This document shows positions 1 through 64,000 of a stretch of DNA of 64,000 nucleotides, one piece after another. Both the position numbers and the translations under genes were made by a program. Source of the DNA: Mycobacteriales bacterium (lineage in GTDB: Bacteria > Actinomycetota > Actinomycetes > JAFAQI01). Position 1 is the stretch's first letter. Each line of letters begins with the position of its first letter. The notes under the pieces are model-generated. The model did no database searches and was not told the DNA's origin. It saw only the letters and a program-made list of their open reading frames with translations. The stretch lies in contig DASZRO010000065.1 in NCBI GenBank assembly GCA_035550055.1, positions 1 to 64,000 of the forward strand, written 5' to 3'.

Positions 1-699
1 TTCCGGCAGCTGGGCCAGCTCCGCGTCCCAGTCGTAGCCGCCGGTCATCCACTCCCAGCCGCGTCCCACCGGCGGCGCGATCGTGCGCATCGTCTCGAAC
101 CGGCCGCTCGCCTCGTCCACCCAGAGCGCGGTGAGCTGGCACTGCAGCCGGACCCGTTGCTGCGTGGTCGTCGTCCCGCCCAGGTCGGCGAAGAACTTGT
201 TCTCCCGGACCTGCTTCAGCGTGGCGTCCGCGTGGTTGACGATTTTCGCGCCGAGCAGTCGCGCAGACCATTCGGCCAGCAACGCGATGCGGTCACCTTC
301 GGTGACGCTGAACGGGTCGACCTCGTAGGAGGAGACCCACACCTGCTCACCGTGGCTGGGCTCAGCCGCCAGCTCGATGCGCTCCCCGGTGACCGGCTTG
401 GACACCTTGGCGACCTCGACGGCGCGGTCGACCAGCGCGCGTGCCGCCTCCGGGGTGACCACCGCACCGCCGGCGAAGCCCCACGTCCCGTCGTGGACGA
501 CCCGGACCGCGAGGCCGCGCTCGTCCGCGTCGTGGCTGGTCTCCAGGCGCGCGTCGTGCAGCGCGAGGTCGCCGGTCCGGATGCGCTCGACGCGGACGTC
601 CGCGTGCTCCACCTTCAGCTCGCGTGCGCGGTCGAGCACCGCGTCGGCCACTGCGTGGAGGGGTAGCGCGCTGAACTCCGGGTCGATGTCGTGCGGCAT
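1..699 (-). CDS. tldD: TldD/PmbA-family metalloprotease, TldD type (N-terminal part, cut by window edge)
   Basis: The 233 codons visible from an ATG at 699 read without a stop to the window edge. They match the N-terminal half of TldD-type proteins, including the stretches HADVRVERIRTGDL, GLAVRVVHDGTWGFAGG and TTTTQQRVRLQCQLT. Family members act in the cytoplasm, usually as a TldD/TldE(PmbA) pair that degrades or matures small peptides. The zinc motif HExxxH would lie beyond the edge, so catalytic competence cannot be judged. The gene sits 46 bp downstream of the quinone oxidoreductase gene on the same strand and may be cotranscribed with it. TldD is preferred over PmbA because of the aromatic-rich, TTQQR-containing N-terminal domain. 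Confidence 0.85.
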   Translation of the reverse strand, partial: MPHDIDPEFSALPLHAVADAVLDRARELKVEHADVRVERIRTGDLALHDARLETSHDADERGLAVRVVHDGTWGFAGGAVVTPEAARALVDRAVEVAKVSKPVTGERIELAAEPSHGEQVWVSSYEVDPFSVTEGDRIALLAEWSARLLGAKIVNHADATLKQVRENKFFADLGGTTTTQQRVRLQCQLTALWVDEASGRFETMRTIAPPVGRGWEWMTGGYDWDAELAQLPE

Positions 700-745
700 A
701 GCGCGAGACGTTCCCTTCTGTGCGCGTTCTATCGGGACCGGCGGG

Positions 746-1699
746 CTACCTCGTCGGGTCGAGGACGAGCTTGCCCGTCGTACGACGTGCCCGCAGATCC
801 TCGTGCGCAAGCTTCGCGTCCGCCAGCGAATAGGTCGCGCCGACGATCGGGGTGAGGCGGCCGGCCGCGACGAGGTCGAGCATCGCCGCCATCGGCTCGT
901 GCACCATGCCGGGCTGTCCGATGCAGTTGGTCAGCCAGAAGCCGACGACGGTGCGGCTGTCGATCATCAGCACCCGCGGCTCGATCGGCTGCGGAGGCAC
1001 GCGGCCGGCCATCCCGAAGGTCGCGAGTCGCCCGAACGGCGCCAGCGCAGCCAGGCTCGCATCGAAGGAGTTGCCGCCGGTCATCTCCAGCACGATGTCG
1101 ACGCCCTTGCCGCCGTTGGCCTCGCGCAGCGCCGACTCGAGGTCGTCGGCGGCCGGGTCCACCGTGGCGTCCGCCCCGAGGCTCGCGGCGAGCTCGCGCT
1201 TGTCCGCCGACGACGCCACACCGATCACCCGGCCGGCGCCCCACAGCTTGGCCAGCTGGATCGCCAGCGTGCCCACGCCGCCGGCGGCCGCGTGCACGAC
1301 GACGGTCTCGCCCACGGCCAGGTGGGTCGACGTCTTCAGCAGGTGCCATGCGGTGAGCCCCTGCACCATCAGCGCCAGCGCCTGCCCGTCGGTGACGGCG
1401 TCGGGCAGGTCGAAGCTGAGGAAGCCGGGCGCCACGGCCCACTCCGCGTAGCCGCCAGTGCCGACGAGGGCGGCGATTCGTCGCCCGTCAGGAAGGGTGC
1501 CGACGACCTCGCTGCCCGGCACGATCGGCAACCGGGTCGCGGACAGGTAGGTGTTCTCGGTCTGGTGGGTGTCGGCGTAGTTGACGCCGGCACCGGTGAC
1601 CTTGACCACAGCGAAGCCTTCGGACGGGACCGGATCGGGCACCTCGGTAACCGTCAGGACCTCGGGCCCGCCGTACTCGGTGATCTGAATGGCTCGCAT
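746..1699 (-). CDS. Zinc-less MDR family oxidoreductase (NADPH:quinone reductase type)
   Basis: A 317-aa protein of normal length for quinone oxidoreductases. The N-terminal GroES-like part begins MRAIQITEYGGPEVL and contains GVNYADTHQTENTY. The nucleotide-binding motif AAAGGVGTLAIQLAK lies at about residues 138-152. There is no structural-zinc cysteine cluster, which fits the QOR branch of the MDR superfamily. It probably reduces quinones or enones with NADPH in the cytoplasm; the substrate cannot be told. It starts at the ATG at 1699, six nt after a TAAGGT -10-like element on the minus strand, so the transcript may be leaderless. tldD follows in the same direction. Confidence 0.85.
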   Translation of the reverse strand: MRAIQITEYGGPEVLTVTEVPDPVPSEGFAVVKVTGAGVNYADTHQTENTYLSATRLPIVPGSEVVGTLPDGRRIAALVGTGGYAEWAVAPGFLSFDLPDAVTDGQALALMVQGLTAWHLLKTSTHLAVGETVVVHAAAGGVGTLAIQLAKLWGAGRVIGVASSADKRELAASLGADATVDPAADDLESALREANGGKGVDIVLEMTGGNSFDASLAALAPFGRLATFGMAGRVPPQPIEPRVLMIDSRTVVGFWLTNCIGQPGMVHEPMAAMLDLVAAGRLTPIVGATYSLADAKLAHEDLRARRTTGKLVLDPTR

Positions 1700-1705
1700 C
1701 GTCCG

Positions 1706-1711
1706 ACCTTA
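1706..1711 (-). promoter_or_regulatory. Putative -10 element of a leaderless promoter for the quinone oxidoreductase gene
   Basis: On the minus strand TAAGGT is followed by exactly six nt and then the ATG at 1699. The TAnnnT-N6-start spacing is typical of leaderless actinobacterial genes. I found no good -35 hexamer. Confidence 0.4.
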
Positions 1712-1747
1712 GAGGAGACAAGATCGACGACGTCGAAACCGTGCGCC

Positions 1748-4339
1748 ATGCCTGCCCGGCGGCGCGCGACGTGGCTGTGCGGGCTGGTCGTCGCCGTACT
1801 CGTCAGCGTCGCGCTGCCCGGCGGCGTCGTCGCGAGGGCGGCGACCGGTACCCAGCCGGATCCGCTGTCGGCGGCCTCCCTCATGACGACGGTGCGCGCC
1901 TACGCCGGCCTTGCCCCCGACCACCTCACGGACTCGTCGCACGAGACGGCGACGCAGGACTGGCTGGCGACGCAGCTGCGCGATGCGGGGCTGACCGTCG
2001 GCCGTAGCTACTACACCTACCTCGGCTTCCGCCCCACCCACGTCTCGCTGACGACCCGCGGCTACACGGCCACCGACGTCGACGCCTATCTCTACTCCGG
2101 CGTCACGCCGGACAACGGCGTGGCTGCGCCCCTCGTCGACGTCGGTCTCGGCCTGCCCGAGCAGGTGACGAGCGCGCACGTCCGCGGGAAGATCGCGGTC
2201 GTCACCGTCCCCGACGTGGACGGGCTGACCCCGACTTTTGCGACGGCGTACGGCGCGGTCGCCAAGCAGCACGCCGCCGGACTGGTGGCCGTCACCGACG
2301 GTCCCGACGGCTTGCCCGTGCAGCAGGACGTGGACTCCCGTGCCGGGGTCGGGCGGCTGCCGACGGTGATCGTCGGTTCTCGTGCGGCGACTGCGCTCGA
2401 AGCGGCCGCGAAGGCGGGCAAGACCGCGCGGCTGACGCTGAGCGCCTACGTCGGCAGGTCGTGCACGAGTGATGTGTGGGCGACGTTGCCCGGGACGGAT
2501 CCGAACCGCGACGAGGTGATCGGCACCCCGACGTCGGCGTACGACGCGGCTGCCTCGGAGCGCGGCGCAGGCGTTGCGGCACTCGTCGGGCTGGCGCGGC
2601 ACTACGCGGCCATGCCGCGCTCGCAACGCCCGGTCGGGCTGGTCTTCGCCGGGTTGTCCGGGCACGAGGTCGGCTACCTCGGGTTCCCGGTGCTGCTCGC
2701 GACGCACCCGGACTGGTTCGCTGCCGCCGACGCCTACCTTCACCTCGGCGCGTCCGTGGCCGCGGTTGCCCAGACGCCGGGCGCTTCGGCGCAGCCGCTC
2801 CCGATCGGGGATCCGACGCGCTCGCTCTACGTCAGCGAGAACCCGTTGCTGGAGGCGACCAGCACCGCGGCGTTCGCCGGCGCGCAGCCGCTGCTCACCA
2901 CCCCGCCTGGCATCAGCGACCCGGGGGAGCAGTCGCTTGCCTATGCCGACGGCATCCCGATCGTGGCTGAGTCCGGGAGCAGTGCGTGGTTCCACACCAC
3001 GGGTGACACGCCGGCCGGTGTCAGCGGCAGCGCCCTGGCCGCCGTCGCGAACGGCTTCGGCCGGGAGCTCGACCTGCTGGCGAAGCTGCCTCCCGGAAAG
3101 GTGAGCCTGGCCAACCAGGTCGCCGACGAGCTCGCGATGACCTCATCCGCCAGCACCACGCCGGCGGGCAAGCTCGGTGCCGACGTCGACCCGCCGATCC
3201 CGGTCTCCTCCTGCCGCGACCCGCGGCCGATCCAGCCGCCAGTGGTCGCGGCGGCGAAGGTGGCGAAGTCCGACCTGCCGATCGGGCTCGGCGAGGTGGG
3301 GGGCTATGAGGCAAGCGAGCCGTCCTTCGCATGGGAAGGCACGTGGCAGCAACGGACCGTGCTGTTCCCGTCCGCGGCGACCGGTGCCACGCTCTACGGG
3401 GTCGAGTTCGCGCCGCAGCGAACGCCGCCGGGCAGACGCCGGCCCGCCGTCGTGATCGTGCCGGGATCCGGGCCAGGTGTGGAGAGCTTCTACGAGTGGT
3501 CGGCGCGCGATCTGGCGGGCCACGGTTATGTGGCGCTGGTGGTCGATCCGCAGGGAGTCGGTCGCAGCGGTGCGATCGGGTCACCGCCGTGCCGTCTCAC
3601 CATCGAGCCCGGCCAGGCGACCCCGTGTCCCGGCGTACCGTTCCAGCAGTCCGCGAACTACGTGGATGCGGCGGAGAGCGGGATCGACGAGCTGCTGTCG
3701 CGGCACAACCCGTATCGCGCGGTTGTCGACCCGGCCGAGATCGGCCTCGCCGGCCATTCGCTCGGTGCACGCGCCGTCAGCTACCTCCAAGGTGTCGACA
3801 AACGAGTGGACGCCGTCGTCGCGTGGGACAACCTCGCCTCCGACCTCGACGGGGACGCGGGTTCGCCGAGCGGTGGGCCGCCCGCCAGCGAGATCATCGG
3901 CGGCGGGATCCCGTTCGGCCCGCCGGTGCCGGTCCGGCCGCGTGTGCCGTCACTGGGAGAGGCCTCCGACAGCGCGGGCTTCCAGCTGCAGCGCGGCCCG
4001 CAGATCAAGAAGACGGCGTACGACGACTGGGTCCGCCACGGCGTGCCGTCGATGGAGGTGGTGTTCCGGGGCGCCCAACATCTGGACTGGGCGCAGAGCC
4101 AGCTTCCCGCCCCCGGTGGCAACGTCGAGCTCGAACGGTTCGAGTACTACACGCGGGCGTGGTTCGACCTGTTCCTCAGACACGACGCCGGCGCCGTGCG
4201 TCGGCTGCTCGCGACAACCGTCGTGGGCAAGGCGAGGTCGGACCTGTTGTCGTCCTCTTTCGCCTCAGCGGTGTCGATTCCCGGCCGCCACGTCGACTGC
4301 GGCGACCTCGCCGTGTCGTGCCACCCGCGCCTTGGCTAG
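1748..4339 (+). CDS. Secreted fusion: degenerate PA/M28-peptidase-like domain plus alpha/beta hydrolase
   Basis: 863 aa from the ATG at 1748. A hydrophobic signal sequence (RRRATWLCGLVVAVLVSVAL) indicates export. Residues about 60-500 resemble M28 aminopeptidases with a PA insert (ATQDWLATQLRDAGLTV, RGKIAVVTVPD, ERGAGVAALVGLARHY, VGLVFAGLSGHEVGYLG). The usual metal motifs H-x-D, D-N and E-E are replaced by TSAY, SERG and HE, so this half is probably not an active metallopeptidase. Residues about 540-860 form an alpha/beta hydrolase with nucleophile elbow GLAGHSLGAR (Ser671), a GVGRSGAIG loop and a C-terminal GAQHLDW supplying the His. The likely role is hydrolysis of an extracellular ester or amide. 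Upstream in-frame sequence is antisense to the neighbouring genes and is not part of the protein. The 3' end overlaps the convergent DUF2236 gene by 75 nt. Confidence 0.75.
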   Translation: MPARRRATWLCGLVVAVLVSVALPGGVVARAATGTQPDPLSAASLMTTVRAYAGLAPDHLTDSSHETATQDWLATQLRDAGLTVGRSYYTYLGFRPTHVSLTTRGYTATDVDAYLYSGVTPDNGVAAPLVDVGLGLPEQVTSAHVRGKIAVVTVPDVDGLTPTFATAYGAVAKQHAAGLVAVTDGPDGLPVQQDVDSRAGVGRLPTVIVGSRAATALEAAAKAGKTARLTLSAYVGRSCTSDVWATLPGTDPNRDEVIGTPTSAYDAAASERGAGVAALVGLARHYAAMPRSQRPVGLVFAGLSGHEVGYLGFPVLLATHPDWFAAADAYLHLGASVAAVAQTPGASAQPLPIGDPTRSLYVSENPLLEATSTAAFAGAQPLLTTPPGISDPGEQSLAYADGIPIVAESGSSAWFHTTGDTPAGVSGSALAAVANGFGRELDLLAKLPPGKVSLANQVADELAMTSSASTTPAGKLGADVDPPIPVSSCRDPRPIQPPVVAAAKVAKSDLPIGLGEVGGYEASEPSFAWEGTWQQRTVLFPSAATGATLYGVEFAPQRTPPGRRRPAVVIVPGSGPGVESFYEWSARDLAGHGYVALVVDPQGVGRSGAIGSPPCRLTIEPGQATPCPGVPFQQSANYVDAAESGIDELLSRHNPYRAVVDPAEIGLAGHSLGARAVSYLQGVDKRVDAVVAWDNLASDLDGDAGSPSGGPPASEIIGGGIPFGPPVPVRPRVPSLGEASDSAGFQLQRGPQIKKTAYDDWVRHGVPSMEVVFRGAQHLDWAQSQLPAPGGNVELERFEYYTRAWFDLFLRHDAGAVRRLLATTVVGKARSDLLSSSFASAVSIPGRHVDCGDLAVSCHPRLG

Positions 4340-5197
4340 GGCGACGTACTTCGGTTCATCGAACGCCCACCGGGTCAGCCGCGCGTCGGCGCGCAGGTAA
4401 GGCTCGAACATCACCGTCTGGACCACCGACGAGTGGTGGTAGCCCGTCATCTGTCGCACCCAGTCGGGTGCCAGGCTCATCCCGGCGCGGACGAAGTAGG
4501 CGTGCAGCGCGCGGTCGATCGGGCGTGGCGTGCGGGTCGGCAGGAACGGCGCGGTCAGCAGGAACTCGAAGAACTCCCCGAGCTGTGCGGTCACGGCTAG
4601 CTCAGGTCGCATCGCGTCGACGAAGTCCGCGAGCTCTGCCATGGACTCTGGCACCCCCGACGCGCCGGCCATGCGGCCGATGAGCGCCTGCTCTTTGAGG
4701 TAGCGGTCCTTTTCCTCGGCGCTGAGCGGTGAGTTGTAGCGCTCGTAGCTGCGCAGGATCATCCACGGGATCATCGTGTGCACCCACGCGAGGAGCTTCG
4801 GATCCAGCGCCCGGAACGGCACGCCGTCGGGTCGGTGGCCTTCGACGAAGCCGTGGATGTGCCGGACCTTGTCGATCAGCGCGGTGGCAGCCTCGGTGTT
4901 GCCGAACGTGGTCGCGAGGACATAGCCCAGCGTGGTACGGGCCCGCCGGAACGGGTCTTCGCGGTAGCTGGACAGCTGTTGGACGCCGGCCATCACCGAC
5001 GGGTGAAGAAGCTCCATGACGATGGCGCTGGTGCCGGCTCGCCCGACCGCGCTGAGGTCGCTGTTGATCTTCCACGAGACGCTGTCCGGTCCGCACAGCC
5101 CCGGGTCGCCGGCGGGCCCGCCGTACACCGCGGGGTCGTCATGAGTGCCGCTGATGCCTTCGATCGTGTCGACGATGCGGCGCTGCAGAGCGTTCAT
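4265..5197 (-). CDS. DUF2236 (MpaB/rubber-oxygenase-like) oxygenase family protein
   Basis: A 310-aa DUF2236 protein, the family that includes latex-clearing protein Lcp and the ER-bound oxygenase MpaB. Family hallmarks are the R/T-rich helix RRARTTLGYVLATTFG, the segment HIHGFVEGHRPDGVPFRALDP, and LLAWVHTMIPW, whose His matches the region of the haem-ligating His in Lcp. No signal peptide is visible, so it is probably cytoplasmic or peripheral. The substrate is unknown; characterised relatives cleave polyisoprene or prenyl side chains oxidatively. It is divergent from a TetR gene and shares a 62-bp control region containing a perfect palindrome, so repression by that TetR is likely. Its last 75 nt overlap the convergent hydrolase gene. 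Confidence 0.82.
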   Translation of the reverse strand: MNALQRRIVDTIEGISGTHDDPAVYGGPAGDPGLCGPDSVSWKINSDLSAVGRAGTSAIVMELLHPSVMAGVQQLSSYREDPFRRARTTLGYVLATTFGNTEAATALIDKVRHIHGFVEGHRPDGVPFRALDPKLLAWVHTMIPWMILRSYERYNSPLSAEEKDRYLKEQALIGRMAGASGVPESMAELADFVDAMRPELAVTAQLGEFFEFLLTAPFLPTRTPRPIDRALHAYFVRAGMSLAPDWVRQMTGYHHSSVVQTVMFEPYLRADARLTRWAFDEPKYVALAKARVARHGEVAAVDVAAGNRHR

Positions 5198-5203
5198 CGG
5201 CTC

Positions 5204-5249
5204 CCACTGAGATATTCTGAATATGTGGATACTCCCGGTATATCAGTGG
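5204..5249. promoter_or_regulatory. Divergent TetR operator region (perfect 13-bp palindrome inside larger inverted repeat)
   Basis: ATATTC-T-GAATAT at 5212-5224 is a perfect palindrome in an unusually AT-rich island. It is flanked by inverted CCACTGA (5204-5210) and TCAGTGG (5243-5249) arms. A second short inverted pair, ATAC/GTAT, lies between them. The region separates the divergent DUF2236 gene (start 5197) and TetR gene (start 5260), the usual place for a TetR self-operator. Confidence 0.6.
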
Positions 5250-5259
5250 TGGCACTGTC

Positions 5260-5853
5260 GTGACCACCCCTTCCCGGCGGTTGACCCGCGCCGAGAGCAA
5301 GGAGCGCACCCGCCAGCGTCTCGTCGATGCGGCGACGACGCTGTTCCTGCGCGACGGCTTCCGCGCGACGACGCTCGAGCAGATCGGGGACGAGGCCGGC
5401 TACACCCGCGGCGCGGTGTATTCGAACTTCGCCAGCAAGACCGAAGTGGGTATCGCCGTGATCGATCGGCTGTACGCCGACGTCGAGGAGCGGCTCGAGC
5501 AGGCGTTGCGCCGAGACGACTGGCTGGCCGCCATGACGAGCTGGGCCGATGAGTCGATCGGCGACCCGGCCTGGATGCGCCTCGAGCTCGAGATCGCGGC
5601 GCTGAGCGTGACCGATGACAGCTATCTGGCCGCGACCGCGGCGCGCTACGCGCGGCTTCGGCAACGCGCTCGTGAGCTGGTCGCGGAATGCCTGGGAGGT
5701 GAGGTCAGCGAGACGATGGCCGTCGCGGTGCTCGGCATGCTGCTCGGAGTGGGCGCGCAGCGCGCGGCCGACCCCAGCATCCCTGGCAGCGCGTGGACCG
5801 AGTTGCTGGCGCAGCTGCTCGGCCCGCGATCGCGCCGGGACTGGGGTCGGTGA
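5260..5853 (+). CDS. TetR/AcrR-family transcriptional regulator
   Basis: 197 aa with a GTG start at 5260. The N-terminal helix-turn-helix is clear (RLVDAATTLFLRDGFRATTL, IGDEAGYTRGAVYSNFASK). The C-terminal ligand-binding domain is unassigned. It probably represses itself and the divergent DUF2236 gene through the palindrome between them. The GTG start of the next gene overlaps its stop codon (GTGA), so the regulator and the secreted unknown protein are translationally coupled. An inducer cannot be predicted. Confidence 0.9.
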   Translation: MTTPSRRLTRAESKERTRQRLVDAATTLFLRDGFRATTLEQIGDEAGYTRGAVYSNFASKTEVGIAVIDRLYADVEERLEQALRRDDWLAAMTSWADESIGDPAWMRLELEIAALSVTDDSYLAATAARYARLRQRARELVAECLGGEVSETMAVAVLGMLLGVGAQRAADPSIPGSAWTELLAQLLGPRSRRDWGR

Positions 5854-7139
5854 GACGCACAGCGTGGTTGCCGGCGGCCGCGGCCGCTGTGTTCCTGCTG
5901 CCGGTCGCTACCGCCACCGCCAGCCCCGCCGCCGGCTCGGGACGGCTCCTGCCCGCCGAGCGCACGTCCGGCCCGGTCGCGTCACGCTCGCCGGCGCCGC
6001 ACTCCAGGTTGGTCTTCGCCGCCGCCGAGGAGGACTCCACGCTGCAGGGCTTCACCAGCGGCCGGGTTCCCGACCCGCGCAGCTACTGGACGGTCCGGCG
6101 CAACCTCAGCATGTACACACCGGCCCTCTGGCATCTGCTGCAGCGGCGTAGGGCGTGGCTGAGCGTCAACCTCCGCTGGCGGCGCGACTTCGGCCCGGTC
6201 CCGAAGGGAGCGCCGCACTTCGGGGAGCTCGTGGCGTTCCTGCGGACCGCGGCGCGCCATCACGTCGGCATCGTCGCGTGGCTCACGGTCCCGTACGCCG
6301 ACGGCTACTGGCTGACCGAGGACAACGTGGCCACCTTCGACCGGGCGGCACGCGACTTCGACGCGTGGGCGCACCGGATCGGGTTCCGACCCGAGCAGGT
6401 GCTGCTGGATCTGGAGTCACCGCTGCAAGACAGCGCAATCTCCAGCGAGGCGCTGCGGGATCCGTTCCCGGCAGTGGCGATGCTCGACCGCAACGTCGAC
6501 CCGGCACACCAGTGCGCCGCGACGGGTGAGATCGAGCGCCTGGCCGGCTGGCTGACCCGACGCGGGTACTCGACGAGCGCGGCCGCGTACCCCTTCCTTC
6601 TCGACGACGTCGCCGACGGGGACCTTGCGCTCTCCGACGGCCTGGACATGGCTGTGCCGCGGCCGGGCACCTTCGGCCAGGTTGCCTTCATGGTGATGCG
6701 CTCGGTCTACGCCAGCCTGATCGGCACCGACCCCGGGTCGTCGATCCTCGCCTCCTACATCGACGCGATGCGCCGCTGGTACGGCACGGCCGCTGGGTTC
6801 AGCCTCGGCGTCGCGGGCCAGGGCCCGTACCGGAATCTCGCAGCGATGGTCGAGGACACCCGTCTCGCAGCGGCACTGACTCCCGGCACGATCGGCATCT
6901 ACTCCCTCGAGACCGCGCTGCAGGCTTACGGGCGCTCCGGGATCGCCGAGCTGTTCGATGCGGCGGCGCACCCGCTGGCCGGCCCGGCGCTCACCCAGGC
7001 CAGCGGCTGGTCGACCGGTACCGACGAGGCGCGCACCGTCCTCGCCGCGATGAACGACCTCGTCACCGCGGGACTGCCACTGGCCACCGCCTCCCGCGGC
7101 TCCCCGCAGCTGGCGAACCGGTGGCCGACGGGCTGCTGA
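5850..7139 (+). CDS. Secreted protein of unknown family
   Basis: 429 aa from the GTG at 5850, which overlaps the TetR stop by four nt. The start is supported by the signal peptide that follows it (RRTAWLPAAAAAVFLLPVAT, then an ATASPA cleavage region). The mature part alternates strand- and helix-like segments, for example HHVGIVAWLTVPYADGYWLT, PEQVLLDLESPLQD and TPGTIGIYSLETALQAYG. This suggests a TIM-barrel, perhaps glycosidase-like, fold, with LDLES as a possible acidic site. I do not recognise the family and assign no function. Coupling to the TetR gene suggests the two are regulated together. Confidence 0.7.
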   Translation: MRRTAWLPAAAAAVFLLPVATATASPAAGSGRLLPAERTSGPVASRSPAPHSRLVFAAAEEDSTLQGFTSGRVPDPRSYWTVRRNLSMYTPALWHLLQRRRAWLSVNLRWRRDFGPVPKGAPHFGELVAFLRTAARHHVGIVAWLTVPYADGYWLTEDNVATFDRAARDFDAWAHRIGFRPEQVLLDLESPLQDSAISSEALRDPFPAVAMLDRNVDPAHQCAATGEIERLAGWLTRRGYSTSAAAYPFLLDDVADGDLALSDGLDMAVPRPGTFGQVAFMVMRSVYASLIGTDPGSSILASYIDAMRRWYGTAAGFSLGVAGQGPYRNLAAMVEDTRLAAALTPGTIGIYSLETALQAYGRSGIAELFDAAAHPLAGPALTQASGWSTGTDEARTVLAAMNDLVTAGLPLATASRGSPQLANRWPTGC

Positions 7140-7143
7140 CCGA

Positions 7144-7578
7144 CTAGCGGCCGAAGCGGAACGGTTGCGGCGGCGGGCTCAGCTTCGCCCTCGGGCAGGT
7201 GGCGAGGGACAGCCCGCCGTAGCCGAGCGCTTCGTCGCACAGGGAGGTGACGGTGTAGCCGAGCTGGCGCCCCTCGAGGGTGATCGTCGCCCGGAACAGG
7301 GTGATCTCGAAGCGGGTGGGCGTCCCATGAATGATCTGGATGGTCCCCAGCAGCTGCGCGGTGCCAGGGCCGCGGTCCGCGCCGTTCCACGGCTGGTCGT
7401 ATCGCCGCCAGCTGGTGGGCTCCGGCAGCCACGGACCCCCCATGCGCACGTCGTGCAGCGACAGGAAGGCGAGAATCTCGCGGCCGGCGGTTTCCGGGAC
7501 GATCGCGGCGGGCCGGATGACCCCGGTCACCGCTCCGTCGTCACATGCCTCGCTGACGAGTTGCTCGAGTGCGTTCAC
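7144..7578 (-). CDS. Hypothetical protein
   Basis: 144 aa from a GTG at 7578 (MNALEQLVSEACDDG) with AAAGAGGAG just upstream, an SD-like sequence placed rather close to the start. No signal peptide or membrane segment. The middle (GTIQIIHGTPTRFEITLFRA) looks strand-rich, and the end is basic and Pro-rich. No family recognised. Convergent with the secreted unknown gene, five nt away. Confidence 0.6.
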   Translation of the reverse strand: MNALEQLVSEACDDGAVTGVIRPAAIVPETAGREILAFLSLHDVRMGGPWLPEPTSWRRYDQPWNGADRGPGTAQLLGTIQIIHGTPTRFEITLFRATITLEGRQLGYTVTSLCDEALGYGGLSLATCPRAKLSPPPQPFRFGR

Positions 7579-7701
7579 GACTCCTCTTTCAGTCGCCGAA
7601 CCGTTTCCTCTCAGTTGTCGGGCATGCGGCCGTGCCGCGCCATGGCTCGTTGTGACGGTTCTGCTCGGCGAACGGCGTATCCCACCAACCGTTCGGCCTA
7701 C

Positions 7702-7728
7702 TTCACCCCGCAATGACCGGATTACGCT
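7702..7728 (+). promoter_or_regulatory. Putative promoter of the DUF3039 gene
   Basis: TTCACC (7702-7707), a 15-nt spacer and TACGCT (7723-7728), followed by six nt and the GTG at 7735. The spacer is short, but the -10-to-start distance matches other apparently leaderless genes in this window. The rest of the 156-bp divergent gap (7579-7734) shows nothing else recognisable. Confidence 0.35.
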
Positions 7729-7734
7729 CGGGTC

Positions 7735-8010
7735 GTGACCGAGGTGGACACCGACGTACGGGTCGTGGAGCGTCCCGACGTCCTGCCGACCCACGACGGC
7801 GATCACGAGCGCTTCGCGCACTACGCCGACCGCGACAAGATCACGGAGGCGATGGTCACCGGTACGCCGGTGGTCGCGCTGTGCGGCAAGGTCTGGGTAC
7901 CGAGCCGCGACCCCAAGAAGTACCCGATCTGTCCGGAGTGCAAGCGGCTGTTCGAGCTCGGTCCGGAGGGCCGGATGCGGGAGTGGCGCAAGCAGAACCC
8001 TGACGCCTGA
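7735..8010 (+). CDS. DUF3039 family protein, small Cys-containing actinobacterial protein
   Basis: 91 aa. It matches the short actinobacterial DUF3039 family: acidic N-terminus, HYADRDKITEAMVTGTPVVA, then CGKVWVPSRDPKKYPICPEC and KRLFELGP. The three cysteines suggest a zinc-ribbon-like fold. Function unknown; cytoplasmic. It begins with GTG at 7735. The promoter for the following aldolase gene overlaps its stop codon. Confidence 0.85.
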   Translation: MTEVDTDVRVVERPDVLPTHDGDHERFAHYADRDKITEAMVTGTPVVALCGKVWVPSRDPKKYPICPECKRLFELGPEGRMREWRKQNPDA

Positions 8011-8035
8011 CATCCCGCCGAGATGGAGGGATAAT
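8007..8035 (+). promoter_or_regulatory. Sigma-70-type promoter of the class II aldolase gene
   Basis: CTGACA (8007-8012), a 17-nt spacer and GATAAT (8030-8035), then six nt to the ATG at 8042. This is the best-formed housekeeping-like promoter in the window. The -35 overlaps the DUF3039 stop codon. A GGAGGG sequence (8025-8030) also lies upstream of the ATG but would be left out of a leaderless transcript. Confidence 0.55.
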
Positions 8036-8041
8036 CGGCGC

Positions 8042-8803
8042 ATGGCTGACAAGTGGTTCCCGTTGCCCCCGAAGTTCGACTCGCTCGAGGACGAGCGCCA
8101 GCACCGCAAGGAGCGCCTCGCCGCCGGCTTCCGGCTGTTCTCGAAGTTCGGCTTCGAGGAGGGCGTCGCCGGTCACATCACCGCGCGGGACCCGATCGAG
8201 CCCAACACCTTCTGGGTCAACCCGTTCGCCGTGCCGTTCGCACACGTCTCGGTCAGCAAGCTGATCCGGGTCAACGACACCGGTGAGGTCGTCGAGGGCA
8301 ACTACCACGTCAACGAGGCCGCCTTCTGCATCCACTCGCGCGTCCACGAGGCGCGGCCCGACGTCGTGGCCGCCGCGCACAGCCACTCGACGTACGGCCG
8401 GGCGCTGTCGGCGCTCGGCGAGCTGCTCGAGCCGATCACCCAGGATGTCTGCGCCTTCTACGACGACCACGCCCTCTTCGACGACTACACCGGGGTCGTG
8501 ACCGATCTGGAGGAGGGCAAGCGGATCGCCCACGCCCTCGGCGAGAACAAGGCCGTCATCCTGCGCAACCACGGTCTGCTCACCGCGGGCACCTCCGTCG
8601 ACTCCGCCGTCTGGTGGTTCATCACCATGGAACGCTCCTGCCAGGTGCAGCTGCTGGCCAAGGCGGCCGGCAAGGTCGTCCACATCGATCTCGACCAGGC
8701 GAAGAAGACGCACGAGACGGTCGGCTCGGAGCTGGCCGGCTGGTTCTCCTTCCAGCCGCTGTACGAGAAGATCGTGCGCGAGCAGCCTGACCTGCTCGAT
8801 TAG
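8042..8803 (+). CDS. Class II aldolase/adducin family protein
   Basis: 253 aa, normal for the family. Zinc-ligand motifs are AAHSHSTYGRALS (two His) and ILRNHGLLTAGTS (third His), with an upstream VAGHITARDP segment typical of FucA/AraD-like enzymes. Characterised relatives cleave or epimerise sugar phosphates, but many actinobacterial members near oxidative genes have no known substrate. It is cytoplasmic. The methyltransferase gene begins immediately after its stop codon, so the two probably share a transcript. Confidence 0.85.
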   Translation: MADKWFPLPPKFDSLEDERQHRKERLAAGFRLFSKFGFEEGVAGHITARDPIEPNTFWVNPFAVPFAHVSVSKLIRVNDTGEVVEGNYHVNEAAFCIHSRVHEARPDVVAAAHSHSTYGRALSALGELLEPITQDVCAFYDDHALFDDYTGVVTDLEEGKRIAHALGENKAVILRNHGLLTAGTSVDSAVWWFITMERSCQVQLLAKAAGKVVHIDLDQAKKTHETVGSELAGWFSFQPLYEKIVREQPDLLD

Positions 8804-9610
8804 TTGGACCTCGTCGTCGAGGTCGACGACCCCGGCGACCCGCGGCTGGCCGACTACCGTGCGCTGACCGACGTCGCGCTGCGCATGTCGGTCGAGTCAC
8901 CGCACGGGATGTTCATCGCCGAGGGTGCGCTGGTCATCGAGCGTGCGCTCGACGCCGGCTACCGGCTGCGGTCGGCGCTGATGACGCCGCAGTGGCTCGA
9001 CCGTTCCGCGCCGTGGCTCGCGCGCGCCGACGCGCCCGTGTACGTCGGCAGCGACGCGCTGCTGCGGTCCCTGACCGGCTTCCACGTGCATCGCGGGGCG
9101 CTCGCGTCGGTGCACCGTCGTGAGCTCCCGTCGGTCGACGAGGTCTCGCGCGGCGCACGCCGGCTCGCGGTCATCGAGGACCTCGTCAACCACACCAACC
9201 TCGGCGCGATCTTCCGCACCGCCGCGGCGCTCGGCGTCGACGGCGTCGTCGTCTCGCCGCAGTCCGCGGATCCGCTCTACCGGCGCTGCGTGCGGGTCTC
9301 GATGGGTGCCGTCTTCACCGTCCCGTACGCACGAGCCACCTCCTGGCCGGACGCGATCGGCGGGTTGCGCGCCGCGGGCTTTCGGACCTTGGCGCTGACG
9401 CCGGCGCCGGATGCCGTGGACCTCGGCGGCGTCGAGTTCGACCCGGATGACCGGATCGCGATCGTCGTGGGGACGGAGGGCGAAGGGCTGACGCGGCCCG
9501 CGATCGAGGCGTGTGAGGCTGCGGTCCAGATCCCCATGGCCGCCGGGATCGACTCGCTCAACGTCGCCACCGCCGCCGGCATCGCGATGTGGGAGCTGCG
9601 CCCCCGGTGA
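8804..9610 (+). CDS. TrmH/SpoU-family RNA 2'-O-methyltransferase
   Basis: 268 aa beginning with TTG directly after the aldolase stop. All three SPOUT motifs are present: NHTNLGAIFRTAAALG (motif 1), AIVVGTEGEGLT (motif 2) and IPMAAGIDSLNVATAAGIAM (motif 3). An N-terminal RNA-binding substrate domain (about residues 1-105) precedes the knot domain. It should methylate ribose 2'-OH in tRNA or rRNA using SAM; the exact site is not deducible. The TTG start has no obvious alternative that keeps the conserved N-terminus, and translation probably re-initiates after the aldolase. Confidence 0.88.
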   Translation: MDLVVEVDDPGDPRLADYRALTDVALRMSVESPHGMFIAEGALVIERALDAGYRLRSALMTPQWLDRSAPWLARADAPVYVGSDALLRSLTGFHVHRGALASVHRRELPSVDEVSRGARRLAVIEDLVNHTNLGAIFRTAAALGVDGVVVSPQSADPLYRRCVRVSMGAVFTVPYARATSWPDAIGGLRAAGFRTLALTPAPDAVDLGGVEFDPDDRIAIVVGTEGEGLTRPAIEACEAAVQIPMAAGIDSLNVATAAGIAMWELRPR

Positions 9611-9638
9611 TTGAGCCCGCAACCGCGGTGGGAATGCT
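9611..9638 (+). promoter_or_regulatory. Putative promoter of the aldo/keto reductase gene
   Basis: TTGAGC (9611-9616), a 16-nt spacer and AATGCT (9633-9638), then six nt to the GTG at 9645. It sits immediately after the methyltransferase stop codon. The -10 is weak. Confidence 0.35.
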
Positions 9639-9644
9639 GACGCT

Positions 9645-10508
9645 GTGACACAAACGCTGGGCTCGGTACACGCGTCGGGAACGTTCCGCATCGGCGGTGA
9701 CCTCGAGGTGCATCGCCTCGGTTTCGGCGCGATGCAGCTCACCGGCCAAGGCATCTGGGGTGAGCCGCGCGACCGCGACGAGTGCATCCGCGTCTTGCGT
9801 CGGGCGGTCGATCTCGGCGTCGACCTGATCGACACGGCGGACTCGTACGGCCCGTTCGTCTCCGAGGACCTGATCCGAGAGGCGTTGCACCCCTACCCCT
9901 CGGGGTTGGTCATCGCGACCAAGGGCGGGCTGACTCGCGCCGGCCCGGGCGACTGGCGTCCGGTGGGACGTCCAGCGTACCTGCGCCAGTGCGTCGAGAT
10001 GTCGCTGCGGCGACTGCGGCTGGAATGCATCGACCTCTACCAGCTGCATCGCGTCGACCCGGCGACGCCGATGGAGGAGTCGCTGGGTGAGCTGAAGGCG
10101 ATGCAGGACGAGGGCAAGATCCGCCACATCGGGGTCTCGGAGGTCGGTGTCGAGACGATTGCGGCGATGCGAGCCGTCGTCGACGTCGTGAGCGTGCAGA
10201 ACCTCTACAACCTCACCGACCGCCATCACGAGGACGTCGTCGACTACTGCGACCGTGAAGGTCTCGGTTTCATCCCGTGGTTCCCACTCGCGACCGGCAA
10301 GCTCGCCGCCGAAGGGGGGCCGCTCGCACGGATGGCCGACGAGCACTCCGCATCGGCCTCCCAGCTCGCGTTGGCGTGGCTGCTGCGCCGCTCGCCGGTG
10401 ATGCTGCCGATTCCCGGGACCTCGTCGGTCGCGCACCTCGAGGAGAACTGCGCGGCCGCGGACGTGTCGCTCTCCGACGACGAGTACGACCAGCTCAGCG
10501 CGCTGTAG
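9645..10508 (+). CDS. Aldo/keto reductase
   Basis: 287 aa with the AKR (beta/alpha)8-barrel signature. The catalytic tetrad is visible: Asp and Tyr in LIDTADSYGP, Lys in VIATKGGLT and His in DLYQLHRVDP. The C-terminal NADPH-binding part contains MLPIPGTSSVAHLEEN. It most resembles the general bacterial 'oxidoreductase, aldo/keto reductase' group that reduces aldehydes or ketones with NADPH. It is cytoplasmic. The carboxylase operon starts 15 nt downstream. Confidence 0.9.
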   Translation: MTQTLGSVHASGTFRIGGDLEVHRLGFGAMQLTGQGIWGEPRDRDECIRVLRRAVDLGVDLIDTADSYGPFVSEDLIREALHPYPSGLVIATKGGLTRAGPGDWRPVGRPAYLRQCVEMSLRRLRLECIDLYQLHRVDPATPMEESLGELKAMQDEGKIRHIGVSEVGVETIAAMRAVVDVVSVQNLYNLTDRHHEDVVDYCDREGLGFIPWFPLATGKLAAEGGPLARMADEHSASASQLALAWLLRRSPVMLPIPGTSSVAHLEENCAAADVSLSDDEYDQLSAL

Positions 10509-10523
10509 ATAGGCTCCGGCACC

Positions 10524-12122
10524 GTGCCGGTGCTTCCCGATCGCGTCGACCGAGACGCGCCGGAGTACGCCGCCCGGCGAGAGTCGCTGCTGGAGCTGCT
10601 CGCCGAGCACGAGCGCCAGCTCGCGCTCGCCACGGCGGGTGGCGGGGAACGGATGGTCGAGCGCCATCACCAGCGCGGCAAGCTGTTGCCCCGCGAGCGC
10701 ATCGAGCTGCTGCTGGACCCCGACACCCCGTTCCTCGAGCTGTCCCCGCTGTGCGCGTGGGGCACGAACTTCACCGTCGGCGGCAGCGTGGTCACCGGCA
10801 TCGGCGTCGTCGAGGGCACCGAGGTCCTCGTGCAGGCCCACGACCCGACGGTGCGCGGCGGCGCGGTCAACCCCTTCGGCGCCAAGAAGCAGGGGCGTGC
10901 CTCCCAGATCGCGACCGAGAACCGGCTGCCGGTGGTCAACCTGGTCGAGTCCGGCGGCGCCGACCTTCCGACCCAGAGCGAGATCTTCATCCCAGGCGGC
11001 GCCGGGTTCCGGGACCTGACGCGCAAGTCGGCCGCCGCGATCCCGACGATCGCGCTGGTCTTCGGCAACTCGACGGCCGGGGGCGCCTACGTCCCGGGCA
11101 TGTCCGACTACATCGTGATGGTCGAGGGCCGGGCCAAGGTCTTCCTCGGCGGGCCGCCGTTGGTGAAGATGGCGACCGGAGAGGTCGCCGACGAAGAGGA
11201 GCTCGGCGGCGCCGAGATGCATGCGCGAACCAGCGGACTTGCCGACTACCTCGCCGTCGACGAGTACGACGCGATCCGGCTCGGGCGCCAGATCGTTCGC
11301 CGGCTCAACCGCGAGAAGCTGGGTCGCCCGCCGGCCTCGTCGTACTCCGAGCCGCTCTACGACATCGACGACCTGCTCGGCATCGTGCCGACCGACCTGC
11401 GTGAGCCCTTCGACCCGCGCGACGTACTTGCCCGCATCCTCGACGGCAGCGAGTTCGACGAGTTCAAGCCGCTCTACGGGACCTCGCTGGTCACCGGCTT
11501 CGGGCAGCTGCACGGGTATCCGGTCGGCGTTCTCGCCAACGCGCGTGGCGTGCTGTTCGCCGAGGACAGCGAGAAGGCGACGCAGTTCATCCAGCTCGCC
11601 AACCAGGCCGACACCCCACTGCTGTTCCTGCAGAACACGACCGGCTACATGGTCGGCAAGGAGTACGAGCAGCGGGGCATCATCAAGGCCGGCGCGCAGA
11701 TGATCAACGCGGTCAGCAACAGCGACGTGCCGCACTTCACACTCAACATGGGCGCGTCGTACGGCGCCGGCAACTACGGGATGTGTGGGCGCGCCTACGA
11801 CCCGCGTTTCCTGTTCACATGGCCGAACGCGAAGTCGGCCGTGATGGGCCCCGCGCAGCTGGCCGGGGTGCTGTCCATCGTCGGCCGCGCCTCAGCGGAG
11901 GCGAAGGGCCAGCCCTACGACGAAGCCGCCGACCAGGCGATGCGGGAGCTGGTCGAGAACCAGATCGAAGCCGAGAGCAAGGCGTTGTTCCTCACCGCAC
12001 GCCTCTACGACGACGGCATCATCGACCCGCGCGACACCCGCACGGTGCTCGGGATCGCCCTCTCGGTCGCGCACAACACCCCGATCCAGGGGCGCCGGGG
12101 TTTCGGCGTCTTCCGGATGTGA
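10524..12122 (+). CDS. accD: Acyl-CoA carboxylase beta (carboxyltransferase) subunit
   Basis: 532 aa, full length for the two-lobed carboxyltransferase subunit. The N-terminal half contains ERIELLLDPDTPFLELSPL and VNLVESGGADLP; the C-terminal half has TPLLFLQNTTGYMVG and LNMGASYGAGNYGM. The NTTGYMVG segment is closer to methylcrotonoyl/geranoyl-CoA carboxylase subunits than to propionyl-CoA carboxylases, so a branched 2-enoyl-CoA is a reasonable substrate, but this is inference. It starts at GTG 10524, and its ATG-TGA end overlaps the GTG start of the biotin subunit gene by four nt, which fits a 1:1 complex. Confidence 0.88.
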   Translation: MPVLPDRVDRDAPEYAARRESLLELLAEHERQLALATAGGGERMVERHHQRGKLLPRERIELLLDPDTPFLELSPLCAWGTNFTVGGSVVTGIGVVEGTEVLVQAHDPTVRGGAVNPFGAKKQGRASQIATENRLPVVNLVESGGADLPTQSEIFIPGGAGFRDLTRKSAAAIPTIALVFGNSTAGGAYVPGMSDYIVMVEGRAKVFLGGPPLVKMATGEVADEEELGGAEMHARTSGLADYLAVDEYDAIRLGRQIVRRLNREKLGRPPASSYSEPLYDIDDLLGIVPTDLREPFDPRDVLARILDGSEFDEFKPLYGTSLVTGFGQLHGYPVGVLANARGVLFAEDSEKATQFIQLANQADTPLLFLQNTTGYMVGKEYEQRGIIKAGAQMINAVSNSDVPHFTLNMGASYGAGNYGMCGRAYDPRFLFTWPNAKSAVMGPAQLAGVLSIVGRASAEAKGQPYDEAADQAMRELVENQIEAESKALFLTARLYDDGIIDPRDTRTVLGIALSVAHNTPIQGRRGFGVFRM

Positions 12123-14089
12123 GCGCGATCCGGCGGCTCCTGGTCGCCAACCGCGGCGAGATCGCCCGTCGGGTGTTCCGGACCGCGCGCGAGATGGCGA
12201 TCGCCACCGTCGCGGTCTACAGCGACGCGGACGCCAACTCGCCGTTCGTCACCGATGCCGACGCGGCGGTCCGGCTGCCCGGCAACACGCCCGCGGAGAC
12301 CTACCTGCGAGGTGACCTCATCGTCGCCGCCGCACAAGCCGCCGGTGCCGACGCGGTACATCCGGGCTACGGCTTCCTGTCCGAGAACGCCGGCTTCGCT
12401 CGCGAGGTGGTGGCAGCCGGGCTGACCTGGATCGGACCACCGGCGGATGCCATCGAGGCGATGGGCTCGAAGCTCGGCGCGAAGCGGCTGATGCGCGACG
12501 CCGGGGTGCCGACGCTGCCGTGGTCGGAGACCGTTGACGGGGCGGCCGAGGTCGGCTTCCCGTTGCTGGTCAAGGCGTCGGCCGGTGGCGGCGGCCGGGG
12601 GATGCGGGTCGTCCGGGAAGCCGCCGAGCTCGCCGAGGCGGTCGAGGCGGCCAGCCGGGAGGCGGCCGGTGCCTTCGGTGACGCGACGGTGTTCTGCGAG
12701 CGTTACCTCGAGGCACCCCGCCACATCGAGGTGCAGGTCTTCGCGGACAGCCACGGCAACGTGGTGTCGCTGTTCGAGCGCGAGTGTTCGATCCAGCGCC
12801 GCCATCAGAAGATCGTCGAGGAGGCACCGTCGCCGGCGGTGACCACGCAGCTGCGGGAGAGCCTCGGCCAGGCCGCGGTCGCCGCGGCCGAAGCCGTCGG
12901 GTACGTCGGCGCAGGCACCGTCGAGTTCGTCATGGCGGCGGACTCGTCGTACGCGTTCCTCGAGATGAACACCCGGCTGCAGGTCGAGCACCCGGTGACC
13001 GAGCTGGTGACCGGCCTGGACCTCGTGCGGCTGCAGATCCTCGTCGCGCAGGGCGAAGCGTTGCCGCCGGAGGCACTGTCGCCCTCGATCGACGGCCACG
13101 CGATCGAGGTGCGGCTCTACGCCGAGGATGCGCGCAACGACTTCCTGCCGGTGACCGGCACGCTGCGCGAGTTCTCGATCGCCGCCGGCGTACGGGCCGA
13201 CACCGGTGTCCGCTCGGGCGACATTGTCTCGCCGTACTACGACGCCATGATCGGCAAGATCATCGCGCATGCGCCGACCCGAGCCGAGGCGGCGGCCCGG
13301 CTGGCGGCCGGCCTGCGCGCCTCCCGGATTCACGGGATCACGACCAACCGCGACCTGTTGGTCGGGATCCTGGGCGAGCCCGAGTTCCTCGCGGGCGCGA
13401 CGGACACCGGCTATCTCGACCGCCACGACCCCGCCGAGCTCGGCCGCTCACCGCTGGTAACGGTGACCGACCGCGATGCGCACGTCGCGGCGGCGGTGGT
13501 TGCGCTGCAGGCCGCGCACCGAGCGGCTGACCCGGCGTGGCGGCGGCTGCCCAGCGGCTGGCGCAACAACCCGGCGATTCCACAGCGGGTCGTGCTCGAC
13601 GACACCGAGTCGCAGGTGGCGGTGAGCTACCGGTTCGTGCGTGGCGTGATCGGCTCGTTCGAGGTCGACGGTCGTGACGTGGCGGTCGAGGTCCACGGCG
13701 TGGCGGGTGATGTCGTCGACCTGACCGTGGCAGGAGTACGCCGTCGAATGCAGGTGGCGATCTCCACGGACCGGCGCATCATCGACGTCGACTCCGCGCT
13801 CGGTTCGTCGTCGTACACCGTGGTTCCCCGCTTCGCCGACCCGTCTGAGGCCGTCACCGCAGGTTCACTCATCGCGCCGATGCCGGGATCGGTGGTGCGG
13901 GTGCTGGTCGACCGAGGCGCGAGCGTCGGCAAGGGGGATCCGCTCGTGGTGCTCGAGGCCATGAAGATGGAGCACACCGTCGCAAGTCCCACCGACGGAA
14001 CGGTGAGCGAGATCCACGTCGCGGCCGGCCAGCAGGTCGACGCCGGGACTGTGCTCGTCGTCGTCGACTCCGGCGAAACGGAAACCTAG
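12119..14089 (+). CDS. accA: Acyl-CoA carboxylase alpha subunit (biotin carboxylase + biotin carrier)
   Basis: 656 aa from the GTG at 12119 that overlaps the accD stop. The biotin carboxylase domain spans about 1-450 (LLVANRGEIARRVFRTARE; Gly-rich ATP loop KASAGGGGRGMRVV; EMNTRLQVEHPVTE). The C-terminal biotinyl domain carries EAMKMEH with biotinylated Lys616. It carboxylates its own biotin with ATP and bicarbonate for transfer by the accD product. Together with the acyl-CoA dehydrogenase and crotonase downstream it suggests branched-chain or terpenoid acyl-CoA degradation, although a methylmalonyl-type role is also possible. Confidence 0.9.
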   Translation: MSAIRRLLVANRGEIARRVFRTAREMAIATVAVYSDADANSPFVTDADAAVRLPGNTPAETYLRGDLIVAAAQAAGADAVHPGYGFLSENAGFAREVVAAGLTWIGPPADAIEAMGSKLGAKRLMRDAGVPTLPWSETVDGAAEVGFPLLVKASAGGGGRGMRVVREAAELAEAVEAASREAAGAFGDATVFCERYLEAPRHIEVQVFADSHGNVVSLFERECSIQRRHQKIVEEAPSPAVTTQLRESLGQAAVAAAEAVGYVGAGTVEFVMAADSSYAFLEMNTRLQVEHPVTELVTGLDLVRLQILVAQGEALPPEALSPSIDGHAIEVRLYAEDARNDFLPVTGTLREFSIAAGVRADTGVRSGDIVSPYYDAMIGKIIAHAPTRAEAAARLAAGLRASRIHGITTNRDLLVGILGEPEFLAGATDTGYLDRHDPAELGRSPLVTVTDRDAHVAAAVVALQAAHRAADPAWRRLPSGWRNNPAIPQRVVLDDTESQVAVSYRFVRGVIGSFEVDGRDVAVEVHGVAGDVVDLTVAGVRRRMQVAISTDRRIIDVDSALGSSSYTVVPRFADPSEAVTAGSLIAPMPGSVVRVLVDRGASVGKGDPLVVLEAMKMEHTVASPTDGTVSEIHVAAGQQVDAGTVLVVVDSGETET

Positions 14090-14147
14090 CCGGAACCGCC
14101 ACCGCCCGCCCGGCGTCCAACTGGCAACGCGAAGTTGGGGAGGCGTC

Positions 14148-15191
14148 ATGACAGCCGGCCGAGCATTCGATCTCGATCACCGGGTCCGAGCGGCGGTGAT
14201 CGGAACCCTCGCGCTGCTCGTTGCGCTGATCGCCACCGCGTTCGCGATAGGCGGCTCTGGCTCGCCGAGCAACGAAAGTGCGGGCGGCGCATCGGCGAGC
14301 GCCGCGATCGCCAAGGCGCCCGCCGGCACCACCAACGGCGTCGGCGTCGCGGGAGGCGTCGGTGCCGCGCCGTTGCTCGCGGCCCATCGCAGCGCGACGA
14401 CGTTCTCTGCCGACAGCGCCGCTTCCGGTGCGGGATCAACCGCCGCGGGCACTCCGGCCGAGCAGCCGCCCGAGGTGTCGGCGAGCGAGTCGTCCTCCGG
14501 TGACTCGCTGGGTGCCACGAAGATCGTCAAGACCGGCGAGCTCACCCTTCGGGTCGACGCCTCGCAGGTGCAGACGGCGGTCCGCGACCTCACGGCGCTC
14601 GCGACGGCCCAAGGGGGCTACGTGGCGAGTAGCAACACCAACACTGGGGGAGGCGAGCCGTCGGGCGAGGTCGTGCTGCGCGTACCGGTCGGGCACTTCG
14701 CAGATGCCGTCAGCGCCGCGGAGAAGGTGGCGGGTGGGCACGTGCTGTCGCTGACGACCTCCGCCGACGACGTCACCGGCCACTACGTCGACCTCGCCGC
14801 CCGCCGGCACGCGCTGGAACAGACCCGCGCGACGTACCTCACGATCCTCGGACACGCGACGACGATCGGGGCGACGCTTGCCGTGCAGGACCGCATCCAG
14901 ACCGTCCAGGAGCAGATCGACCAGCTCACCGGTCAGCTCAAGCTGCTCGGAAGTCAGGCGTCGTACTCCACCCTCACCGTCGACGTGACCCCGGTCGCCC
15001 TCGTCGCTGCCGCGTCACATCAGCCGCACGGCCTGAGCAAGGCGTGGCACACCTCGTGGAGCCGGTTCGGTCGGGGAATGGACTCGATCGTGGCTGCGAT
15101 CGGCCCGATCGTGCTCGCGCTGCTGATCTTGGCGGTCGCGCTGGCGGTGTCGGTCGCGGGCTACCGCGGAATGCGCCGCGTCGCGAGCTGA
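14148..15191 (+). CDS. DUF4349 domain membrane-anchored protein
   Basis: 347 aa. An N-terminal membrane segment (VIGTLALLVALIATAFAIGG) precedes a low-complexity Ala/Gly/Ser linker (about 40-120). The DUF4349 domain follows (VKTGELTLRVDASQVQTAVR, GEVVLRVPVGHFADAV, DVTGHYVDLAARRHAL, a coiled coil around QDRIQTVQEQIDQLTGQL), with a C-terminal TM segment (IGPIVLALLILAVALAVSVA). Function unknown; probably an extracytoplasmic domain tethered at both ends. A strong SD (GGGGAGG, 14137-14143) precedes the ATG. A short inverted repeat CCAACT/AGTTGG (14117-14138) overlaps it and could modulate translation. Confidence 0.85.
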   Translation: MTAGRAFDLDHRVRAAVIGTLALLVALIATAFAIGGSGSPSNESAGGASASAAIAKAPAGTTNGVGVAGGVGAAPLLAAHRSATTFSADSAASGAGSTAAGTPAEQPPEVSASESSSGDSLGATKIVKTGELTLRVDASQVQTAVRDLTALATAQGGYVASSNTNTGGGEPSGEVVLRVPVGHFADAVSAAEKVAGGHVLSLTTSADDVTGHYVDLAARRHALEQTRATYLTILGHATTIGATLAVQDRIQTVQEQIDQLTGQLKLLGSQASYSTLTVDVTPVALVAAASHQPHGLSKAWHTSWSRFGRGMDSIVAAIGPIVLALLILAVALAVSVAGYRGMRRVAS

Positions 15192-15227
15192 CAGCGGCCC
15201 GGGCCGCGCCGACGGCCGACCGAACCG

Positions 15228-15233
15228 TATTCT
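15228..15233 (+). promoter_or_regulatory. Putative -10 element of a leaderless promoter for the acyl-CoA dehydrogenase gene
   Basis: TATTCT followed by six nt and the ATG at 15240. No convincing -35, and no SD upstream of the ATG. Confidence 0.45.
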
Positions 15234-15239
15234 GCCGAC

Positions 15240-16385
15240 ATGCAGAAGGACCTCTACACCGCTGACCACGAGGCGTTCCGCGACACGGCGCGCGGCTTCG
15301 TCGAGCGCTACGTCACCCCGTTCCACGACGCGTGGGAGAAGGACGGCGTCGTCGACCGGGGCGTCTGGGTCGAGGCGGGCAAGCACGGCCTGCTCGGTTT
15401 CGAGATCAGTGAGGAGTACGGCGGTGGCGGGGTCGCCGACTTCCGCTACAACGCCGTGCTCGGCGAGGAGCTGATCCGTGCCGGAGCGAGCGGCATCGGG
15501 TTCGGGCTGCACAACGACGTGAACGCGCCGTACTTCGAGCGGTTGGCGACGCCGGAGCAGAAGGCGCGCTGGATGCCGGGGTTCTGCAGCGGAGAGCTGA
15601 TCACCGCCATCGCGATGACCGAGCCGGCCGCCGGCTCGGACCTGCAGGGCATCAAGACGACCGCCGTCCGCGACGGCGACGACTGGATCCTCAACGGCCA
15701 GAAGACGTTCATCACCAACGGCATCAACTCCGACCTCGTCATCGTCGTCGTGCGTACCGATCCCGACGCGAAAGCCGCCCACGGGACGTCGCTGCTGGTC
15801 GTCGAGCGCGGCATGCCCGGCTTCGAGCGCGGCCGCAATCTCAACAAGATCGGCATGAAGGCGCAGGACACCGCCGAGCTGTTCTTCACCAACGTGCGGG
15901 TGCCCGCCAACAACCTGCTGGGCGAGCTCAACGGCGGGTTCATCCATTTGATGGAGAACCTGCCCCAGGAGCGGCTGTCGATCGCCGTCGGCGCGGTCGC
16001 CTCCGCCGAGACGGTCCTGGCCAACACGCTGGAGTACTGCAAGACGCGGACCGCGTTCGGCAAGCCGATCGGCTCGTTCCAGAACTCGCGCTTCGTGCTC
16101 GCCGAGCTGGCAACCGAGGTCGAGGTCGCCCGGGTCTACATCGACAAGTGCATCGCCGAGCACAACGAAGGCCGGTTCAGCGCGGTGGACGCCGCCATGG
16201 CGAAGTGGTGGACCACCGAGCTGCAGAAGCGGGTCATCGACTCCTGCCTGCAGCTGCACGGCGGCTACGGCTACATGCTGGAGTACCCGGTCGCGAAGGC
16301 GTACATCGACACCCGCGTGCAGACGATCTACGGCGGGACGACCGAGATCATGAAGGAGATCGTCGGCCGTTCCCTCGGCGTCTGA
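15240..16385 (+). CDS. Acyl-CoA dehydrogenase
   Basis: 381 aa, standard ACAD length. Flavin and substrate motifs are present: IAMTEPAAGSDLQGIKTTA, NGQKTFITNGINSDLVIVVV, KTRTAFGKPIGSFQNSRF, QLHGGYGYMLEYPVAKAY. The C-terminal IYGGTTEIMKEIVGRSLG contains the Glu at the usual catalytic-base position. It should oxidise an acyl-CoA to the 2-enoyl-CoA with FAD, passing electrons to ETF. Its place after the carboxylase genes suggests a shared branched-chain acyl-CoA route. It is followed within five nt by a perfect long inverted repeat. Confidence 0.92.
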   Translation: MQKDLYTADHEAFRDTARGFVERYVTPFHDAWEKDGVVDRGVWVEAGKHGLLGFEISEEYGGGGVADFRYNAVLGEELIRAGASGIGFGLHNDVNAPYFERLATPEQKARWMPGFCSGELITAIAMTEPAAGSDLQGIKTTAVRDGDDWILNGQKTFITNGINSDLVIVVVRTDPDAKAAHGTSLLVVERGMPGFERGRNLNKIGMKAQDTAELFFTNVRVPANNLLGELNGGFIHLMENLPQERLSIAVGAVASAETVLANTLEYCKTRTAFGKPIGSFQNSRFVLAELATEVEVARVYIDKCIAEHNEGRFSAVDAAMAKWWTTELQKRVIDSCLQLHGGYGYMLEYPVAKAYIDTRVQTIYGGTTEIMKEIVGRSLGV

Positions 16386-16389
16386 CCCC

Positions 16390-16452
16390 CGGTGATCTTG
16401 ACGCTTTCGGCCCGAAGACGACCCCATCAGGCCGAAAGCGTCAAGATCACCG
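16390..16452. repeat. Perfect 23-bp inverted repeat with 17-nt loop (terminator or dispersed palindrome)
   Basis: The arms 16390-16412 and 16430-16452 are exact reverse complements (CGGTGATCTTGACG...TTTCGGCC on the left). RNA from either strand could form a 23-bp hairpin. No T-tract follows, so it is not a classical intrinsic terminator, though actinobacterial terminators often lack one. It begins five nt after the acyl-CoA dehydrogenase stop and ends nine nt before the -10-like element of the next gene. It could insulate the two genes or be a copy of a dispersed palindromic element. Confidence 0.75.
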
Positions 16453-16460
16453 TGGTTCGG

Positions 16461-16466
16461 TAAGGT
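16461..16466 (+). promoter_or_regulatory. Putative -10 element of a leaderless promoter for the LLM oxidoreductase gene
   Basis: TAAGGT followed by six nt and the GTG at 16473, the same arrangement as at 1706-1711. The -35 region would fall in the right arm of the inverted repeat. Confidence 0.45.
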
Positions 16467-16472
16467 CGCGCC

Positions 16473-17435
16473 GTGGCTGACCGATACGGCATCACCTTCC
16501 CGTTCGACGACATCGCGCTGACCGACCAGCGGCCGATCGTCGAGTCACTGGCCGACCTCGGCTACACCGACTTGTGGTCGGCGGAGTCCAACGGGTACGA
16601 CGGGTTCACGCCACTCGCCCTCGCCAGCGTGTGGGCGCCGACGTTGCGGCTGGGCATCGCGATCATCCCGGTCTACACGCGGGGCCCCGCGACGTTGGCC
16701 ATGTGCGCGGCCTCGCTCGCGGCGGCGGCACCCGGTCGCTTCGTCCTCGGCATCGGTACGTCGTCAAACGTCATCGTCGAGAAGTGGAACAGCACGCCGT
16801 TCGCGGCGCCGTACGCCAAGACGCGCGACACGATCGACTTCCTGAAGAAGGCGATGACCGGCGAGAAGGTCAGCGAGACCTACGAAACCTTCAAGGTCGA
16901 GGGCTTCCGGATGGGCTTCACGCCACCGGTGCCGCCCACCGTCTTGCTCGCGGCGTTGCGCCCCGGGATGCTCGAGCTCGCCGGTCGGGCGTGCGACGGC
17001 GCGATCACCAACTGGCTCGGCCCCGACGACGTCCCTGCGGTGGCGAAGGCCCTCGCCGAAGGAGCGCCCGGCAAGGAGCTGGCGGCGCGCATCTTCGTGG
17101 CGCCCACGGACGACGTCGACATGGCCCGGGCCGTCGGCCGCTTCGCGATCGCGGCGTACCTGACGGTCCCGGTCTACCGGGCGTTTCACGAGTGGCTCGG
17201 CAGGGGGGAGCTCATGGCGCCGATGCAGGAGGCGTGGGCGGCAGGCGATCGCAAGGCAGCCTTGGCGGCGATCCCGGACGAGCTGGTCGACGACCTCGTC
17301 GTCCACGGCGCGCCAGGCGCGTGCCGTGAGCGAATCGGGGAGTACGTCGCGAACGGCATCACTAGCCCGGTGCTCGCGGTGCTGCCGGTCGGCGTGGACG
17401 CCGCCACCGCGGTCCGGGAGCTGGCGCCGCGATGA
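16473..17435 (+). CDS. LLM-class (luciferase-like) flavin/F420-dependent oxidoreductase
   Basis: 320 aa with the bacterial-luciferase TIM-barrel pattern: LADLGYTDLWSAESNGYDG, LGIAIIPVYTRGPATLAM, PGRFVLGIGTSSNVIVE, LAGRACDGAITNWLGPDDVP. The GTSSNVIVEKWN motif is common in the actinobacterial F420-dependent branch. It probably catalyses hydride transfer to or from an unknown substrate in the cytoplasm. Its TGA overlaps the ATG of the crotonase gene (ATGA), so the two are translationally coupled and likely act on related substrates. Confidence 0.85.
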   Translation: MADRYGITFPFDDIALTDQRPIVESLADLGYTDLWSAESNGYDGFTPLALASVWAPTLRLGIAIIPVYTRGPATLAMCAASLAAAAPGRFVLGIGTSSNVIVEKWNSTPFAAPYAKTRDTIDFLKKAMTGEKVSETYETFKVEGFRMGFTPPVPPTVLLAALRPGMLELAGRACDGAITNWLGPDDVPAVAKALAEGAPGKELAARIFVAPTDDVDMARAVGRFAIAAYLTVPVYRAFHEWLGRGELMAPMQEAWAAGDRKAALAAIPDELVDDLVVHGAPGACRERIGEYVANGITSPVLAVLPVGVDAATAVRELAPR

Positions 17436-18199
17436 GCCTCGTGGAGTACGCCGTGGAAGACGGCGTAGCGGTCATCACGCTGAACCGGCCGGAGGCGCTG
17501 AACGCCTGGACGTTCGACATGGGCGTGGAGTACCTCGCGCGGCTCGACGAAGCCGCCGCCGACCCGGCAGTCCGAGTGGTGATCATCACGGGTGCTGGTC
17601 GCGGGTTCTGCGCCGGCGCCGACATGGCGATGCTCAAACGGCTGATCGCGGGGGAGCTGCCGCCGGCCGAGGGCGTCCGGGAGGACTTCGCGACCGAACC
17701 CGCCGTGCCCAAGCCGGTCATTGCCGCGATCAACGGGCCCTGCGTCGGGCTCGGCCTGGCGCGCGCCCTCTACTGCGACGTCCGGTTCCTGCAGCGCGGT
17801 ACGAAGCTCTCGACCGCCTTCGCGCGGCGCGGGTTGCCCGCGGAGGACGGTCTGGCGTGGCTGGTCCCGCGGATCGTCGGCTGGTCGCGGGGCCTGGATC
17901 TGCTGCTGTCCGCCCGGACGATCACCGACGACGAAGCGCTGTCGCTCGGTCTCGTCACGGCGGTGGTCGACGACGCGCTTGCGGCCGCGAAGAGCTACGC
18001 GCGCGAGATAGTGTTCAACTGCTCCCCGCAGTCGCTGCGCTGGATGAAGGCCCAGGTGTGGGCGGCGTCTGGCGCAACGCTGCAAGAGGCCAACGCCGAG
18101 GCCGACGAGCTGCTGCTCCAGGCCTTCAAGCTGCCCGACCTGCCGGAAAGCGTCGCGGCGTACCTCGAGAAGCGTCCCCCGAACTTCCGCTCCTGCTGA
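17432..18199 (+). CDS. Enoyl-CoA hydratase/isomerase (crotonase) family protein
   Basis: 255 aa. The crotonase fold is evident (VAVITLNRPEALNAWTFDM, oxyanion-hole GAGRGFCAGADMAMLKR, NGPCVGLGLARALYCDVRF). At the positions of the two catalytic glutamates of classical hydratases I read Ala (LGLARAL) and Phe (STAFARRGLP). It may therefore be an isomerase, hydrolase or other crotonase rather than a hydratase. The ATG overlaps the LLM gene stop. It ends at 18199, exactly where the convergent phosphotriesterase-family gene ends. Confidence 0.85.
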   Translation: MSLVEYAVEDGVAVITLNRPEALNAWTFDMGVEYLARLDEAAADPAVRVVIITGAGRGFCAGADMAMLKRLIAGELPPAEGVREDFATEPAVPKPVIAAINGPCVGLGLARALYCDVRFLQRGTKLSTAFARRGLPAEDGLAWLVPRIVGWSRGLDLLLSARTITDDEALSLGLVTAVVDDALAAAKSYAREIVFNCSPQSLRWMKAQVWAASGATLQEANAEADELLLQAFKLPDLPESVAAYLEKRPPNFRSC

Positions 18200-19183
18200 T
18201 CACGCCGGTTCGGCGGCGAAGCGGGTTGCCGTCTCGAACCAGCGCCGAGGGTTGTCCACGAGCATCGTGTCGATGTGCTCCTCGGTCACGCCGAGCTCAC
18301 GAAGCGCTGGCAGTACGTCGTTGCTGATGTGCAGGAAGTTCCAGTTCGGCGCCATCGCGAGCACGCTCGGCTCGACCCAGTCGAAGTAGCAGGACGCGTC
18401 GTGGGCAAGCATCAGCTTGTCGACGTAGCCGCGCCGGATGAGCTCGGCGACCATCCCGACCCGTTGCTCGAACGGCAGATAGACGTCGACTCCGAACCGG
18501 TCCATGCCGAGGTGATAGCCGAGCTCGGCGAGCTCGCTGAGATGGTCGGCGTCGCCGGAGTCGCCGCTGTGCGCCAGTTGCACGTTGTCCGGCGCGACGC
18601 CCTCCTCGGTCAGCACCCGGTGGACTTCGAGACCGCGATGCGTGCCGGGGTGGGTGTGCACCATCACCGGCGCTCCGGTTCGTAGGTGCGCCCGTGCCAC
18701 CGATCGAAGCACGCGCTCGACGCCCTCGGTCATGCCCTGCTCATCGATCGCGCATTTCAGGAACGCAGCACGTACGCCGGTGTCGGCGATCCCCTCGGTG
18801 AGATCCGTGACGAACATGTCGGCCATCGGATCGTCCGGGCCGAGCCCGAACATTCCGCGCATCGTGAAGTAGCGCGGCAAGTCGTTGTAGGTGTAGACGC
18901 CGGTCGCGCAGATGATGTTGAGGTCGACCTGTTCGGCGATGTCGACGATGCGCGGGATGTAGCGGCCGAGGCCGATCACCGTGGGGTCGGCGATCGTGTC
19001 GATGCCGGCGGCCTTCAGCGCGGTGAGCTTGGCGATCGCATCGGCGACGTTGCGCTCTTCGTCCCAGTCGGTCTTGAAGTTCGCCTGGACCTCGGTGGTC
19101 ATCACGAACACGTGTTCGTGGATCAGAGTGCGGCCCAGGGCCCCGCTGTCGACGGGGCCCCGGGCCGTGGGCACTTCAGCCAA
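18200..19183 (-). CDS. Phosphotriesterase-family metal-dependent hydrolase
   Basis: 327 aa with the binuclear-metal TIM-barrel motifs of the PTE family: LIHEHVF (HxH), Lys in AAFLKCAIDEQG (carbamylated-lysine position), VHTHPG, QLAHSGDSGD and LAHDASC. Members include phosphotriesterases and quorum-quenching lactonases; the natural substrate here is unknown. All metal ligands are present. It is the last of three closely packed minus-strand genes (acsA, acetate transporter, this gene), three nt from the transporter stop. It is convergent with the crotonase gene with no spacer. Confidence 0.88.
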   Translation of the reverse strand: MAEVPTARGPVDSGALGRTLIHEHVFVMTTEVQANFKTDWDEERNVADAIAKLTALKAAGIDTIADPTVIGLGRYIPRIVDIAEQVDLNIICATGVYTYNDLPRYFTMRGMFGLGPDDPMADMFVTDLTEGIADTGVRAAFLKCAIDEQGMTEGVERVLRSVARAHLRTGAPVMVHTHPGTHRGLEVHRVLTEEGVAPDNVQLAHSGDSGDADHLSELAELGYHLGMDRFGVDVYLPFEQRVGMVAELIRRGYVDKLMLAHDASCYFDWVEPSVLAMAPNWNFLHISNDVLPALRELGVTEEHIDTMLVDNPRRWFETATRFAAEPA

Positions 19184-19186
19184 ATG

Positions 19187-19792
19187 TCACCGCGCCAGAG
19201 GGAGGGTCGGAAGGATCGTCCGGTTGAACGTGGAGTTCGTCACGCCCGCGAAGGAGGCGTACCACGCGGCGGCAGCCGTCGCGACGCCGAGCCACCCGCC
19301 GATGTGCGTCAGGTGCGGGCTGGCGTGGAAGGCGCCGATGGTCAGGAACACGTAGGTGATCGTAAGCAGCACGAAGACCAGTTCGACAGCCCCGCTCACC
19401 CGCAGCGCCGCGATCGCCATGTACGCGGTGAAGATGCCCCACGCGAGGAAGAAGGTCCCGAACAGCGCCTCGGTGCCCGGAGTACCGGGGATCACCTTGC
19501 CGACCTGGACGATGAAGAACACCGCAATCCAGAACCCGCCGTACGACGAGAACGCCGTCGCGCCGAAGGTGTTGCCGCGCTTGAACTCCCACATGCCGGC
19601 GAGCAGCTGGACGCTCCCGCCGTAGGCGATCGCGGTGTAGACGGCTGCGGCGGCCGCGGACGGGTAGACGTTCGCGTTGGCGAGGCTGAGGATGAACGTG
19701 GTGAGGGCGAAAGCTGCGAGCCCGAGCGGAGCCGGATCGGCGACGTCGGGGAGTGGCGCTGGGATAGGCCGTTCGGATGTCGAGGTTGACAT
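19187..19792 (-). CDS. satP: Acetate/succinate transporter, GPR1/FUN34/YaaH (SatP) family
   Basis: 201 aa with six hydrophobic segments. The family N-terminal motif is present as DPAPLGLAAFALTTFILSLA, followed by GGSVQLLAGMWEFKRGNTFG, FFLAWGIFTAYMA and a final AAAWYASFAG. It is an inner-membrane channel or symporter for acetate and other short monocarboxylates. It lies three nt downstream of acsA on the same strand, matching uptake plus activation of acetate. Confidence 0.9.
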   Translation of the reverse strand: MSTSTSERPIPAPLPDVADPAPLGLAAFALTTFILSLANANVYPSAAAAAVYTAIAYGGSVQLLAGMWEFKRGNTFGATAFSSYGGFWIAVFFIVQVGKVIPGTPGTEALFGTFFLAWGIFTAYMAIAALRVSGAVELVFVLLTITYVFLTIGAFHASPHLTHIGGWLGVATAAAAWYASFAGVTNSTFNRTILPTLPLAR

Positions 19793-19795
19793 TCC

Positions 19796-21766
<1,971 letters not shown>

Positions 21767-21859
21767 GTCCGCCGCCTTTCGTGACTCCTGGATGTGGCCT
21801 TGCCCGAAAATGATCAGACCACACCCGGTCCGGGCGCATTTGCGTCATGCTTGTCCGCC

Positions 21860-23230
21860 ATGGCGTTGCTGTCGCTGCAGGATCAGGCGTTCCTGCTGCC
21901 CGAGACCCGTGACCAGCCCATGCACGTCGGGGGTCTGCAGCTGTTCACGCCGCCGGAGGGAGCAGGCCGGGACTACCTCGAAGACGTGTACGCCGAGATG
22001 CTCGCGATCGAGGAGATCGCGCCGCTGTTCCGCCGGCGGATTCATCGCTCGGTCGGCACGTTGGGGCAGTGGGTCTGGCAGGAGGACAAGGAACTCGACC
22101 TCGAGCACCACGTCCGTCACTCAGCGCTTCCCCGCCCGGGCCGGATCCGCGAGCTGCTCGCATTGGTGTCCCGGCTGCACAGCACGCTGCTCGATCGGCA
22201 GCGGCCGCTGTGGGAGCTGCATCTGATCGAGGGCCTCGAGGACGGCCGCTTCGCGATCTACTCGAAGCTGCACCACGCGGTCATGGACGGGGTCTCCGCG
22301 ATGCGGCTGATGCAGAGCTCGCTGACGACGGACCCGGACGACATGAGCCTGCGCGCGCCGTACATCGCTCGGGAGATCGGGCCCGGGCATTCGACCAGCA
22401 GCGGATTCTCGCCGGCCGTCTTGGCGGGGCTGGCCCGCGAGGCGGTCAGCGAGACGGTTGCGCTCGGGCCGCTGGCGTTGCGTGCCGCCGACCGGTTGCT
22501 GCGCGAGCAGGCGGCGGCGCTGCCGAGCCCCGCGCCGCGCACGATCCTCAACGGTGCGATCACCGGCTCGCGACGGTTCGCCGCGCAGTCCTGGCCGCTG
22601 GAGCGACTGCAGGTGATCCGCAAGCAGGCGGGGGTGACGCTCAACGACGTCGTCCTTGCTCTGTGCTCGGGGGCGCTGCGCGCCTACCTCGACGAGCAGC
22701 AGGAGCTGCCGGAGGCGTCGCTGGTCGCCATGGTCCCGGTTCATCTCAGCGCGATCGGCAAGGGGACGAGCGCCGGCAACAACGTCGGCGCGATCCTCAC
22801 CAGCCTCGGCACCGACCAGCCGGACCCGGCGCGGCGACTCGAGACGATCGTTGAGTCGATGCAGCATGGCAAGGACCTGCTTGCGAGCCTGAGTCGCGTC
22901 CAGGCCGTTGCGTTGTCCGCGGTCGCGATGGCGCCTCTGGCGATGAGCTCGTTCTTCGGGATCAACCGGCTGCTGCCGCCGCCGTTCAACCTCGTGATCT
23001 CCAACGTCCCGGGCCCGAAGGAACCGCTGTGGTCGCAAGGCGCTCGGCTGGAAGCCTTCTACCCACTGTCGATCCCGACGGTCGGTCAGGCCCTGAACAT
23101 CACGGTGACGAGCTACGTCGAGAACATGGAGTTCGGTCTGACCGGATGCCGCCGCCACGTGCCGCACCTGCAGCGGCTGCTCACCCACCTCGACACCGCG
23201 CTCGACGAGCTCGAGGTCGCAACCGCCTGA
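21860..23230 (+). CDS. Wax ester synthase/diacylglycerol acyltransferase (WS/DGAT)
   Basis: 456 aa from the ATG at 21860, preferred over an in-frame ATG 66 nt upstream because family members begin close to the conserved LLSLQDQAFLLPET. A CATGCT -10-like element lies eight nt upstream. The acyltransferase motif HHxxxDG is present (SKLHHAVMDGVSAMRL), with the C-terminal NLVISNVPGPKEPLW. It esterifies acyl-CoA with diacylglycerol or fatty alcohols to make storage lipids. Facing acsA, it places acetyl-CoA generation next to carbon storage. The last codon region carries the -35 of the downstream sigma-factor promoter. Confidence 0.93.
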   Translation: MALLSLQDQAFLLPETRDQPMHVGGLQLFTPPEGAGRDYLEDVYAEMLAIEEIAPLFRRRIHRSVGTLGQWVWQEDKELDLEHHVRHSALPRPGRIRELLALVSRLHSTLLDRQRPLWELHLIEGLEDGRFAIYSKLHHAVMDGVSAMRLMQSSLTTDPDDMSLRAPYIAREIGPGHSTSSGFSPAVLAGLAREAVSETVALGPLALRAADRLLREQAAALPSPAPRTILNGAITGSRRFAAQSWPLERLQVIRKQAGVTLNDVVLALCSGALRAYLDEQQELPEASLVAMVPVHLSAIGKGTSAGNNVGAILTSLGTDQPDPARRLETIVESMQHGKDLLASLSRVQAVALSAVAMAPLAMSSFFGINRLLPPPFNLVISNVPGPKEPLWSQGARLEAFYPLSIPTVGQALNITVTSYVENMEFGLTGCRRHVPHLQRLLTHLDTALDELEVATA

Positions 23231-23255
23231 ACCGCAGACGCCGCCCCGGCGTAGT
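23228..23255 (+). promoter_or_regulatory. ECF-type (SigL-like) promoter of the sigma/anti-sigma operon
   Basis: TGAACC (23228-23233), a 16-nt spacer and CGTAGT (23250-23255). From memory, the mycobacterial SigL consensus is TGAACC-N16-18-CGT, which this matches. The TGA of the -35 is also the stop codon of the WS/DGAT gene. This predicts that the sigma factor activates its own operon. Confidence 0.55.
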
Positions 23256-23279
23256 GACAGTCGTGGGGCAGGTGAAGTC

Positions 23280-23816
23280 GTGGCAGCGTCGATGATGGTG
23301 GCTGTGGACCCGGCGGACGAGCTGGCGTTGCGCGACCTGTACGACGCGCACGCCGGAGCCCTGCTGGCCTACGCCACCCGGCTCACCGGCGGCGACCGGG
23401 GCCGTGCGGAGGACGTCGTACAGGAGACCTTGCTGCGGGCGTGGCGTCACCGTGACGTACTCGACGAGTCGCGCGGGCCGATCCGGCCGTGGTTGTTCAC
23501 CGTCGCCCAACGAGTCGCGATCGACGCCTACCGGGCCCGCTCGGCCCGGCCGACAGAGGTCGGCGACGCGGTGCTCGAGGTGGTGCCGGCCGCTGACGAC
23601 ATCGACGCCCGGCTCGATCGGATGCTGATCAGCGACGCGCTCACCGCGCTGTCCGAGGAGCATCGGGCGGTGCTGATCGAGACGTACTACCGCGGCCGTT
23701 CGGTTGCCGACGCCGCAGCGGTGCTCGGGGTGCCGGCCGGCACCGTCAAATCCCGTACGTTCTACGCGTTACGCGCGCTGAAGCTCGCGCTCGCCGAACG
23801 CGGGGTCACGACATGA
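23280..23816 (+). CDS. ECF RNA polymerase sigma factor (SigL-like)
   Basis: 178 aa. Region 2 (LRDLYDAHAGALLAYATRLT, then EDVVQETLLRAWRH) and region 4 (LTALSEEHRAVLIETYYRGR, then ADAAAVLGVPAGTVKSRTFY) are both clear. There is no region 3, as expected for ECF factors. The GTG at 23280 is used; ATG codons four and five residues later are alternatives. Its stop overlaps the anti-sigma ATG (ATGA). The SigL name rests on the promoter match and on the RslA-like partner, not on an alignment. Confidence 0.92.
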   Translation: MAASMMVAVDPADELALRDLYDAHAGALLAYATRLTGGDRGRAEDVVQETLLRAWRHRDVLDESRGPIRPWLFTVAQRVAIDAYRARSARPTEVGDAVLEVVPAADDIDARLDRMLISDALTALSEEHRAVLIETYYRGRSVADAAAVLGVPAGTVKSRTFYALRALKLALAERGVTT

Positions 23817-24487
23817 CCCGCTGCGATGAGGTCACCCTCGCCCTCGGCGCCTACGTGCTGGACGCGCTCGACCCGGCCGAGCGTGCCGCGGTGGATGTGC
23901 ACCTACGCACGTGTGAGCAGTGCCGTGGCGAGCTCGCGGAGCTCGCGACGTTGCCTGCGCTGCTGTCACGGCTGAGCCTGCAGGACCTCGGTGAGGCGCT
24001 ACCCACGGTGGTGGCGCCCGAGTCGCTGTTCGACAAGGTCGTCGCGTCGGTCCGCAAGGACTCTGTCGTCGTGCGGCTCGGCTGGCTGCGGCAGCGCCCG
24101 GCGCAGGCGTTGGCCGCTGCTGCTGCCGCGGTGGTCCTGGTTGCGGGTGGTGTCACAGCGCTGGTGGAGCTGGGCGGCTCGTCGGGCCCGTCGGCGGCCG
24201 TGCAGACCGCGGACGGCACTCACGGAAGTGTCCGGATGAAGGTGACCCTCGCCGCTCAGGCCGCCGGGACGGCGCTGCGGGTCGCAGTGTCGGGTCTGCC
24301 CGAGGACGAACACTGCTGGCTGGTGGCTGTGGCCGACGACGGTACGCGCGAGTCCGTCGGCCGATGGGTTGCGACGTACGCCGGCAACGCGCAGGTCACC
24401 GGGTCGACGTCCATTCCGGTATCCCATCTGCGCCGGCTGATCCTGCTGGGGGACGACGACCAGCAGTTGGTGAGCGTTGCGGTCTGA
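23813..24487 (+). CDS. Membrane anti-sigma factor with zinc-associated (ZAS) domain
   Basis: 224 aa. The N-terminal ZAS motif is VHLRTCEQCRGEL (H-x3-C-x2-C). One membrane segment follows (ALAAAAAAVVLVAGGVTALV, about residues 100-119), then an extracytoplasmic domain of about 100 residues resembling anti-sigma-K/RskA-type C-terminal domains. It should hold the sigma factor at the membrane until an envelope or redox signal releases it; the CxxC pair makes redox sensing possible. It is translationally coupled to the sigma gene by ATGA. Confidence 0.88.
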   Translation: MTRCDEVTLALGAYVLDALDPAERAAVDVHLRTCEQCRGELAELATLPALLSRLSLQDLGEALPTVVAPESLFDKVVASVRKDSVVVRLGWLRQRPAQALAAAAAAVVLVAGGVTALVELGGSSGPSAAVQTADGTHGSVRMKVTLAAQAAGTALRVAVSGLPEDEHCWLVAVADDGTRESVGRWVATYAGNAQVTGSTSIPVSHLRRLILLGDDDQQLVSVAV

Positions 24488-24525
24488 CGGGTTCGACCCC
24501 GCCGAAAATCGGGCACCACGAAGTC

Positions 24526-24897
24526 ATGGACTGCGTGACTCGCGAGGTGTTGCGGCTGTCGCCGACGCGCCTCGCGCCGGCGAAAGCGCGCCATGCCGTC
24601 CACGAGTTCGCGACCGCGGTGTCGCCGAAGACGGCGTGGACGGCGGAGCTGCTTGCCTCGGAGCTCGTCACGAACGCGGTCGTGCACGGCCGCGGGCCGG
24701 TGTCAGTGGTCATGGAGTACGACGGCGGCGCGCTTGCGGTCACCGTGACCGATGAGGAGCCGGCCTCGCCGGTGCTCGCCGATCCTGGGACCGGCGATCT
24801 CGGCGGTCGCGGGCTGCGGCTGGTCGAGCTGCTCGCCAGTGACTGGGGGGTGAACCCGGACCAGCCGGGCAAGGGCGTCTGGTTCCGGCTCGACTGA
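24526..24897 (+). CDS. Small GHKL ATP-binding protein (RsbW/SpoIIAB-like)
   Basis: 123 aa from the ATG at 24526. It is a stand-alone HATPase_c_2 domain: N-box ASELVTNAVVHGRG, then GGALAVTVTDEE and G-box GGRGLRLVELLASDWGV. Such proteins act as serine kinases and anti-sigma factors toward SpoIIAA/RsbV-like partners, or as regulatory ATPases, common in actinobacteria. No partner gene is adjacent. It lies 38 nt after the anti-sigma gene and may belong to the same transcript. Confidence 0.85.
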   Translation: MDCVTREVLRLSPTRLAPAKARHAVHEFATAVSPKTAWTAELLASELVTNAVVHGRGPVSVVMEYDGGALAVTVTDEEPASPVLADPGTGDLGGRGLRLVELLASDWGVNPDQPGKGVWFRLD

Positions 24898-24915
24898 GGC
24901 CCCGTCACGGACCCT

Positions 24916-24957
24916 GGGTGACAAACCCCGCGTGACAAACCCCGCGTGACAGACCCG
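24916..24957. repeat. Three tandem 14-bp direct repeats upstream of efeU
   Basis: The unit is (G)(G/C)GTGACAAACCCC: 24916-24929, 24930-24943 and 24944-24957, the last with two changes. They end five nt before the iron box. Each contains GTGACA, and the third supplies a reasonable -35. Phasing of 14 bp is not helical, so they may be a product of slippage or binding sites for an unknown activator. Confidence 0.7.
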
Positions 24958-24981
24958 GCAAGGCAGGTTAGGCTCACCTAA
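24946..24981 (+). promoter_or_regulatory. efeU promoter with DtxR/IdeR-type iron box over the -10
   Basis: -35 GTGACA (24946-24951), a 17-nt spacer and -10 TAGGCT (24969-24974). A 19-bp site (24963-24981) contains AGGTTAGGCTCACCTAA and matches 16 of 19 positions of the DtxR/IdeR consensus TTAGGTTAGGCTAACCTAA as I recall it. It covers the -10, so iron-loaded repressor should block transcription when iron is plentiful. Confidence 0.75.
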
Positions 24982-25011
24982 CATCTGTCGCCCAGCGCTG
25001 GATTCGAGGAC

Positions 25012-26613
25012 ATGCTCCCGACGTTCGTGATCGGCCTCCGCGAGGGACTGGAAGCTGCGCTCATCGTCGGCATCATCGCGGCGTTCCTCCGCAAGCAGGG
25101 CCGCCTCGACCTGCTGCGCTGGGTCTACGTCGGCGTCGGGACCGCCATCGCGCTCTGCGTCGGCGTCGGGGTCGCGCTTCGCGTGCTCTCCGACGACCTC
25201 CCGCAGCGCCAGCAGGAGGGCCTGGAGACCATCGTCGGCGCCCTGGCCGTCGGCATGGTCACCTACATGGTCGTCTGGATGCGCCGGCACTCGCGTGACC
25301 TGAAGGGCACGCTGGAGGGCGCAACCGCCGAGGCGCTTCGCGCCGGCTCGGACCGGGCCGGAAAGGCGCTGGTCCTGATGGCCTTCCTCGCGGTGCTCCG
25401 CGAGGGCTTCGAGACCGTGGTCTTCCTGCTCGCGGCGTTCAACGAGACCGGCAGCGGGGCATCGCCGGTGGCCGGGGCGATCATCGGGATCGTCGTCGCG
25501 GTCGGGCTCGGGTGGGGCATCTACCGCGGTGGCGTGAAGCTGAACCTCTCCAAGTTCTTCCGGGCCACCGGCCTGGTGCTGGTGCTCGTTGCCGCCGGCC
25601 TGGTCATGACCGCGATCCACACCGCGCACGAGGCCGGCTGGCTCGACGTCGGCCAGCACCAGACCTTCGACATGTCCTGGCTGGTCCGTCCCGGCTCGAT
25701 CCGCGCCTCGCTGCTGACCGGCATCCTCGGGCTGCAGCCACAGCCGGTCGTGATCGAGCTGGTCGGCTGGCTGGTCTACCTCGTTCCGGTTGCGGCGTAC
25801 GTCGGCTGGCCGCAGGGCCGCCGCGTCCCCATGCGCGTGGTCGCCTGGAGCGCTGCCGCCACCGCGGTTGCGGCAGCGGCCGCAGCCGGCGTGCTGGCCG
25901 GTACGGCGCCCGGCAAGCCGCCGGCGAGACCGCTCACGGCGGTGGGCGACACCCACCTGCAGGTCGTGTCAGCGCTCACCGGCAAGGTGACGGTCCGGAT
26001 GCCTGCCGGCGGGCCCAGCGGCCAGCCCGCGGACGTCACCCTCACCCGGCTCGACGGCTCCCGGACCGTCCGCGACGGCGTCTCGGTCGTCCGGTACGTG
26101 CTGCCGGCGGTCGTGGCGAGAAGTGGTCCCGACCGGCTCATGACGGCAGCTGCCCTGGCCCGTCTCAACGGAGGCCGGCTGCCGCTCGGGGTGACCGCTT
26201 CCGGCCGCAAGGTCGCTGTCACGTTCCGGTCGTCGCGCTCCCAGTCGGTCGACGTCACCCCCGGCTCGACCAACCGGGTGGTCGACGCCTCCTGGGAGCG
26301 CCAGGTGATCGGCTACGTCCACACCTCCTTCGCCGACGTGCAGCTGTCGAAGGCGGTGTCCTCCTCGCGGCAGTCCCTGCCTGCGGCGGCGGTGACGGCC
26401 GCGTTCGCCGCGGCCCGCCACGACGCGTCGACCCTCGACCGCCGCGACGACGACTTCACGGGGGCGGCCTGGCTGACCGCACTGGCGGGCGTCATGGTTG
26501 CCGTCGGCGTCGCCTGCGGGCTCGCCGGGCGTCGCCGCCCGACCACGATCGCACCTACCCCCGTGGACGGCGGGACGGGCAGCCTGGTACAACATCAGGT
26601 AAGCCTTACCTAA
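25012..26613 (+). CDS. efeU: EfeU ferrous-iron permease (FTR1 family) with long C-terminal extension
   Basis: 533 aa. The N-terminal ~285 residues are a seven-helix FTR1 permease with two iron-pathway motifs: REGLEAALIVG near the N-terminus and REGFETVVFLL at about residue 130. Typical EfeU ends near 280 aa. Here about 250 more residues follow: an Ala-rich linker, a probably extracytoplasmic strand-rich domain (residues about 320-490) and a final TM segment (LTALAGVMVAVGVACGLAGR). It should import iron at the cell membrane together with EfeO and EfeB. The stop codon lies inside a second iron box for efeO. Confidence 0.92.
   Translation: MLPTFVIGLREGLEAALIVGIIAAFLRKQGRLDLLRWVYVGVGTAIALCVGVGVALRVLSDDLPQRQQEGLETIVGALAVGMVTYMVVWMRRHSRDLKGTLEGATAEALRAGSDRAGKALVLMAFLAVLREGFETVVFLLAAFNETGSGASPVAGAIIGIVVAVGLGWGIYRGGVKLNLSKFFRATGLVLVLVAAGLVMTAIHTAHEAGWLDVGQHQTFDMSWLVRPGSIRASLLTGILGLQPQPVVIELVGWLVYLVPVAAYVGWPQGRRVPMRVVAWSAAATAVAAAAAAGVLAGTAPGKPPARPLTAVGDTHLQVVSALTGKVTVRMPAGGPSGQPADVTLTRLDGSRTVRDGVSVVRYVLPAVVARSGPDRLMTAAALARLNGGRLPLGVTASGRKVAVTFRSSRSQSVDVTPGSTNRVVDASWERQVIGYVHTSFADVQLSKAVSSSRQSLPAAAVTAAFAAARHDASTLDRRDDDFTGAAWLTALAGVMVAVGVACGLAGRRRPTTIAPTPVDGGTGSLVQHQVSLT
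26595..26613 (+). promoter_or_regulatory. Second DtxR/IdeR-type box, overlapping the efeU stop codon
   Basis: AGGTAAG-C-CTTACCT (26597-26611) is a perfect 15-bp palindrome within a 19-bp site matching 15 of 19 consensus positions. The efeU stop TAA is its last three bases. It implies an iron-controlled internal promoter for efeOB, whose hexamers I cannot fix confidently, or a roadblock site for read-through transcription. Confidence 0.7.
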
Positions 26614-26658
26614 CCTACCGTCTGAGCGGCGAACCGTCGCCGCAACTGGAGAGACCAG

Positions 26659-27846
26659 ATGTCGCGCTTGCTCCTGTTCGCCGACCGCACCGTGCGGGCC
26701 GGTGGTGTTGCCGCTGTCGCCGCCCTCACGCTGACCGCCTGCGGGGGGAGCAGCTCGGATGCGGCCGGGACCGCGCCGACGAACGCCAACAGCCGCACCG
26801 CAACCGTGACGATCACCTCCGCCGACGGCTGCCAGGTCTCCGCCACGACGTTCCCCGCCGGCGCCCTGACCTTCGACATCTCGAACAAGGACGCGACTGC
26901 GGTCAGCGAGGTCGAGCTCGACAGCGGAGACCGCATCGTCGGTGAGAAGGAGAACCTGCCGCCGGGCTTCTCCGGGACGTTCTCGGTCGACGTCGACGGT
27001 GGCACGTACTCGCTCTACTGCCCGGGCGCCAAAGTGGAGAACATCCCGATCACCGTGACCGGCCACACGACGGCTGCCTCGGGCGACAGCGTCGAGGCGC
27101 TGCTGAAGACGGGCACCGACGACTACGCGAAGTACGTCACAACACAGGCCGGCTATCTGGTCAGCAGTGTCAAGGTGCTGCGCTCGGGCATCGCGGGCGG
27201 CAACCTCGCCGCGGCGCAGGCGGCGTATGACAAGGCGCGGCCGTTCTACGAGAAGATCGAGCCGGTTGCGGAGTCCTTCACCGTCGGCAAGAACAACCTC
27301 GACGCGGACATCGACGCGCGGGCCAACGATGTGCCGGCGGCGGACTGGAAGGGCTTCCACCCGATCGAGAAGGGCCTGTTCCAGGACAAGAGCACCAAGG
27401 GGCTGTCCTCGCTCGCCGCGGGCCTGGTCGGCAACGTAGAGAAGCTCCAGAAGCTGACGAACGGGCTGACCTACCAACCGTACGAGCTGGCCAACGGCGC
27501 CCAGGAGCTGCTCGACGAGGTGGCGGCCTCGAAGATCACCGGTGAGGAAGAGCGGTACTCCCACATCGACCTGCTCGACATCCAGGCCAACGTCGAGGGG
27601 GCCGAGCAGGCGTTCGCCGACCTCCAGCCCGCACTGACGAAGATCGACGCGTCGCTGACCAAGACGATTGCGGCCTACTTCACCTCGCTCGACAATCTTC
27701 TCAACACCTACCGCACCGGCTCCAACCCGTCGGGCTTCGAGTACTACAGCGCGCTCTCGCAGGCGGACAAGCGCCAGCTCGCCGCGGCGGTCAAAGCGGT
27801 CCAGGAGCCGCTGTCCCAGGTGGCCAGCAAGGTGGCGAAGGTCTGA
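26659..27846 (+). CDS. efeO: EfeO iron-uptake lipoprotein (cupredoxin + M75/imelysin domains)
   Basis: 395 aa with an SD (GGAGAG) before the ATG at 26659. A lipoprotein signal ends in LTLTACGGSS with the lipidated Cys. A cupredoxin-like domain (about 35-130: CQVSATTFPAGALTFDISNK, SLYCPGAKVENIPITV) is followed by an imelysin/M75 domain (about 140-390) with HxxE motif GFHPIEKG. EfeO binds iron outside the membrane and hands it to EfeU. It sits between efeU and efeB in the standard order, five nt before efeB. Confidence 0.93.
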   Translation: MSRLLLFADRTVRAGGVAAVAALTLTACGGSSSDAAGTAPTNANSRTATVTITSADGCQVSATTFPAGALTFDISNKDATAVSEVELDSGDRIVGEKENLPPGFSGTFSVDVDGGTYSLYCPGAKVENIPITVTGHTTAASGDSVEALLKTGTDDYAKYVTTQAGYLVSSVKVLRSGIAGGNLAAAQAAYDKARPFYEKIEPVAESFTVGKNNLDADIDARANDVPAADWKGFHPIEKGLFQDKSTKGLSSLAAGLVGNVEKLQKLTNGLTYQPYELANGAQELLDEVAASKITGEEERYSHIDLLDIQANVEGAEQAFADLQPALTKIDASLTKTIAAYFTSLDNLLNTYRTGSNPSGFEYYSALSQADKRQLAAAVKAVQEPLSQVASKVAKV

Positions 27847-27851
27847 CGACG

Positions 27852-29117
27852 ATGCCTGACGACGAGCGAACCCCGCTGCAGCCGAGCCGCCGACAGTTCG
27901 TCGGGGGAGCGCTCGGCGTGGCCGGTGCGCTCGTCGCCGGCGGTGCGGGCGGGGTGGCGATCGGGCGCGCCACCGACTCGTCGAGCACGTCGAGCGCCGA
28001 CAAGCAGATCCCGTTCTACGGCGCGCACCAGGCCGGCATCGCAACCCCTGCCCAGGACCGGCTGGCCTTCGCGGCCTTCGATCTGACAACCACCGATCGC
28101 AACGCGGTCGAGGTCCTGCTGGGATCCTGGGCGGCCGCCGCGGCGCGCATGACGGCGGGCGAGCTGATCGGGCCGATCAACACCGCGCCGCAAGCGCCGC
28201 CGATCGACACCGGCGAGGCGCTCGGCCTCGGGCCCGCGGCACTGACGATCACCGTCGGGTTCGGCCCCTCGATGTTCGACGACCGGTTCGGCCTCGCCAA
28301 CAAGCGGCCTGCGGCACTCGCCGACATCCCGCCGCTGCCGCGCGACGAGCTGCGACCCGAGATCAGCAACGGCGACATCGGCGTACAGGCCTGCTCCAAC
28401 GACCCGCAGGTCGCCTTCCACGTGATCCGCAACTTCGCGCGGCTGGCGCGCGGCACCGCGGTGATGCGCTGGTCGCAGCTCGGCTTCGGGCGTACGTCGT
28501 CGACCTCGACCGATCAGCAGACGCCGCGCAACCTGATGGGGTTCAAGGACGGCACCAACGACATCAAGGCGCAGAACACCGCCGACTTCGACGACTACGT
28601 CTGGGTCGGCAGCGAAACCGACCAACCGTGGATGCGTGGTGGCAGCTACCTGGTGTCCCGGCGGATCAGGATGTTCATCGAGTCGTGGGACACCGACTTC
28701 CTGGCCGACCAGGAGCGGGTGTTCGGCCGGTTCAAGACCAGCGGCGCCCCGTTGACCGGCAAGCACGAGTTCGACCCGGTCGAGCTGGCGGCGAAGAACC
28801 CGGACGGCACTCCGGTGATCTCGCTCAACGCCCACATCCGGCTGGCCGCGCCGAGCAGTCACGGCGGCCAGAAGATCCTGCGCCGCGGCTACTCGTTCAC
28901 CGACGGCATCGACCCGACAACCGGGCTGCTCGACGCCGGCCTGTTCTTCATCGCCTACCAGAAGGACCCACGCAAGCAGTTCGTGCCGATCCAGCGGTTG
29001 CTCGGCTCGCGCGACAACCTCAACGAGTACATCCAGCACACCTCCAGCGCGCTGTTCGCCGTACCGCCCGGCCTTTCCGGCCCGGGCGACTGGTGGGGCA
29101 AGGAGCTGTTCTCCTGA
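27852..29117 (+). CDS. efeB: EfeB DyP-type haem peroxidase/deferrochelatase, Tat-exported
   Basis: 421 aa. A Tat signal (SRRQFVGGALGVAGALVAGG) precedes the DyP fold. The distal-site motif GxxDG is present as MGFKDGTNDIK, with an upstream LTITVGFGPSMFDDRFG. The proximal His lies in the C-terminal half, where LNAHIRLAAPSSHGG contains candidates. It is a folded, haem-loaded periplasmic-side peroxidase that oxidises Fe(II) or releases iron from haem in the EfeUOB system. It ends 54 nt before the start of the SOS operon. Confidence 0.93.
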   Translation: MPDDERTPLQPSRRQFVGGALGVAGALVAGGAGGVAIGRATDSSSTSSADKQIPFYGAHQAGIATPAQDRLAFAAFDLTTTDRNAVEVLLGSWAAAAARMTAGELIGPINTAPQAPPIDTGEALGLGPAALTITVGFGPSMFDDRFGLANKRPAALADIPPLPRDELRPEISNGDIGVQACSNDPQVAFHVIRNFARLARGTAVMRWSQLGFGRTSSTSTDQQTPRNLMGFKDGTNDIKAQNTADFDDYVWVGSETDQPWMRGGSYLVSRRIRMFIESWDTDFLADQERVFGRFKTSGAPLTGKHEFDPVELAAKNPDGTPVISLNAHIRLAAPSSHGGQKILRRGYSFTDGIDPTTGLLDAGLFFIAYQKDPRKQFVPIQRLLGSRDNLNEYIQHTSSALFAVPPGLSGPGDWWGKELFS

Positions 29118-29134
29118 GGGGTGCGTCACCCACA

Positions 29135-29164
29135 TTGACATGATTCGAACATACGTTCGATGAT
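29135..29164 (+). promoter_or_regulatory. SOS promoter with perfect LexA box for imuA'-imuB-dnaE2
   Basis: -35 TTGACA (29135-29140), an 18-nt spacer and -10 GATGAT (29159-29164). The LexA box TCGAAC-ATAC-GTTCGA (29145-29160) is a perfect match to the actinobacterial SOS box TCGAAC-N4-GTTCGA and fills the spacer. Six nt after the -10 comes GTG at 29171, so the mRNA is probably leaderless. Confidence 0.88.
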
Positions 29165-29170
29165 GGCCGG

Positions 29171-29878
29171 GTGATGGATCTGGCCGCCCGCACCCCTCGC
29201 GAGCGGCCGACCGCGCCGATCACCGCGGCCGCGCTGGCGGCCCGCTCGCCCGCGCTGCCGGTCCACCCGGCCCTGCACCCGCTGTTGCCGGACGGGCTGC
29301 GGCGGGGGAGCACGGTCAGTGTCACCGGTTCGCTGTCGCTGCTGCTGGCGTTGCTGGCGCAAGCATCCGCCGAAGGTGCGTGGTGTGTCCTCGTCGACCT
29401 GCCGATCGGGTCGCGGACTCGCCTCGGTGCTGAGGCGGCGCGTGACTTCGGGATCGACCTGGCCCGACTGCCGGTGGTGCCGGCGACCGGGGACAGCTGG
29501 CCGAACGTGGTCGGCGCGTTGCTGGACGCCTTCGACGTGGTCGCGGCCCGAGCGCCCGCCCATCTTGCCGACGGCGAGCTGCGACGGCTGGTTGCCCGAG
29601 CCCGGTCACGGCAGTCGGTGCTGGTGCCATATCTGGCCGGCGGTCGCTGGCCGATGGCCGACCTTCGGCTGGCGGCTCGGCCGGGGGAATGGGCCGGGAT
29701 CGGCGACGGCCACGGGCGGCTCGCTCGCCGGCGGATGCAGGTCGGTGTCGAAGGCCGCAGCGGTGGGGTTCGATCTCGAGAGGTCTCGCTGTGGCTGCCC
29801 GGCGAGCAAGGCCGGATCGAGTCGGAGGAGCCGGTCGCCGCCGTCGTCGAGCTCTCCGACGTACGACGGACCGGCTAG
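29171..29878 (+). CDS. imuA': ImuA' (RecA-like mutasome accessory protein)
   Basis: 235 aa from the GTG at 29171; an ATG follows three nt later. It is a short RecA/SulA-like protein lacking a full Walker A (the loop region reads RGSTVSVTGSLSLLLALLAQ). Its position directly before imuB and dnaE2 and behind a LexA box identifies it as actinobacterial ImuA'. It helps assemble the mutasome that recruits DnaE2 for error-prone translesion synthesis. Its TAG overlaps the GTG start of imuB by one nt. Confidence 0.85.
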   Translation: MMDLAARTPRERPTAPITAAALAARSPALPVHPALHPLLPDGLRRGSTVSVTGSLSLLLALLAQASAEGAWCVLVDLPIGSRTRLGAEAARDFGIDLARLPVVPATGDSWPNVVGALLDAFDVVAARAPAHLADGELRRLVARARSRQSVLVPYLAGGRWPMADLRLAARPGEWAGIGDGHGRLARRRMQVGVEGRSGGVRSREVSLWLPGEQGRIESEEPVAAVVELSDVRRTG

Positions 29879-31452
29879 TGGCGACCACCGCCCTCCCGCG
29901 CATCGCCACGGTGTGGTGCCCGGACTGGCCCGTGGTTGCGGTGTCCGGGGCCGCCGATGCCGACCTGCCGGATGGTCCAGATGCCCTCGACCTTCCGATG
30001 GCGGTGATCGCCGGCGGGCAGATCGTGGCCTGCTCACGTGGCGCGCGCGGGGTCGGCGTACGGCGCGGCATGCGCAAACGTGAAGCACAGGCGCGTTGCC
30101 CGGACCTCGTGGTGTTGCCGAGGGACGAGGCGACCGAAGCGCGCTGCTTCGAACCGGCGATCCGGGCGGTGGAGGACGTGGTGACGGGCGTCGAGGTGGT
30201 CCGCCCCGGTCTGCTGCTGGTCGCGGCTCGTGGACCGGCGCGGCATCTCGGTGGCGAGGCGGCGCTGGCGTCCGCGCTTCGAGCGGCGGTGCGCCGTTCG
30301 GTGCCCGAGGTGTCGGTCGGGATCGCGGACGGCGCCTTTGCGGCCGAGCAGGCGGCGCGTCGCGACGTGGTGGTGCCGGCCGGTGCGTCCGGTGAGTTTC
30401 TCGCCGACCTGCCGATCGGGACTCTCGACTGTTTCGGGGACTCGGCGCTGGTCGACGTGTTGCGCCGGCTCGGGATCTGGACCCTGGGAGGGTTCGCGGC
30501 GCTGCCGGCGCGAGACGTCGCCGCCCGGTTCGGGCCGACCGGCGCCTGGGCGCACCGACAGGCGGGTGGCCGTGACGCCAAGCCGGTGGTGGTCCGGGAG
30601 CCGCCGGTCGACTGCTCGGTGACGCTGGACCTCGAGCCGCCGGTCGACCGCGTCGACGTGATCGCGTTCTCGGCACGTAGCGCCGTCGAGACCTTCGTCG
30701 CCAACCTGTCCACCCGGGCGCTGGCCTGCGCGTGTGTCGAGCTCGAGGTCACCTCGGAGCTCGGCGAGCATGCGTCACGTCGCTGGCGTGCCTCCGGCGT
30801 GCTGTCGGCGAGCGACATCATCGACCGGATCCGCTGGCAGATCGAAGGCTGGTTGCACAGCGATGACGGGTTGACGGCGGCGGTCACCCGGTTGCGGATC
30901 GTGCCGATCGAGACGGCGCCGAGCGGCACGCACCAGCAGGCCCTGTGGGGCGGTGACGGCGAAGCCGGTGAGCGAGCGCGCCGGGCGCTGGCGCGGGTGC
31001 AGACGATGCTCGGTTTCGACGGTGTGCTGGCGCCCGCCGTGGTGGGTGGGCGCAGCCCGGCGCAGCGCAGCCAGCTGACGGCGTGGGGCGAGGAGACCCC
31101 CGTCGCGAGGGCGCCCGAGCAGCCGTGGCCGGGACGGTTGCCCGCTCCGGCGCCGAGCGTGGTGCTGGACCCGCCCGCGCCGATCGACCTGCTCGACGCC
31201 GGCGGGCGGCCCGTGGTGATCGGGGAGCGCGGAGCGCTGCTGCGAGCACCCAACCGGCTCGGGCTGCGTCGTGAGGCTGCGGTGGTGGTGACCTCCTGGG
31301 CCGGTCCGTGGCCGGCCGACGAGCGTTGGTGGGATCCCAACAGCGCGGTGCGGGTGGCCAGGATGCAGCTGGTCGACGCGATGGGGCGGGCGTATCTCGT
31401 GGCGGTCGAGCTGCCCGGCGCCCGCTGGGTCCTGGAAGGGATCTACGACTGA
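29878..31452 (+). CDS. imuB: ImuB, catalytically inactive Y-family polymerase homologue
   Basis: 524 aa from the GTG at 29878 that overlaps the imuA' stop. The Y-family fold is recognisable (VRRGMRKREAQARCPDLVVL, SVGIADGAFAAEQAA, helix-hairpin-helix region RLGIWTLGGFAALPARDVAA). The catalytic carboxylates are missing: the first motif reads VWCPDWPVVA, and no S-x-D-E palm motif is present. This fits ImuB, a scaffold that binds the beta clamp and DnaE2 rather than a polymerase. Its TGA overlaps the dnaE2 ATG (TGATG). Confidence 0.92.
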   Translation: MATTALPRIATVWCPDWPVVAVSGAADADLPDGPDALDLPMAVIAGGQIVACSRGARGVGVRRGMRKREAQARCPDLVVLPRDEATEARCFEPAIRAVEDVVTGVEVVRPGLLLVAARGPARHLGGEAALASALRAAVRRSVPEVSVGIADGAFAAEQAARRDVVVPAGASGEFLADLPIGTLDCFGDSALVDVLRRLGIWTLGGFAALPARDVAARFGPTGAWAHRQAGGRDAKPVVVREPPVDCSVTLDLEPPVDRVDVIAFSARSAVETFVANLSTRALACACVELEVTSELGEHASRRWRASGVLSASDIIDRIRWQIEGWLHSDDGLTAAVTRLRIVPIETAPSGTHQQALWGGDGEAGERARRALARVQTMLGFDGVLAPAVVGGRSPAQRSQLTAWGEETPVARAPEQPWPGRLPAPAPSVVLDPPAPIDLLDAGGRPVVIGERGALLRAPNRLGLRREAAVVVTSWAGPWPADERWWDPNSAVRVARMQLVDAMGRAYLVAVELPGARWVLEGIYD

Positions 31453-34400
31453 TGGGCTGGGAGAACCCGCCGGTCCCGTGGCGGGAGCTGGAGGCCCGAC
31501 TGTCCGGGCGCGTCCCGGACCCGCCCCGACAGCATCCGGTGCAGGGCGACGGCGGTGACTCACCGAGCTGGTCGCGGCACCGCCCGGCCTACCGGCCGCC
31601 GACGTTGCGACGCCCGGCCGCCACGGTGCCGTACGCGGAGCTGCACGCACACTCCTCGTTCAGCCACCTCGACGGCGCGAGCCTGCCGGAGGAGCTGGTC
31701 GAGGAGGCGGTACGGCTCGGGCTCGCCGGCCTGGCGCTCACCGACCACAACGGCATGTACGGCGTACCGCGTTTCGCGGAGGCCGCCAAGGAGCACGGGC
31801 TCGCCACGATCTACGGCGCCGAGCTGTCGCTGGATCTCCCCGTTCCCGGTACGGCGGCGCAACGGGCGACCGGAGCCCGTTCGGGCATGCCGGACCCCCA
31901 CGGGCGTCATCTGGTGGTGCTGGCCCGCGGCCCGGAGGGCTACACGCGGCTGTGTCGCGCGATGAGTGCGGCGCATCGGCGTGGCGGTGCCAAGGGTCAT
32001 CCGGTCTACGACCTCGACGAGCTGACCGAGAGCGCGGGAGGGCACTGGCTGGTGCTCACCGGCTGTCGTAAGGGACCGGTGCGCGCAGCGCTCGAGTCGG
32101 CCCCTTACGGCACCTTCGGGTTGGACAGCGCCCGGCGGGCTCTCGACGAGCTGGTCGCGAGATTCGGCCGCGACAACGTGGTGGTCGAGCTCACCTACGC
32201 CCGGGATCCGCTCGCCGACGAGCGGTACGCCGCGCTGGCCGGGCTGGCGCTCGACGCCGGCCTGCGGACCGTCGCCACCACTGCCGCGCACTATCACGCT
32301 CCACCACGCCGTCCGCTCGCCACCGCGATGGCAGCGGTGCGCGCCCGACGCAGTCTCGACGAGATCGACGGCTGGCTGCCGGCCTGGGCCGACGCCCATC
32401 TGCGCAGCGGCGAGGAGCTGGCCGAACGGTTCGTCCGCCATCCAGCAGCGGTTGCACAAGCGGCGCGACTCGGCGCGGAGCTGGCGTTCCCGATCGAGCT
32501 GATCGCGCCGGAGCTGCCGCCGTTCCCGGCTCCGGAAGGCCACACCACGATGAGCTACCTGCGTGAGCTGACCTGGAAGGGCGCGCACAAGCGGTACGGC
32601 CGGCGTGACCGAGACGAGCTCAGCCGCAAGGCATACGCCCGGATCGAGCACGAGCTGACGGTCATCGAGGAGCTGAACTTCCCCGGCTACTTCCTGGTCG
32701 TCTGGGAGATCGTGAAGTTCGCCCGCGAGGCCGGGATCCTCTGCCAGGGCCGCGGCTCGGCGGCGTCGTCCGCGGTCTGCTACGCGCTGGAGATCACCTC
32801 GATCGACCCCGTCTACTACAACCTGGTCTTCGAACGGTTCCTGGCCGCCGAGCGCGGCGAGCCGCCGGACATCGACGTGGATTTCGAGTCCGGCCGGCGC
32901 GAGGAGGTCATCCAGCACGTCTACGAGACCTACGGCCGGGACCACACCGCGCAGGTCGCCAACGTCATCAGCTACCGCCCCCGGTCGGCAATCCGGGACG
33001 TGGCCAAGGCGTTCGGGTATCCGACCGGCACGCAGGACGCCTGGAGCAAGCAGATCGGTCACAGCTACTCGATCGAGGCTGAGGACGTCGACGGCGTCCC
33101 GAGCCACATCGTCGAGCTGGCTCACGAGATGGGACGCCACCCCCGCCATCTCGGCATCCACTCCGGCGGCATGGTGATCTGTGACCGGCCGATCGTCGAG
33201 GTCTGCCCGGTCGAGTGGGGCCGGATGCCGGGCCGCACCGTCCTGCAGTGGGACAAGGACGACTGCGCGCAGATCCACCTGGTGAAGTTCGACCTGCTGG
33301 GCCTGGGGATGCTCTCGGCGATCCGCTACAGCTTCGAACTGATCGAGGCCTGGCACGGCGTGCGCTACGAGCTCGCGACGATCCCGCGTGAGCAGGAGTG
33401 CGTCTACGACATGGTGTGCAAGGCAGACACCGTCGGGGTGTTCCAGATCGAGTCGCGGGCGCAGATGGCGACGCTGCCACGGTTGCGCCCGAGGAACTTC
33501 TACGACCTGGTGATCGAGGTGGCGTTGATCCGGCCCGGCCCGATCCAGGGCGACTCGGTGCACCCCTACATCCGGCGCCGGCACGGTCGCGAGGAGATCA
33601 CCTATCTGCACGAGAAGATGCGTCCGCCACTGGAGCGGACGCTGGGGGTGCCGCTGTTCCAGGAGCAGATGATGCAGCTCGCGATCGCGGTCGCGGACTT
33701 CACCGGCGACGAAGCCGACCAGCTGCGCCGGGCGATGGGCTCGAAACGTTCCGAGGCGAAGATCGACGCGCTCAAACAACGGCTGTACGACGGGATGGCG
33801 GCCAACGGCATCACCGGCGTCGAAGCCGACCTCATCTTCGACAAGATCCGGGCGTTCGCCTCGTTCGGGTTCGCCGAGAGTCATGCGATCTCGTTCGCCC
33901 TGCTGGTCTACGCGTCGGCGTGGCTGAAGCTGCACTATCCGGCGGCCTTCTGTGCGGCGCTGATCAACGCGCAGCCGATGGGCTTCTACTCGCCGCAGTC
34001 CCTGGTGGCGGACGCTCGCCGGCACGGCATCACCACGCGCGGTCCCGACATCAACATCTCGGCGGCTGCCGCCACACTCGAGCCGGACGACGGCCCGTCG
34101 CAGTGCCCGTGCCTGGACGCGCCGCAACCGGCCGTCCGGCTGGGGTTGGCCGGGGTCCGCTCGATCGGCGACGAGCTGGCCGAGCGGATCGTGGCCGACC
34201 GGGAGGCCCACGGCCGCTTCGCGTCCATGACCGATCTCGCGCATCGCATCGGGCTGTCGACCGACCAGCTGGAGGCGCTCGCGACGGCGGGGGCGTTCGA
34301 CGGCTTCGGCGTCGCGCGCCGTGAGGCGCTGTGGGCGGCAGGAGCGGCGGCGACGGTGCGCCCGGGCCAGCTCGAGCTGGTCGTGGTGGACGAACGCGCG

Positions 34401-34832
34401 GCGCCGCCGCTGCCCGCGATGGCCGCGCCGGAGCAGATGTACGCCGACCTGTGGGCGACGGGGGTGACGCCGCGGGAGTACCCGACGAGGTTCGTCCGCG
34501 ACCGGCTGGACCGGATGGGGGTGGTCAGTGCGGCAGGCCTGCGCCGGATCGAGGACCACACCAGGGTCCTGGTCGCAGGAGTGGTCACCCATCGTCAGCG
34601 CCCGGCGACTGCGCGCGGCGTGACGTTCGTCAATCTCGAGGACGAGACCGGCATGATCAACGTGATCTGTTCTCGTGAGGTCTGGGCGCGCTATCGCAAG
34701 GTGGCGCAGAACTCGGCGGCGCTGCTCATCCGCGGCATGTTGCAGAACACCGACAACGTGGTGAACGTGATGGCCGAGCGGATCACCGCGTTGCCGCTCG
34801 GGATCAGACCTGCCGCGCGAAACTTCCGCTGA
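31452..34832 (+). CDS. dnaE2: Error-prone DNA polymerase DnaE2 (ImuC)
   Basis: 1126 aa from the ATG at 31452 overlapping the imuB stop. The PHP domain opens with ELHAHSSFSHLDGAS and ALTDHNGMYGVPRF. The C-family polymerase palm contains PPDIDVDFESGRREE with catalytic Asp residues, then RGSAASSAVCYALEI and LQWDKDDCAQIHLVKFDLLG. A C-terminal OB-fold follows (GVTFVNLEDETGMINVI). It inserts opposite lesions during the SOS response and drives induced mutagenesis. Length and the imuA'-imuB context separate it from replicative DnaE1. Confidence 0.95.
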   Translation: MGWENPPVPWRELEARLSGRVPDPPRQHPVQGDGGDSPSWSRHRPAYRPPTLRRPAATVPYAELHAHSSFSHLDGASLPEELVEEAVRLGLAGLALTDHNGMYGVPRFAEAAKEHGLATIYGAELSLDLPVPGTAAQRATGARSGMPDPHGRHLVVLARGPEGYTRLCRAMSAAHRRGGAKGHPVYDLDELTESAGGHWLVLTGCRKGPVRAALESAPYGTFGLDSARRALDELVARFGRDNVVVELTYARDPLADERYAALAGLALDAGLRTVATTAAHYHAPPRRPLATAMAAVRARRSLDEIDGWLPAWADAHLRSGEELAERFVRHPAAVAQAARLGAELAFPIELIAPELPPFPAPEGHTTMSYLRELTWKGAHKRYGRRDRDELSRKAYARIEHELTVIEELNFPGYFLVVWEIVKFAREAGILCQGRGSAASSAVCYALEITSIDPVYYNLVFERFLAAERGEPPDIDVDFESGRREEVIQHVYETYGRDHTAQVANVISYRPRSAIRDVAKAFGYPTGTQDAWSKQIGHSYSIEAEDVDGVPSHIVELAHEMGRHPRHLGIHSGGMVICDRPIVEVCPVEWGRMPGRTVLQWDKDDCAQIHLVKFDLLGLGMLSAIRYSFELIEAWHGVRYELATIPREQECVYDMVCKADTVGVFQIESRAQMATLPRLRPRNFYDLVIEVALIRPGPIQGDSVHPYIRRRHGREEITYLHEKMRPPLERTLGVPLFQEQMMQLAIAVADFTGDEADQLRRAMGSKRSEAKIDALKQRLYDGMAANGITGVEADLIFDKIRAFASFGFAESHAISFALLVYASAWLKLHYPAAFCAALINAQPMGFYSPQSLVADARRHGITTRGPDINISAAAATLEPDDGPSQCPCLDAPQPAVRLGLAGVRSIGDELAERIVADREAHGRFASMTDLAHRIGLSTDQLEALATAGAFDGFGVARREALWAAGAAATVRPGQLELVVVDERAAPPLPAMAAPEQMYADLWATGVTPREYPTRFVRDRLDRMGVVSAAGLRRIEDHTRVLVAGVVTHRQRPATARGVTFVNLEDETGMINVICSREVWARYRKVAQNSAALLIRGMLQNTDNVVNVMAERITALPLGIRPAARNFR

Positions 34833-34849
34833 CGGGAGAAGATCCATCC

Positions 34850-36115
34850 GTGCGGCGGCTCCTGGCTCTGGCGGCCACCGTCGCGATCGGGCTCGGTGGT
34901 AGCGCCGCCGCGGCGTCGTACTCAGCGGCCTCCCACGCGGCCTCGGCCGCGACCGGCCCGACGCTGGTGACGATCACGGTCCCGGCCGTGCACGGCAAGA
35001 TCCCGGCGAAGTGGCTGGACCACCCGGGCTTGCCGGAGGCGGACGTGCTGCTGCCGGCCGGCTACGACCCGTCGAAGCGCTATCCGCTGCTGTTCCTCCT
35101 GCACGGCCTCGGTGGCAGCTACGCCTTCTACCAACAGCAGGGACTGCTGCCTGAGCTCTACCACCTCGACGCGATCGTCGTGATGCCCGACGGCGGGCCG
35201 GCCGGCTGGTACGCCGACTGGTGGAACGACGGCGAGCGCGGGGACCCGTCCTGGGAGACCTACGAGCTCGACGACGTGCTGCCCGCGATCATGCACCGGT
35301 TCCCGATCCGCGCCGGCCGGCGATGGCACGCCATCGCCGGCATCTCGATGGGTGGCCTGGGAGCGGCCTACCTCGGCGGGCGGTTGCCCGGCTTCTTCGG
35401 GACGGTGGCGTCGCTGTCCGGGTTCGTCGACCCGCAGCTGCTCGGCACGGTCGTGCAACCGGCGATGGCTGCGGTGACCAACGGCTTCCTGTCCGGCCCG
35501 CGCAGTGGCCGGGACAAGGATCCGGTGCCGATCTACGGGCCGCCGGACGGGTTCTATGCGACCGGCCACAACCCGCGGCGGCTGGCCGCGAACCTGCGCC
35601 AGACGCGGGTGTACCTCACGACGGGCAACGGCATACCGGACCTGGCCAGCGTCGGGGTGATCCTCGCCGGCTTCACCGAGGAGATCGTGGACGCGACTTG
35701 GGAGGAGGCCGGCCTGATCTACCCGATGAGCGAGCGGTACTACGACGCGCTCAACGCCGCCGGCGTCAACGTGACCTACCAGGTCCACTTCGGCGGGCAC
35801 GACCTGCCGTCGTTCCACAAGGAGCTGCAGGCGCTACTGAGCTGGGGGCTGTTCAAGCCGGTGCCGACCCATCCCGCTGCCTGGACCAACGCGACGGTCG
35901 CGACCAGCGGCAAGCTCTGGAACGTCGGGTACCGGTTCGCCTCGCCGCCGACCGCGGTGGTCACCTTCCGGCGTGCCGGTGACCGGCTGACGATCAGCGC
36001 CGCGGGTACGCCGGTGACGGTTGCGGTCGGCGAGTGCGTCATCCGGGTGCCCACCCCCGCCACGGTGCGAATCTTCGCAAGCGGATGCAATCGAGGCCGG
36101 TTACTCGCGCGCTGA
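34850..36115 (+). CDS. Secreted esterase (alpha/beta hydrolase, Ag85/esterase-D-like)
   Basis: 421 aa beginning at GTG 34850 with a signal peptide (RRLLALAATVAIGLGGSAAA). The catalytic domain contains LLFLLHGLGGSYAFYQQQG, nucleophile elbow AGISMGGLGAAYLGG (Ser166) and C-terminal HFGGHDLPSFHKE (His317), as in the Esterase/antigen-85 family. The last ~110 residues form an additional strand-rich domain (NVGYRFASPPTAVVTFRRAG) that may bind a surface ligand. It acts outside the membrane; the ester substrate is unknown. It follows dnaE2 by 17 nt but is not expected to be part of the mutasome. Confidence 0.85.
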   Translation: MRRLLALAATVAIGLGGSAAAASYSAASHAASAATGPTLVTITVPAVHGKIPAKWLDHPGLPEADVLLPAGYDPSKRYPLLFLLHGLGGSYAFYQQQGLLPELYHLDAIVVMPDGGPAGWYADWWNDGERGDPSWETYELDDVLPAIMHRFPIRAGRRWHAIAGISMGGLGAAYLGGRLPGFFGTVASLSGFVDPQLLGTVVQPAMAAVTNGFLSGPRSGRDKDPVPIYGPPDGFYATGHNPRRLAANLRQTRVYLTTGNGIPDLASVGVILAGFTEEIVDATWEEAGLIYPMSERYYDALNAAGVNVTYQVHFGGHDLPSFHKELQALLSWGLFKPVPTHPAAWTNATVATSGKLWNVGYRFASPPTAVVTFRRAGDRLTISAAGTPVTVAVGECVIRVPTPATVRIFASGCNRGRLLAR

Positions 36116-36170
36116 CGAGGCACATCTGCGGTGTTGGTCCGCAACGAATCCTCGAGGAGGGAAGCGTCTG

Positions 36171-36341
36171 ATGAGTGGCATGGACAAGGCCAAGAACCTC
36201 GGCGAGTCGGCGAAGGGCAAGGCCAAGGAGAGCATGGGTCGCGCGGTCGGCAACGAGTCGATGACCGCCGAAGGCAAGGTCGACAAGGCCAAGGGCAACC
36301 TCAAGCAAGCGGGCGAGAAGGTGAAGGACGCCGTCCGCTAA
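36171..36341 (+). CDS. CsbD family small stress protein
   Basis: 56 aa from the ATG at 36171 with a strong SD (GAGGAGGGA) nine nt upstream. It is Lys/Gly/Ala-rich and helical, with CsbD features: MDKAKNLGESAKGKAKESMG, NESMTAEGKVDKAKGNLKQA. CsbD-like proteins are abundant general-stress proteins of unknown mechanism. Its stop overlaps the convergent amidohydrolase stop by four nt. Confidence 0.88.
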   Translation: MSGMDKAKNLGESAKGKAKESMGRAVGNESMTAEGKVDKAKGNLKQAGEKVKDAVR

Positions 36342-37531
36342 CGCGGCAGGACCACCTCAGGCAGTGGGTGGCGGTAGAGCGCTGCCGCATTCTCGCTGCA
36401 GATCATCCGTAGCTCGTCGGCGGGCAGGTGACCCCACGCTTGCTCGATGACCCGCTGCGTGTCGGGCCAGGTGCTGTCGCCGTGGGGGTAGTCGACCTCG
36501 ACCATGATGTTCTCGACGCCGATGCGGTGGCGGGTGTCGATGGTCGACGGGTCGTCGATGGTGCAGAACCAGAAGTTGCGTTTGAGCACCTCCGACGGTC
36601 GCATCGCCCACCCGAGCCCGTACCCCGACCGGTCGACGATGTTGTCGAGGCGGTCCAGCAGCATGGCCACCCAGCCGATCCCGCCTTCGCTCATCGCGAT
36701 CTTCAGGTCGGGATGACGCAGCGGGTACTCGGACCACAGCCACTCCGCACACGCACCGAGCGACTGCTGCCCGAACAGCGTGGCCGACAGCTGCACCGCG
36801 GGGGAGCCGGCTGGCAGTGCGGGCATTCCCGAGCTGCCGACGTGCAGCGAGATGACTGTCCCGGTCGCGACGCACGCGTCGATGATGGGATCCCAGTGCT
36901 CGCGGTCCCACAGCGACGGCAGGCCGATCTCGTGCGGCCGTTCCGGCATCGTGACGGAGGTGAAACCGCGCGTGGCATTGCGCTCGATCTCGGCCACCGC
37001 GAGTGCCGGATCGGCGAGGTAGGTGATCCCCAGCGGGATGATCCGGGTGGGATGCGCGGAGTACCACTCCTCGTAGAGCCAGTCGTTCCAGGCCCGGATG
37101 CAGCCCAGCCCGAGCTCGCGGTCGGCGGCGTCGAAGAAGACGCGCCCGCAGAAGCCGCTGATCTGCGACGGGAAGTTCAACGAGGCCCAGACGCCGTTGA
37201 GGTCCATGTCGCGAACGCGGGCGTCCACGTCGTAGCAACCCGGTCGCATCTGGTCGAAGCGGAACGGCTCCATCGACACGGTTTCCGGACGGCGGCCGGC
37301 GACCGCGTTCATCCCGATCTGGCTGTACTTGCGGCCTTCGAACTCCCAGACCTGATAGCCGCGCGAGGTCTCCACGATTCGTGGCGCGCGATCGGCGACG
37401 GCCGTGGGCAGTCGCCCTTCGAACAGGTGCGGCGGCTCGACGACGTGGTCGTCGACGGAGATGACGGTGTAGCTGACCTGGCGAGGTGCCGGATCGGGAA
37501 GGAACAGCTCCTCGCTGAGCTCCACGGTCAT
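36338..37531 (-). CDS. Amidohydrolase family 2 metal-dependent hydrolase
   Basis: 397 aa TIM-barrel protein of the Amidohydrolase_2/ACMSD-like family. The N-terminal metal motif is ISVDDHVVEPPHLF (D-x-H in place of H-x-H). Later motifs are VISLHVGSSGMP, DLKIAMSEGGIGWVAMLLDR and ENIMVEVDYPHGDSTWP, which holds the conserved Asp. It probably hydrolyses or decarboxylates a cyclic or carboxylated intermediate; the substrate is unknown. It directly follows the TauE gene on the minus strand with no spacer. A paralogue lies at 50.7 kb in the catabolic locus. Confidence 0.85.
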   Translation of the reverse strand: MTVELSEELFLPDPAPRQVSYTVISVDDHVVEPPHLFEGRLPTAVADRAPRIVETSRGYQVWEFEGRKYSQIGMNAVAGRRPETVSMEPFRFDQMRPGCYDVDARVRDMDLNGVWASLNFPSQISGFCGRVFFDAADRELGLGCIRAWNDWLYEEWYSAHPTRIIPLGITYLADPALAVAEIERNATRGFTSVTMPERPHEIGLPSLWDREHWDPIIDACVATGTVISLHVGSSGMPALPAGSPAVQLSATLFGQQSLGACAEWLWSEYPLRHPDLKIAMSEGGIGWVAMLLDRLDNIVDRSGYGLGWAMRPSEVLKRNFWFCTIDDPSTIDTRHRIGVENIMVEVDYPHGDSTWPDTQRVIEQAWGHLPADELRMICSENAAALYRHPLPEVVLPR

Positions 37532-38431
37532 CTACGTCTCCAGTGCCGCCGTCTCACCTGAGTCCGAGCGCCATGGCCGGGCGGTCAGCAGCCAGACCAC
37601 GAATCCTGCGAACAGTACGCCGACCAGTGTCCATCCGAGGTCGTCGGTGCCGACTCCGACGTACTTCAAGCCCGAGGCGAAGATCACGAACGTGATCGCC
37701 GGACGGATGTAGCGGTCGGGCGCGCGCGAGGACAGGAACGACCCGACCAGCACCGCGGGGACGCTGCCGATGATCAGCGACGTGGTGACCCCGAAGGAGA
37801 CGCTGCCGAACGCGAGGGCGCCGAGCGCCGCCGCACCGGTCAGCGGCAACGCCTGGCTCAAGTCGGTGCCGACGAGCTGGTTGGCGCCGATCATCGGGTA
37901 GAGGAACAGGAGCAGCACGATCATCAGCGAGCCTGATCCCACCGACGTCATCCCGACGACGATCCCGCCGAGTGCGCCGATCGCCACCGTGCGCACCGGG
38001 TGCACGTGGATCTCACCGATCGATGCGTCTCGGGTGTTGCCGCTGCGCTGGTCGAGGAAGAAGCGAAGCACCATCGCTGCGGCACCGAGCAGCAGCGCAC
38101 TGCCGAGCAGCCGCTCGACATTCGTCTGCGCGCTCGACGACTCACCCATGAGGTGGAGCAGGTAGGCGCCCAGGAAGGCCATCGGCACCGAACCGCACGA
38201 CATGAGGGCGACCAGGCGCAGGTTCACGGTGCCCTTGCTCAGATGGACGAGGGCGCCGAGTGGCCGCATCACGACCGCCGCGACGAGATCGCTCGAGATC
38301 GCCTTGTCCGGCTGCACGTTGAACAGCAGGATGAGCATCGGCGTCATGAGTGCGCCGCCACCCGCGCCCGTCGTTCCGACGAGGACGCCGATGATCGCAC
38401 TACCCAGCACGATGTACGGGTCGATGTGCAT
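37532..38431 (-). CDS. Sulfite exporter TauE/SafE family membrane protein
   Basis: 299 aa with about eight hydrophobic helices arranged as two similar halves: VLVGTTGAGGGALMTPMLIL near the start and VVGMTSVGSGSLMIVLLLF in the second half. This is the TauE/SafE architecture, associated with export of sulfite, sulfoacetate or other organic anions. The next gene starts directly after its stop, so export may be linked to the amidohydrolase reaction. Just upstream of the ATG is TAGGTT, eight nt away, a possible -10. Confidence 0.9.
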   Translation of the reverse strand: MHIDPYIVLGSAIIGVLVGTTGAGGGALMTPMLILLFNVQPDKAISSDLVAAVVMRPLGALVHLSKGTVNLRLVALMSCGSVPMAFLGAYLLHLMGESSSAQTNVERLLGSALLLGAAAMVLRFFLDQRSGNTRDASIGEIHVHPVRTVAIGALGGIVVGMTSVGSGSLMIVLLLFLYPMIGANQLVGTDLSQALPLTGAAALGALAFGSVSFGVTTSLIIGSVPAVLVGSFLSSRAPDRYIRPAITFVIFASGLKYVGVGTDDLGWTLVGVLFAGFVVWLLTARPWRSDSGETAALET

Positions 38432-38475
38432 GGCGACCTAACCTACACAAAGATGGTCAACAATCACCACCAGCG

Positions 38476-39945
38476 TCAGCCGACCGACCGGCGCTTCCTG
38501 ATGCGCCGGTAGCGCCACCAGCCGACCACACGGGTTCGCAGCCAGTACTCGCCGGCGCTGTAGGGGAGTTGGGTGACGTTCTTGCCGTTGGCGACGGTGT
38601 AGTAGTTGCGACAGCCGGCCTGCCACACGGTGCCGGCCATGCCGGCTTGGACCTTCTCGTTGTACTTCCGCTCGACGTCGCGGCGGATGTCGATCGAGGT
38701 CAGCCGCCGCCGGCGCATCATCCGCAGCGCGCGGACGACGTAGTGCGCTTGGGCCTCGTGCATGAACAGGATCGAGTTCACGCCGTTCGTGTTGGGCCCG
38801 TAGAGCATGAAGAAGTTGGGGAAGCCGGCCACCGCGAGCCCGAGATAGGCCTCGGCGCCGTCACGCCAGCGGTCGGCGAGTCGTTGGCCGTCGCGGCCGA
38901 CGATGTCGATGGTGGTGAGGTACTCGTTGGCCCGAAAGCCCGTCCCGAAGATGATCGTGTCCAGCTCGTGCTCCTCGCCGTCACTGGTGCAGATGCCGCG
39001 CTCGGTGAGCCGGACGATCGGCGCGGTGACGACTCGCACGTTGGGTCGGGTTAGGGCGGGCAGCCAGGTTCGCGAGGTCAGCGGCCGCTTGCACCCGACC
39101 GGGAAGTCGGGGGTGAGCACGGCGCGCAGCGCCGGATCCGCCACCTTCCGCTCGAGGTAGCCGCGGGCGAGCTCGGTCTGACCGACGGTGAACGGGTGGG
39201 CGGCCTGGAAGGAGGTCCGCTGATAGGTCCAGAAGATCTCCCAGCGGTGACGTCTGGCGGCCAGCGGCACCCTCGCGAACCGGCGTTGCTGCGAAGCGGT
39301 GTACTCGGTCTCGAACCGGGGCGTGACCCAGATCGGGGTGCGCTGGAACACGGTCAGCCGCTCGACGTCGGCGACGATCGCCGGCACGTACTGGATGGCA
39401 CTCGCCCCGGTCCCGATCGAGCCGACGCGCTCACCGGCCAGCGGCCTGCTGTGGTCCCAGCGCGAGGAGTGGAAGATCCGTCCGCGGAAGGTGTCCAGGC
39501 CGGGGACGTCCGGCAGCGACGGCACGTTGAGCATGCCGAGCGCGCTGACCAGGACATCGGCCCGGTGAATCTCGCCACGGTCCGTGGTCAGCTCCCACTG
39601 CTGGTCGTCGTCGTTCCACCGAGCCCGCTCGATCGTGACGCCGGTACGAAGGTGCGCCCGCAACCCGAACCGATCGGCGACCTCCTCCAGATAGGCGAGG
39701 ATCTCCGGCTGCGAGGCATAGGTCCGCGACCACTTCGGGTTCGGCGCGAACGAGAACGAGTAGAGATGAGACGGCACGTCGCAGGCCGCCCCCGGGTAGG
39801 TGTTGTCGCGCCAGGTGCCGCCGACCCCGTCGCTTCGCTCGAAGATGGTGAAGTCGAAGCCGGCGCGTCGCAGCGCGACGCCCATCGCCAGTCCGCCGGC
39901 TCCGGCGCCGAGGACCGCGACGCGCGGGCGCTTGCTCAGCGCCAT
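38476..39945 (-). CDS. Flavin-containing monooxygenase, Baeyer-Villiger type
   Basis: 489 aa. The FAD Rossmann motif is VAVLGAGAGGLAMGVALRRA; a second nucleotide-binding region (GERVGSIGTGASAIQYVPAI) is for NADPH. Between them is the Baeyer-Villiger fingerprint F-x-G-x3-H-x3-W as FRGRIFHSSRWDHS. The conserved GGTWRDNTYPGAACDVPSHL also matches this group. It should insert oxygen next to a carbonyl in a cyclic or linear ketone using NADPH and O2. It is encoded after the SDR gene on the same strand, 39 nt apart, a common alcohol-to-ketone-to-ester pairing. Confidence 0.9.
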   Translation of the reverse strand: MALSKRPRVAVLGAGAGGLAMGVALRRAGFDFTIFERSDGVGGTWRDNTYPGAACDVPSHLYSFSFAPNPKWSRTYASQPEILAYLEEVADRFGLRAHLRTGVTIERARWNDDDQQWELTTDRGEIHRADVLVSALGMLNVPSLPDVPGLDTFRGRIFHSSRWDHSRPLAGERVGSIGTGASAIQYVPAIVADVERLTVFQRTPIWVTPRFETEYTASQQRRFARVPLAARRHRWEIFWTYQRTSFQAAHPFTVGQTELARGYLERKVADPALRAVLTPDFPVGCKRPLTSRTWLPALTRPNVRVVTAPIVRLTERGICTSDGEEHELDTIIFGTGFRANEYLTTIDIVGRDGQRLADRWRDGAEAYLGLAVAGFPNFFMLYGPNTNGVNSILFMHEAQAHYVVRALRMMRRRRLTSIDIRRDVERKYNEKVQAGMAGTVWQAGCRNYYTVANGKNVTQLPYSAGEYWLRTRVVGWWRYRRIRKRRSVG

Positions 39946-39984
39946 TGCGCGCGGCCGGCCCGGGCGGCAGTGGTCATGGCGTCA

Positions 39985-40752
39985 TCAGAGCACCCGATTG
40001 GCCAGCCACTGCGGCAGCCTGGCGGCGGCCACCTGGGCGCCGCCGCGCCGCGGCAGGACCACGCGCGCCTTGTCCTTGCGGCACGCCTGCACGATTGCGT
40101 CCGCCACCTGCCCGGGCTCCAGCATCGTGAGCATGCCGAGCCGCAACAGCCGGTTGAACGCGTCTGCACACGGCGGGTAGGCGGTCGCCTCGTCGTACAA
40201 CCCCGTGTCGACCGGGCCGAGCTCGGCCGTCGTCACCCCGACACCGCTGCCCTGCAGGTCACGGCGCAGCCCCTCAGCGAACTGGGAAACGGCCGCTTTG
40301 GTCGCCGAGTACGCGGTGAGGCCGGGCAACGCGACCTCCGCGGACAGCGAGGACATGAAGACGAGCCGGCCCTGCCCGCGCTCTCGCATGCCGGGCAGGG
40401 CCAACCGGGCCAGCTCGGCCGGCACGAGCGCGTTGAGAGTGAACATCCCGCTGAGGTCTTCAGCGGTCATCTGCTCGACGGGCCCTGGCGTCCCCACTCC
40501 GGCGTTGCTGACCAGGATGTCGACCGGGGCGAGCGCCTCGAGGCGCACCATCAGTGCGCCCAGCGCGGACACGTCGAGCAGGTCGGCCGCCGCGTGGCCG
40601 CATCCGATCCGTTGGGCGGCCGCCGCGAGCGCGGCTTCGCTGCGGGCGACAAGGGTCACTTTCGCGCCGGCGGCCGCGAAACGCTCGCCGACGGCCAACC
40701 CGATGCCGCGCGAGGCGCCGGTCACCACCACGTGCCGTGCCCGAAGATCCAT
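39985..40752 (-). CDS. Short-chain dehydrogenase/reductase
   Basis: 255 aa classical SDR: cofactor motif VVVTGASRGIGLAVGE, NAGV in DILVSNAGVG, and catalytic Ser-Tyr-Lys in FMSSLSAEV and AYSATKAAVSQFAE. An SD-like GAGAGGA precedes the ATG at 40752. It probably oxidises an alcohol to the ketone used by the neighbouring Baeyer-Villiger-type monooxygenase; that link is inferred from position only. Confidence 0.9.
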   Translation of the reverse strand: MDLRARHVVVTGASRGIGLAVGERFAAAGAKVTLVARSEAALAAAAQRIGCGHAAADLLDVSALGALMVRLEALAPVDILVSNAGVGTPGPVEQMTAEDLSGMFTLNALVPAELARLALPGMRERGQGRLVFMSSLSAEVALPGLTAYSATKAAVSQFAEGLRRDLQGSGVGVTTAELGPVDTGLYDEATAYPPCADAFNRLLRLGMLTMLEPGQVADAIVQACRKDKARVVLPRRGGAQVAAARLPQWLANRVL

Positions 40753-40814
40753 CTCGGTCGTTCCTCTCGTCGTGGGGTATCCAACCGCAGGAGGTACGCC
40801 GCACCGTGGCGAAC

Positions 40815-40843
40815 TTGGAGATCATCGGAAAAACCCGGACAAT
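40815..40843 (+). promoter_or_regulatory. Candidate promoter for the L,D-transpeptidase/glycosidase genes
   Basis: TTGGAG (40815-40820), a 17-nt spacer and GACAAT (40838-40843), about 70 nt before the ATG at 40914. It lies in the 161-bp divergent gap between the SDR and transpeptidase genes; I see nothing else there. Confidence 0.35.
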
Positions 40844-40913
40844 CGATGGTGATGACCCGCAAAGCCGTACTTCCGGGCACCGACCCGACCCAGACTGTGG
40901 TGGCACCCTGCTG

Positions 40914-41867
40914 ATGAGCTCACACGTATCTTCGCGCGCCGTCTGGCGGCGCCGCGGCTTCGTCGGCGTTCCGGTGGTCCTCGCAGTGGCGCTCGTCGTC
41001 AGCTTCACGGTCGGTGCGGGCAACTCGACCGCGAAGACCCATTCAGGTGTGGCCCGAGCCGGGTCGCGTGCCCATCTCGCCTCGTTGCTGCTGGCGGACG
41101 GCTCGCAGCGTGCCGTCCTGAGCGCCGAGACCGGTCCGACGCCGAGCAGCACGCAGACGCTGTCGCCGGTCGGTCAGCCCCACCGCGCCGCCGTGCCGGC
41201 CAAGGCGTCGACGTCGTCGTCGAGCGGCACCCGCATGGCCCCCGAGCGCGACACCGTCCTGGTGCCGGAGACGACGATGGTGGCGCATCTGAGTCGCAGC
41301 GTTCCGGGCTACCCGAGCGCGAACGCGATCGAGCAGAACCGGACGGTGCCCGGATCGTGGTACGGATACCCGTCGGCCCTGCCGGTGATCGGCCAGTCCG
41401 GCGACCGCCTGCACGTCCGGCTCGCGCAGCGCCCTGACGAGTCGACCACCTGGATCGATACCAGCAACGCGGTGCTGACCTCGACCCATTGGGCGATCGT
41501 CGTCGACATCGCCCAGCACTGGCTCTATGTCTTCCACTGGGGCCAGCAGGTGGGCTCCTACCCCGTGGGTGACGGCGCCCCCGGGACGCCTACGCCGACC
41601 GGTACGTACTTCGTCGCTTTCCACGCGCCGCCGAACGGTCCCGGCTACGGCTCGGTGATGCTCGAGACGTCAGCGCACTCGCGCGCGATCGAGCATTTCG
41701 AGGGTGGGAACGACGCGATCATCGCCATCCACGGGTCGATCTTCTCGGACTCCGAGATCGCCGATCACGGCGCCGCCATCTCCAACGGGTGCATCCGGAT
41801 GCACGAGTGGGATCTGCGTCAGGTCGCGCACGTGATCAACGGCTCACCGGTCTTCCTCGTCGACTAG
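40914..41867 (+). CDS. Secreted L,D-transpeptidase (YkuD domain)
   Basis: 317 aa from the ATG at 40914. An N-terminal membrane/signal segment (GVPVVLAVALVVSFTVGAG) is followed by a Ser/Thr-rich linker. The C-terminal YkuD catalytic domain (about 190-317) has AIIAIHGSIFSDSEIADHG and the catalytic ISNGCIRMHEWD (S-x-G-C-x-R). It would form 3-3 peptidoglycan crosslinks or attach proteins to the wall, and should be carbapenem-sensitive by family. Only four nt separate it from the GH20 gene, suggesting one transcript for wall- and glycan-active secreted enzymes. Confidence 0.9.
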   Translation: MSSHVSSRAVWRRRGFVGVPVVLAVALVVSFTVGAGNSTAKTHSGVARAGSRAHLASLLLADGSQRAVLSAETGPTPSSTQTLSPVGQPHRAAVPAKASTSSSSGTRMAPERDTVLVPETTMVAHLSRSVPGYPSANAIEQNRTVPGSWYGYPSALPVIGQSGDRLHVRLAQRPDESTTWIDTSNAVLTSTHWAIVVDIAQHWLYVFHWGQQVGSYPVGDGAPGTPTPTGTYFVAFHAPPNGPGYGSVMLETSAHSRAIEHFEGGNDAIIAIHGSIFSDSEIADHGAAISNGCIRMHEWDLRQVAHVINGSPVFLVD

Positions 41868-41871
41868 CCCG

Positions 41872-43449
41872 GTGCCGGCCCGCAGGGTGCTCGCCGGCGC
41901 GTTGGCGTGCTGCGCCTTCCTGCCGGCGACCGGTGCGGCGGGCGCGTCGCTGGGCACGCCGAGCCGTCCGGCGCCGCTGACCATCCCGGCGATGCAGCGG
42001 TGGCATCCTGCGACCGGCGTGTGGCGGTTCGCCGCCACCACCGCGGTGGAGGTGCGGCGACGGCACGGCGCCGCCGCCCGCGAGGCCAGGGTGCTGGCCG
42101 CCGACCTCGGGCGACAGGCCGGTCGGGCGGTCGCGGTCGTCGTGGCGAGCGAGCCCACGGCCGGCGACATCGTGATGCGTACCGTTGCCCGGAGCCGACG
42201 GCTCGGGTCCGAGGGCTATCGCCTCGACGTCGGACGCGCACTGACGATCGAGGCGTCGACCGGGGCGGGGCTGTTCTACGGCGGGCGCTCACTGCTACAG
42301 ATGCTGCGGCAGGGTTCCACGCTGCCCTGCGGTACGGCGGTGGACTGGCCTCGTTACCCGCAACGCGGCCTGATGGTGGACGCCTCCCGCACGACGTACT
42401 CGACGGCGTGGGTCCTGCGGGAGATCCGCCGGCTCGCGGCACTGAAGCTGAACGTTCTCCACCTGCATCTCACCGACGACCAGCGTTGGGCGCTCGGCAG
42501 TCGCGTCTTCCCGAGCGTCGTCGGCAAGCGCCCGTTCACGCGCGCCGACATCCGGCGGATCGTCGACCTCGCGCGTCGTGATCACGTCACCGTGATCCCC
42601 GAGATCGAGATGCCGGGCCACATGGCGGCGTTCCTCGTCCACCACAAGCGGCTGATCCTGAAGCCGGCCGGCGTGGCCTCGCCGAGCACGGTCGGCGCCT
42701 ACACGACCGACAAGCTGGACATCACCAGTCCCGCGGCATTGCGGGCGGTCCGGCGGATCCTGGACGAGTACCTTGCGTGGTTTCCGGGCCGGTACTTCGA
42801 CATCGGCTCCGACGAGTACCTCAGCCCGGCGGAGTACCCGCTGTTCCCGCAGCTCGAGACCTACGCCACACGCCGGTACGGCGTCGGGGCTACTCCCGCC
42901 GACGCGGTCCACGGCTTCATCAACTGGGTCGACCGGATCGTCCGCGCCCACGGCAAGACGCTGCGGATCTGGAGCGACCAGGTCGGTGGGGTCGGCAAGG
43001 TCGCGGTCAACCGCGACGTGATCCTCGAGTGGTGGGACTCCATCTCGCCGTTCGGCGACACGCTGACCGTCTCACCCCAGACCTTGCTTGACCGCGGATA
43101 CCGCATCGTCAACGCCGGGTGGTACCCGAACTACTACACCACTGACATCGGACCGGTGCGCGGCAAGGCGAGCCTGCCCGGCGTGTACGCCGGCTGGCAG
43201 GTCAACGACTTCGACGGCACGCAGGTCGGCAGCTCCGTCACTTCGAAGCAGCAGGTGGCTGCGGCAAGCCCCGGCCTGCTCGGTGCGCAGATGAACATCT
43301 GGGGGCCGCTCGACGAGACGCCGGCGCAGACCGCCCGTCGGGTGGAGCCCCACCTCGCCGTACTCGCGCAGAAGGCATGGGACAGCCCGTCGCCCGCTGC
43401 GTCGTACGCCGAGTTCGCGCGTGACCTGACACGCGTCGGCCTGCCCTGA
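41872..43449 (+). CDS. Secreted beta-N-acetylhexosaminidase (GH20)
   Basis: 525 aa from GTG 41872 with a signal peptide (LAGALACCAFLPATGAAGAS). A GH20b-like domain (about 35-150) precedes the GH20 barrel beginning YPQRGLMVDASRTTYS. NVLHLHLTDDQRWAL and VIPEIEMPGHMAAF are typical. The catalytic Asp-Glu pair is in FDIGSDEYLS (Asp314-Glu315). It releases terminal GlcNAc/GalNAc outside the cell by substrate-assisted catalysis. It is followed by a GH92 alpha-mannosidase, suggesting joint trimming of mannose/GlcNAc glycans. Confidence 0.92.
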   Translation: MPARRVLAGALACCAFLPATGAAGASLGTPSRPAPLTIPAMQRWHPATGVWRFAATTAVEVRRRHGAAAREARVLAADLGRQAGRAVAVVVASEPTAGDIVMRTVARSRRLGSEGYRLDVGRALTIEASTGAGLFYGGRSLLQMLRQGSTLPCGTAVDWPRYPQRGLMVDASRTTYSTAWVLREIRRLAALKLNVLHLHLTDDQRWALGSRVFPSVVGKRPFTRADIRRIVDLARRDHVTVIPEIEMPGHMAAFLVHHKRLILKPAGVASPSTVGAYTTDKLDITSPAALRAVRRILDEYLAWFPGRYFDIGSDEYLSPAEYPLFPQLETYATRRYGVGATPADAVHGFINWVDRIVRAHGKTLRIWSDQVGGVGKVAVNRDVILEWWDSISPFGDTLTVSPQTLLDRGYRIVNAGWYPNYYTTDIGPVRGKASLPGVYAGWQVNDFDGTQVGSSVTSKQQVAAASPGLLGAQMNIWGPLDETPAQTARRVEPHLAVLAQKAWDSPSPAASYAEFARDLTRVGLP

Positions 43450-43501
43450 CGGAGGCTGCGGGCAGGAAGCCGGCGGCACCGCACCGAAGTTGAGCGACGT
43501 G

Positions 43502-45877
43502 ATGCGGCGGGGTGTGGTCGCGGCGGTCTTCGCCGCGGCGCTCGCGGTCGCCGTTCCTGCCTCCAGCGCGGCCAACGTGATGGGCACGGCGCAACGCAGG
43601 CCGGTGTCCGCCGCGTCGCCCGACGTGCCAGCCCTGGTGCGGATGGTCGACACCCGGTCGGGATCCCTCGGGCCGGGCTTCGTCACGGTTGCTGCCGGCC
43701 TGCCGTTCGGCATGGTCACGCCAGGGCCCGCCACCACTACGCCGCTCGGCGACGATCCACTCGACTACGTCGGCTACGCCTACCAGGATCCGGAGATTCG
43801 CGGCTTCGCGCTCACCCACTTCTCCGGCGCGGGCATTCACATCGGCGGCGAGCTTCCCGTGATGCCGACGACCGGACCGGTCACGAGCCGCAACCCGGCG
43901 AGCTGGGCGAGCCCCTTCACGCACGCGACCGAGACGGCGCAGCCGGGCTACTACGCGACGACGTTGCTGCGATCCGGCGTGCGGGCCGAGCTGACCGCGA
44001 CGCTGCGGACCGCGGTGGAGCGCTTCACGTTCCCGGCCGGCAGCGTGGCGAACCTGATCTTCGACGTGACACGGCACAACGACAGCAACCAGGACGGCGG
44101 CACCCAGACAGGCACGTTCCGGATCACTGGCGACGACCGGGTGGCCGGCAGCGTGCTGGTCCCGGACTCCGGCGGTGTCTCGATCTATTTCGCGGCCCGC
44201 TTCGACCGGCCCTTCACGCGAAGCGGCTCGTGGACGGCTCAGGGCATCACCGCAGGCAAGCGTTCCGTTGCCGGGCGCGGTGCGGGCGGTTGGGTCAGCT
44301 TCGGCACCGCCGCGTCTCGGCAGGTGCAGGCCGACATCGCGCTGAGCTACACCTCGGCGGCCGAGGCGGCGCGCAACCTCACCGCAGCCACCGTGGTGAA
44401 CCGCGGTTTCGACGCGGTACGCGCTGCGGCTCAGCGCGTCTGGGAGCGACGGCTGAGCAGCATCAGCGTCCGTGGCGGGACCCGGCGGCAGCGCCGGACG
44501 TTCGAGACCGCGATGTATCACGCCTCACTCATGCCGACCACGTTCGACGACGCCGACGGCCACTATCGGGGCTTCGACGGACGCGTTCACGAGGTGGCAC
44601 CCGGCCATCACCACTACACCGACCTCAGCCTGTGGGACACCTATCGGACCCAGACGCCGCTGCTCACGCTCGACGCGCCCCGCGTCGCGCATGACCTCGG
44701 GCTCTCGCTGCTCGCCGACACCGCCCAGAACGGTGGCGTGATCCCGCGGTGGGTCCGCGGCAACCGCGACTACGGGATCATGGGGGGCGACTCCGGGACG
44801 CCGACGCTGGCCACCCTCGTCACCAGCGGCGCGCTCGCCGGCGAAGCGGCGCACGCGGCTTACCGCGACGTGGTCCGCCAAGCGACGACGCTTCCGCCGG
44901 TCGATCCGCGATCCGGTCTGGACAGCTATCTCGCACTCGGCTACGTCCCGCTCAACGTCAGTGACCGCGGCGCCGCGGTCACTTTGGAGTACGCCATCGA
45001 CGACGCGTCGGTCGCCGCGCTCGCCAGGCGGTTCGGCGACGCCGCTCGCACCGCCCAGTTCGACCGGCGCGCGGAGTACTGGCGACACCTGTTCGACCCG
45101 GCGGACCGCTTCCTGCGGCCGCGCACGGGGACCGGGTCGTGGGCCACGCCGACGTTCGTAGGCCTGGCGAACGTGTGGAACCCGATCTTCCCGCAGGGTT
45201 GGCAGGAAGGGACCGGCTGGCAGTACCTGTGGCTCGTGCCGCAGGACGTGCGGGGACTGGCCGAGGCGATCGGTCCGGCCCGGACCAGGCAGCGTCTCGA
45301 CAGCTTCTTCTCGGCGGCGCTCGATCACCGGGTCGCGCCCGTGGTTCCCGAGGTGCAGGCCGAGTCGTCGGTTTTCGGGGCGATCTACGTCGGCAACCAG
45401 TACACCCCCGCGAACGAGACCGACCTGCAGGCGCCGTGGTTGTACGACTGGCTGGGTGAGCCGTGGCGGACTACGCAGGTCGTCCACTCCGAAACCGCCG
45501 TGTTCACCCCAGGGCCCTACGGACTTCCGGGCAACGACGACGCAGGGACGATGTCAGCCGACTACGTGCTGTCGGCAATCGGCCTGTACCAGGCCCAACC
45601 GGGCGTCGACGCGTGGGAACTGTCCGCTCCGATGTTCGACACCGTGCAGATCGGCCCGCGGTTGCGGATATCCGCGCCCGGCACGGACGGTCTCACGCCT
45701 TACGTCGCGGCGCTACGACGCAACGGCCACGCGGTCAATCGGACGTGGCTCACCGACCGGCAGCTGCACGGAACCCTGAGCTACACGATGACGGCGACGC
45801 ACGGCGCGTGGGGAACAGCAGCGAGCGCCGCCCCGCCGAGCCTCACCGAAGCTCGGTCGGGCGGCGCTACCCGCTGA
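43502..45877 (+). CDS. Secreted GH92 alpha-mannosidase-like glycoside hydrolase
   Basis: 791 aa from the ATG at 43502; in-frame GTG (43499) and TTG (43490) codons are alternatives. The ATG is chosen because MRRGVVAAVFAAALAVAVPA starts a normal signal peptide. GH92 hallmarks are WDTYRTQTPLLTL, the acid motif EGTGWQYLWLVPQDV and GNDDAGTMSADYVLSAIGLY. GH92 enzymes are calcium-dependent exo-alpha-mannosidases, mostly 1,2-linked, acting outside the cell. It lies 52 nt after the GH20 gene. The convergent SRPBCC gene ends at the adjacent base. Confidence 0.92.
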   Translation: MRRGVVAAVFAAALAVAVPASSAANVMGTAQRRPVSAASPDVPALVRMVDTRSGSLGPGFVTVAAGLPFGMVTPGPATTTPLGDDPLDYVGYAYQDPEIRGFALTHFSGAGIHIGGELPVMPTTGPVTSRNPASWASPFTHATETAQPGYYATTLLRSGVRAELTATLRTAVERFTFPAGSVANLIFDVTRHNDSNQDGGTQTGTFRITGDDRVAGSVLVPDSGGVSIYFAARFDRPFTRSGSWTAQGITAGKRSVAGRGAGGWVSFGTAASRQVQADIALSYTSAAEAARNLTAATVVNRGFDAVRAAAQRVWERRLSSISVRGGTRRQRRTFETAMYHASLMPTTFDDADGHYRGFDGRVHEVAPGHHHYTDLSLWDTYRTQTPLLTLDAPRVAHDLGLSLLADTAQNGGVIPRWVRGNRDYGIMGGDSGTPTLATLVTSGALAGEAAHAAYRDVVRQATTLPPVDPRSGLDSYLALGYVPLNVSDRGAAVTLEYAIDDASVAALARRFGDAARTAQFDRRAEYWRHLFDPADRFLRPRTGTGSWATPTFVGLANVWNPIFPQGWQEGTGWQYLWLVPQDVRGLAEAIGPARTRQRLDSFFSAALDHRVAPVVPEVQAESSVFGAIYVGNQYTPANETDLQAPWLYDWLGEPWRTTQVVHSETAVFTPGPYGLPGNDDAGTMSADYVLSAIGLYQAQPGVDAWELSAPMFDTVQIGPRLRISAPGTDGLTPYVAALRRNGHAVNRTWLTDRQLHGTLSYTMTATHGAWGTAASAAPPSLTEARSGGATR

Positions 45878-46333
45878 TCAGTCGCGGGGGACCTCGCCGC
45901 GCCAGGCGCCGGTGGCAGCGCCGCGCTGCTCGATGTACTGCTTGAACCGCTTCAGGTCGGCCTTGGCATTCGCGTTGGTCAAGCCCAGCGCGTCGCCGAC
46001 CTTCTCGACCACGCCCTCCGGCTTCGTGTCGATCTGCAGGGCCACCCGGGTGTGGGCGTCGTCGAGCTTGTGGAAGGTGACGACGCCGGCATGCGCCGTG
46101 CCGTCGACCGAGCGCCAGGCGATGCGCTCGTCCGGGTGCTGTTCGGTGATCTCGGCGTCGAACTCGCGCTTCACCCCACCGATGGAGATCTTCCAGTGGG
46201 TGAGGGTGTCGGTCTTCTGCGCGACTTCCTCGACACCGTCCATGAACTCCGGATAGGACTCGAACTGCGTCCACTGGTTGTACGCGACGGTCACGGGCAC
46301 GTCGACGTCGATGGTCTGCGTCATATCGGTCAT
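45878..46333 (-). CDS. SRPBCC (polyketide cyclase/START-like) family protein
   Basis: 151 aa from the ATG at 46333; another ATG three codons later is possible. It is a typical coenzyme-Q-binding/START-like single domain: IDVDVPVTVAYNQWTQFESY, PEFMDGVEEV, HWKISIGGVKREFDAEI, TRVALQIDTKPEG. Such proteins bind hydrophobic ligands in a helix-grip cavity. The conserved 'YPEFMDGV' N-terminus matches the common actinobacterial cyclase/dehydrase group. Function here unknown. Confidence 0.88.
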   Translation of the reverse strand: MTDMTQTIDVDVPVTVAYNQWTQFESYPEFMDGVEEVAQKTDTLTHWKISIGGVKREFDAEITEQHPDERIAWRSVDGTAHAGVVTFHKLDDAHTRVALQIDTKPEGVVEKVGDALGLTNANAKADLKRFKQYIEQRGAATGAWRGEVPRD

Positions 46334-46393
46334 GAGTGATTTCTGCCCGCCCGCCGGCCGGCTATCCGGCGCCACGGCGGGTATCTGCAGCTC

Positions 46394-46783
46394 GTGCCGA
46401 CCGACAGCTTCCGGTTCCGCTTCACGACCCCGTTCCTCGCCGCTGGCGTCCCGTTCGGGGTCACCCCGTGGACGACGGGCGTGGACCTCGAGTACGGCGA
46501 GCTGACCGCGCGGTTCGGGTTGTGGCGGGTGCAGACACCGCTGTCGAACGTCACGGAGGCGGTGCCGACCGGGCCGTTCGGCTACCTCAAGACGATCGGG
46601 CCGGCGCATCTGTCGTTCGTCGACCGAGGTCTGACCTTCGCGACGAATCGCGATCGGGGGCTCTGCATCCGTTTCGCCGAGCCCGTCAGCGGCATCGACC
46701 CGCTCGGGCGGATCAGGCACCCGGCTCTCACCGTCACCGTCGCCGAGATCGACGGTCTGCAAGCCGCCCTCGCTGCTGCCTAG
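46394..46783 (+). CDS. Hypothetical protein
   Basis: 129 aa from a GTG at 46394. It is strand-rich without a signal peptide: DSFRFRFTTPFLAAGVPFGV, TARFGLWRVQTPLSNVTEAV and a C-terminal HPALTVTVAEIDGL. It looks like a compact actinobacterial conserved protein, but I do not recognise the family. It lies 28 nt upstream of an SDR gene that has its own -10-like element, so co-transcription is uncertain. Confidence 0.6.
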   Translation: MPTDSFRFRFTTPFLAAGVPFGVTPWTTGVDLEYGELTARFGLWRVQTPLSNVTEAVPTGPFGYLKTIGPAHLSFVDRGLTFATNRDRGLCIRFAEPVSGIDPLGRIRHPALTVTVAEIDGLQAALAAA

Positions 46784-46798
46784 GCCGACGCCCGCCCG

Positions 46799-46804
46799 TA
46801 GGGT
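46799..46804 (+). promoter_or_regulatory. Putative -10 element upstream of the SDR gene
   Basis: TAGGGT followed by seven nt and the GTG at 46812. No clear -35 was found. Confidence 0.3.
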
Positions 46805-46811
46805 CACGTGC

Positions 46812-47603
46812 GTGGAAACGCACGAGCTGGCGGACAAGGTCGCGATCGTCACCGGAGGCGCGGGAGGCATCGGTCGGGCGACAGCGATCGCGCTGGCGGC
46901 GGAGGGCGCGCAGGTCGTGATCGCCGACGTCGACGCCGAGGCCGGCAACGCGTTGGCGGACGATCTCGGTGAGGTGGCGGCCTTTCACCGGACCGATGTG
47001 AGCGACATCGACCAGGTGCAGGCCGCCGTCGACTTCGCGGTCGCTCGCTTCGGCGGGCTGCACATCATGTTCAACAACGCCGGGGTCGGGAGCGCGCTGA
47101 AGCGGCTCCTCGACGACGACTTCGAGGACTACGACCGGATCGTCGGCATCAACCTGTTCGGGGTGATCGCGGGGACCCAGCGGGCGGCGCGCCACATGAA
47201 AGACCACGGCGGCGGCGTGATCATCAACAACGCGTCCATCGCCGCGATCAACGCCGGCGCCGGGATGATCGCCTACCGCGCATCGAAGGCGGCGATTGTG
47301 CATGCGACGAAGTGCATGGCGATCGATCTCGCGCCGTACCGCATCCGGGTCAACTGTCTGACCCCCGCCCACATCCGCACCGGCATCACGACCTACGACA
47401 TGGGTCCGGTGCTCGAGTACATGCAGCCCTACCCGCGGGAGGCGCAGCCGGAGGACGTCGCCAACGCGGTCGTGTTCCTTGCCGGTGACCGGGCGGCGCA
47501 GATCACCGGCGTCGTCCTGCCGGTCGACGGCGGCACCACGGCCGGCAACTCGATGGCGCAGACCAGGCTGATCATGAGCCAGGCCACCAAGCCACGCGGC
47601 TAG
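46812..47603 (+). CDS. Short-chain dehydrogenase/reductase (catabolic locus)
   Basis: 263 aa classical SDR with TGGAGGIGRATAIAL (cofactor), NNAGVG, and the catalytic region NNASIAAINAGAGMIAYRAS followed by Lys. The C-terminal GVVLPVDGGTTAG is typical of NAD-dependent alcohol dehydrogenases. It ends one base before the convergent P450 gene of the catabolic locus and may oxidise a hydroxyl introduced by one of the oxygenases, but it is on the other strand and this link is inference. Confidence 0.9.
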   Translation: METHELADKVAIVTGGAGGIGRATAIALAAEGAQVVIADVDAEAGNALADDLGEVAAFHRTDVSDIDQVQAAVDFAVARFGGLHIMFNNAGVGSALKRLLDDDFEDYDRIVGINLFGVIAGTQRAARHMKDHGGGVIINNASIAAINAGAGMIAYRASKAAIVHATKCMAIDLAPYRIRVNCLTPAHIRTGITTYDMGPVLEYMQPYPREAQPEDVANAVVFLAGDRAAQITGVVLPVDGGTTAGNSMAQTRLIMSQATKPRG

Positions 47604-47604
47604 G

Positions 47605-48888
47605 TCAGCGCGGGGCGAAGTCCAGGTACAGCGTCTGCAGGCCGCGAAGGAAGAACGTCGGCAGGTAGTCGTAGGTACGCGCGTCCGGTGCTCCGTGGCG
47701 GTCGCCGCTGATCGCGATGTTGCCGGTGCGCTCGAGGAAACGCTCGACCGTCACGCGCCCTTCGGTGCGGGCCAGCGGCGCGCCGGCGCACGTGTGGATG
47801 CCGTGCCCGAACGCGATGTGCTGGCGCGCGTTGGAGCGGTGGATGTCGAACTCGTGCGGGTTGTCGAAGGTCCGCGGATCCCGGTTGCACGCGCCCGGGA
47901 GCAGCATGACCGTGCTGCCGGCGGGCAGCTCCACCCCGCCGAGCGTGGTGCGGACCCGGGTCATCCGGAACTGGCTGCGCAGCGGGCTCTCGAGCCGCAG
48001 GGTCTCCTCGATGAAGTTGGGGATCAGCGCGGGGTCGTCGCGTACCAGCTTCTGCAGGTCCTGGCGCTCGCCGAGCATTCGCAGCGCGAAGCCGATCATC
48101 CGCACGGTCGTCTCCTGACCGCCGACGAAAAGGTTCGCGGCGATCAGCGCCGCATCTTTGACGTCCGGCGTCGAGCCGTCGGGGAAGGTCGCGGTCGCCA
48201 GGCCGGTCAGCACGTCGCCGCGCGGCTCGCCGCGGCGGTCCTCGATGTACTCGGCGAACCGGTCGTAGAGGAACTCCAGCGGCTTGTGCTGCAGCCCGTC
48301 CGAGACGGTCGACAGGTGCTCGCGAAACGACTCGTGGTCCTCCTCCGGCACCCCTTCGAGGTCGGCGATGACGGTGAGGGTGAACGGCTCGGCGAACGAG
48401 GAGATCAGCTCACAGCTGCCGCCGTCGACGAACACATCGAGCAGCGCGTCGGCGTAACGCCACATGAACTCTTCGTTCGCGCGCAGCCGCCCGGGCGTGA
48501 TCAGCCGCATCAGCAGGTGCCGTTGCGCGGTGTGGTACGGCGGATCGAACGACGGGATCTGGTCGCTGAAGGGCAGCTCGTCGCGGCAGGCCACGATCAC
48601 GTCGGTGATGTCGTCGCCCTCGACCGCTCGGGAGAACTTCACGAACGGTCCGCTCACGGTGTTGCACGAGGAGTAGGTGCCGGACGCGGCCTCGTGCTCC
48701 GGGAACGTCGCCGGGTCGCGGTAGATCTCCTTGGCCTCGGCGTGTCCGGTGATCATGTACGCGCCGAAGTGCGGCTCCTGCCACACCGGTCCCTGTTCGC
48801 GCACCCAGTCGAAGTACGGGTAGGGGTCGGCTTGCACTGCCGCGTCCTTGAAGAAGTTGACGTGCGAGAAGTCGGTGGTGGTCGTCAC
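47605..48888 (-). CDS. Cytochrome P450 (minus-strand operon)
   Basis: 427 aa from the GTG at 48888, which overlaps the stop of the upstream flavoprotein gene by four nt. P450 signatures are the I-helix FVGGQETTVRM, E-x-x-R in EETLRLESPL and the haem loop IAFGHGIHTCAGAPLAR with Cys367. It is a soluble bacterial P450 needing ferredoxin and reductase partners that are not encoded here. Coupling to a KstD-like dehydrogenase suggests it hydroxylates a steroid-like or other cyclic substrate. Confidence 0.92.
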   Translation of the reverse strand: MTTTTDFSHVNFFKDAAVQADPYPYFDWVREQGPVWQEPHFGAYMITGHAEAKEIYRDPATFPEHEAASGTYSSCNTVSGPFVKFSRAVEGDDITDVIVACRDELPFSDQIPSFDPPYHTAQRHLLMRLITPGRLRANEEFMWRYADALLDVFVDGGSCELISSFAEPFTLTVIADLEGVPEEDHESFREHLSTVSDGLQHKPLEFLYDRFAEYIEDRRGEPRGDVLTGLATATFPDGSTPDVKDAALIAANLFVGGQETTVRMIGFALRMLGERQDLQKLVRDDPALIPNFIEETLRLESPLRSQFRMTRVRTTLGGVELPAGSTVMLLPGACNRDPRTFDNPHEFDIHRSNARQHIAFGHGIHTCAGAPLARTEGRVTVERFLERTGNIAISGDRHGAPDARTYDYLPTFFLRGLQTLYLDFAPR

Positions 48889-50564
48889 TTCGTTGCCTCT
48901 TCCCGCGACGTGGCGTGCTTCGCCGCGACGTATCCGAAAACCATGCTGTTGGCGATGCTGCCGCCGGGGCCGAGATAGTGCCGTCCCATCACCGTGGCCG
49001 TCGCGTTGCCCGTCGCGTAGAGACCGGGGATCGGCTTGTCGTCGCTGCCGATGACCCGAGCGTGCTCGTCGGTGAGCATGCCGCCACAAGTCCCGACGTC
49101 TCCAGGCACGACGTCACAGGCATAGAACGGCGCCTCGTCGATCGGCTCGACGCACGGGTTTTTCACCTTGCGGTGCGGATCGCCGAGCGCCTTGTTGTAC
49201 GCCGACTCGCCGCGGCCGAACTCAGGGTCCTTGCCGTCCGCGGCGTACTTGTTGAACGACTCGACGGTCTCGATCAGCCCGTCCGGATCGATGCCGCACA
49301 TCTCGGCGAGCTCGCGCAACGTCGCCGCCCGCTTGATCTTGCCGCTGGCGAGGACGTCCTTGGGGAAGCGGCCGGGGGAGGACCGCACGTGCGCGTAACG
49401 CTTGCGGTAGCGGTCGTCGAAGATCAGCCAGCACGGCACCGCCTTGCTGGTCTTGTCCCTCTCGTACATCGCCTTGCCGACCTCCATGTAGGAGTTCGAC
49501 TCGTTGACGAACCGCTTGCCGGCCGCGTCGACGTAGATGGTGCGCGGCCGCTGGCGGGCCTGGTCGAGGGTGTTCTGGCCGAACTTGCCCGATCGCGGCG
49601 ACGGCAGCCACCACGCCTCGTCCATGAGGTCGGTCTTTGCGCCGAGCTTCATTGCGGTGCGGATCGCCTCGCCCGTGTCGCCCGGGTTGGCCATCGACCA
49701 GCGGGCCGTGTTGGGTTGGTCCCCGCTGAACTCGCTGCGCATCTCGCGGCTCTGTGCGAAGCCCCCCGTCGAGAGCAACACGCCGTCGCGGGCGCGGACG
49801 TTGACCGGAGTGCCGTTGCGAAGCACTCGCACGCCGACCACCCGCTCGTTTTCGACGAGAAGGTCGTCGAGGGGTGCGTCCGTCCACACTTCGACGCCGC
49901 TGGCGAGCGCGATCTTGAGCGCCTGCCCGATGAAGGAGGCGCCGTTGGTGAGGAGATCCTGGCGGCGCACCTTCGCCCACGTCGTGCGCATGGCGACCCG
50001 GGCGGAGGTGGCGAACGCCTTGACGCTGCGGTTGTAGTGCGACAGGTAGCGGGCCTCGTTGGTCATCACCGCCATGCCGAGGTGCTTGGCCATCCCGATC
50101 TGCACCTTGCCCGACCAGGCCCCGAGCTGATGGCCGTCCCACGGCACGGGCTCGACGCCGCGACCCATGTCACTGCCGCCCTTGGCGTCGGAGTAGTAGT
50201 CGCTGTAGCCCGGGCAGTAGACGAACTTCACGCCTTTGGCTTCCAGGAAGTCGATCATCTCCGGGCCTGCCGTGCAGAACGCGTGGCGTCGCTCGTGCGA
50301 CGAGGCCGGACCCACGTCGCCGACGACCGCGTCGAAGTAGGCCATGCCGTCCTCGTAGGAGTCCGGCACCCCGGCCCGCTTCATCACCGAGTTGTTGGGC
50401 ACCCAGGCCATGCCCCCGGACATCGCGGTCGAGCCGCCGACGAGCGACTGCTTCTCCACGACGAGTACGTCGGCGCCACGGTCGGCCGCGGCCAATGCGG
50501 CGACCATGCCGCCGCCGCCGGAACCGACCGCGACGAAGTCGACGGTCACATCCCACTCGGACAT
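48885..50564 (-). CDS. FAD-dependent 3-ketosteroid-1-dehydrogenase-like flavoprotein
   Basis: 559 aa, the normal size for KstD-type FAD_binding_2 proteins. The FAD motif is DFVAVGSGGGGMVAALAAAD; VVEKQSLVGGSTAMSGGMAW is characteristic. The C-terminal GLYATGNATATVMGRHYLGP matches the KstD active-site region that carries the conserved Tyr before GPG. A 3-ketosteroid or related cyclic ketone is the natural guess for its substrate, but the family also contains fumarate-reductase-like enzymes. It is divergent from the eight-gene plus operon and coupled (GTGA) to the P450 gene. Confidence 0.87.
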   Translation of the reverse strand: MSEWDVTVDFVAVGSGGGGMVAALAAADRGADVLVVEKQSLVGGSTAMSGGMAWVPNNSVMKRAGVPDSYEDGMAYFDAVVGDVGPASSHERRHAFCTAGPEMIDFLEAKGVKFVYCPGYSDYYSDAKGGSDMGRGVEPVPWDGHQLGAWSGKVQIGMAKHLGMAVMTNEARYLSHYNRSVKAFATSARVAMRTTWAKVRRQDLLTNGASFIGQALKIALASGVEVWTDAPLDDLLVENERVVGVRVLRNGTPVNVRARDGVLLSTGGFAQSREMRSEFSGDQPNTARWSMANPGDTGEAIRTAMKLGAKTDLMDEAWWLPSPRSGKFGQNTLDQARQRPRTIYVDAAGKRFVNESNSYMEVGKAMYERDKTSKAVPCWLIFDDRYRKRYAHVRSSPGRFPKDVLASGKIKRAATLRELAEMCGIDPDGLIETVESFNKYAADGKDPEFGRGESAYNKALGDPHRKVKNPCVEPIDEAPFYACDVVPGDVGTCGGMLTDEHARVIGSDDKPIPGLYATGNATATVMGRHYLGPGGSIANSMVFGYVAAKHATSREEATK

Positions 50565-50576
50565 TCGGGCTCCCGG

Positions 50577-50640
50577 TTGCTACGACTCCGAAGCGAATCT
50601 AACCAGAGTTCATTGACCATTGCTACGAAGCCGAAGTAAT
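50577..50640. repeat. Pair of ~21-bp direct repeats in the divergent control region
   Basis: Copies at 50577-50598 and 50620-50640 share TTGCTACGA, then CCGAAG and a final AAT, starting 43 bp apart (about four helical turns). Between them is AAC-CAGA-GTT (50601-50610), a short inverted repeat. This is the only intergenic space between the two catabolic operons, so the repeats are likely binding sites for the MarR, TetR or another regulator. Confidence 0.65.
50613..50640 (+). promoter_or_regulatory. Candidate promoter of the plus-strand catabolic operon
   Basis: TTGACC (50613-50618), a 16-nt spacer and AGTAAT (50635-50640). The second direct-repeat copy covers the spacer and -10. An SD-like GAGGGAG (50659-50665 region) precedes the ATG at 50670. 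Confidence 0.5.
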
Positions 50641-50669
50641 GTCCGCTCACCGGGAACGAGGGAGTAACG

Positions 50670-51842
50670 ATGGCCGCAGGCTCGCCAGCTCTGACATATC
50701 CGCGGGAGGGACTCGGCGCCCCGAAGGACCGCCACCCCGGCCCCGTGCAGGACTTCGGGCTGCCGGCCGGCACCGAGGTGTTCTCGGCCGACAACCACAT
50801 CTCGCTGTCCGAAGACATCTTCTTCGAGCGAGCGCCGGAGGGCATGAAGGACCGGGTCCCTCGCGTCATGAACGTCGACGGGGGCTGGGTCGTCGGCCTC
50901 GACGGCAAGTCGGTCCTGGTCAAGGAGTTCATCGACGTCCTTCAGCAGTACGACCCGGTGCCCGGCTCGCATGCGGGCGACATCGACGCTCGTCTGGCGG
51001 CGCTGGAGTCCGAGGGCGTGCACAGCGAGCTGGCCTTCCCGAACTCGATCCTCGCGTTGTTCGGCTGGCCCGACCGGGAGGTCCGCGAGACCTGCTTCCG
51101 GATCTACAACGAGTACATCGCGGAGGTGCAGGAGCGTTCCGGCAACCGGATCTACGGCGTCGGGCTCATCAACTGGTGGGACGCGGACGGTGCGCGTCGC
51201 ACGCTGACCGAGCTGAAGGCGCTCGGCCTCAAGACCTTCCTGATGCCGCTCGTCCCGGGAAAGGACGAGGACAAGAAGCCGATCGACTACTGCGCCGCTT
51301 CGATGGACGGCGTATGGGAGGCGATCGAGGAGTCCGGCATCCCGGTGTCGCATCACATCGGCGAGAACCCGCCGCAGACACCGATCGAGATCAACGCGCT
51401 GCAGGTCGGGATGTTCCAGTCGGTCGCGCCGTTCCGCGACACCTTCGGCAAGTACGTCCTCGGGGGCATTCTCGACCGCCACCCCGGCCTCAAGATCGGC
51501 TACTTCGAAGGCGGCATCAACTGGGTGCCGTCGGCCATCCAGGACGCCCAGCACATCTGCGCGTCGTTTCGGCACATGCAGGACACCGAGATCAAGCTGG
51601 ATCCGCAGGAGTACTGGGACAAGCACTTCTACGCGTCGTTCATGCTCGACCCGCTCGGCCTGTCGATGGTCGACCGCATCGGTGCCGACAAGGTGATGTG
51701 GTCGACGGACTTCCCCCACAACGAGAGCACGTACGGCTACAGCAACGAGTCGCTCGGCTCGGTGATCGACGCCGTCGGCGTCGACCGCGCGATCGACATC
51801 GTCAGCACGAACGCCCGGCGCTACCTGGGCATCTCGGCGTGA
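50670..51842 (+). CDS. Amidohydrolase family 2 protein (first gene of catabolic operon)
   Basis: 390 aa TIM-barrel Amidohydrolase_2 protein. The N-terminal metal motif is VFSADNHISLSEDIFFERAP (D-x-H). Further motifs are IPVSHHIGENPP, LKIGYFEGGINWVPSAIQDA and DKVMWSTDFPHNESTYG, which carries the conserved Asp. Homologues include decarboxylases and ring hydrolases; the substrate is unknown. It resembles the 36.3-kb paralogue in the D-x-H start and the closing D(F/Y)PH motif. It starts the plus operon, 19 nt before the first M24 gene. Confidence 0.85.
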   Translation: MAAGSPALTYPREGLGAPKDRHPGPVQDFGLPAGTEVFSADNHISLSEDIFFERAPEGMKDRVPRVMNVDGGWVVGLDGKSVLVKEFIDVLQQYDPVPGSHAGDIDARLAALESEGVHSELAFPNSILALFGWPDREVRETCFRIYNEYIAEVQERSGNRIYGVGLINWWDADGARRTLTELKALGLKTFLMPLVPGKDEDKKPIDYCAASMDGVWEAIEESGIPVSHHIGENPPQTPIEINALQVGMFQSVAPFRDTFGKYVLGGILDRHPGLKIGYFEGGINWVPSAIQDAQHICASFRHMQDTEIKLDPQEYWDKHFYASFMLDPLGLSMVDRIGADKVMWSTDFPHNESTYGYSNESLGSVIDAVGVDRAIDIVSTNARRYLGISA

Positions 51843-51861
51843 CGCGGGCGGACCTCGACAG

Positions 51862-53088
51862 ATGACCGCCGGTCTCATGGCGGCGGCTCCGACTCGGTTC
51901 TCGGGCCCGCCCGATTTGGCGCGGATGCGCAAGGACCGCATCGAGCGGGTTCGTGCCGCGATGCAGGAGCAAGGCGTCGACGCCGTGGTGCTGTCGGGCA
52001 ACACGAACGTCGTCTACGCGACCGGAGCGATCTGGCCCTTCGCCGACGAGAGCCGGACGACGTTCGAACGGCCGGTCGCGGTTGTGGTGGCCGACGACGA
52101 TGTGCCGCACCTGTTCACGCCTCTTCGCAGCGACGACCGGTTGCGCTCGGGGCTGCCCGCGGACCACGTCCACGGCCCTGCGCTGCTCGACTTCGACGAG
52201 GGAGTGGATCTGTTCCTGCCGAAGCTCGCCGACCTGGTGCCGGCCGGCGCCGTGGTCGCCTTCGACGAGTGGACCCACCCGCTGCGGCGTACCGAGATGT
52301 TCCTGGGCCCTGCCGGCTCGCCCGTGGACGGCGGCCGGATCATCAGCCGCGCCAAGCTGCGCAAGACCCCCGACGAGCTCGCCTGCATGCGCGAGGCGCT
52401 GCGGATCATGGAGGTCGGCATCGCGCAGGTGCAGGAGCGCCTGGCGCCCGGGGTGCGCCAGGTGGACCTGACGGCAACGTTCCTGCAGACGATCTTCGAG
52501 GCCGGCGCCGACGCGAACATCCTCGACCCGATCTGGCAGGTGATGCCCAACAGCGTCGCCGAGGGCCCCTGGACGACCACGGGCGACCTCGCCCTGCCGC
52601 TGCTGTCGACCACGCGGGAGCTCGTCGAGGGTGACGTCCTGTGGGTCGACCTCGGCATGAGCTACGAGGGTGTCCACACCGACTTCGGCCGGACCTGGAT
52701 CGTCGGACGAGAGCCCAACGACGTCCAGCGCGCCCAGTTCGAGCGGTGGCGCGCGATCCTCGACGCCACGCTGGCCGTCACCCGCGCCGGCGCGCGCAAC
52801 AGCGACCTCACCGCCGCAGCCACGGCCGCGAACGGCGGCAGCAAACCGTGGCTGCCGCACTTCTACCTCGGTCACGGCCTGGGCATCGACAGCGCCGAGA
52901 TGCCGTTCGTCGGCAGCGACATCGGCGAAGACTTCGACGCGTCGTACGTCCTCGAAGCCGGAATGGTGCTCGTGCTCGAGCCCGTGGTGTGGGAGGACGG
53001 CCAGTGCGGCTATCGCTCGGAAGAGGTCGTCCTGATCACCGAGGACGGCTGGGAGCCGCTCACCGACTATCCGTACGACCCGTTCTGA
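51862..53088 (+). CDS. M24-family metallohydrolase with intact metal site
   Basis: 408 aa. A creatinase-like N-terminal domain (about 20-170: VDAVVLSGNTNVVYATGAI) precedes the 'pita-bread' domain. All five metal ligands are readable: Asp263 and Asp274 in VDLGMSYEGVHTDFGRTW, His338 in YLGHGLGID, Glu373 in LVLEPVVW and Glu387 in GYRSEEVVLIT. M24 proteins include Xaa-Pro peptidases, creatinase and the DMSP lyase DddP; its ending ITEDGWEPLTDYPYDP recalls the DddP ending from memory. In this operon a non-peptide substrate is more likely than a dipeptide. A degenerate M24 partner begins seven nt downstream. Confidence 0.85.
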   Translation: MTAGLMAAAPTRFSGPPDLARMRKDRIERVRAAMQEQGVDAVVLSGNTNVVYATGAIWPFADESRTTFERPVAVVVADDDVPHLFTPLRSDDRLRSGLPADHVHGPALLDFDEGVDLFLPKLADLVPAGAVVAFDEWTHPLRRTEMFLGPAGSPVDGGRIISRAKLRKTPDELACMREALRIMEVGIAQVQERLAPGVRQVDLTATFLQTIFEAGADANILDPIWQVMPNSVAEGPWTTTGDLALPLLSTTRELVEGDVLWVDLGMSYEGVHTDFGRTWIVGREPNDVQRAQFERWRAILDATLAVTRAGARNSDLTAAATAANGGSKPWLPHFYLGHGLGIDSAEMPFVGSDIGEDFDASYVLEAGMVLVLEPVVWEDGQCGYRSEEVVLITEDGWEPLTDYPYDPF

Positions 53089-53095
53089 GGACCGC

Positions 53096-54226
53096 GTGAC
53101 CGACACCGAGACACGACCTGACGCCGCCGGACTGCGCAACGCGCGGCGACAACGCGTCCTGGAGGCGATGGACGCCGCCGGGATCGACATCCTGATCTCC
53201 GGCCGGGAGCCCAACGCCCGCTACATCGCCGGCGTGCCGCGGCTGTGGATCAACGGGTCGAGGCCGTTCGGCCCCGGCTGCGTCATCGAGCGTGCGACCG
53301 GTTCCATCCACATCGTCAGCACGTGGGACGAGGGGGTGCCGGCGGACATCCCGCACGAGAACCTGCATGGCATCACGTTCAACGGCGCGAACACGCTGGC
53401 CTGGCTGACGAAGGTCGAGGGTGCCGCCACGGCGAAGACCGTCGCGACGGACGGGCTGATGCCCTCGACGCTCGGCCTGGTTCGAAAGGCCTTTCCCGCG
53501 GCTGAGCTCGTCGACGGCGAGCAGCTGATGCGCACGGTGCGCGCCGTGAAGCTGCCCGACGAGATCGATGCGATCCGGCATGCGGTCCGCATCGCGGAAA
53601 GCGCGCTGCTCGCGGCAGAGGGTGCCTTGCGGGCAGGCGTGACCGAGCGACAGCTGACCGGGGTGTTCATGAGCCACATGGCCGAGGCGGGCGTGACGAC
53701 CCCGAGCACGCAGGACGTCGCCTGGATCACCTCGCGTACGAGGCCGTGGGCGCGCACCAGCCGGGACGCCGCGGTCGGCGCCGACGACCTGGTCGCTCTC
53801 GACGGCGGTGTGCTCGCGGACGGGTACGTCGGAGAGGTCGGTTGGACGGCCGCGATCGACGGGGTCGCCAAGGTGGGCGGGCCGCTGCTCGCCAAGTGGG
53901 ACGAGCTGTGGGAAGGCCTGCTGGCCGCATGCCGGCCGGGCAACCCGGCGTCGGCGCTGCTCGACGCGTACGCCGCAGCCGGGCTGCCCGCGCCGCCGAT
54001 GCCGATCGGGCGCGGGCTGGGCAACGGCAACGACATGCCGCTGGTGCTCGCCGAGCTGCCCGCCACCGCCAAGGACTTGCGGCTGGAAGCCGGGATGGTG
54101 CTGGCGGTGACCGCCTACGTCTGGGCCGACGGCGTCGGTGCGCTCTATGGCAAGGCGCCGGTCGCGCTGACCGATGCCGGGCCAGAGCTGCTGTCGGTGA
54201 AACCTCTCCGCGAGCTGAGGAGCTGA
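53096..54226 (+). CDS. M24-family protein with degenerate metal site (probable pseudo-metalloenzyme or creatinase-like)
   Basis: 376 aa with the same two-domain layout as the preceding gene (N-terminal IDILISGREPNARYIAGVPR; pita-bread domain from about 170). Only the first ligand is kept (Asp236 in ALDGGVLADGY). The second is Glu247, the His is Arg306 (IGRGLGNGND), the first Glu is Thr339 (LAVTAYVW) and the last reads ALYGKAPV. It should not bind the usual two metals. It may be a metal-independent enzyme, as creatinase is, or a regulatory or structural partner of the intact M24 protein encoded just upstream. Confidence 0.8.
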   Translation: MTDTETRPDAAGLRNARRQRVLEAMDAAGIDILISGREPNARYIAGVPRLWINGSRPFGPGCVIERATGSIHIVSTWDEGVPADIPHENLHGITFNGANTLAWLTKVEGAATAKTVATDGLMPSTLGLVRKAFPAAELVDGEQLMRTVRAVKLPDEIDAIRHAVRIAESALLAAEGALRAGVTERQLTGVFMSHMAEAGVTTPSTQDVAWITSRTRPWARTSRDAAVGADDLVALDGGVLADGYVGEVGWTAAIDGVAKVGGPLLAKWDELWEGLLAACRPGNPASALLDAYAAAGLPAPPMPIGRGLGNGNDMPLVLAELPATAKDLRLEAGMVLAVTAYVWADGVGALYGKAPVALTDAGPELLSVKPLRELRS

Positions 54227-54229
54227 CCG

Positions 54230-55195
54230 GTGACCGACGTACCCGCGCCCGAGGACATCATCCGGTACGAGAAGGACCCCGAGACCCGCATCGCGACCAT
54301 CACCTTCGACCGGCCCGACCATCTCAATGCGCCGACCATCGGTGCTCGCAAGCGCTACGGCGACCTGATCTTCAAAGCCAGCCTCGACGATGACGTCAAG
54401 GTGTTGGTCGTCCGCGGCGAGGGCGAGCATCTCGGCACCGGGGCAGACCTCGACGAGCTGATGGCCAAGCGCAAAGGCGGCGTCGCCATGGCCGAGGAGT
54501 TCGGCATCAGCGACGAGGACGACGTCACGATGCCGGATCGCCACAACTACCGCAACGGCGCCTCGCTCGTGCACTGGTACGCCGACGCCCGCTCGGGCAA
54601 CCGCAGTCTCGCCGACTTCAAGAAGATCAGCATTCTCGAGGTCAAGGGCTACTGCTACGGCTGGCACTTCTACCAAGCGGCGGATGCCGATCTGGTGATC
54701 TCCTCCGACGACGCACTGTTCGGCCACCCGGCGTTCCGGTACGTCGGTTACGCGCCGCGGATGTGGCAGTGGGCGACCGTGATGGGACTTCGAAAGTTCC
54801 AGGAGATGGTCTTCACCGGCCGTCCGTTCACCGCCGCGGAGATGGCGGACTGCAACTTCGTCAACAGCGTGGTGCCACGCGCCGAGCTCGAAACCGAGGT
54901 CGCGAAGTACGCCCTTGCGTGCTCCAACACCCGCAACACCGACACGATCTTCATGCAGAAGACGTTCTTCAACATCATGAAGCAGCACCAGGGCGAGTAC
55001 ATGGGCAGCATGATGAGCGCCTGGCTGGAGTCGATGACCGGCGCGCTCCGTGAGGACGTCGAGCGCTCCGAAGCCGGACTCGGGGGCAAGATCGCCGAAG
55101 GTGGGGTCAACAAGCTGGTCAAGGACAACGACAGCCGGTTCCCGCCGGAGTGGCGACTGTCCCGGTCGGGTCGCGAGCAGCCTCCCGCCGAATGA
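54230..55195 (+). CDS. Crotonase-family protein lacking both hydratase glutamates
   Basis: 321 aa, longer than classical enoyl-CoA hydratases. The crotonase fold is recognisable (ATITFDRPDHLNAPTIGARK, oxyanion segment GEHLGTGADLDELMAK, VKGYCYGWHFYQAADADLVI, FGHPAFRYVGYAP). At the two catalytic Glu positions I read Tyr (GWHFYQ) and Ala (GHPAF). It is therefore unlikely to be a plain hydratase and may catalyse C-C cleavage, hydrolysis or isomerisation of a CoA thioester. The insert at about 80-125 is unusual. It starts at GTG 54230, three nt after the M24 gene, and its stop overlaps the CoA-transferase ATG. Confidence 0.82.
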   Translation: MTDVPAPEDIIRYEKDPETRIATITFDRPDHLNAPTIGARKRYGDLIFKASLDDDVKVLVVRGEGEHLGTGADLDELMAKRKGGVAMAEEFGISDEDDVTMPDRHNYRNGASLVHWYADARSGNRSLADFKKISILEVKGYCYGWHFYQAADADLVISSDDALFGHPAFRYVGYAPRMWQWATVMGLRKFQEMVFTGRPFTAAEMADCNFVNSVVPRAELETEVAKYALACSNTRNTDTIFMQKTFFNIMKQHQGEYMGSMMSAWLESMTGALREDVERSEAGLGGKIAEGGVNKLVKDNDSRFPPEWRLSRSGREQPPAE

Positions 55196-57528
55196 CGAGT
55201 CCTGCACCGCTGGCCGGTCGCCGCGTGGTCGACCTGTCGACCTGGATCGCGGGCGGCTACTGCACCAAGCTGCTCGCCGACGCCGGCGCCGACGTGGTCA
55301 AGGTCGAGCCTGCCGGCGGCGACCCGTTGCGGCGGTGGTCGGCCTCCCGCGCGGTGATCGCCCCCGACGCAAACGGGGCCCTGTTCAACTTCCTGCACGC
55401 CGGAAAGCGCGAGCATCTCGCCGCCCACGCCGCAGAGGTCGAGGCCCTTCTCGACGCGGCCGACCTCGTCGTGTGGTCGCCCGGCTCCGCACTCACCGCG
55501 GATCCTGCGCTCGCACCGGCCGCGATCTCGGCGCGCCACCCCGACGCCCACATTGCGTCGATCACGCCGTTCGGGCTGACCGGACCGTGGACCGGCCGTC
55601 CGGCGACCGAGTTCACCCTCCAGGCGTGGTCCGGGGGGATGGTCGGGCTCGGTCGCGGCTACCCCGATCGCGCGCCGGTTCACGTCGGAGGCCAGATCGG
55701 GGAGTGGCTAGCCGGCGTCGTCGCAGCCGTCGGAGCCGTCGCCTCGCTGCGTCGTGACGGCACCGGCGAGATCATCGACGTATCCATGCTCGAAGTCCTG
55801 GCGTTGTGCCTGACCTACTACCCGGTGACCTACCACGACCAGATGGGCCGTCCGATGCGCAAGCGACGGTTCGTGCCGTCGCCGGGTGTGGCGCAGGCGT
55901 CGGACGGCATGGTGGGACTCGGCGTCGGCACCGGTCAGCAGTGGTATGACTTCTGCGCGATGGTCGGTCACCCGGAGTGGATGGATGACCCGAAGCTGTT
56001 CCTCGACCGGACGTCGCTGATGCCGACGATCGACGCCTGGATCGCCGAGCAGAAGGTGGATGCGCTGCTCGAGCTGGCATCCGCGTTCCGGATCCCGAAT
56101 GCGCCGCTGGTCAACGGCGCCAACGCGACCACCTTCGAGCACTTCCGGGCGCGCAACGCGTTCGTGTCCAACCCGGTGGACGGCGCGGTCAATCCCGGCC
56201 CGCCGTACCGCATCTCGCCGGCGTCGGACCAGCGGCGCGAGCCCGTTGCGCCGAGCCCGACCGATGCCGACCACAGCCTGCCGTTGCGCGGTCTGCGCGT
56301 GCTGGAGATGACCGCGTTCTGGGCCGGGCCGCTCGTCGGCAGCATCCTCGGCATGCTCGGCGCCGAAGTGATCCACCTCGAGTCCACCGCACGTCCCGAC
56401 GGCGCGCGGCTGATCGGCGGGATCCCCCAGACCACCGATCAGTTCTGGGAGCGCGGCCCGATCTTCGCGGCACTGAACACGAACAAGTCGAGCCTCACCA
56501 TCGACCTGGGCACGCCACGGGGGGTCGAGGTGCTCGAACAGCTGGTCGCAACCTGCGACGTGGTGGTCGAGAACTTCACCCCGCGAGTGCTCGACCAGCT
56601 CGGCCTGGACTACGAGACGTTGCGCCGGAAGCGGCCGGACCTGGTGATGGTTCGCATGCCCGGTTTCGGTCTCGACGGGCCGTGGCGCGACGGTGGCGCG
56701 TTCGCCTTCGTGATCGAGGACGCCTCCGGCCTGACCTGGCTGACCGGGTATGAGGACAAGCTGCCGATCGAGCCCTACTGCGTCGGGGACCCGAACGCCG
56801 GGCTGCACGCGGTCCTCGCGTTGCTGCTGGCGCTCGAGCACCGCGATCACACGGGCGAGGGTTGCCTGGTCGAAGCCGCGATGGTCGATGCGGCGCTGAG
56901 CGTCGCGGCGGAGCAGGTCATCGAGTACTCCGCCTACGGCAACCTCCTCCAACGCGACGGCAACCGCGGTCCGATGGCCGCGCCGCAGAACGTCTACCAG
57001 GCCGCCGGCCCTGACGAGGAGGGCAGGGACGACTCATGGGTCGCGATTGCGGTGGCCACCGACGAGCAGTGGTTGGCGCTGCGGGCCGCGATCGGTGAAC
57101 CCGAGTGGGCATCGGGCTCCGCGCTCGCGACCGCGGCGGGACGTCGCGGCGCGCAGGACGAGCTCGACGGCCATCTCGCCGCCTGGTGTCGCAGTCGTAC
57201 GGCGGATGAGGTCGTGGATCTGCTCTGGCCGGCCGGCGTACCCGTTGCCAAGGTGATGCAGCCGCATCAACAGCCGGATCTCCCACCGGTGGCGGCCCGG
57301 GGCTTCTTCGAGACGTTGGAGCATCCCGTGGTCGGGGCTTGCCGCTACAGCACGCTGCCGATGCGGCTGTCCAACGGACCCGCGGCGATGCAGCGACGGG
57401 CCGCTCCGCTGTTGGGGGAGCACAACGACGCGCTGCTCACCGAGCTCGGGCTCAGTCGCAGCGAGATCGACGAGCTGGCCGCTGCCGGGATCATCGGCAA
57501 CTCGGTTGCTGCGGTGGGGGGTCACTGA
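55192..57528 (+). CDS. Double-length CaiB/BaiF (family III) CoA-transferase
   Basis: 778 aa from the ATG at 55192 overlapping the crotonase stop. Two complete family III domains are fused head to tail. Copy one (about 1-360) begins APLAGRRVVDLSTWIAGGYC; copy two (about 365-770) begins LPLRGLRVLEMTAFWAGPLV, with VVENFTPRVLDQLGLDYETL. Copy two has Asp533 (CVGDPNAGL) where the family's catalytic Asp is expected. The matching place in copy one reads HVGGQIGEW, without Asp. The chain may fold as an internal version of the interlocked homodimer with one active site. It likely activates the substrate acid by CoA transfer. Confidence 0.88.
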   Translation: MTSPAPLAGRRVVDLSTWIAGGYCTKLLADAGADVVKVEPAGGDPLRRWSASRAVIAPDANGALFNFLHAGKREHLAAHAAEVEALLDAADLVVWSPGSALTADPALAPAAISARHPDAHIASITPFGLTGPWTGRPATEFTLQAWSGGMVGLGRGYPDRAPVHVGGQIGEWLAGVVAAVGAVASLRRDGTGEIIDVSMLEVLALCLTYYPVTYHDQMGRPMRKRRFVPSPGVAQASDGMVGLGVGTGQQWYDFCAMVGHPEWMDDPKLFLDRTSLMPTIDAWIAEQKVDALLELASAFRIPNAPLVNGANATTFEHFRARNAFVSNPVDGAVNPGPPYRISPASDQRREPVAPSPTDADHSLPLRGLRVLEMTAFWAGPLVGSILGMLGAEVIHLESTARPDGARLIGGIPQTTDQFWERGPIFAALNTNKSSLTIDLGTPRGVEVLEQLVATCDVVVENFTPRVLDQLGLDYETLRRKRPDLVMVRMPGFGLDGPWRDGGAFAFVIEDASGLTWLTGYEDKLPIEPYCVGDPNAGLHAVLALLLALEHRDHTGEGCLVEAAMVDAALSVAAEQVIEYSAYGNLLQRDGNRGPMAAPQNVYQAAGPDEEGRDDSWVAIAVATDEQWLALRAAIGEPEWASGSALATAAGRRGAQDELDGHLAAWCRSRTADEVVDLLWPAGVPVAKVMQPHQQPDLPPVAARGFFETLEHPVVGACRYSTLPMRLSNGPAAMQRRAAPLLGEHNDALLTELGLSRSEIDELAAAGIIGNSVAAVGGH

Positions 57529-58154
57529 TGGCGCGCGCGAACGGTTCTCGCGGCGGTGGGTTCGAGCCGGCCCCCTTCGACGTCGTCGAGGCATCGCGTC
57601 GGGTGTGGGAACGGCACTGGGACGCCGAGTCGGCGTCCGGGATGGCGGTGTTCACCGCGATCCTGCGCTCCTACCAGCTGCTGGCGGACGAGGTGGAGCG
57701 AGTGATGCGCAGCCACGAGCTGACCTTCGCGCGGTACGAGGTGCTCACCTGGCTCATGACCGATCCGGAGTCCTCGCTGACCTTGAGCTGGATCAGCAAG
57801 ACGCTGCGGATCCCGCCGGCGACGGTCACGAACATCATCGACCGCCTCGAGCAGGACAAGCTGGTACGCCGAGTGGCACACCCGTCGGACGCGCGCACGA
57901 CGCTCGCCGTGATCACCCAACGCGGCCGCCGGGTGGCGAGTGCGGCGACCGAAGACCTCAATGACAACGTGTACGCGCGCATCGGCCTCGACGAGTCGCA
58001 GCGGCGCGAGCTCACCGACCTGCTGGCGACGTTGCGGGCCAGTGGCAACGAGTTCGACGTCGAGCGCTCGGCGGAGGTGGTCGAAGAGGTCGGGACGCGG
58101 CAGGCGCGCAAGCCGGTCGGCGGCCGGTCGAAGCGTGAGCACGACGTGGCATAG
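57528..58154 (+). CDS. MarR-family transcriptional regulator
   Basis: 208 aa from the ATG at 57528, sharing one base with the CoA-transferase stop (TGATG). The winged helix contains FARYEVLTWLMTDPESSLTL, ISKTLRIPPATVTNIIDRLE, then VRRVAHPSDARTTLAVITQR for the wing. Unlike most MarR genes it lies inside the catabolic operon rather than at its edge. It would be expected to sense the substrate or its CoA ester and control the divergent region at 50.6 kb, but no site can be assigned. Confidence 0.9.
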   Translation: MARANGSRGGGFEPAPFDVVEASRRVWERHWDAESASGMAVFTAILRSYQLLADEVERVMRSHELTFARYEVLTWLMTDPESSLTLSWISKTLRIPPATVTNIIDRLEQDKLVRRVAHPSDARTTLAVITQRGRRVASAATEDLNDNVYARIGLDESQRRELTDLLATLRASGNEFDVERSAEVVEEVGTRQARKPVGGRSKREHDVA

Positions 58155-58164
58155 GAGCGAAGGC

Positions 58165-59523
58165 ATGGCGGAGAAGAAGACGAAGGCATCGCGGGTGCCG
58201 TATGCGATGGAGGTGCCCGACCGGATCCGCAAGGAGCGCTACTACGACCGTGAGTTCTTCGAGCTCGAGGCCGAGCAGCTGTGGCCGCGGGTGTGGCAGA
58301 TGGCCTGCCGGCTCGAGGAGATCCCGAACCCCCGTGACTTCGCCACCTACGAGATCCTCGACCAGTCGGTGATCGTCGTCCGTCAAGACGACATGAGCGT
58401 GCGTGCCTTCCACAACGCGTGCCGCCACCGTGGTGTGCGTCTGGTCGAAGGCCACGGCACCAGCACGAGCGGCTTCACCTGCCCGTTCCACGGCTGGTGC
58501 TATGCGTCAGACGGCGCCAACACGTTCATCTCGCGGGCGGGCACGTTCTCCGAGGCCAACCTCGACCCGGCGCAGGTCGGCCTTCAGCAGGTGCGTTGCG
58601 AGACGTGGGGAGGGTGTGCCTGGATCAACCTCGACCCGAAGGCACCGGACCTACGGGCGAGCATCGAGCCATTCGCGACGTACATGGACGCCTGGCAGCT
58701 CGACAACATGCACCCGGAGTGGTGGTACTCCTTCCGGCTGCCGGTGAACTGGAAGCTCGCGCAAGAGGCGTTCATGGAGCAGTACCACGTGCTCGAAACG
58801 CATCCGCAGCTACGGCTGCCGGGCCGCTACCCCGCCAAGAACAAGCCGTTCGACCAGCAGGCCTTCCTCGACGCCGAGCTCACCTACCTGCAGGTGATGA
58901 GCGAGGGCATGGCGGGGATGGTCCACGCGAACGACGTCAAGGTCGCGGCGCGCATCATGCCGAAGACCACCCTGCCCGCCGACCCGGTCCAGGCGCGGGT
59001 CGCCTGGGAGCGCACCCTCAACGACGCGGTGGTCAAGTGGCATCGCAGCAAGAAGCATCTGATCCCGGATCTCAACCAGATCGAGGACGACGGCCTCACC
59101 GAGCCGATGGTCTACTGCTTCCCGCACTTCTTCATCCTGCCGATGTACAGCAGCGCATCGCAGTACCGGTTCCGGCCGATCGGACCGGAGGAGACGCTGA
59201 TGGAGATCTGGTCGTTGACCAGGTTCCCGGACGGTGCGCCCTTGCCGAAGCTGCCGGTCCCGGAGCCGATGGCGCACGACGACCCGCGGGTGCCCCCCAT
59301 CCCGACCCAGGACTTCTCGAACCTGCCGAAGCAGCAGCTCGGGCTGCACTCGCGCTCCTTCGAGTTCATGCGGATCTCGGCGCAGATCGAAGGGCACCTG
59401 TCGAACTTCCATCGCACGATCGACGGTTATCTCGAAGGCCTGCCCAGCAAGAAGCTGCTCAAGGCCCACCGGCAGCTCAACATCAACCCCCTCGAGCGGC
59501 CGATCGTCGACCTCGGTCTCTAA
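58165..59523 (+). CDS. Rieske non-haem iron oxygenase, large (alpha) subunit
   Basis: 452 aa from the ATG at 58165. The Rieske [2Fe-2S] ligands are Cys86-x-His88 (CRHRG) and Cys106-x2-His109 (CPFHGW). The mononuclear iron His pair is His208 and His213 in QYHVLETHP. It needs a ferredoxin/reductase, and no small subunit is encoded nearby, as in KshA- or one-component-type systems. It would hydroxylate or dihydroxylate a ring in the cytoplasm. It begins ten nt after the MarR gene. Confidence 0.92.
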   Translation: MAEKKTKASRVPYAMEVPDRIRKERYYDREFFELEAEQLWPRVWQMACRLEEIPNPRDFATYEILDQSVIVVRQDDMSVRAFHNACRHRGVRLVEGHGTSTSGFTCPFHGWCYASDGANTFISRAGTFSEANLDPAQVGLQQVRCETWGGCAWINLDPKAPDLRASIEPFATYMDAWQLDNMHPEWWYSFRLPVNWKLAQEAFMEQYHVLETHPQLRLPGRYPAKNKPFDQQAFLDAELTYLQVMSEGMAGMVHANDVKVAARIMPKTTLPADPVQARVAWERTLNDAVVKWHRSKKHLIPDLNQIEDDGLTEPMVYCFPHFFILPMYSSASQYRFRPIGPEETLMEIWSLTRFPDGAPLPKLPVPEPMAHDDPRVPPIPTQDFSNLPKQQLGLHSRSFEFMRISAQIEGHLSNFHRTIDGYLEGLPSKKLLKAHRQLNINPLERPIVDLGL

Positions 59524-59572
59524 TATCATTCGTGCCAGACCTCTGGCGCCAATCTATGAGCGAGGTGACGTT

Positions 59573-60772
59573 GTGACGATCTCCGCCGAAGCCCCGCCGT
59601 ACTACGACCCGTACGACATCGAGCTGGCGAACGACCCGTACCCGATGTGGCGGCGGCTGCGGGACGAGTCGCCGGTCTACTACAACGACAAGTACGACTT
59701 CTACGCGCTGAGCCGCCACGCCGACATCTCGACATGGCTGCCCGAGTGGGAGACCTTCTCCTCGGCGCGCGGCGTGATCATCGAGCTCATCAAGGCAAAC
59801 CTCGAGCTGCCGTCCGGCACGCTGATCATGGAGGACCCGCCGGTCCACGACATCCATCGCAACCTGCTGGTGCGGGTGTTCACGCCGCGCCGGATCGCCG
59901 CCATCGAGCCACAGGTGCGCGCCTACTGCGCCCAACACCTCGACCCGCTGATCGGTGAGGAGCGCTTCGACCTGATCGCGGAACTCGGCGCGCAGATGCC
60001 GGGCAAGGTGATCGGCATGCTGCTCGGCATTCCCGAGCAGGACCAGGCCGCCGTCCGCGCGCACGTCGACAACAACCTGCGCACCGAGGCGGGCGAGCAG
60101 ATGGTGGTCAACGACGCGTCGTTCGCCGAAGGCGACATCTTCGCCGACTACATCGACTGGCGGATGAAGAACCCGTCGAACGACCTGATGACCGACCTGC
60201 TCAACGCGGAGTTCGACGACGAGCACGGCGTACGCCGCAAGCTGACCCGCCAGGAGGTGCTCACCTACGTCGCCGTCGTCGCCGGCGCGGGCAACGAGAC
60301 AACCACCCGACTGATCGGCTGGATGGGCTCGCTGCTCGCCCAGCATCCGGACCAGCGGGCGGCGGTCGTCGCGGACCGGTCGCTGATCCCCAACGTCGTC
60401 GAGGAGACGGTTCGCTACCAACCGCCCGGTCCGCACGTCGCCCGTTACGTGGCGAGGGACGTCGAGATCCACGGCGTCACGGTCCGCGAGGGCAGCGCCA
60501 TGCTGTTCCTGCTCGGCTCGGGCAATCGCGACGACCGGGTCTACCCGAACGGCGACACCTACGACATCCACCGGCCGCTGAGCCAACACCTCGGCTTCGG
60601 CTACTCGGTGCACTACTGCATGGGAGCCGCGCTCGCCCGGCTCGAGGGCCGGGTCGCCCTCGAAGAGATCCTCGAACGCTTCCCGACGTGGGAGGTCGAC
60701 TGGGACGGCGCGAGGCTTGGCTCGACCTCGACCGTTCGCGGCTGGGAGACGCTACCGATCGTCGTCGGCTGA
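59573..60772 (+). CDS. Cytochrome P450 (plus-strand operon)
   Basis: 399 aa from the GTG at 59573. The I-helix is VVAGAGNETTTRLIG, with E-x-x-R in EETVRYQP. The haem loop reads LGFGYSVHYCMGAALARLEG with Cys349; the usual F-G-x-G has Ser at the second Gly. It is a soluble oxygenase whose redox partners are not local. The 49-nt gap before it holds a small AT-rich stretch (TAATAT at 59521-59526) that could be an internal promoter. The 3' end overlaps the convergent TetR gene by 21 nt. Confidence 0.92.
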   Translation: MTISAEAPPYYDPYDIELANDPYPMWRRLRDESPVYYNDKYDFYALSRHADISTWLPEWETFSSARGVIIELIKANLELPSGTLIMEDPPVHDIHRNLLVRVFTPRRIAAIEPQVRAYCAQHLDPLIGEERFDLIAELGAQMPGKVIGMLLGIPEQDQAAVRAHVDNNLRTEAGEQMVVNDASFAEGDIFADYIDWRMKNPSNDLMTDLLNAEFDDEHGVRRKLTRQEVLTYVAVVAGAGNETTTRLIGWMGSLLAQHPDQRAAVVADRSLIPNVVEETVRYQPPGPHVARYVARDVEIHGVTVREGSAMLFLLGSGNRDDRVYPNGDTYDIHRPLSQHLGFGYSVHYCMGAALARLEGRVALEEILERFPTWEVDWDGARLGSTSTVRGWETLPIVVG

Positions 60773-61378
60773 GCCGGGTCGCCGTCCGTCGCGGACCGCG
60801 TCGGAGAGCAGCCCGATCAGCCAGCCGACGCTGTCGGCGGCCTGCTGCGGGTCCAGGCCCCAGTCGTCGAGCAGCCGCCGGTAGGTCGGCATGCCCCACA
60901 GCACGTCGATCAGCGCGGCGAGACGTCGCAGCTCGGCGTCCGACGCGTCGGGCGCGGCCGCACGTACGGTGTCGAGCAGGGCGTTGGTACGGCGTTCGTC
61001 CAGCTCTGCGAGGACGCCTTCGGGGCGGCGGGGAGCCTCGCGCGCGAACGAGCCGAGGTAGCTGAAGAGCCGGCTGACGTGGCTCGGCAGGTCATCGAGG
61101 CGCATCCCCTCGATGTCCACCCCCGACTCCTCGACCAGCCGCTGCAGGACCGCCGCACGCAGCTCGCGCTCGGTGGCGAAGTGGCGGTGGACGGTCCGCT
61201 CGTGAACCCCCGCGCGCGACGCGACGGCGCGGACCGTGACGCCGCGCCAGTCCCAGGACGACAGCTCGTGGACCAGCGACGCTCCGGCGTCGACGATCCG
61301 GGCGCGCGTCTTCGCGGAGCGCTCCCGGCGCACCGGGCTGTCGTAGCGCCGCGTCGCCCGGTCGCCTTCCTGCGTCAC
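60752..61378 (-). CDS. TetR-family transcriptional regulator
   Basis: 208 aa from the GTG at 61378. The helix-turn-helix contains VTVRAVASRAGVHERTVHRH after an RIVDAGASLVHELSSWDWRG helix. The C-terminal domain is of the common actinobacterial type. It is convergent with the P450 gene and divergent (23 nt) from the Fur-family gene. It may regulate the catabolic operon, the Fur gene or a distant target; no clear palindrome lies in the 23-nt gap. Confidence 0.88.
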   Translation of the reverse strand: MTQEGDRATRRYDSPVRRERSAKTRARIVDAGASLVHELSSWDWRGVTVRAVASRAGVHERTVHRHFATERELRAAVLQRLVEESGVDIEGMRLDDLPSHVSRLFSYLGSFAREAPRRPEGVLAELDERRTNALLDTVRAAAPDASDAELRRLAALIDVLWGMPTYRRLLDDWGLDPQQAADSVGWLIGLLSDAVRDGRRPGSADDDR

Positions 61379-61401
61379 GGCGGTGATCGTAGGAGCAGAC
61401 T

Positions 61402-61890
61402 GTGCCCATGGCATCCGCCGTTGTGCCGCCGGAGACGGCGCAGCAGCTGGCGACCGACCTGCTGCGCTCGGTCGGTCAGCGGGTGACCAAGCCTCGGGTC
61501 GCGGTGTTGTCCTGTGTCCTGGCTGCCAGGGAAGAGCACCTGTCCGCGGAGCTGCTGCTGGAACGGGTGACCGCGGCCGACGCGTCGGTGCATCGCGCGA
61601 CCGTCTATCGCACCCTTGACGGGCTCGCGGCCGCCGGCGTGCTGCAACACGTCCACCTCGATCGCGGGCTGACCGCCTACCACCTCGCCGAGTCGGTGGG
61701 GGAGCATCGCAGTCCACCGCACCTGCACGGGCAGTGCGCCCGCTGCGGCCGGATCGTCGACTTCCCTGCAGACGTGATGGAGCAGGCCGTCGATCGGGTC
61801 GAGCGCGCCACCGGGTTCGCGCTGGACCCGGCGCACGTGGCGCTTTCCGGGCTGTGCCGACAGTGCAAGGGGCGGCCCGGCAGCCACTGA
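61402..61890 (+). CDS. Fur-family metalloregulator, probably nickel-responsive Nur
   Basis: 162 aa starting at GTG 61402. The winged-helix domain contains GQRVTKPRVAVLSCVL and HRATVYRTLDGLAAAGVLQH. Metal-site features are PHLHGQCARCG and GLCRQCKG (two CxxC pairs for structural zinc plus clustered His). The assignment to Nur rather than Fur or Zur comes from the next gene, a nickel/cobalt permease, and from the TTGC-N9-GCAA-type operator between them. When nickel is sufficient it should repress the permease. Confidence 0.85.
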   Translation: MPMASAVVPPETAQQLATDLLRSVGQRVTKPRVAVLSCVLAAREEHLSAELLLERVTAADASVHRATVYRTLDGLAAAGVLQHVHLDRGLTAYHLAESVGEHRSPPHLHGQCARCGRIVDFPADVMEQAVDRVERATGFALDPAHVALSGLCRQCKGRPGSH

Positions 61891-61893
61891 CGC

Positions 61894-61916
61894 TAGTTGC
61901 GATATGGTCGCAACTA
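61894..61916 (+). promoter_or_regulatory. Nur-type operator overlapping the permease promoter
   Basis: TAGTTGCGA-TATGG-TCGCAACTA is a perfect 9-5-9 inverted repeat. Its core TTGCGA-N5-TCGCAA fits the Streptomyces Nur box TTGCaa-N5-ttGCAA as I recall it. TATGGT (61903-61908) inside it could be the -10, seven nt before the ATG at 61916. Confidence 0.72.
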
Positions 61917-63025
61917 TGGTCCGGATCGACCGCGTGAGGAACGCGCTGACGCGCGAGGAGTGGCTGCGGGTCGGGCTGATGGGAGCCGCTGTTGTAGCGC
62001 TCTACGTGGTGGGCTTCGCCCTCCTGCTGTCGGCGGTCGGCCACCACTACGTCCTGTCGAGGTCGGGTGCGAAGGTCAAGATCTTCGGGGTCGGCACCGG
62101 CGTACTCGCCCTCACCCTCGGGATGCGCCACGCCTTCGACGCCGACCACATCGCGGCGATCGACAACACGACGCGCAAGCTGATGGGGGAGGGCCAGCGG
62201 CCCACCAGCGTCGGCTTCTTCTTCTCACTCGGTCACTCGTCCGTCGTGTTCGTGCTCGCGGTGCTGCTCAACTTCGGCATCCGTTCCCTCGACCGCGCGG
62301 TGTCGGACGACGGATCGGGTCTGCACCACGTCACCGGCATCATCGGTACGTCGGTGTCGGGCACCTTCCTGTACCTCATCGCGGCGCTCAACGTCGTGAT
62401 CCTGGTCTCGATCGTGCGCATCTTCCGGGAGATGCGCGGCGGCGCCTTCGACGAGGCCGAGCTCGAACGCCGGCTCGCCCAGCGGGGGCTCATGAACCGG
62501 TTGCTCGGCGGCTTCGCCGAGCGGGTCGACCGCCCCTGGAAGATGTACCCGCTCGGGGTGCTGTTCGGGCTCGGATTCGACACCGCCACCGAGGTCTCGC
62601 TGCTGGTGCTGTCCGGCTCGGCCGTGGCCAGCGGATTGCCGTTCTGGGCGATCCTGTCGCTGCCGATCCTCTTCGCCGCCGGGATGAGCACCTTCGACAC
62701 CCTCGACGGGTGCTTCATGAACTTCGCGTACGGGTGGGCCTTCGCGACACCGATCCGGAAGGTCTTCTACAACATCACGATCACCGGGCTGTCGGTCATG
62801 GCCGCCTTCGTGATCGGCACCATCGAGATCCTCGGCCTGGTCCAGTCGGAGTTCTCCTTCGATGACCCGTTCATGCGGTTCATGTCGAACTTCAACATCA
62901 ACACCGCCGGCTTCGTCGTGGTGGGGCTGTTCGTCGCGGTGTGGGCGATCGCCCTCGCGGTGTGGCACTTCGGCGACGTCGAAGGGCGCTGGGGGTCGTC
63001 ACCCGAACCGGCGTCCTACCGTTAG
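61916..63025 (+). CDS. NiCoT-family nickel/cobalt permease
   Basis: 369 aa from the ATG at 61916, preferred over the in-frame ATG at 61904 because the earlier codon lies inside the operator and -10. It has about eight TM segments. NiCoT signatures are RHAFDADHIAAIDNTTRKLM, FFSLGHSSVVFVLAV, LGFDTATEVSLLVLS and GMSTFDTLDGCFMNFAYGWA. It imports Ni2+ or Co2+ at the cell membrane. The upstream Fur-family regulator and the operator suggest nickel control, and no SD precedes 61916, fitting a leaderless message. Confidence 0.92.
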   Translation: MVRIDRVRNALTREEWLRVGLMGAAVVALYVVGFALLLSAVGHHYVLSRSGAKVKIFGVGTGVLALTLGMRHAFDADHIAAIDNTTRKLMGEGQRPTSVGFFFSLGHSSVVFVLAVLLNFGIRSLDRAVSDDGSGLHHVTGIIGTSVSGTFLYLIAALNVVILVSIVRIFREMRGGAFDEAELERRLAQRGLMNRLLGGFAERVDRPWKMYPLGVLFGLGFDTATEVSLLVLSGSAVASGLPFWAILSLPILFAAGMSTFDTLDGCFMNFAYGWAFATPIRKVFYNITITGLSVMAAFVIGTIEILGLVQSEFSFDDPFMRFMSNFNINTAGFVVVGLFVAVWAIALAVWHFGDVEGRWGSSPEPASYR

Positions 63026-63069
63026 TCCCTGAGACGGGGACGTGGCGCGGCGCGCCGCGGGGAGGGCTG

Positions 63070-64000
63070 GTGGCTGTGGCGGCTGGATCGCGCGTGGCTG
63101 CGATTGCCCTGGCAGCGGCGGCGGCTGTGCTCGCCGTACCTTCGGCCGCCTCGGCTGACGACCCGACGCTCACCCTCACCCCGGTCACCTCGGGAACGGA
63201 CATCTACGGAGGCGTCGGTACGCCGATGCGTGACGCGGCGCCGTACACGGTCACCGGGGGCAGCGGGCACGTCACGTGGGCCTACCAGGGGCTGCCGGAC
63301 GGACTGGCTGCCTCGCAGACCACCGGGGTCGTGACCGGTACGCCGACGCTGTCGGGCAGCTACCCGCTCACCATCAGCGTGACCGACGGCGACGGCCAGA
63401 CCCAGTCGGCCGACGCGACCCTTCTGGTCGACCCGATCGGCCTGTCGACGGCATCCGGCCAGCCGGCCTACCTCGTGGCGATCGCCAAGGACCCGGTGAG
63501 CGCCCAGGCGGTGATCGCCTCAGGTGACAGCGAGGACCTGACCTGGAGCGCCAGCGGCTTGCCGCCCGGGCTGTCGATCGACAAGGACAGCGGCGTCGTC
63601 AGTGGCACTCCGACGCAGGTCGGCGCGTTCACCACCCGCTTCAAGGCAGTCAACACGGTCGGCAACACCGCCTATCTGTCGGTGCTGTTCGAAGTCGTCG
63701 TCGGCTACACCTGCGACTACCACGAGACCGGTGCGGTCGGCCAGGCGCTGTCGATCAACTGCGGCGTGTTCTGGTCACCCAAGCCCAACGCCGGTGGCAG
63801 GTGGCTGCGCCTGCCGGGGCGGCTGAGCTACTCCGCCAAGGGTCTGCCCAGTGGGCTACGGATCGACCCGGCCACCGGCGTGATCACCGGATCGCCGCGC
63901 AAGGCCGGGACCGCCACGGCGACGGTGTCGGTGAAGGTGCGACCCGACGGCGTCCTGGTCACCCGCGCGACCACGTGGCGCAGCTCCGTTCGCTGCGCCA
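63070..64000 (+). CDS. Secreted protein with Ig-like putative-PIG (He_PIG) repeats, partial at window edge
   Basis: 310 codons are open from the GTG at 63070 to the edge with no stop. GGGGAGGG just upstream is a good SD. The signal peptide (VAAIALAAAAAVLAVPSAAS) ends before ADDPT. Three repeats follow with the He_PIG pattern: GLPDGLAASQTTGVVTGTP, GLPPGLSIDKDSGVVSGTP and GLPSGLRIDPATGVITGSP, about 90-110 residues apart. Such domains form Ig-like modules in surface or secreted proteins and often precede a catalytic or anchoring domain. Four Cys in the third region may form disulphides. The C-terminus is outside the window. Confidence 0.8.
   Translation, partial: MAVAAGSRVAAIALAAAAAVLAVPSAASADDPTLTLTPVTSGTDIYGGVGTPMRDAAPYTVTGGSGHVTWAYQGLPDGLAASQTTGVVTGTPTLSGSYPLTISVTDGDGQTQSADATLLVDPIGLSTASGQPAYLVAIAKDPVSAQAVIASGDSEDLTWSASGLPPGLSIDKDSGVVSGTPTQVGAFTTRFKAVNTVGNTAYLSVLFEVVVGYTCDYHETGAVGQALSINCGVFWSPKPNAGGRWLRLPGRLSYSAKGLPSGLRIDPATGVITGSPRKAGTATATVSVKVRPDGVLVTRATTWRSSVRCA

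Follow-up and report, generated by a model that had tools for sequence, protein, structure and literature searches.

The window analysed here, a 64,000-nucleotide stretch of a Mycobacteriales genome, holds a real and tightly organised locus whose arrangement is far from chance, with a core made of an amidohydrolase-like protein (AH), two M24-fold proteins (M24a and M24b), a crotonase and a double CaiB CoA-transferase. We favour, with a little less than even confidence, the reading that the locus encodes a MarR-controlled, CoA-linked module that uses O2 to degrade a bulky alicyclic carboxylic acid, probably a polycyclic one of isoprenoid type. Comparison with related loci supports the gene content and order, the co-conservation, the residue patterns, the pairing of M24a with M24b and the MarR-linked palindrome.

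Locus organisation and a candidate operator

The features of the locus, with the evidence for each, are:

46812-47603, plus strand: SDR oxidoreductase (Pfam PF13561/PF00106)
47605-48888, minus strand: P450a, cytochrome P450 with heme motif FGHGIHTCAG (Pfam PF00067)
48885-50564, minus strand: KstD-like FAD dehydrogenase (PF00890)
50577-50596, plus strand: weaker second copy of the putative operator, TTGCTACGACTCCGAAGCGA (3 mismatches to the pattern)
50620-50639, plus strand: putative MarR operator TTGCTACGAAGCCGAAGTAA, an imperfect 20-bp palindrome (consensus TTACTACGANNTCGTAGTAA)
50670-51842, plus strand: AH, amidohydrolase-like protein (PF04909, E = 2.7e-21)
51862-53088, plus strand: M24a, M24-fold protein (Pfam; five metal ligands present)
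53096-54226, plus strand: M24b, M24-fold protein with a degenerate metal site (Pfam; alignments)
54230-55195, plus strand: non-canonical crotonase (PF00378)
55192-57528, plus strand: double CaiB, class III CoA-transferase (PF02515, two domains, 526 bits)
57528-58154, plus strand: MarR-type regulator (read directly from the sequence; orthologues in relatives)
58165-59523, plus strand: Rieske ring-hydroxylating oxygenase alpha subunit (PF00355 and PF00848)
59573-60772, plus strand: P450b, cytochrome P450 (PF00067)

All gene families named in the original prediction are there, with Pfam support wherever a family was tested. Recomputed spacings on the plus strand from AH to P450b were 19, 7, 3, -4, -1, 10 and 49 nt, in agreement with the earlier description of genes packed tightly up to the Rieske gene and then separated by 49 nt from P450b, and the ATG of the MarR gene overlaps the CaiB stop codon. 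On the minus strand the KstD-like and P450a genes overlap by 4 nt, and the SDR gene, as first described, is convergent, lying 1 nt from P450a.

Upstream of AH and just after TTGACC stands the palindrome TTGCTACGAAGCCGAAGTAA, which we regard as a putative MarR operator. It was present upstream of AH in six of six loci of the MarR type (the window, L035, L037, L038, L090 and L101), was not found at that position in the nine mycobacterial loci scanned, and its pattern matched nothing in 100 shuffled versions of the window. Between the KstD-like and AH genes, a search for consensus promoters gave no site at the thresholds used.

Conservation across actinobacteria

Co-conservation of the M24 pair, the crotonase and the double CoA-transferase, on which the original prediction had staked its case, was borne out: the order AH-M24a-M24b-crotonase-CaiB is repeated in 26 loci besides the window, a count which is conditional on M24b because relative loci were retrieved via M24b matches. 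Besides the host family, Mycobacterium has this five-gene core and so do two genomes from a different class, and M24b itself is present in 225 of the 298 Mycobacterium genomes sampled. In one genome of this different class (G1015), SDR, P450a, KstD, AH, M24a/b, crotonase, CaiB and MarR share 60-78% identity with the window, whereas the core genes of Mycobacterium, from the same class as the window, are only about 46-65% identical; the G1015 block thus looks as if it had been inherited or transferred whole.

Around the core, each gene shows its own distribution. SDR orthologues are 76-80% identical in family-mates, and in mycobacterial loci an SDR of 46-55% identity occupies the same end; P450a orthologues are 73-85% identical in family-mates, and MarR orthologues are 75-81% identical in family-mates and 62-72% in L090 and L101. 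P450b orthologues (58-60% identity) adjoin a mycofactocin-type SDR in mycobacterial loci. The Rieske gene is missing from most related loci, and Rieske, KstD-like and P450a genes are all absent from most mycobacterial versions, so that these three form a variable shell round a conserved core.

AH resembles dinuclear oxygenases

The best PDB sequence match of AH was PtmU3 (E = 2e-32), followed by DitZ (E = 6e-26), and the same two proteins were the best fold matches of its predicted structure (AF2 model, pLDDT 85). Residues D41, H43, H229, E280, D347, H350 and E352 are invariant in 21 of 21 AH sequences, and the protein keeps six AibH2 ligands (D25, H27, H211, E265, D337 and H340; ligand list from PMC7782822) together with an acidic residue at D342/PtmU3 E313. 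The ligands are also retained, wherever the residues are readable, in more distant PF04909 proteins (22-27% identical) encoded beside M24 pairs. AH therefore has the family (PF04909) and the nearest relatives expected of amidohydrolase-related dinuclear oxygenases (AROs), and the earlier label of amidohydrolase should probably give way to that of a dinuclear-metal monooxygenase of the ARO type, similar to PtmU3 and DitZ. The small AibG-type Rieske ferredoxin, common but not universal for AROs, was not found beside the AH gene; the sole Rieske protein of the locus is the 452-residue oxygenase alpha subunit (motifs CxH at 86-88 and CxxH at 106-109), and in mycobacterial loci the place of such a ferredoxin is taken by one of the 4Fe-4S type. 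AH could instead be an ordinary mononuclear enzyme, a decarboxylase, hydratase or hydrolase, that serves a late step of a ring-cleavage pathway, since PF04909 includes such enzymes (PMC10811679) and several decarboxylases follow PtmU3 and DitZ in the fold-search list. We consider this quite improbable and rank it lower because of the ligand and fold evidence; the sequence E-values to decarboxylases are also about twenty orders of magnitude worse than those to PtmU3 and DitZ.

An obligate pair of M24 proteins

Tandem M24 proteins had been noted from the start, and both are indeed there and adjacent; what that first reading missed is that the metal site of M24b is degenerate. M24a carries the ligands D263, D274, H338, E373 and E387, and the full set occurs in 57 of 57 sequences. 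The matching positions of M24b in the window are D236, E247, R306, T339 and K353; none of 58 M24b sequences has the full set, the sites being occupied by mixtures such as S/D/A, E/G, H/R, T/S/Q/E and R/Q, and none has D at the second ligand site. The two genes are adjacent in all 58 loci, and the correlation of M24a with M24b distances (0.955) was the highest among core genes, although such correlations arise partly from shared species history. Judged by these residue patterns, the proteins are a metal-binding subunit and a degenerate partner in obligate pairing. Non-peptidase chemistry is known for the M24 fold: the predicted M24b structure (pLDDT 88.9) has the prolidase/creatinase/DddP fold, shared by creatinase, DddP and the ectoine hydrolase DoeA, which also match M24a in sequence. 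Unlike these enzymes, the present proteins form a strict pair of metal-binding and degenerate subunits, and we found no such pair described.

The crotonase and the double CoA-transferase

Placed against hydratase motifs by our own reading, the crotonase has both hydratase glutamates replaced, by Tyr148 and Ala168 in the window and by Ala or Ser at 168 overall, and invariant residues at Y141, W145, H146, Y148, H166, R170 and Y171. It is thus a non-canonical crotonase, predicted to be hydratase-incompetent. In the double CaiB, the position of the catalytic Asp of class III CoA-transferases is held by Glu140 in the N-half and Ala505 in the C-half, both invariant in 15 of 15 sequences, and that Asp was present in neither half of any of them. 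The halves match 9fn0_A and 9fn0_B, the two subunits of benzylsuccinate CoA-transferase (BbsEF), of which only one has the catalytic acid position, and the protein resembles a fused BbsEF pair by sequence; it differs from BbsEF in having both halves in one chain and Glu for Asp in the catalytic half.

Proposed function and alternatives

We infer the substrate class, a catabolic rather than biosynthetic role, the order of the reactions and the ring-breaking enzyme as follows. The P450s, joined in the window by the Rieske oxygenase, would hydroxylate the ring system, the SDRs would turn the resulting alcohols into ketones, and the KstD-like flavoprotein would put a ring double bond beside the ketone. 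The double CaiB would transfer CoA to the carboxylate, after which AH may add a hydroxyl to the acyl-CoA, probably at the carbon beta to the thioester, making a retro-aldol-type cleavage of a ring C-C bond possible; M24a and M24b, with the sole metal site in M24a, and the crotonase could take part in this cleavage or in later hydrolysis. A more speculative extension, which we think rather doubtful, is that AH and an M24a/M24b heterodimer make up one new ring-cleavage device, in which AH would place a tertiary hydroxyl on an alicyclic ring, beta to the CoA thioester, and the M24 pair, with its single metal site and its degenerate subunit, would split a C-C bond of that ring either by retro-aldol chemistry or by hydrolysis. 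The locus falls short of a complete pathway, since its identified genes include no CoA ligase, extradiol dioxygenase, thiolase or transporter.

The original prediction of a steroid- or terpenoid-like substrate holds for its terpenoid half, which we favour on the strength of PtmU3 and DitZ, the closest relatives of AH with solved structures, and not for the classical steroid pathway. The steroid case begins with the KstD-like protein. It scores 777.3 bits against the 3-ketosteroid-delta-1-dehydrogenase model (NCBIfam PRK12844), just under the cut-off of 789, its best PDB match is AcmB of Sterolibacterium (7p18), and its Tyr123/124, Tyr359 and Tyr530 align with the AcmB tyrosines, placing the catalytic tyrosines as in that enzyme. 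It might thus act on a 3-ketosteroid in a steroid or bile-acid branch, with the other genes serving ring or side-chain CoA esters. KshA_C (PF19298) was, however, not found in the host genome (G000, 98.75% complete) or in two relatives, G005 and G012, all of which carry the locus, though it is present in Mycobacterium G090. The canonical 9,10-seco route is therefore unlikely, and classical steroid degradation was ranked lower on the same ground. Nor does the host genome, at the cut-off applied, contain a second KstD-like gene. With KstD lying outside the five-gene core in Mycobacterium and the relatives of AH pointing to terpenoid acids, we judge a steroid or bile-acid branch unlikely.

No more probable in our estimation is a biosynthetic or tailoring cluster acting on a CoA ester of isoprenoid or polyketide origin. 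PtmU3 does belong to a biosynthetic cluster (PMC7782822), and several P450s, together with the ferredoxin-P450 pairs of mycobacteria, are typical of tailoring (PMC6237146), but among the genes of the locus we recognised no terpene synthase, PKS, NRPS or glycosyltransferase, its families are oxidative and CoA-handling, several mycobacterial versions have an acyl-CoA dehydrogenase and an AMP-ligase nearby, and DitZ is named after the diterpenoid-degradation (dit) genes. That the genes are merely neighbours with independent functions would fit the patchy distribution of the shell genes in mycobacteria, yet seems highly improbable given overlapping stops and starts, an order kept across genera and a class boundary, the conserved predicted operator and the obligate M24 pairing.

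Relation to known systems

The original prediction had not recognised the gene combination as a described pathway, and our literature search, which included work on DitZ, CYP105Q4 and M24/CoA-transferase genes with subscription journals largely outside its coverage, likewise found no match and no published account of the locus. PtmU3, of platensimycin/platencin biosynthesis (PDB 6omp), takes CoA-ligated substrates in diterpenoid biosynthesis (PMC7782822); AH keeps all its metal ligands, but is only 24% identical to it over the fold alignment and has different gene neighbours. The dit clusters, whose name DitZ (Rhodococcus rhodochrous, PDB 8uyr) carries, likewise use a P450 (DitQ) and a ring-hydroxylating dioxygenase (DitA) (PMC13063091), and differ from the window locus, among whose genes no extradiol ring-cleavage dioxygenase Pfam family occurs.

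If AH and the paired M24 proteins have the proposed activities, 'amidohydrolase' and 'Xaa-Pro peptidase' would be wrong labels for many genes in actinobacterial catabolic clusters, and what these loci degrade would become directly testable. With M24b in about three quarters of sampled Mycobacterium genomes, a widespread mycobacterial capacity would follow. In the mycobacterial form, a TetR regulator, a 4Fe-4S-type ferredoxin and a CYP105Q replace the MarR, KstD-like, P450a and Rieske genes of the window. One such locus (L045) encodes a CYP105Q4-like P450 that aligns with PDB 8swl along all 414 residues, at 814 bits, and has the same five-gene core as the window, which relates the latter to the CYP105Q4/Fdx9 locus of Mycobacterium marinum (MMAR_4763 being Fdx9). 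The structure of CYP105Q4 has been solved and no substrate was found (PMC6237146); the locus ties this enzyme to a defined set of partner genes.

Layout and conservation of the locus

The genes, strands, overlaps and gaps of the original prediction were all present in the window sequence, with start codons picked by reading frame, overlap and homology, as in the three genes listed here.

48888, minus strand: P450a, GTG start
58165, plus strand: Rieske oxygenase, ATG start
59573, plus strand: P450b, GTG start

We used M24b as the bait for the conservation survey of the host (3.5 Mb assembly, 122 contigs, 98.75% complete) and its relatives, and found it in 5 of 13 host-order genomes (host counted), 32 of the 395 genomes sampled from the host class, 225 of 298 genomes in the genus of genome G090, and 26 of 296 genomes in the class of genome G1015. 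The G090 genus is taken as Mycobacterium because PE-family genes are very numerous in G090 and G345, a P450 from locus L045 in this genus matches CYP105Q4 (PDB 8swl) over its whole length, and genes for ferredoxin, P450, AH, M24a and M24b follow one another on a plasmid of Mycobacterium branderi.

The expected co-occurrence held well beyond the host: all five core proteins (AH, M24a, M24b, crotonase and double CaiB) were found at >45% identity in 26 loci besides the window, these loci being located via M24b, and core gene order could be read in host relatives, Mycobacterium and the G1015 class. In the host family, and in G1015 and G1177 from another class, the core is joined by the KstD-like, P450a, MarR and SDR genes. 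Mycobacterial versions add ferredoxin, a CYP105Q-type P450, TetR and further SDRs, often with P450b adjoining a mycofactocin-type SDR. The window resembles G1015 more closely than Mycobacterium, which suggests that the locus may have been transferred as a block. Sequence evidence gives good support for the locus parts and for their co-conservation; the chemistry, substrate class and catabolic direction together, namely MarR-controlled, oxygen-dependent, CoA-linked degradation of a bulky cyclic, probably isoprenoid-type acid, we infer only tentatively, at slightly less than an even chance.

The heme motif of P450b (59573–60772), FGYSVHYCMG, departs from the usual pattern in carrying Ser in place of Gly; Gly is kept in its mycobacterial orthologue at L045.

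Predicted functions of the core proteins

Taken alone, the reassignment of the predicted amidohydrolase (AH) as an oxygenase is very probable. Its best PDB sequence matches were the dinuclear-metal oxygenase relatives PtmU3 (2e-32) and DitZ (6e-26), the next only at 4e-07, and its AlphaFold2 model (mean pLDDT 85; residues 351–356 at low confidence) matched the fold of PtmU3 first and manganese-substituted DitZ second. Against the AibH2 ligands plus the additional PtmU3 acidic ligand (PMC7782822), the AH equivalents D41, H43, H229, E280, D347, H350 and E352 were invariant in 21 sequences. PF04909 proteins adjoining M24 pairs in G1015-class genomes are just 22–27% identical, but the ligands are retained in every segment that could be recovered; for five proteins the extraction lacked the N-terminal segment. 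In 10 of 22 loci tested, M24a is immediately preceded by an AH-like gene in the same orientation; as genomes hold 18 to 86 PF04909 genes (nine counted, host excluded), this adjacency should be rare by chance, although the loci are not independent.

A second PF04909 protein (36338–37531, minus strand) is strongly DitZ-like (PDB 8uyr, E=4.7e-76; PtmU3, 1.8e-36) and carries the AH ligand motifs, its neighbours being a TauE-type exporter, an FMO/BVMO-like flavoprotein and an SDR. In Pseudomonas abietaniphila, 5-hydroxy-dehydroabietic acid is formed in a step that has no assigned enzyme (PMC13063091); we suggest that a DitZ/PtmU3-type oxygenase, if the strain has one, would be a candidate for this 5-hydroxylation.

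All 57 M24a sequences retain D263, D274, H338, E373 and E387; across 58 M24b sequences the residues at these positions are scattered, none with D at the second site, so the full set is impossible, and the modelled M24b fold is still of the prolidase, creatinase and DddP type. Every one of the 58 loci has the two genes side by side, in order and on a single strand. Comparing their pairwise distance matrices gave a correlation of 0.955 (26 core loci plus window; other pairs 0.77 to 0.88), shared ancestry feeding into all of these correlations. As a rule, M24 enzymes form dimers in which active sites are shared. A functional M24a/M24b complex is predicted and likely.

Some mycobacterial genomes hold a second M24a/M24b set (L064, L065, L073 and others), mostly with AH; the adjoining CoA-transferase of L064 and L065 is just ~30% identical to that of the window, which suggests a parallel pathway. 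Pairs with no recognised AH neighbour (L006, L007, L057, L059, L114) often adjoin P450 or SDR genes, and the pair may therefore have a wider role.

For the C-half of the double CaiB the nearest match is chain B of benzylsuccinate CoA-transferase 9fn0, with the N-half matching chain A too; the catalytic position is Glu140 in the N-half and Ala505 in the C-half, both invariant in 15 sequences. In the crotonase, we place Tyr148 and Ala168 opposite the two hydratase glutamates; position 168 is Ala or Ser among homologues, in an otherwise strongly conserved segment. With both glutamates replaced, a simple hydratase role is unlikely.

Possible steroid link and regulation

The KstD-like protein is closest to AcmB with its tyrosines kept, and scores just under the NCBIfam cut-off; at E 1e-60 the host genome has no other match of its kind. 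Genome searches for the KshA family gave no match in the host, G005 or G012, and found it in G011, G1015, G1177 and G090; the lack of a match in the host makes the canonical 9,10-seco route unlikely there, allowing that assemblies may be incomplete.

Within the divergent KstD-like/AH gap, TTGACC precedes a 20-bp palindromic element (50620–50639), a weaker copy of which lies at 50577. The pattern recurs upstream of AH in five loci (L035, L037, L038, L090 and L101, the last a near-perfect palindrome), and 100 shuffles of the window produced no match to it. A scan of nine mycobacterial loci gave no match at ≤4 mismatches in eight and, in the ninth, a four-mismatch site within the AH gene. As palindrome-bearing loci contain a MarR gene and mycobacterial loci TetR, the element is most simply read as a putative MarR operator.

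Just downstream of the locus (61402–63025) lie a FUR-family regulator and then a NicO nickel transporter, and upstream (41872–45877) GH20 and GH92 glycoside hydrolases stand side by side. At 26659–29117, an imelysin-type protein is followed by a DyP-type peroxidase, an arrangement resembling iron uptake.
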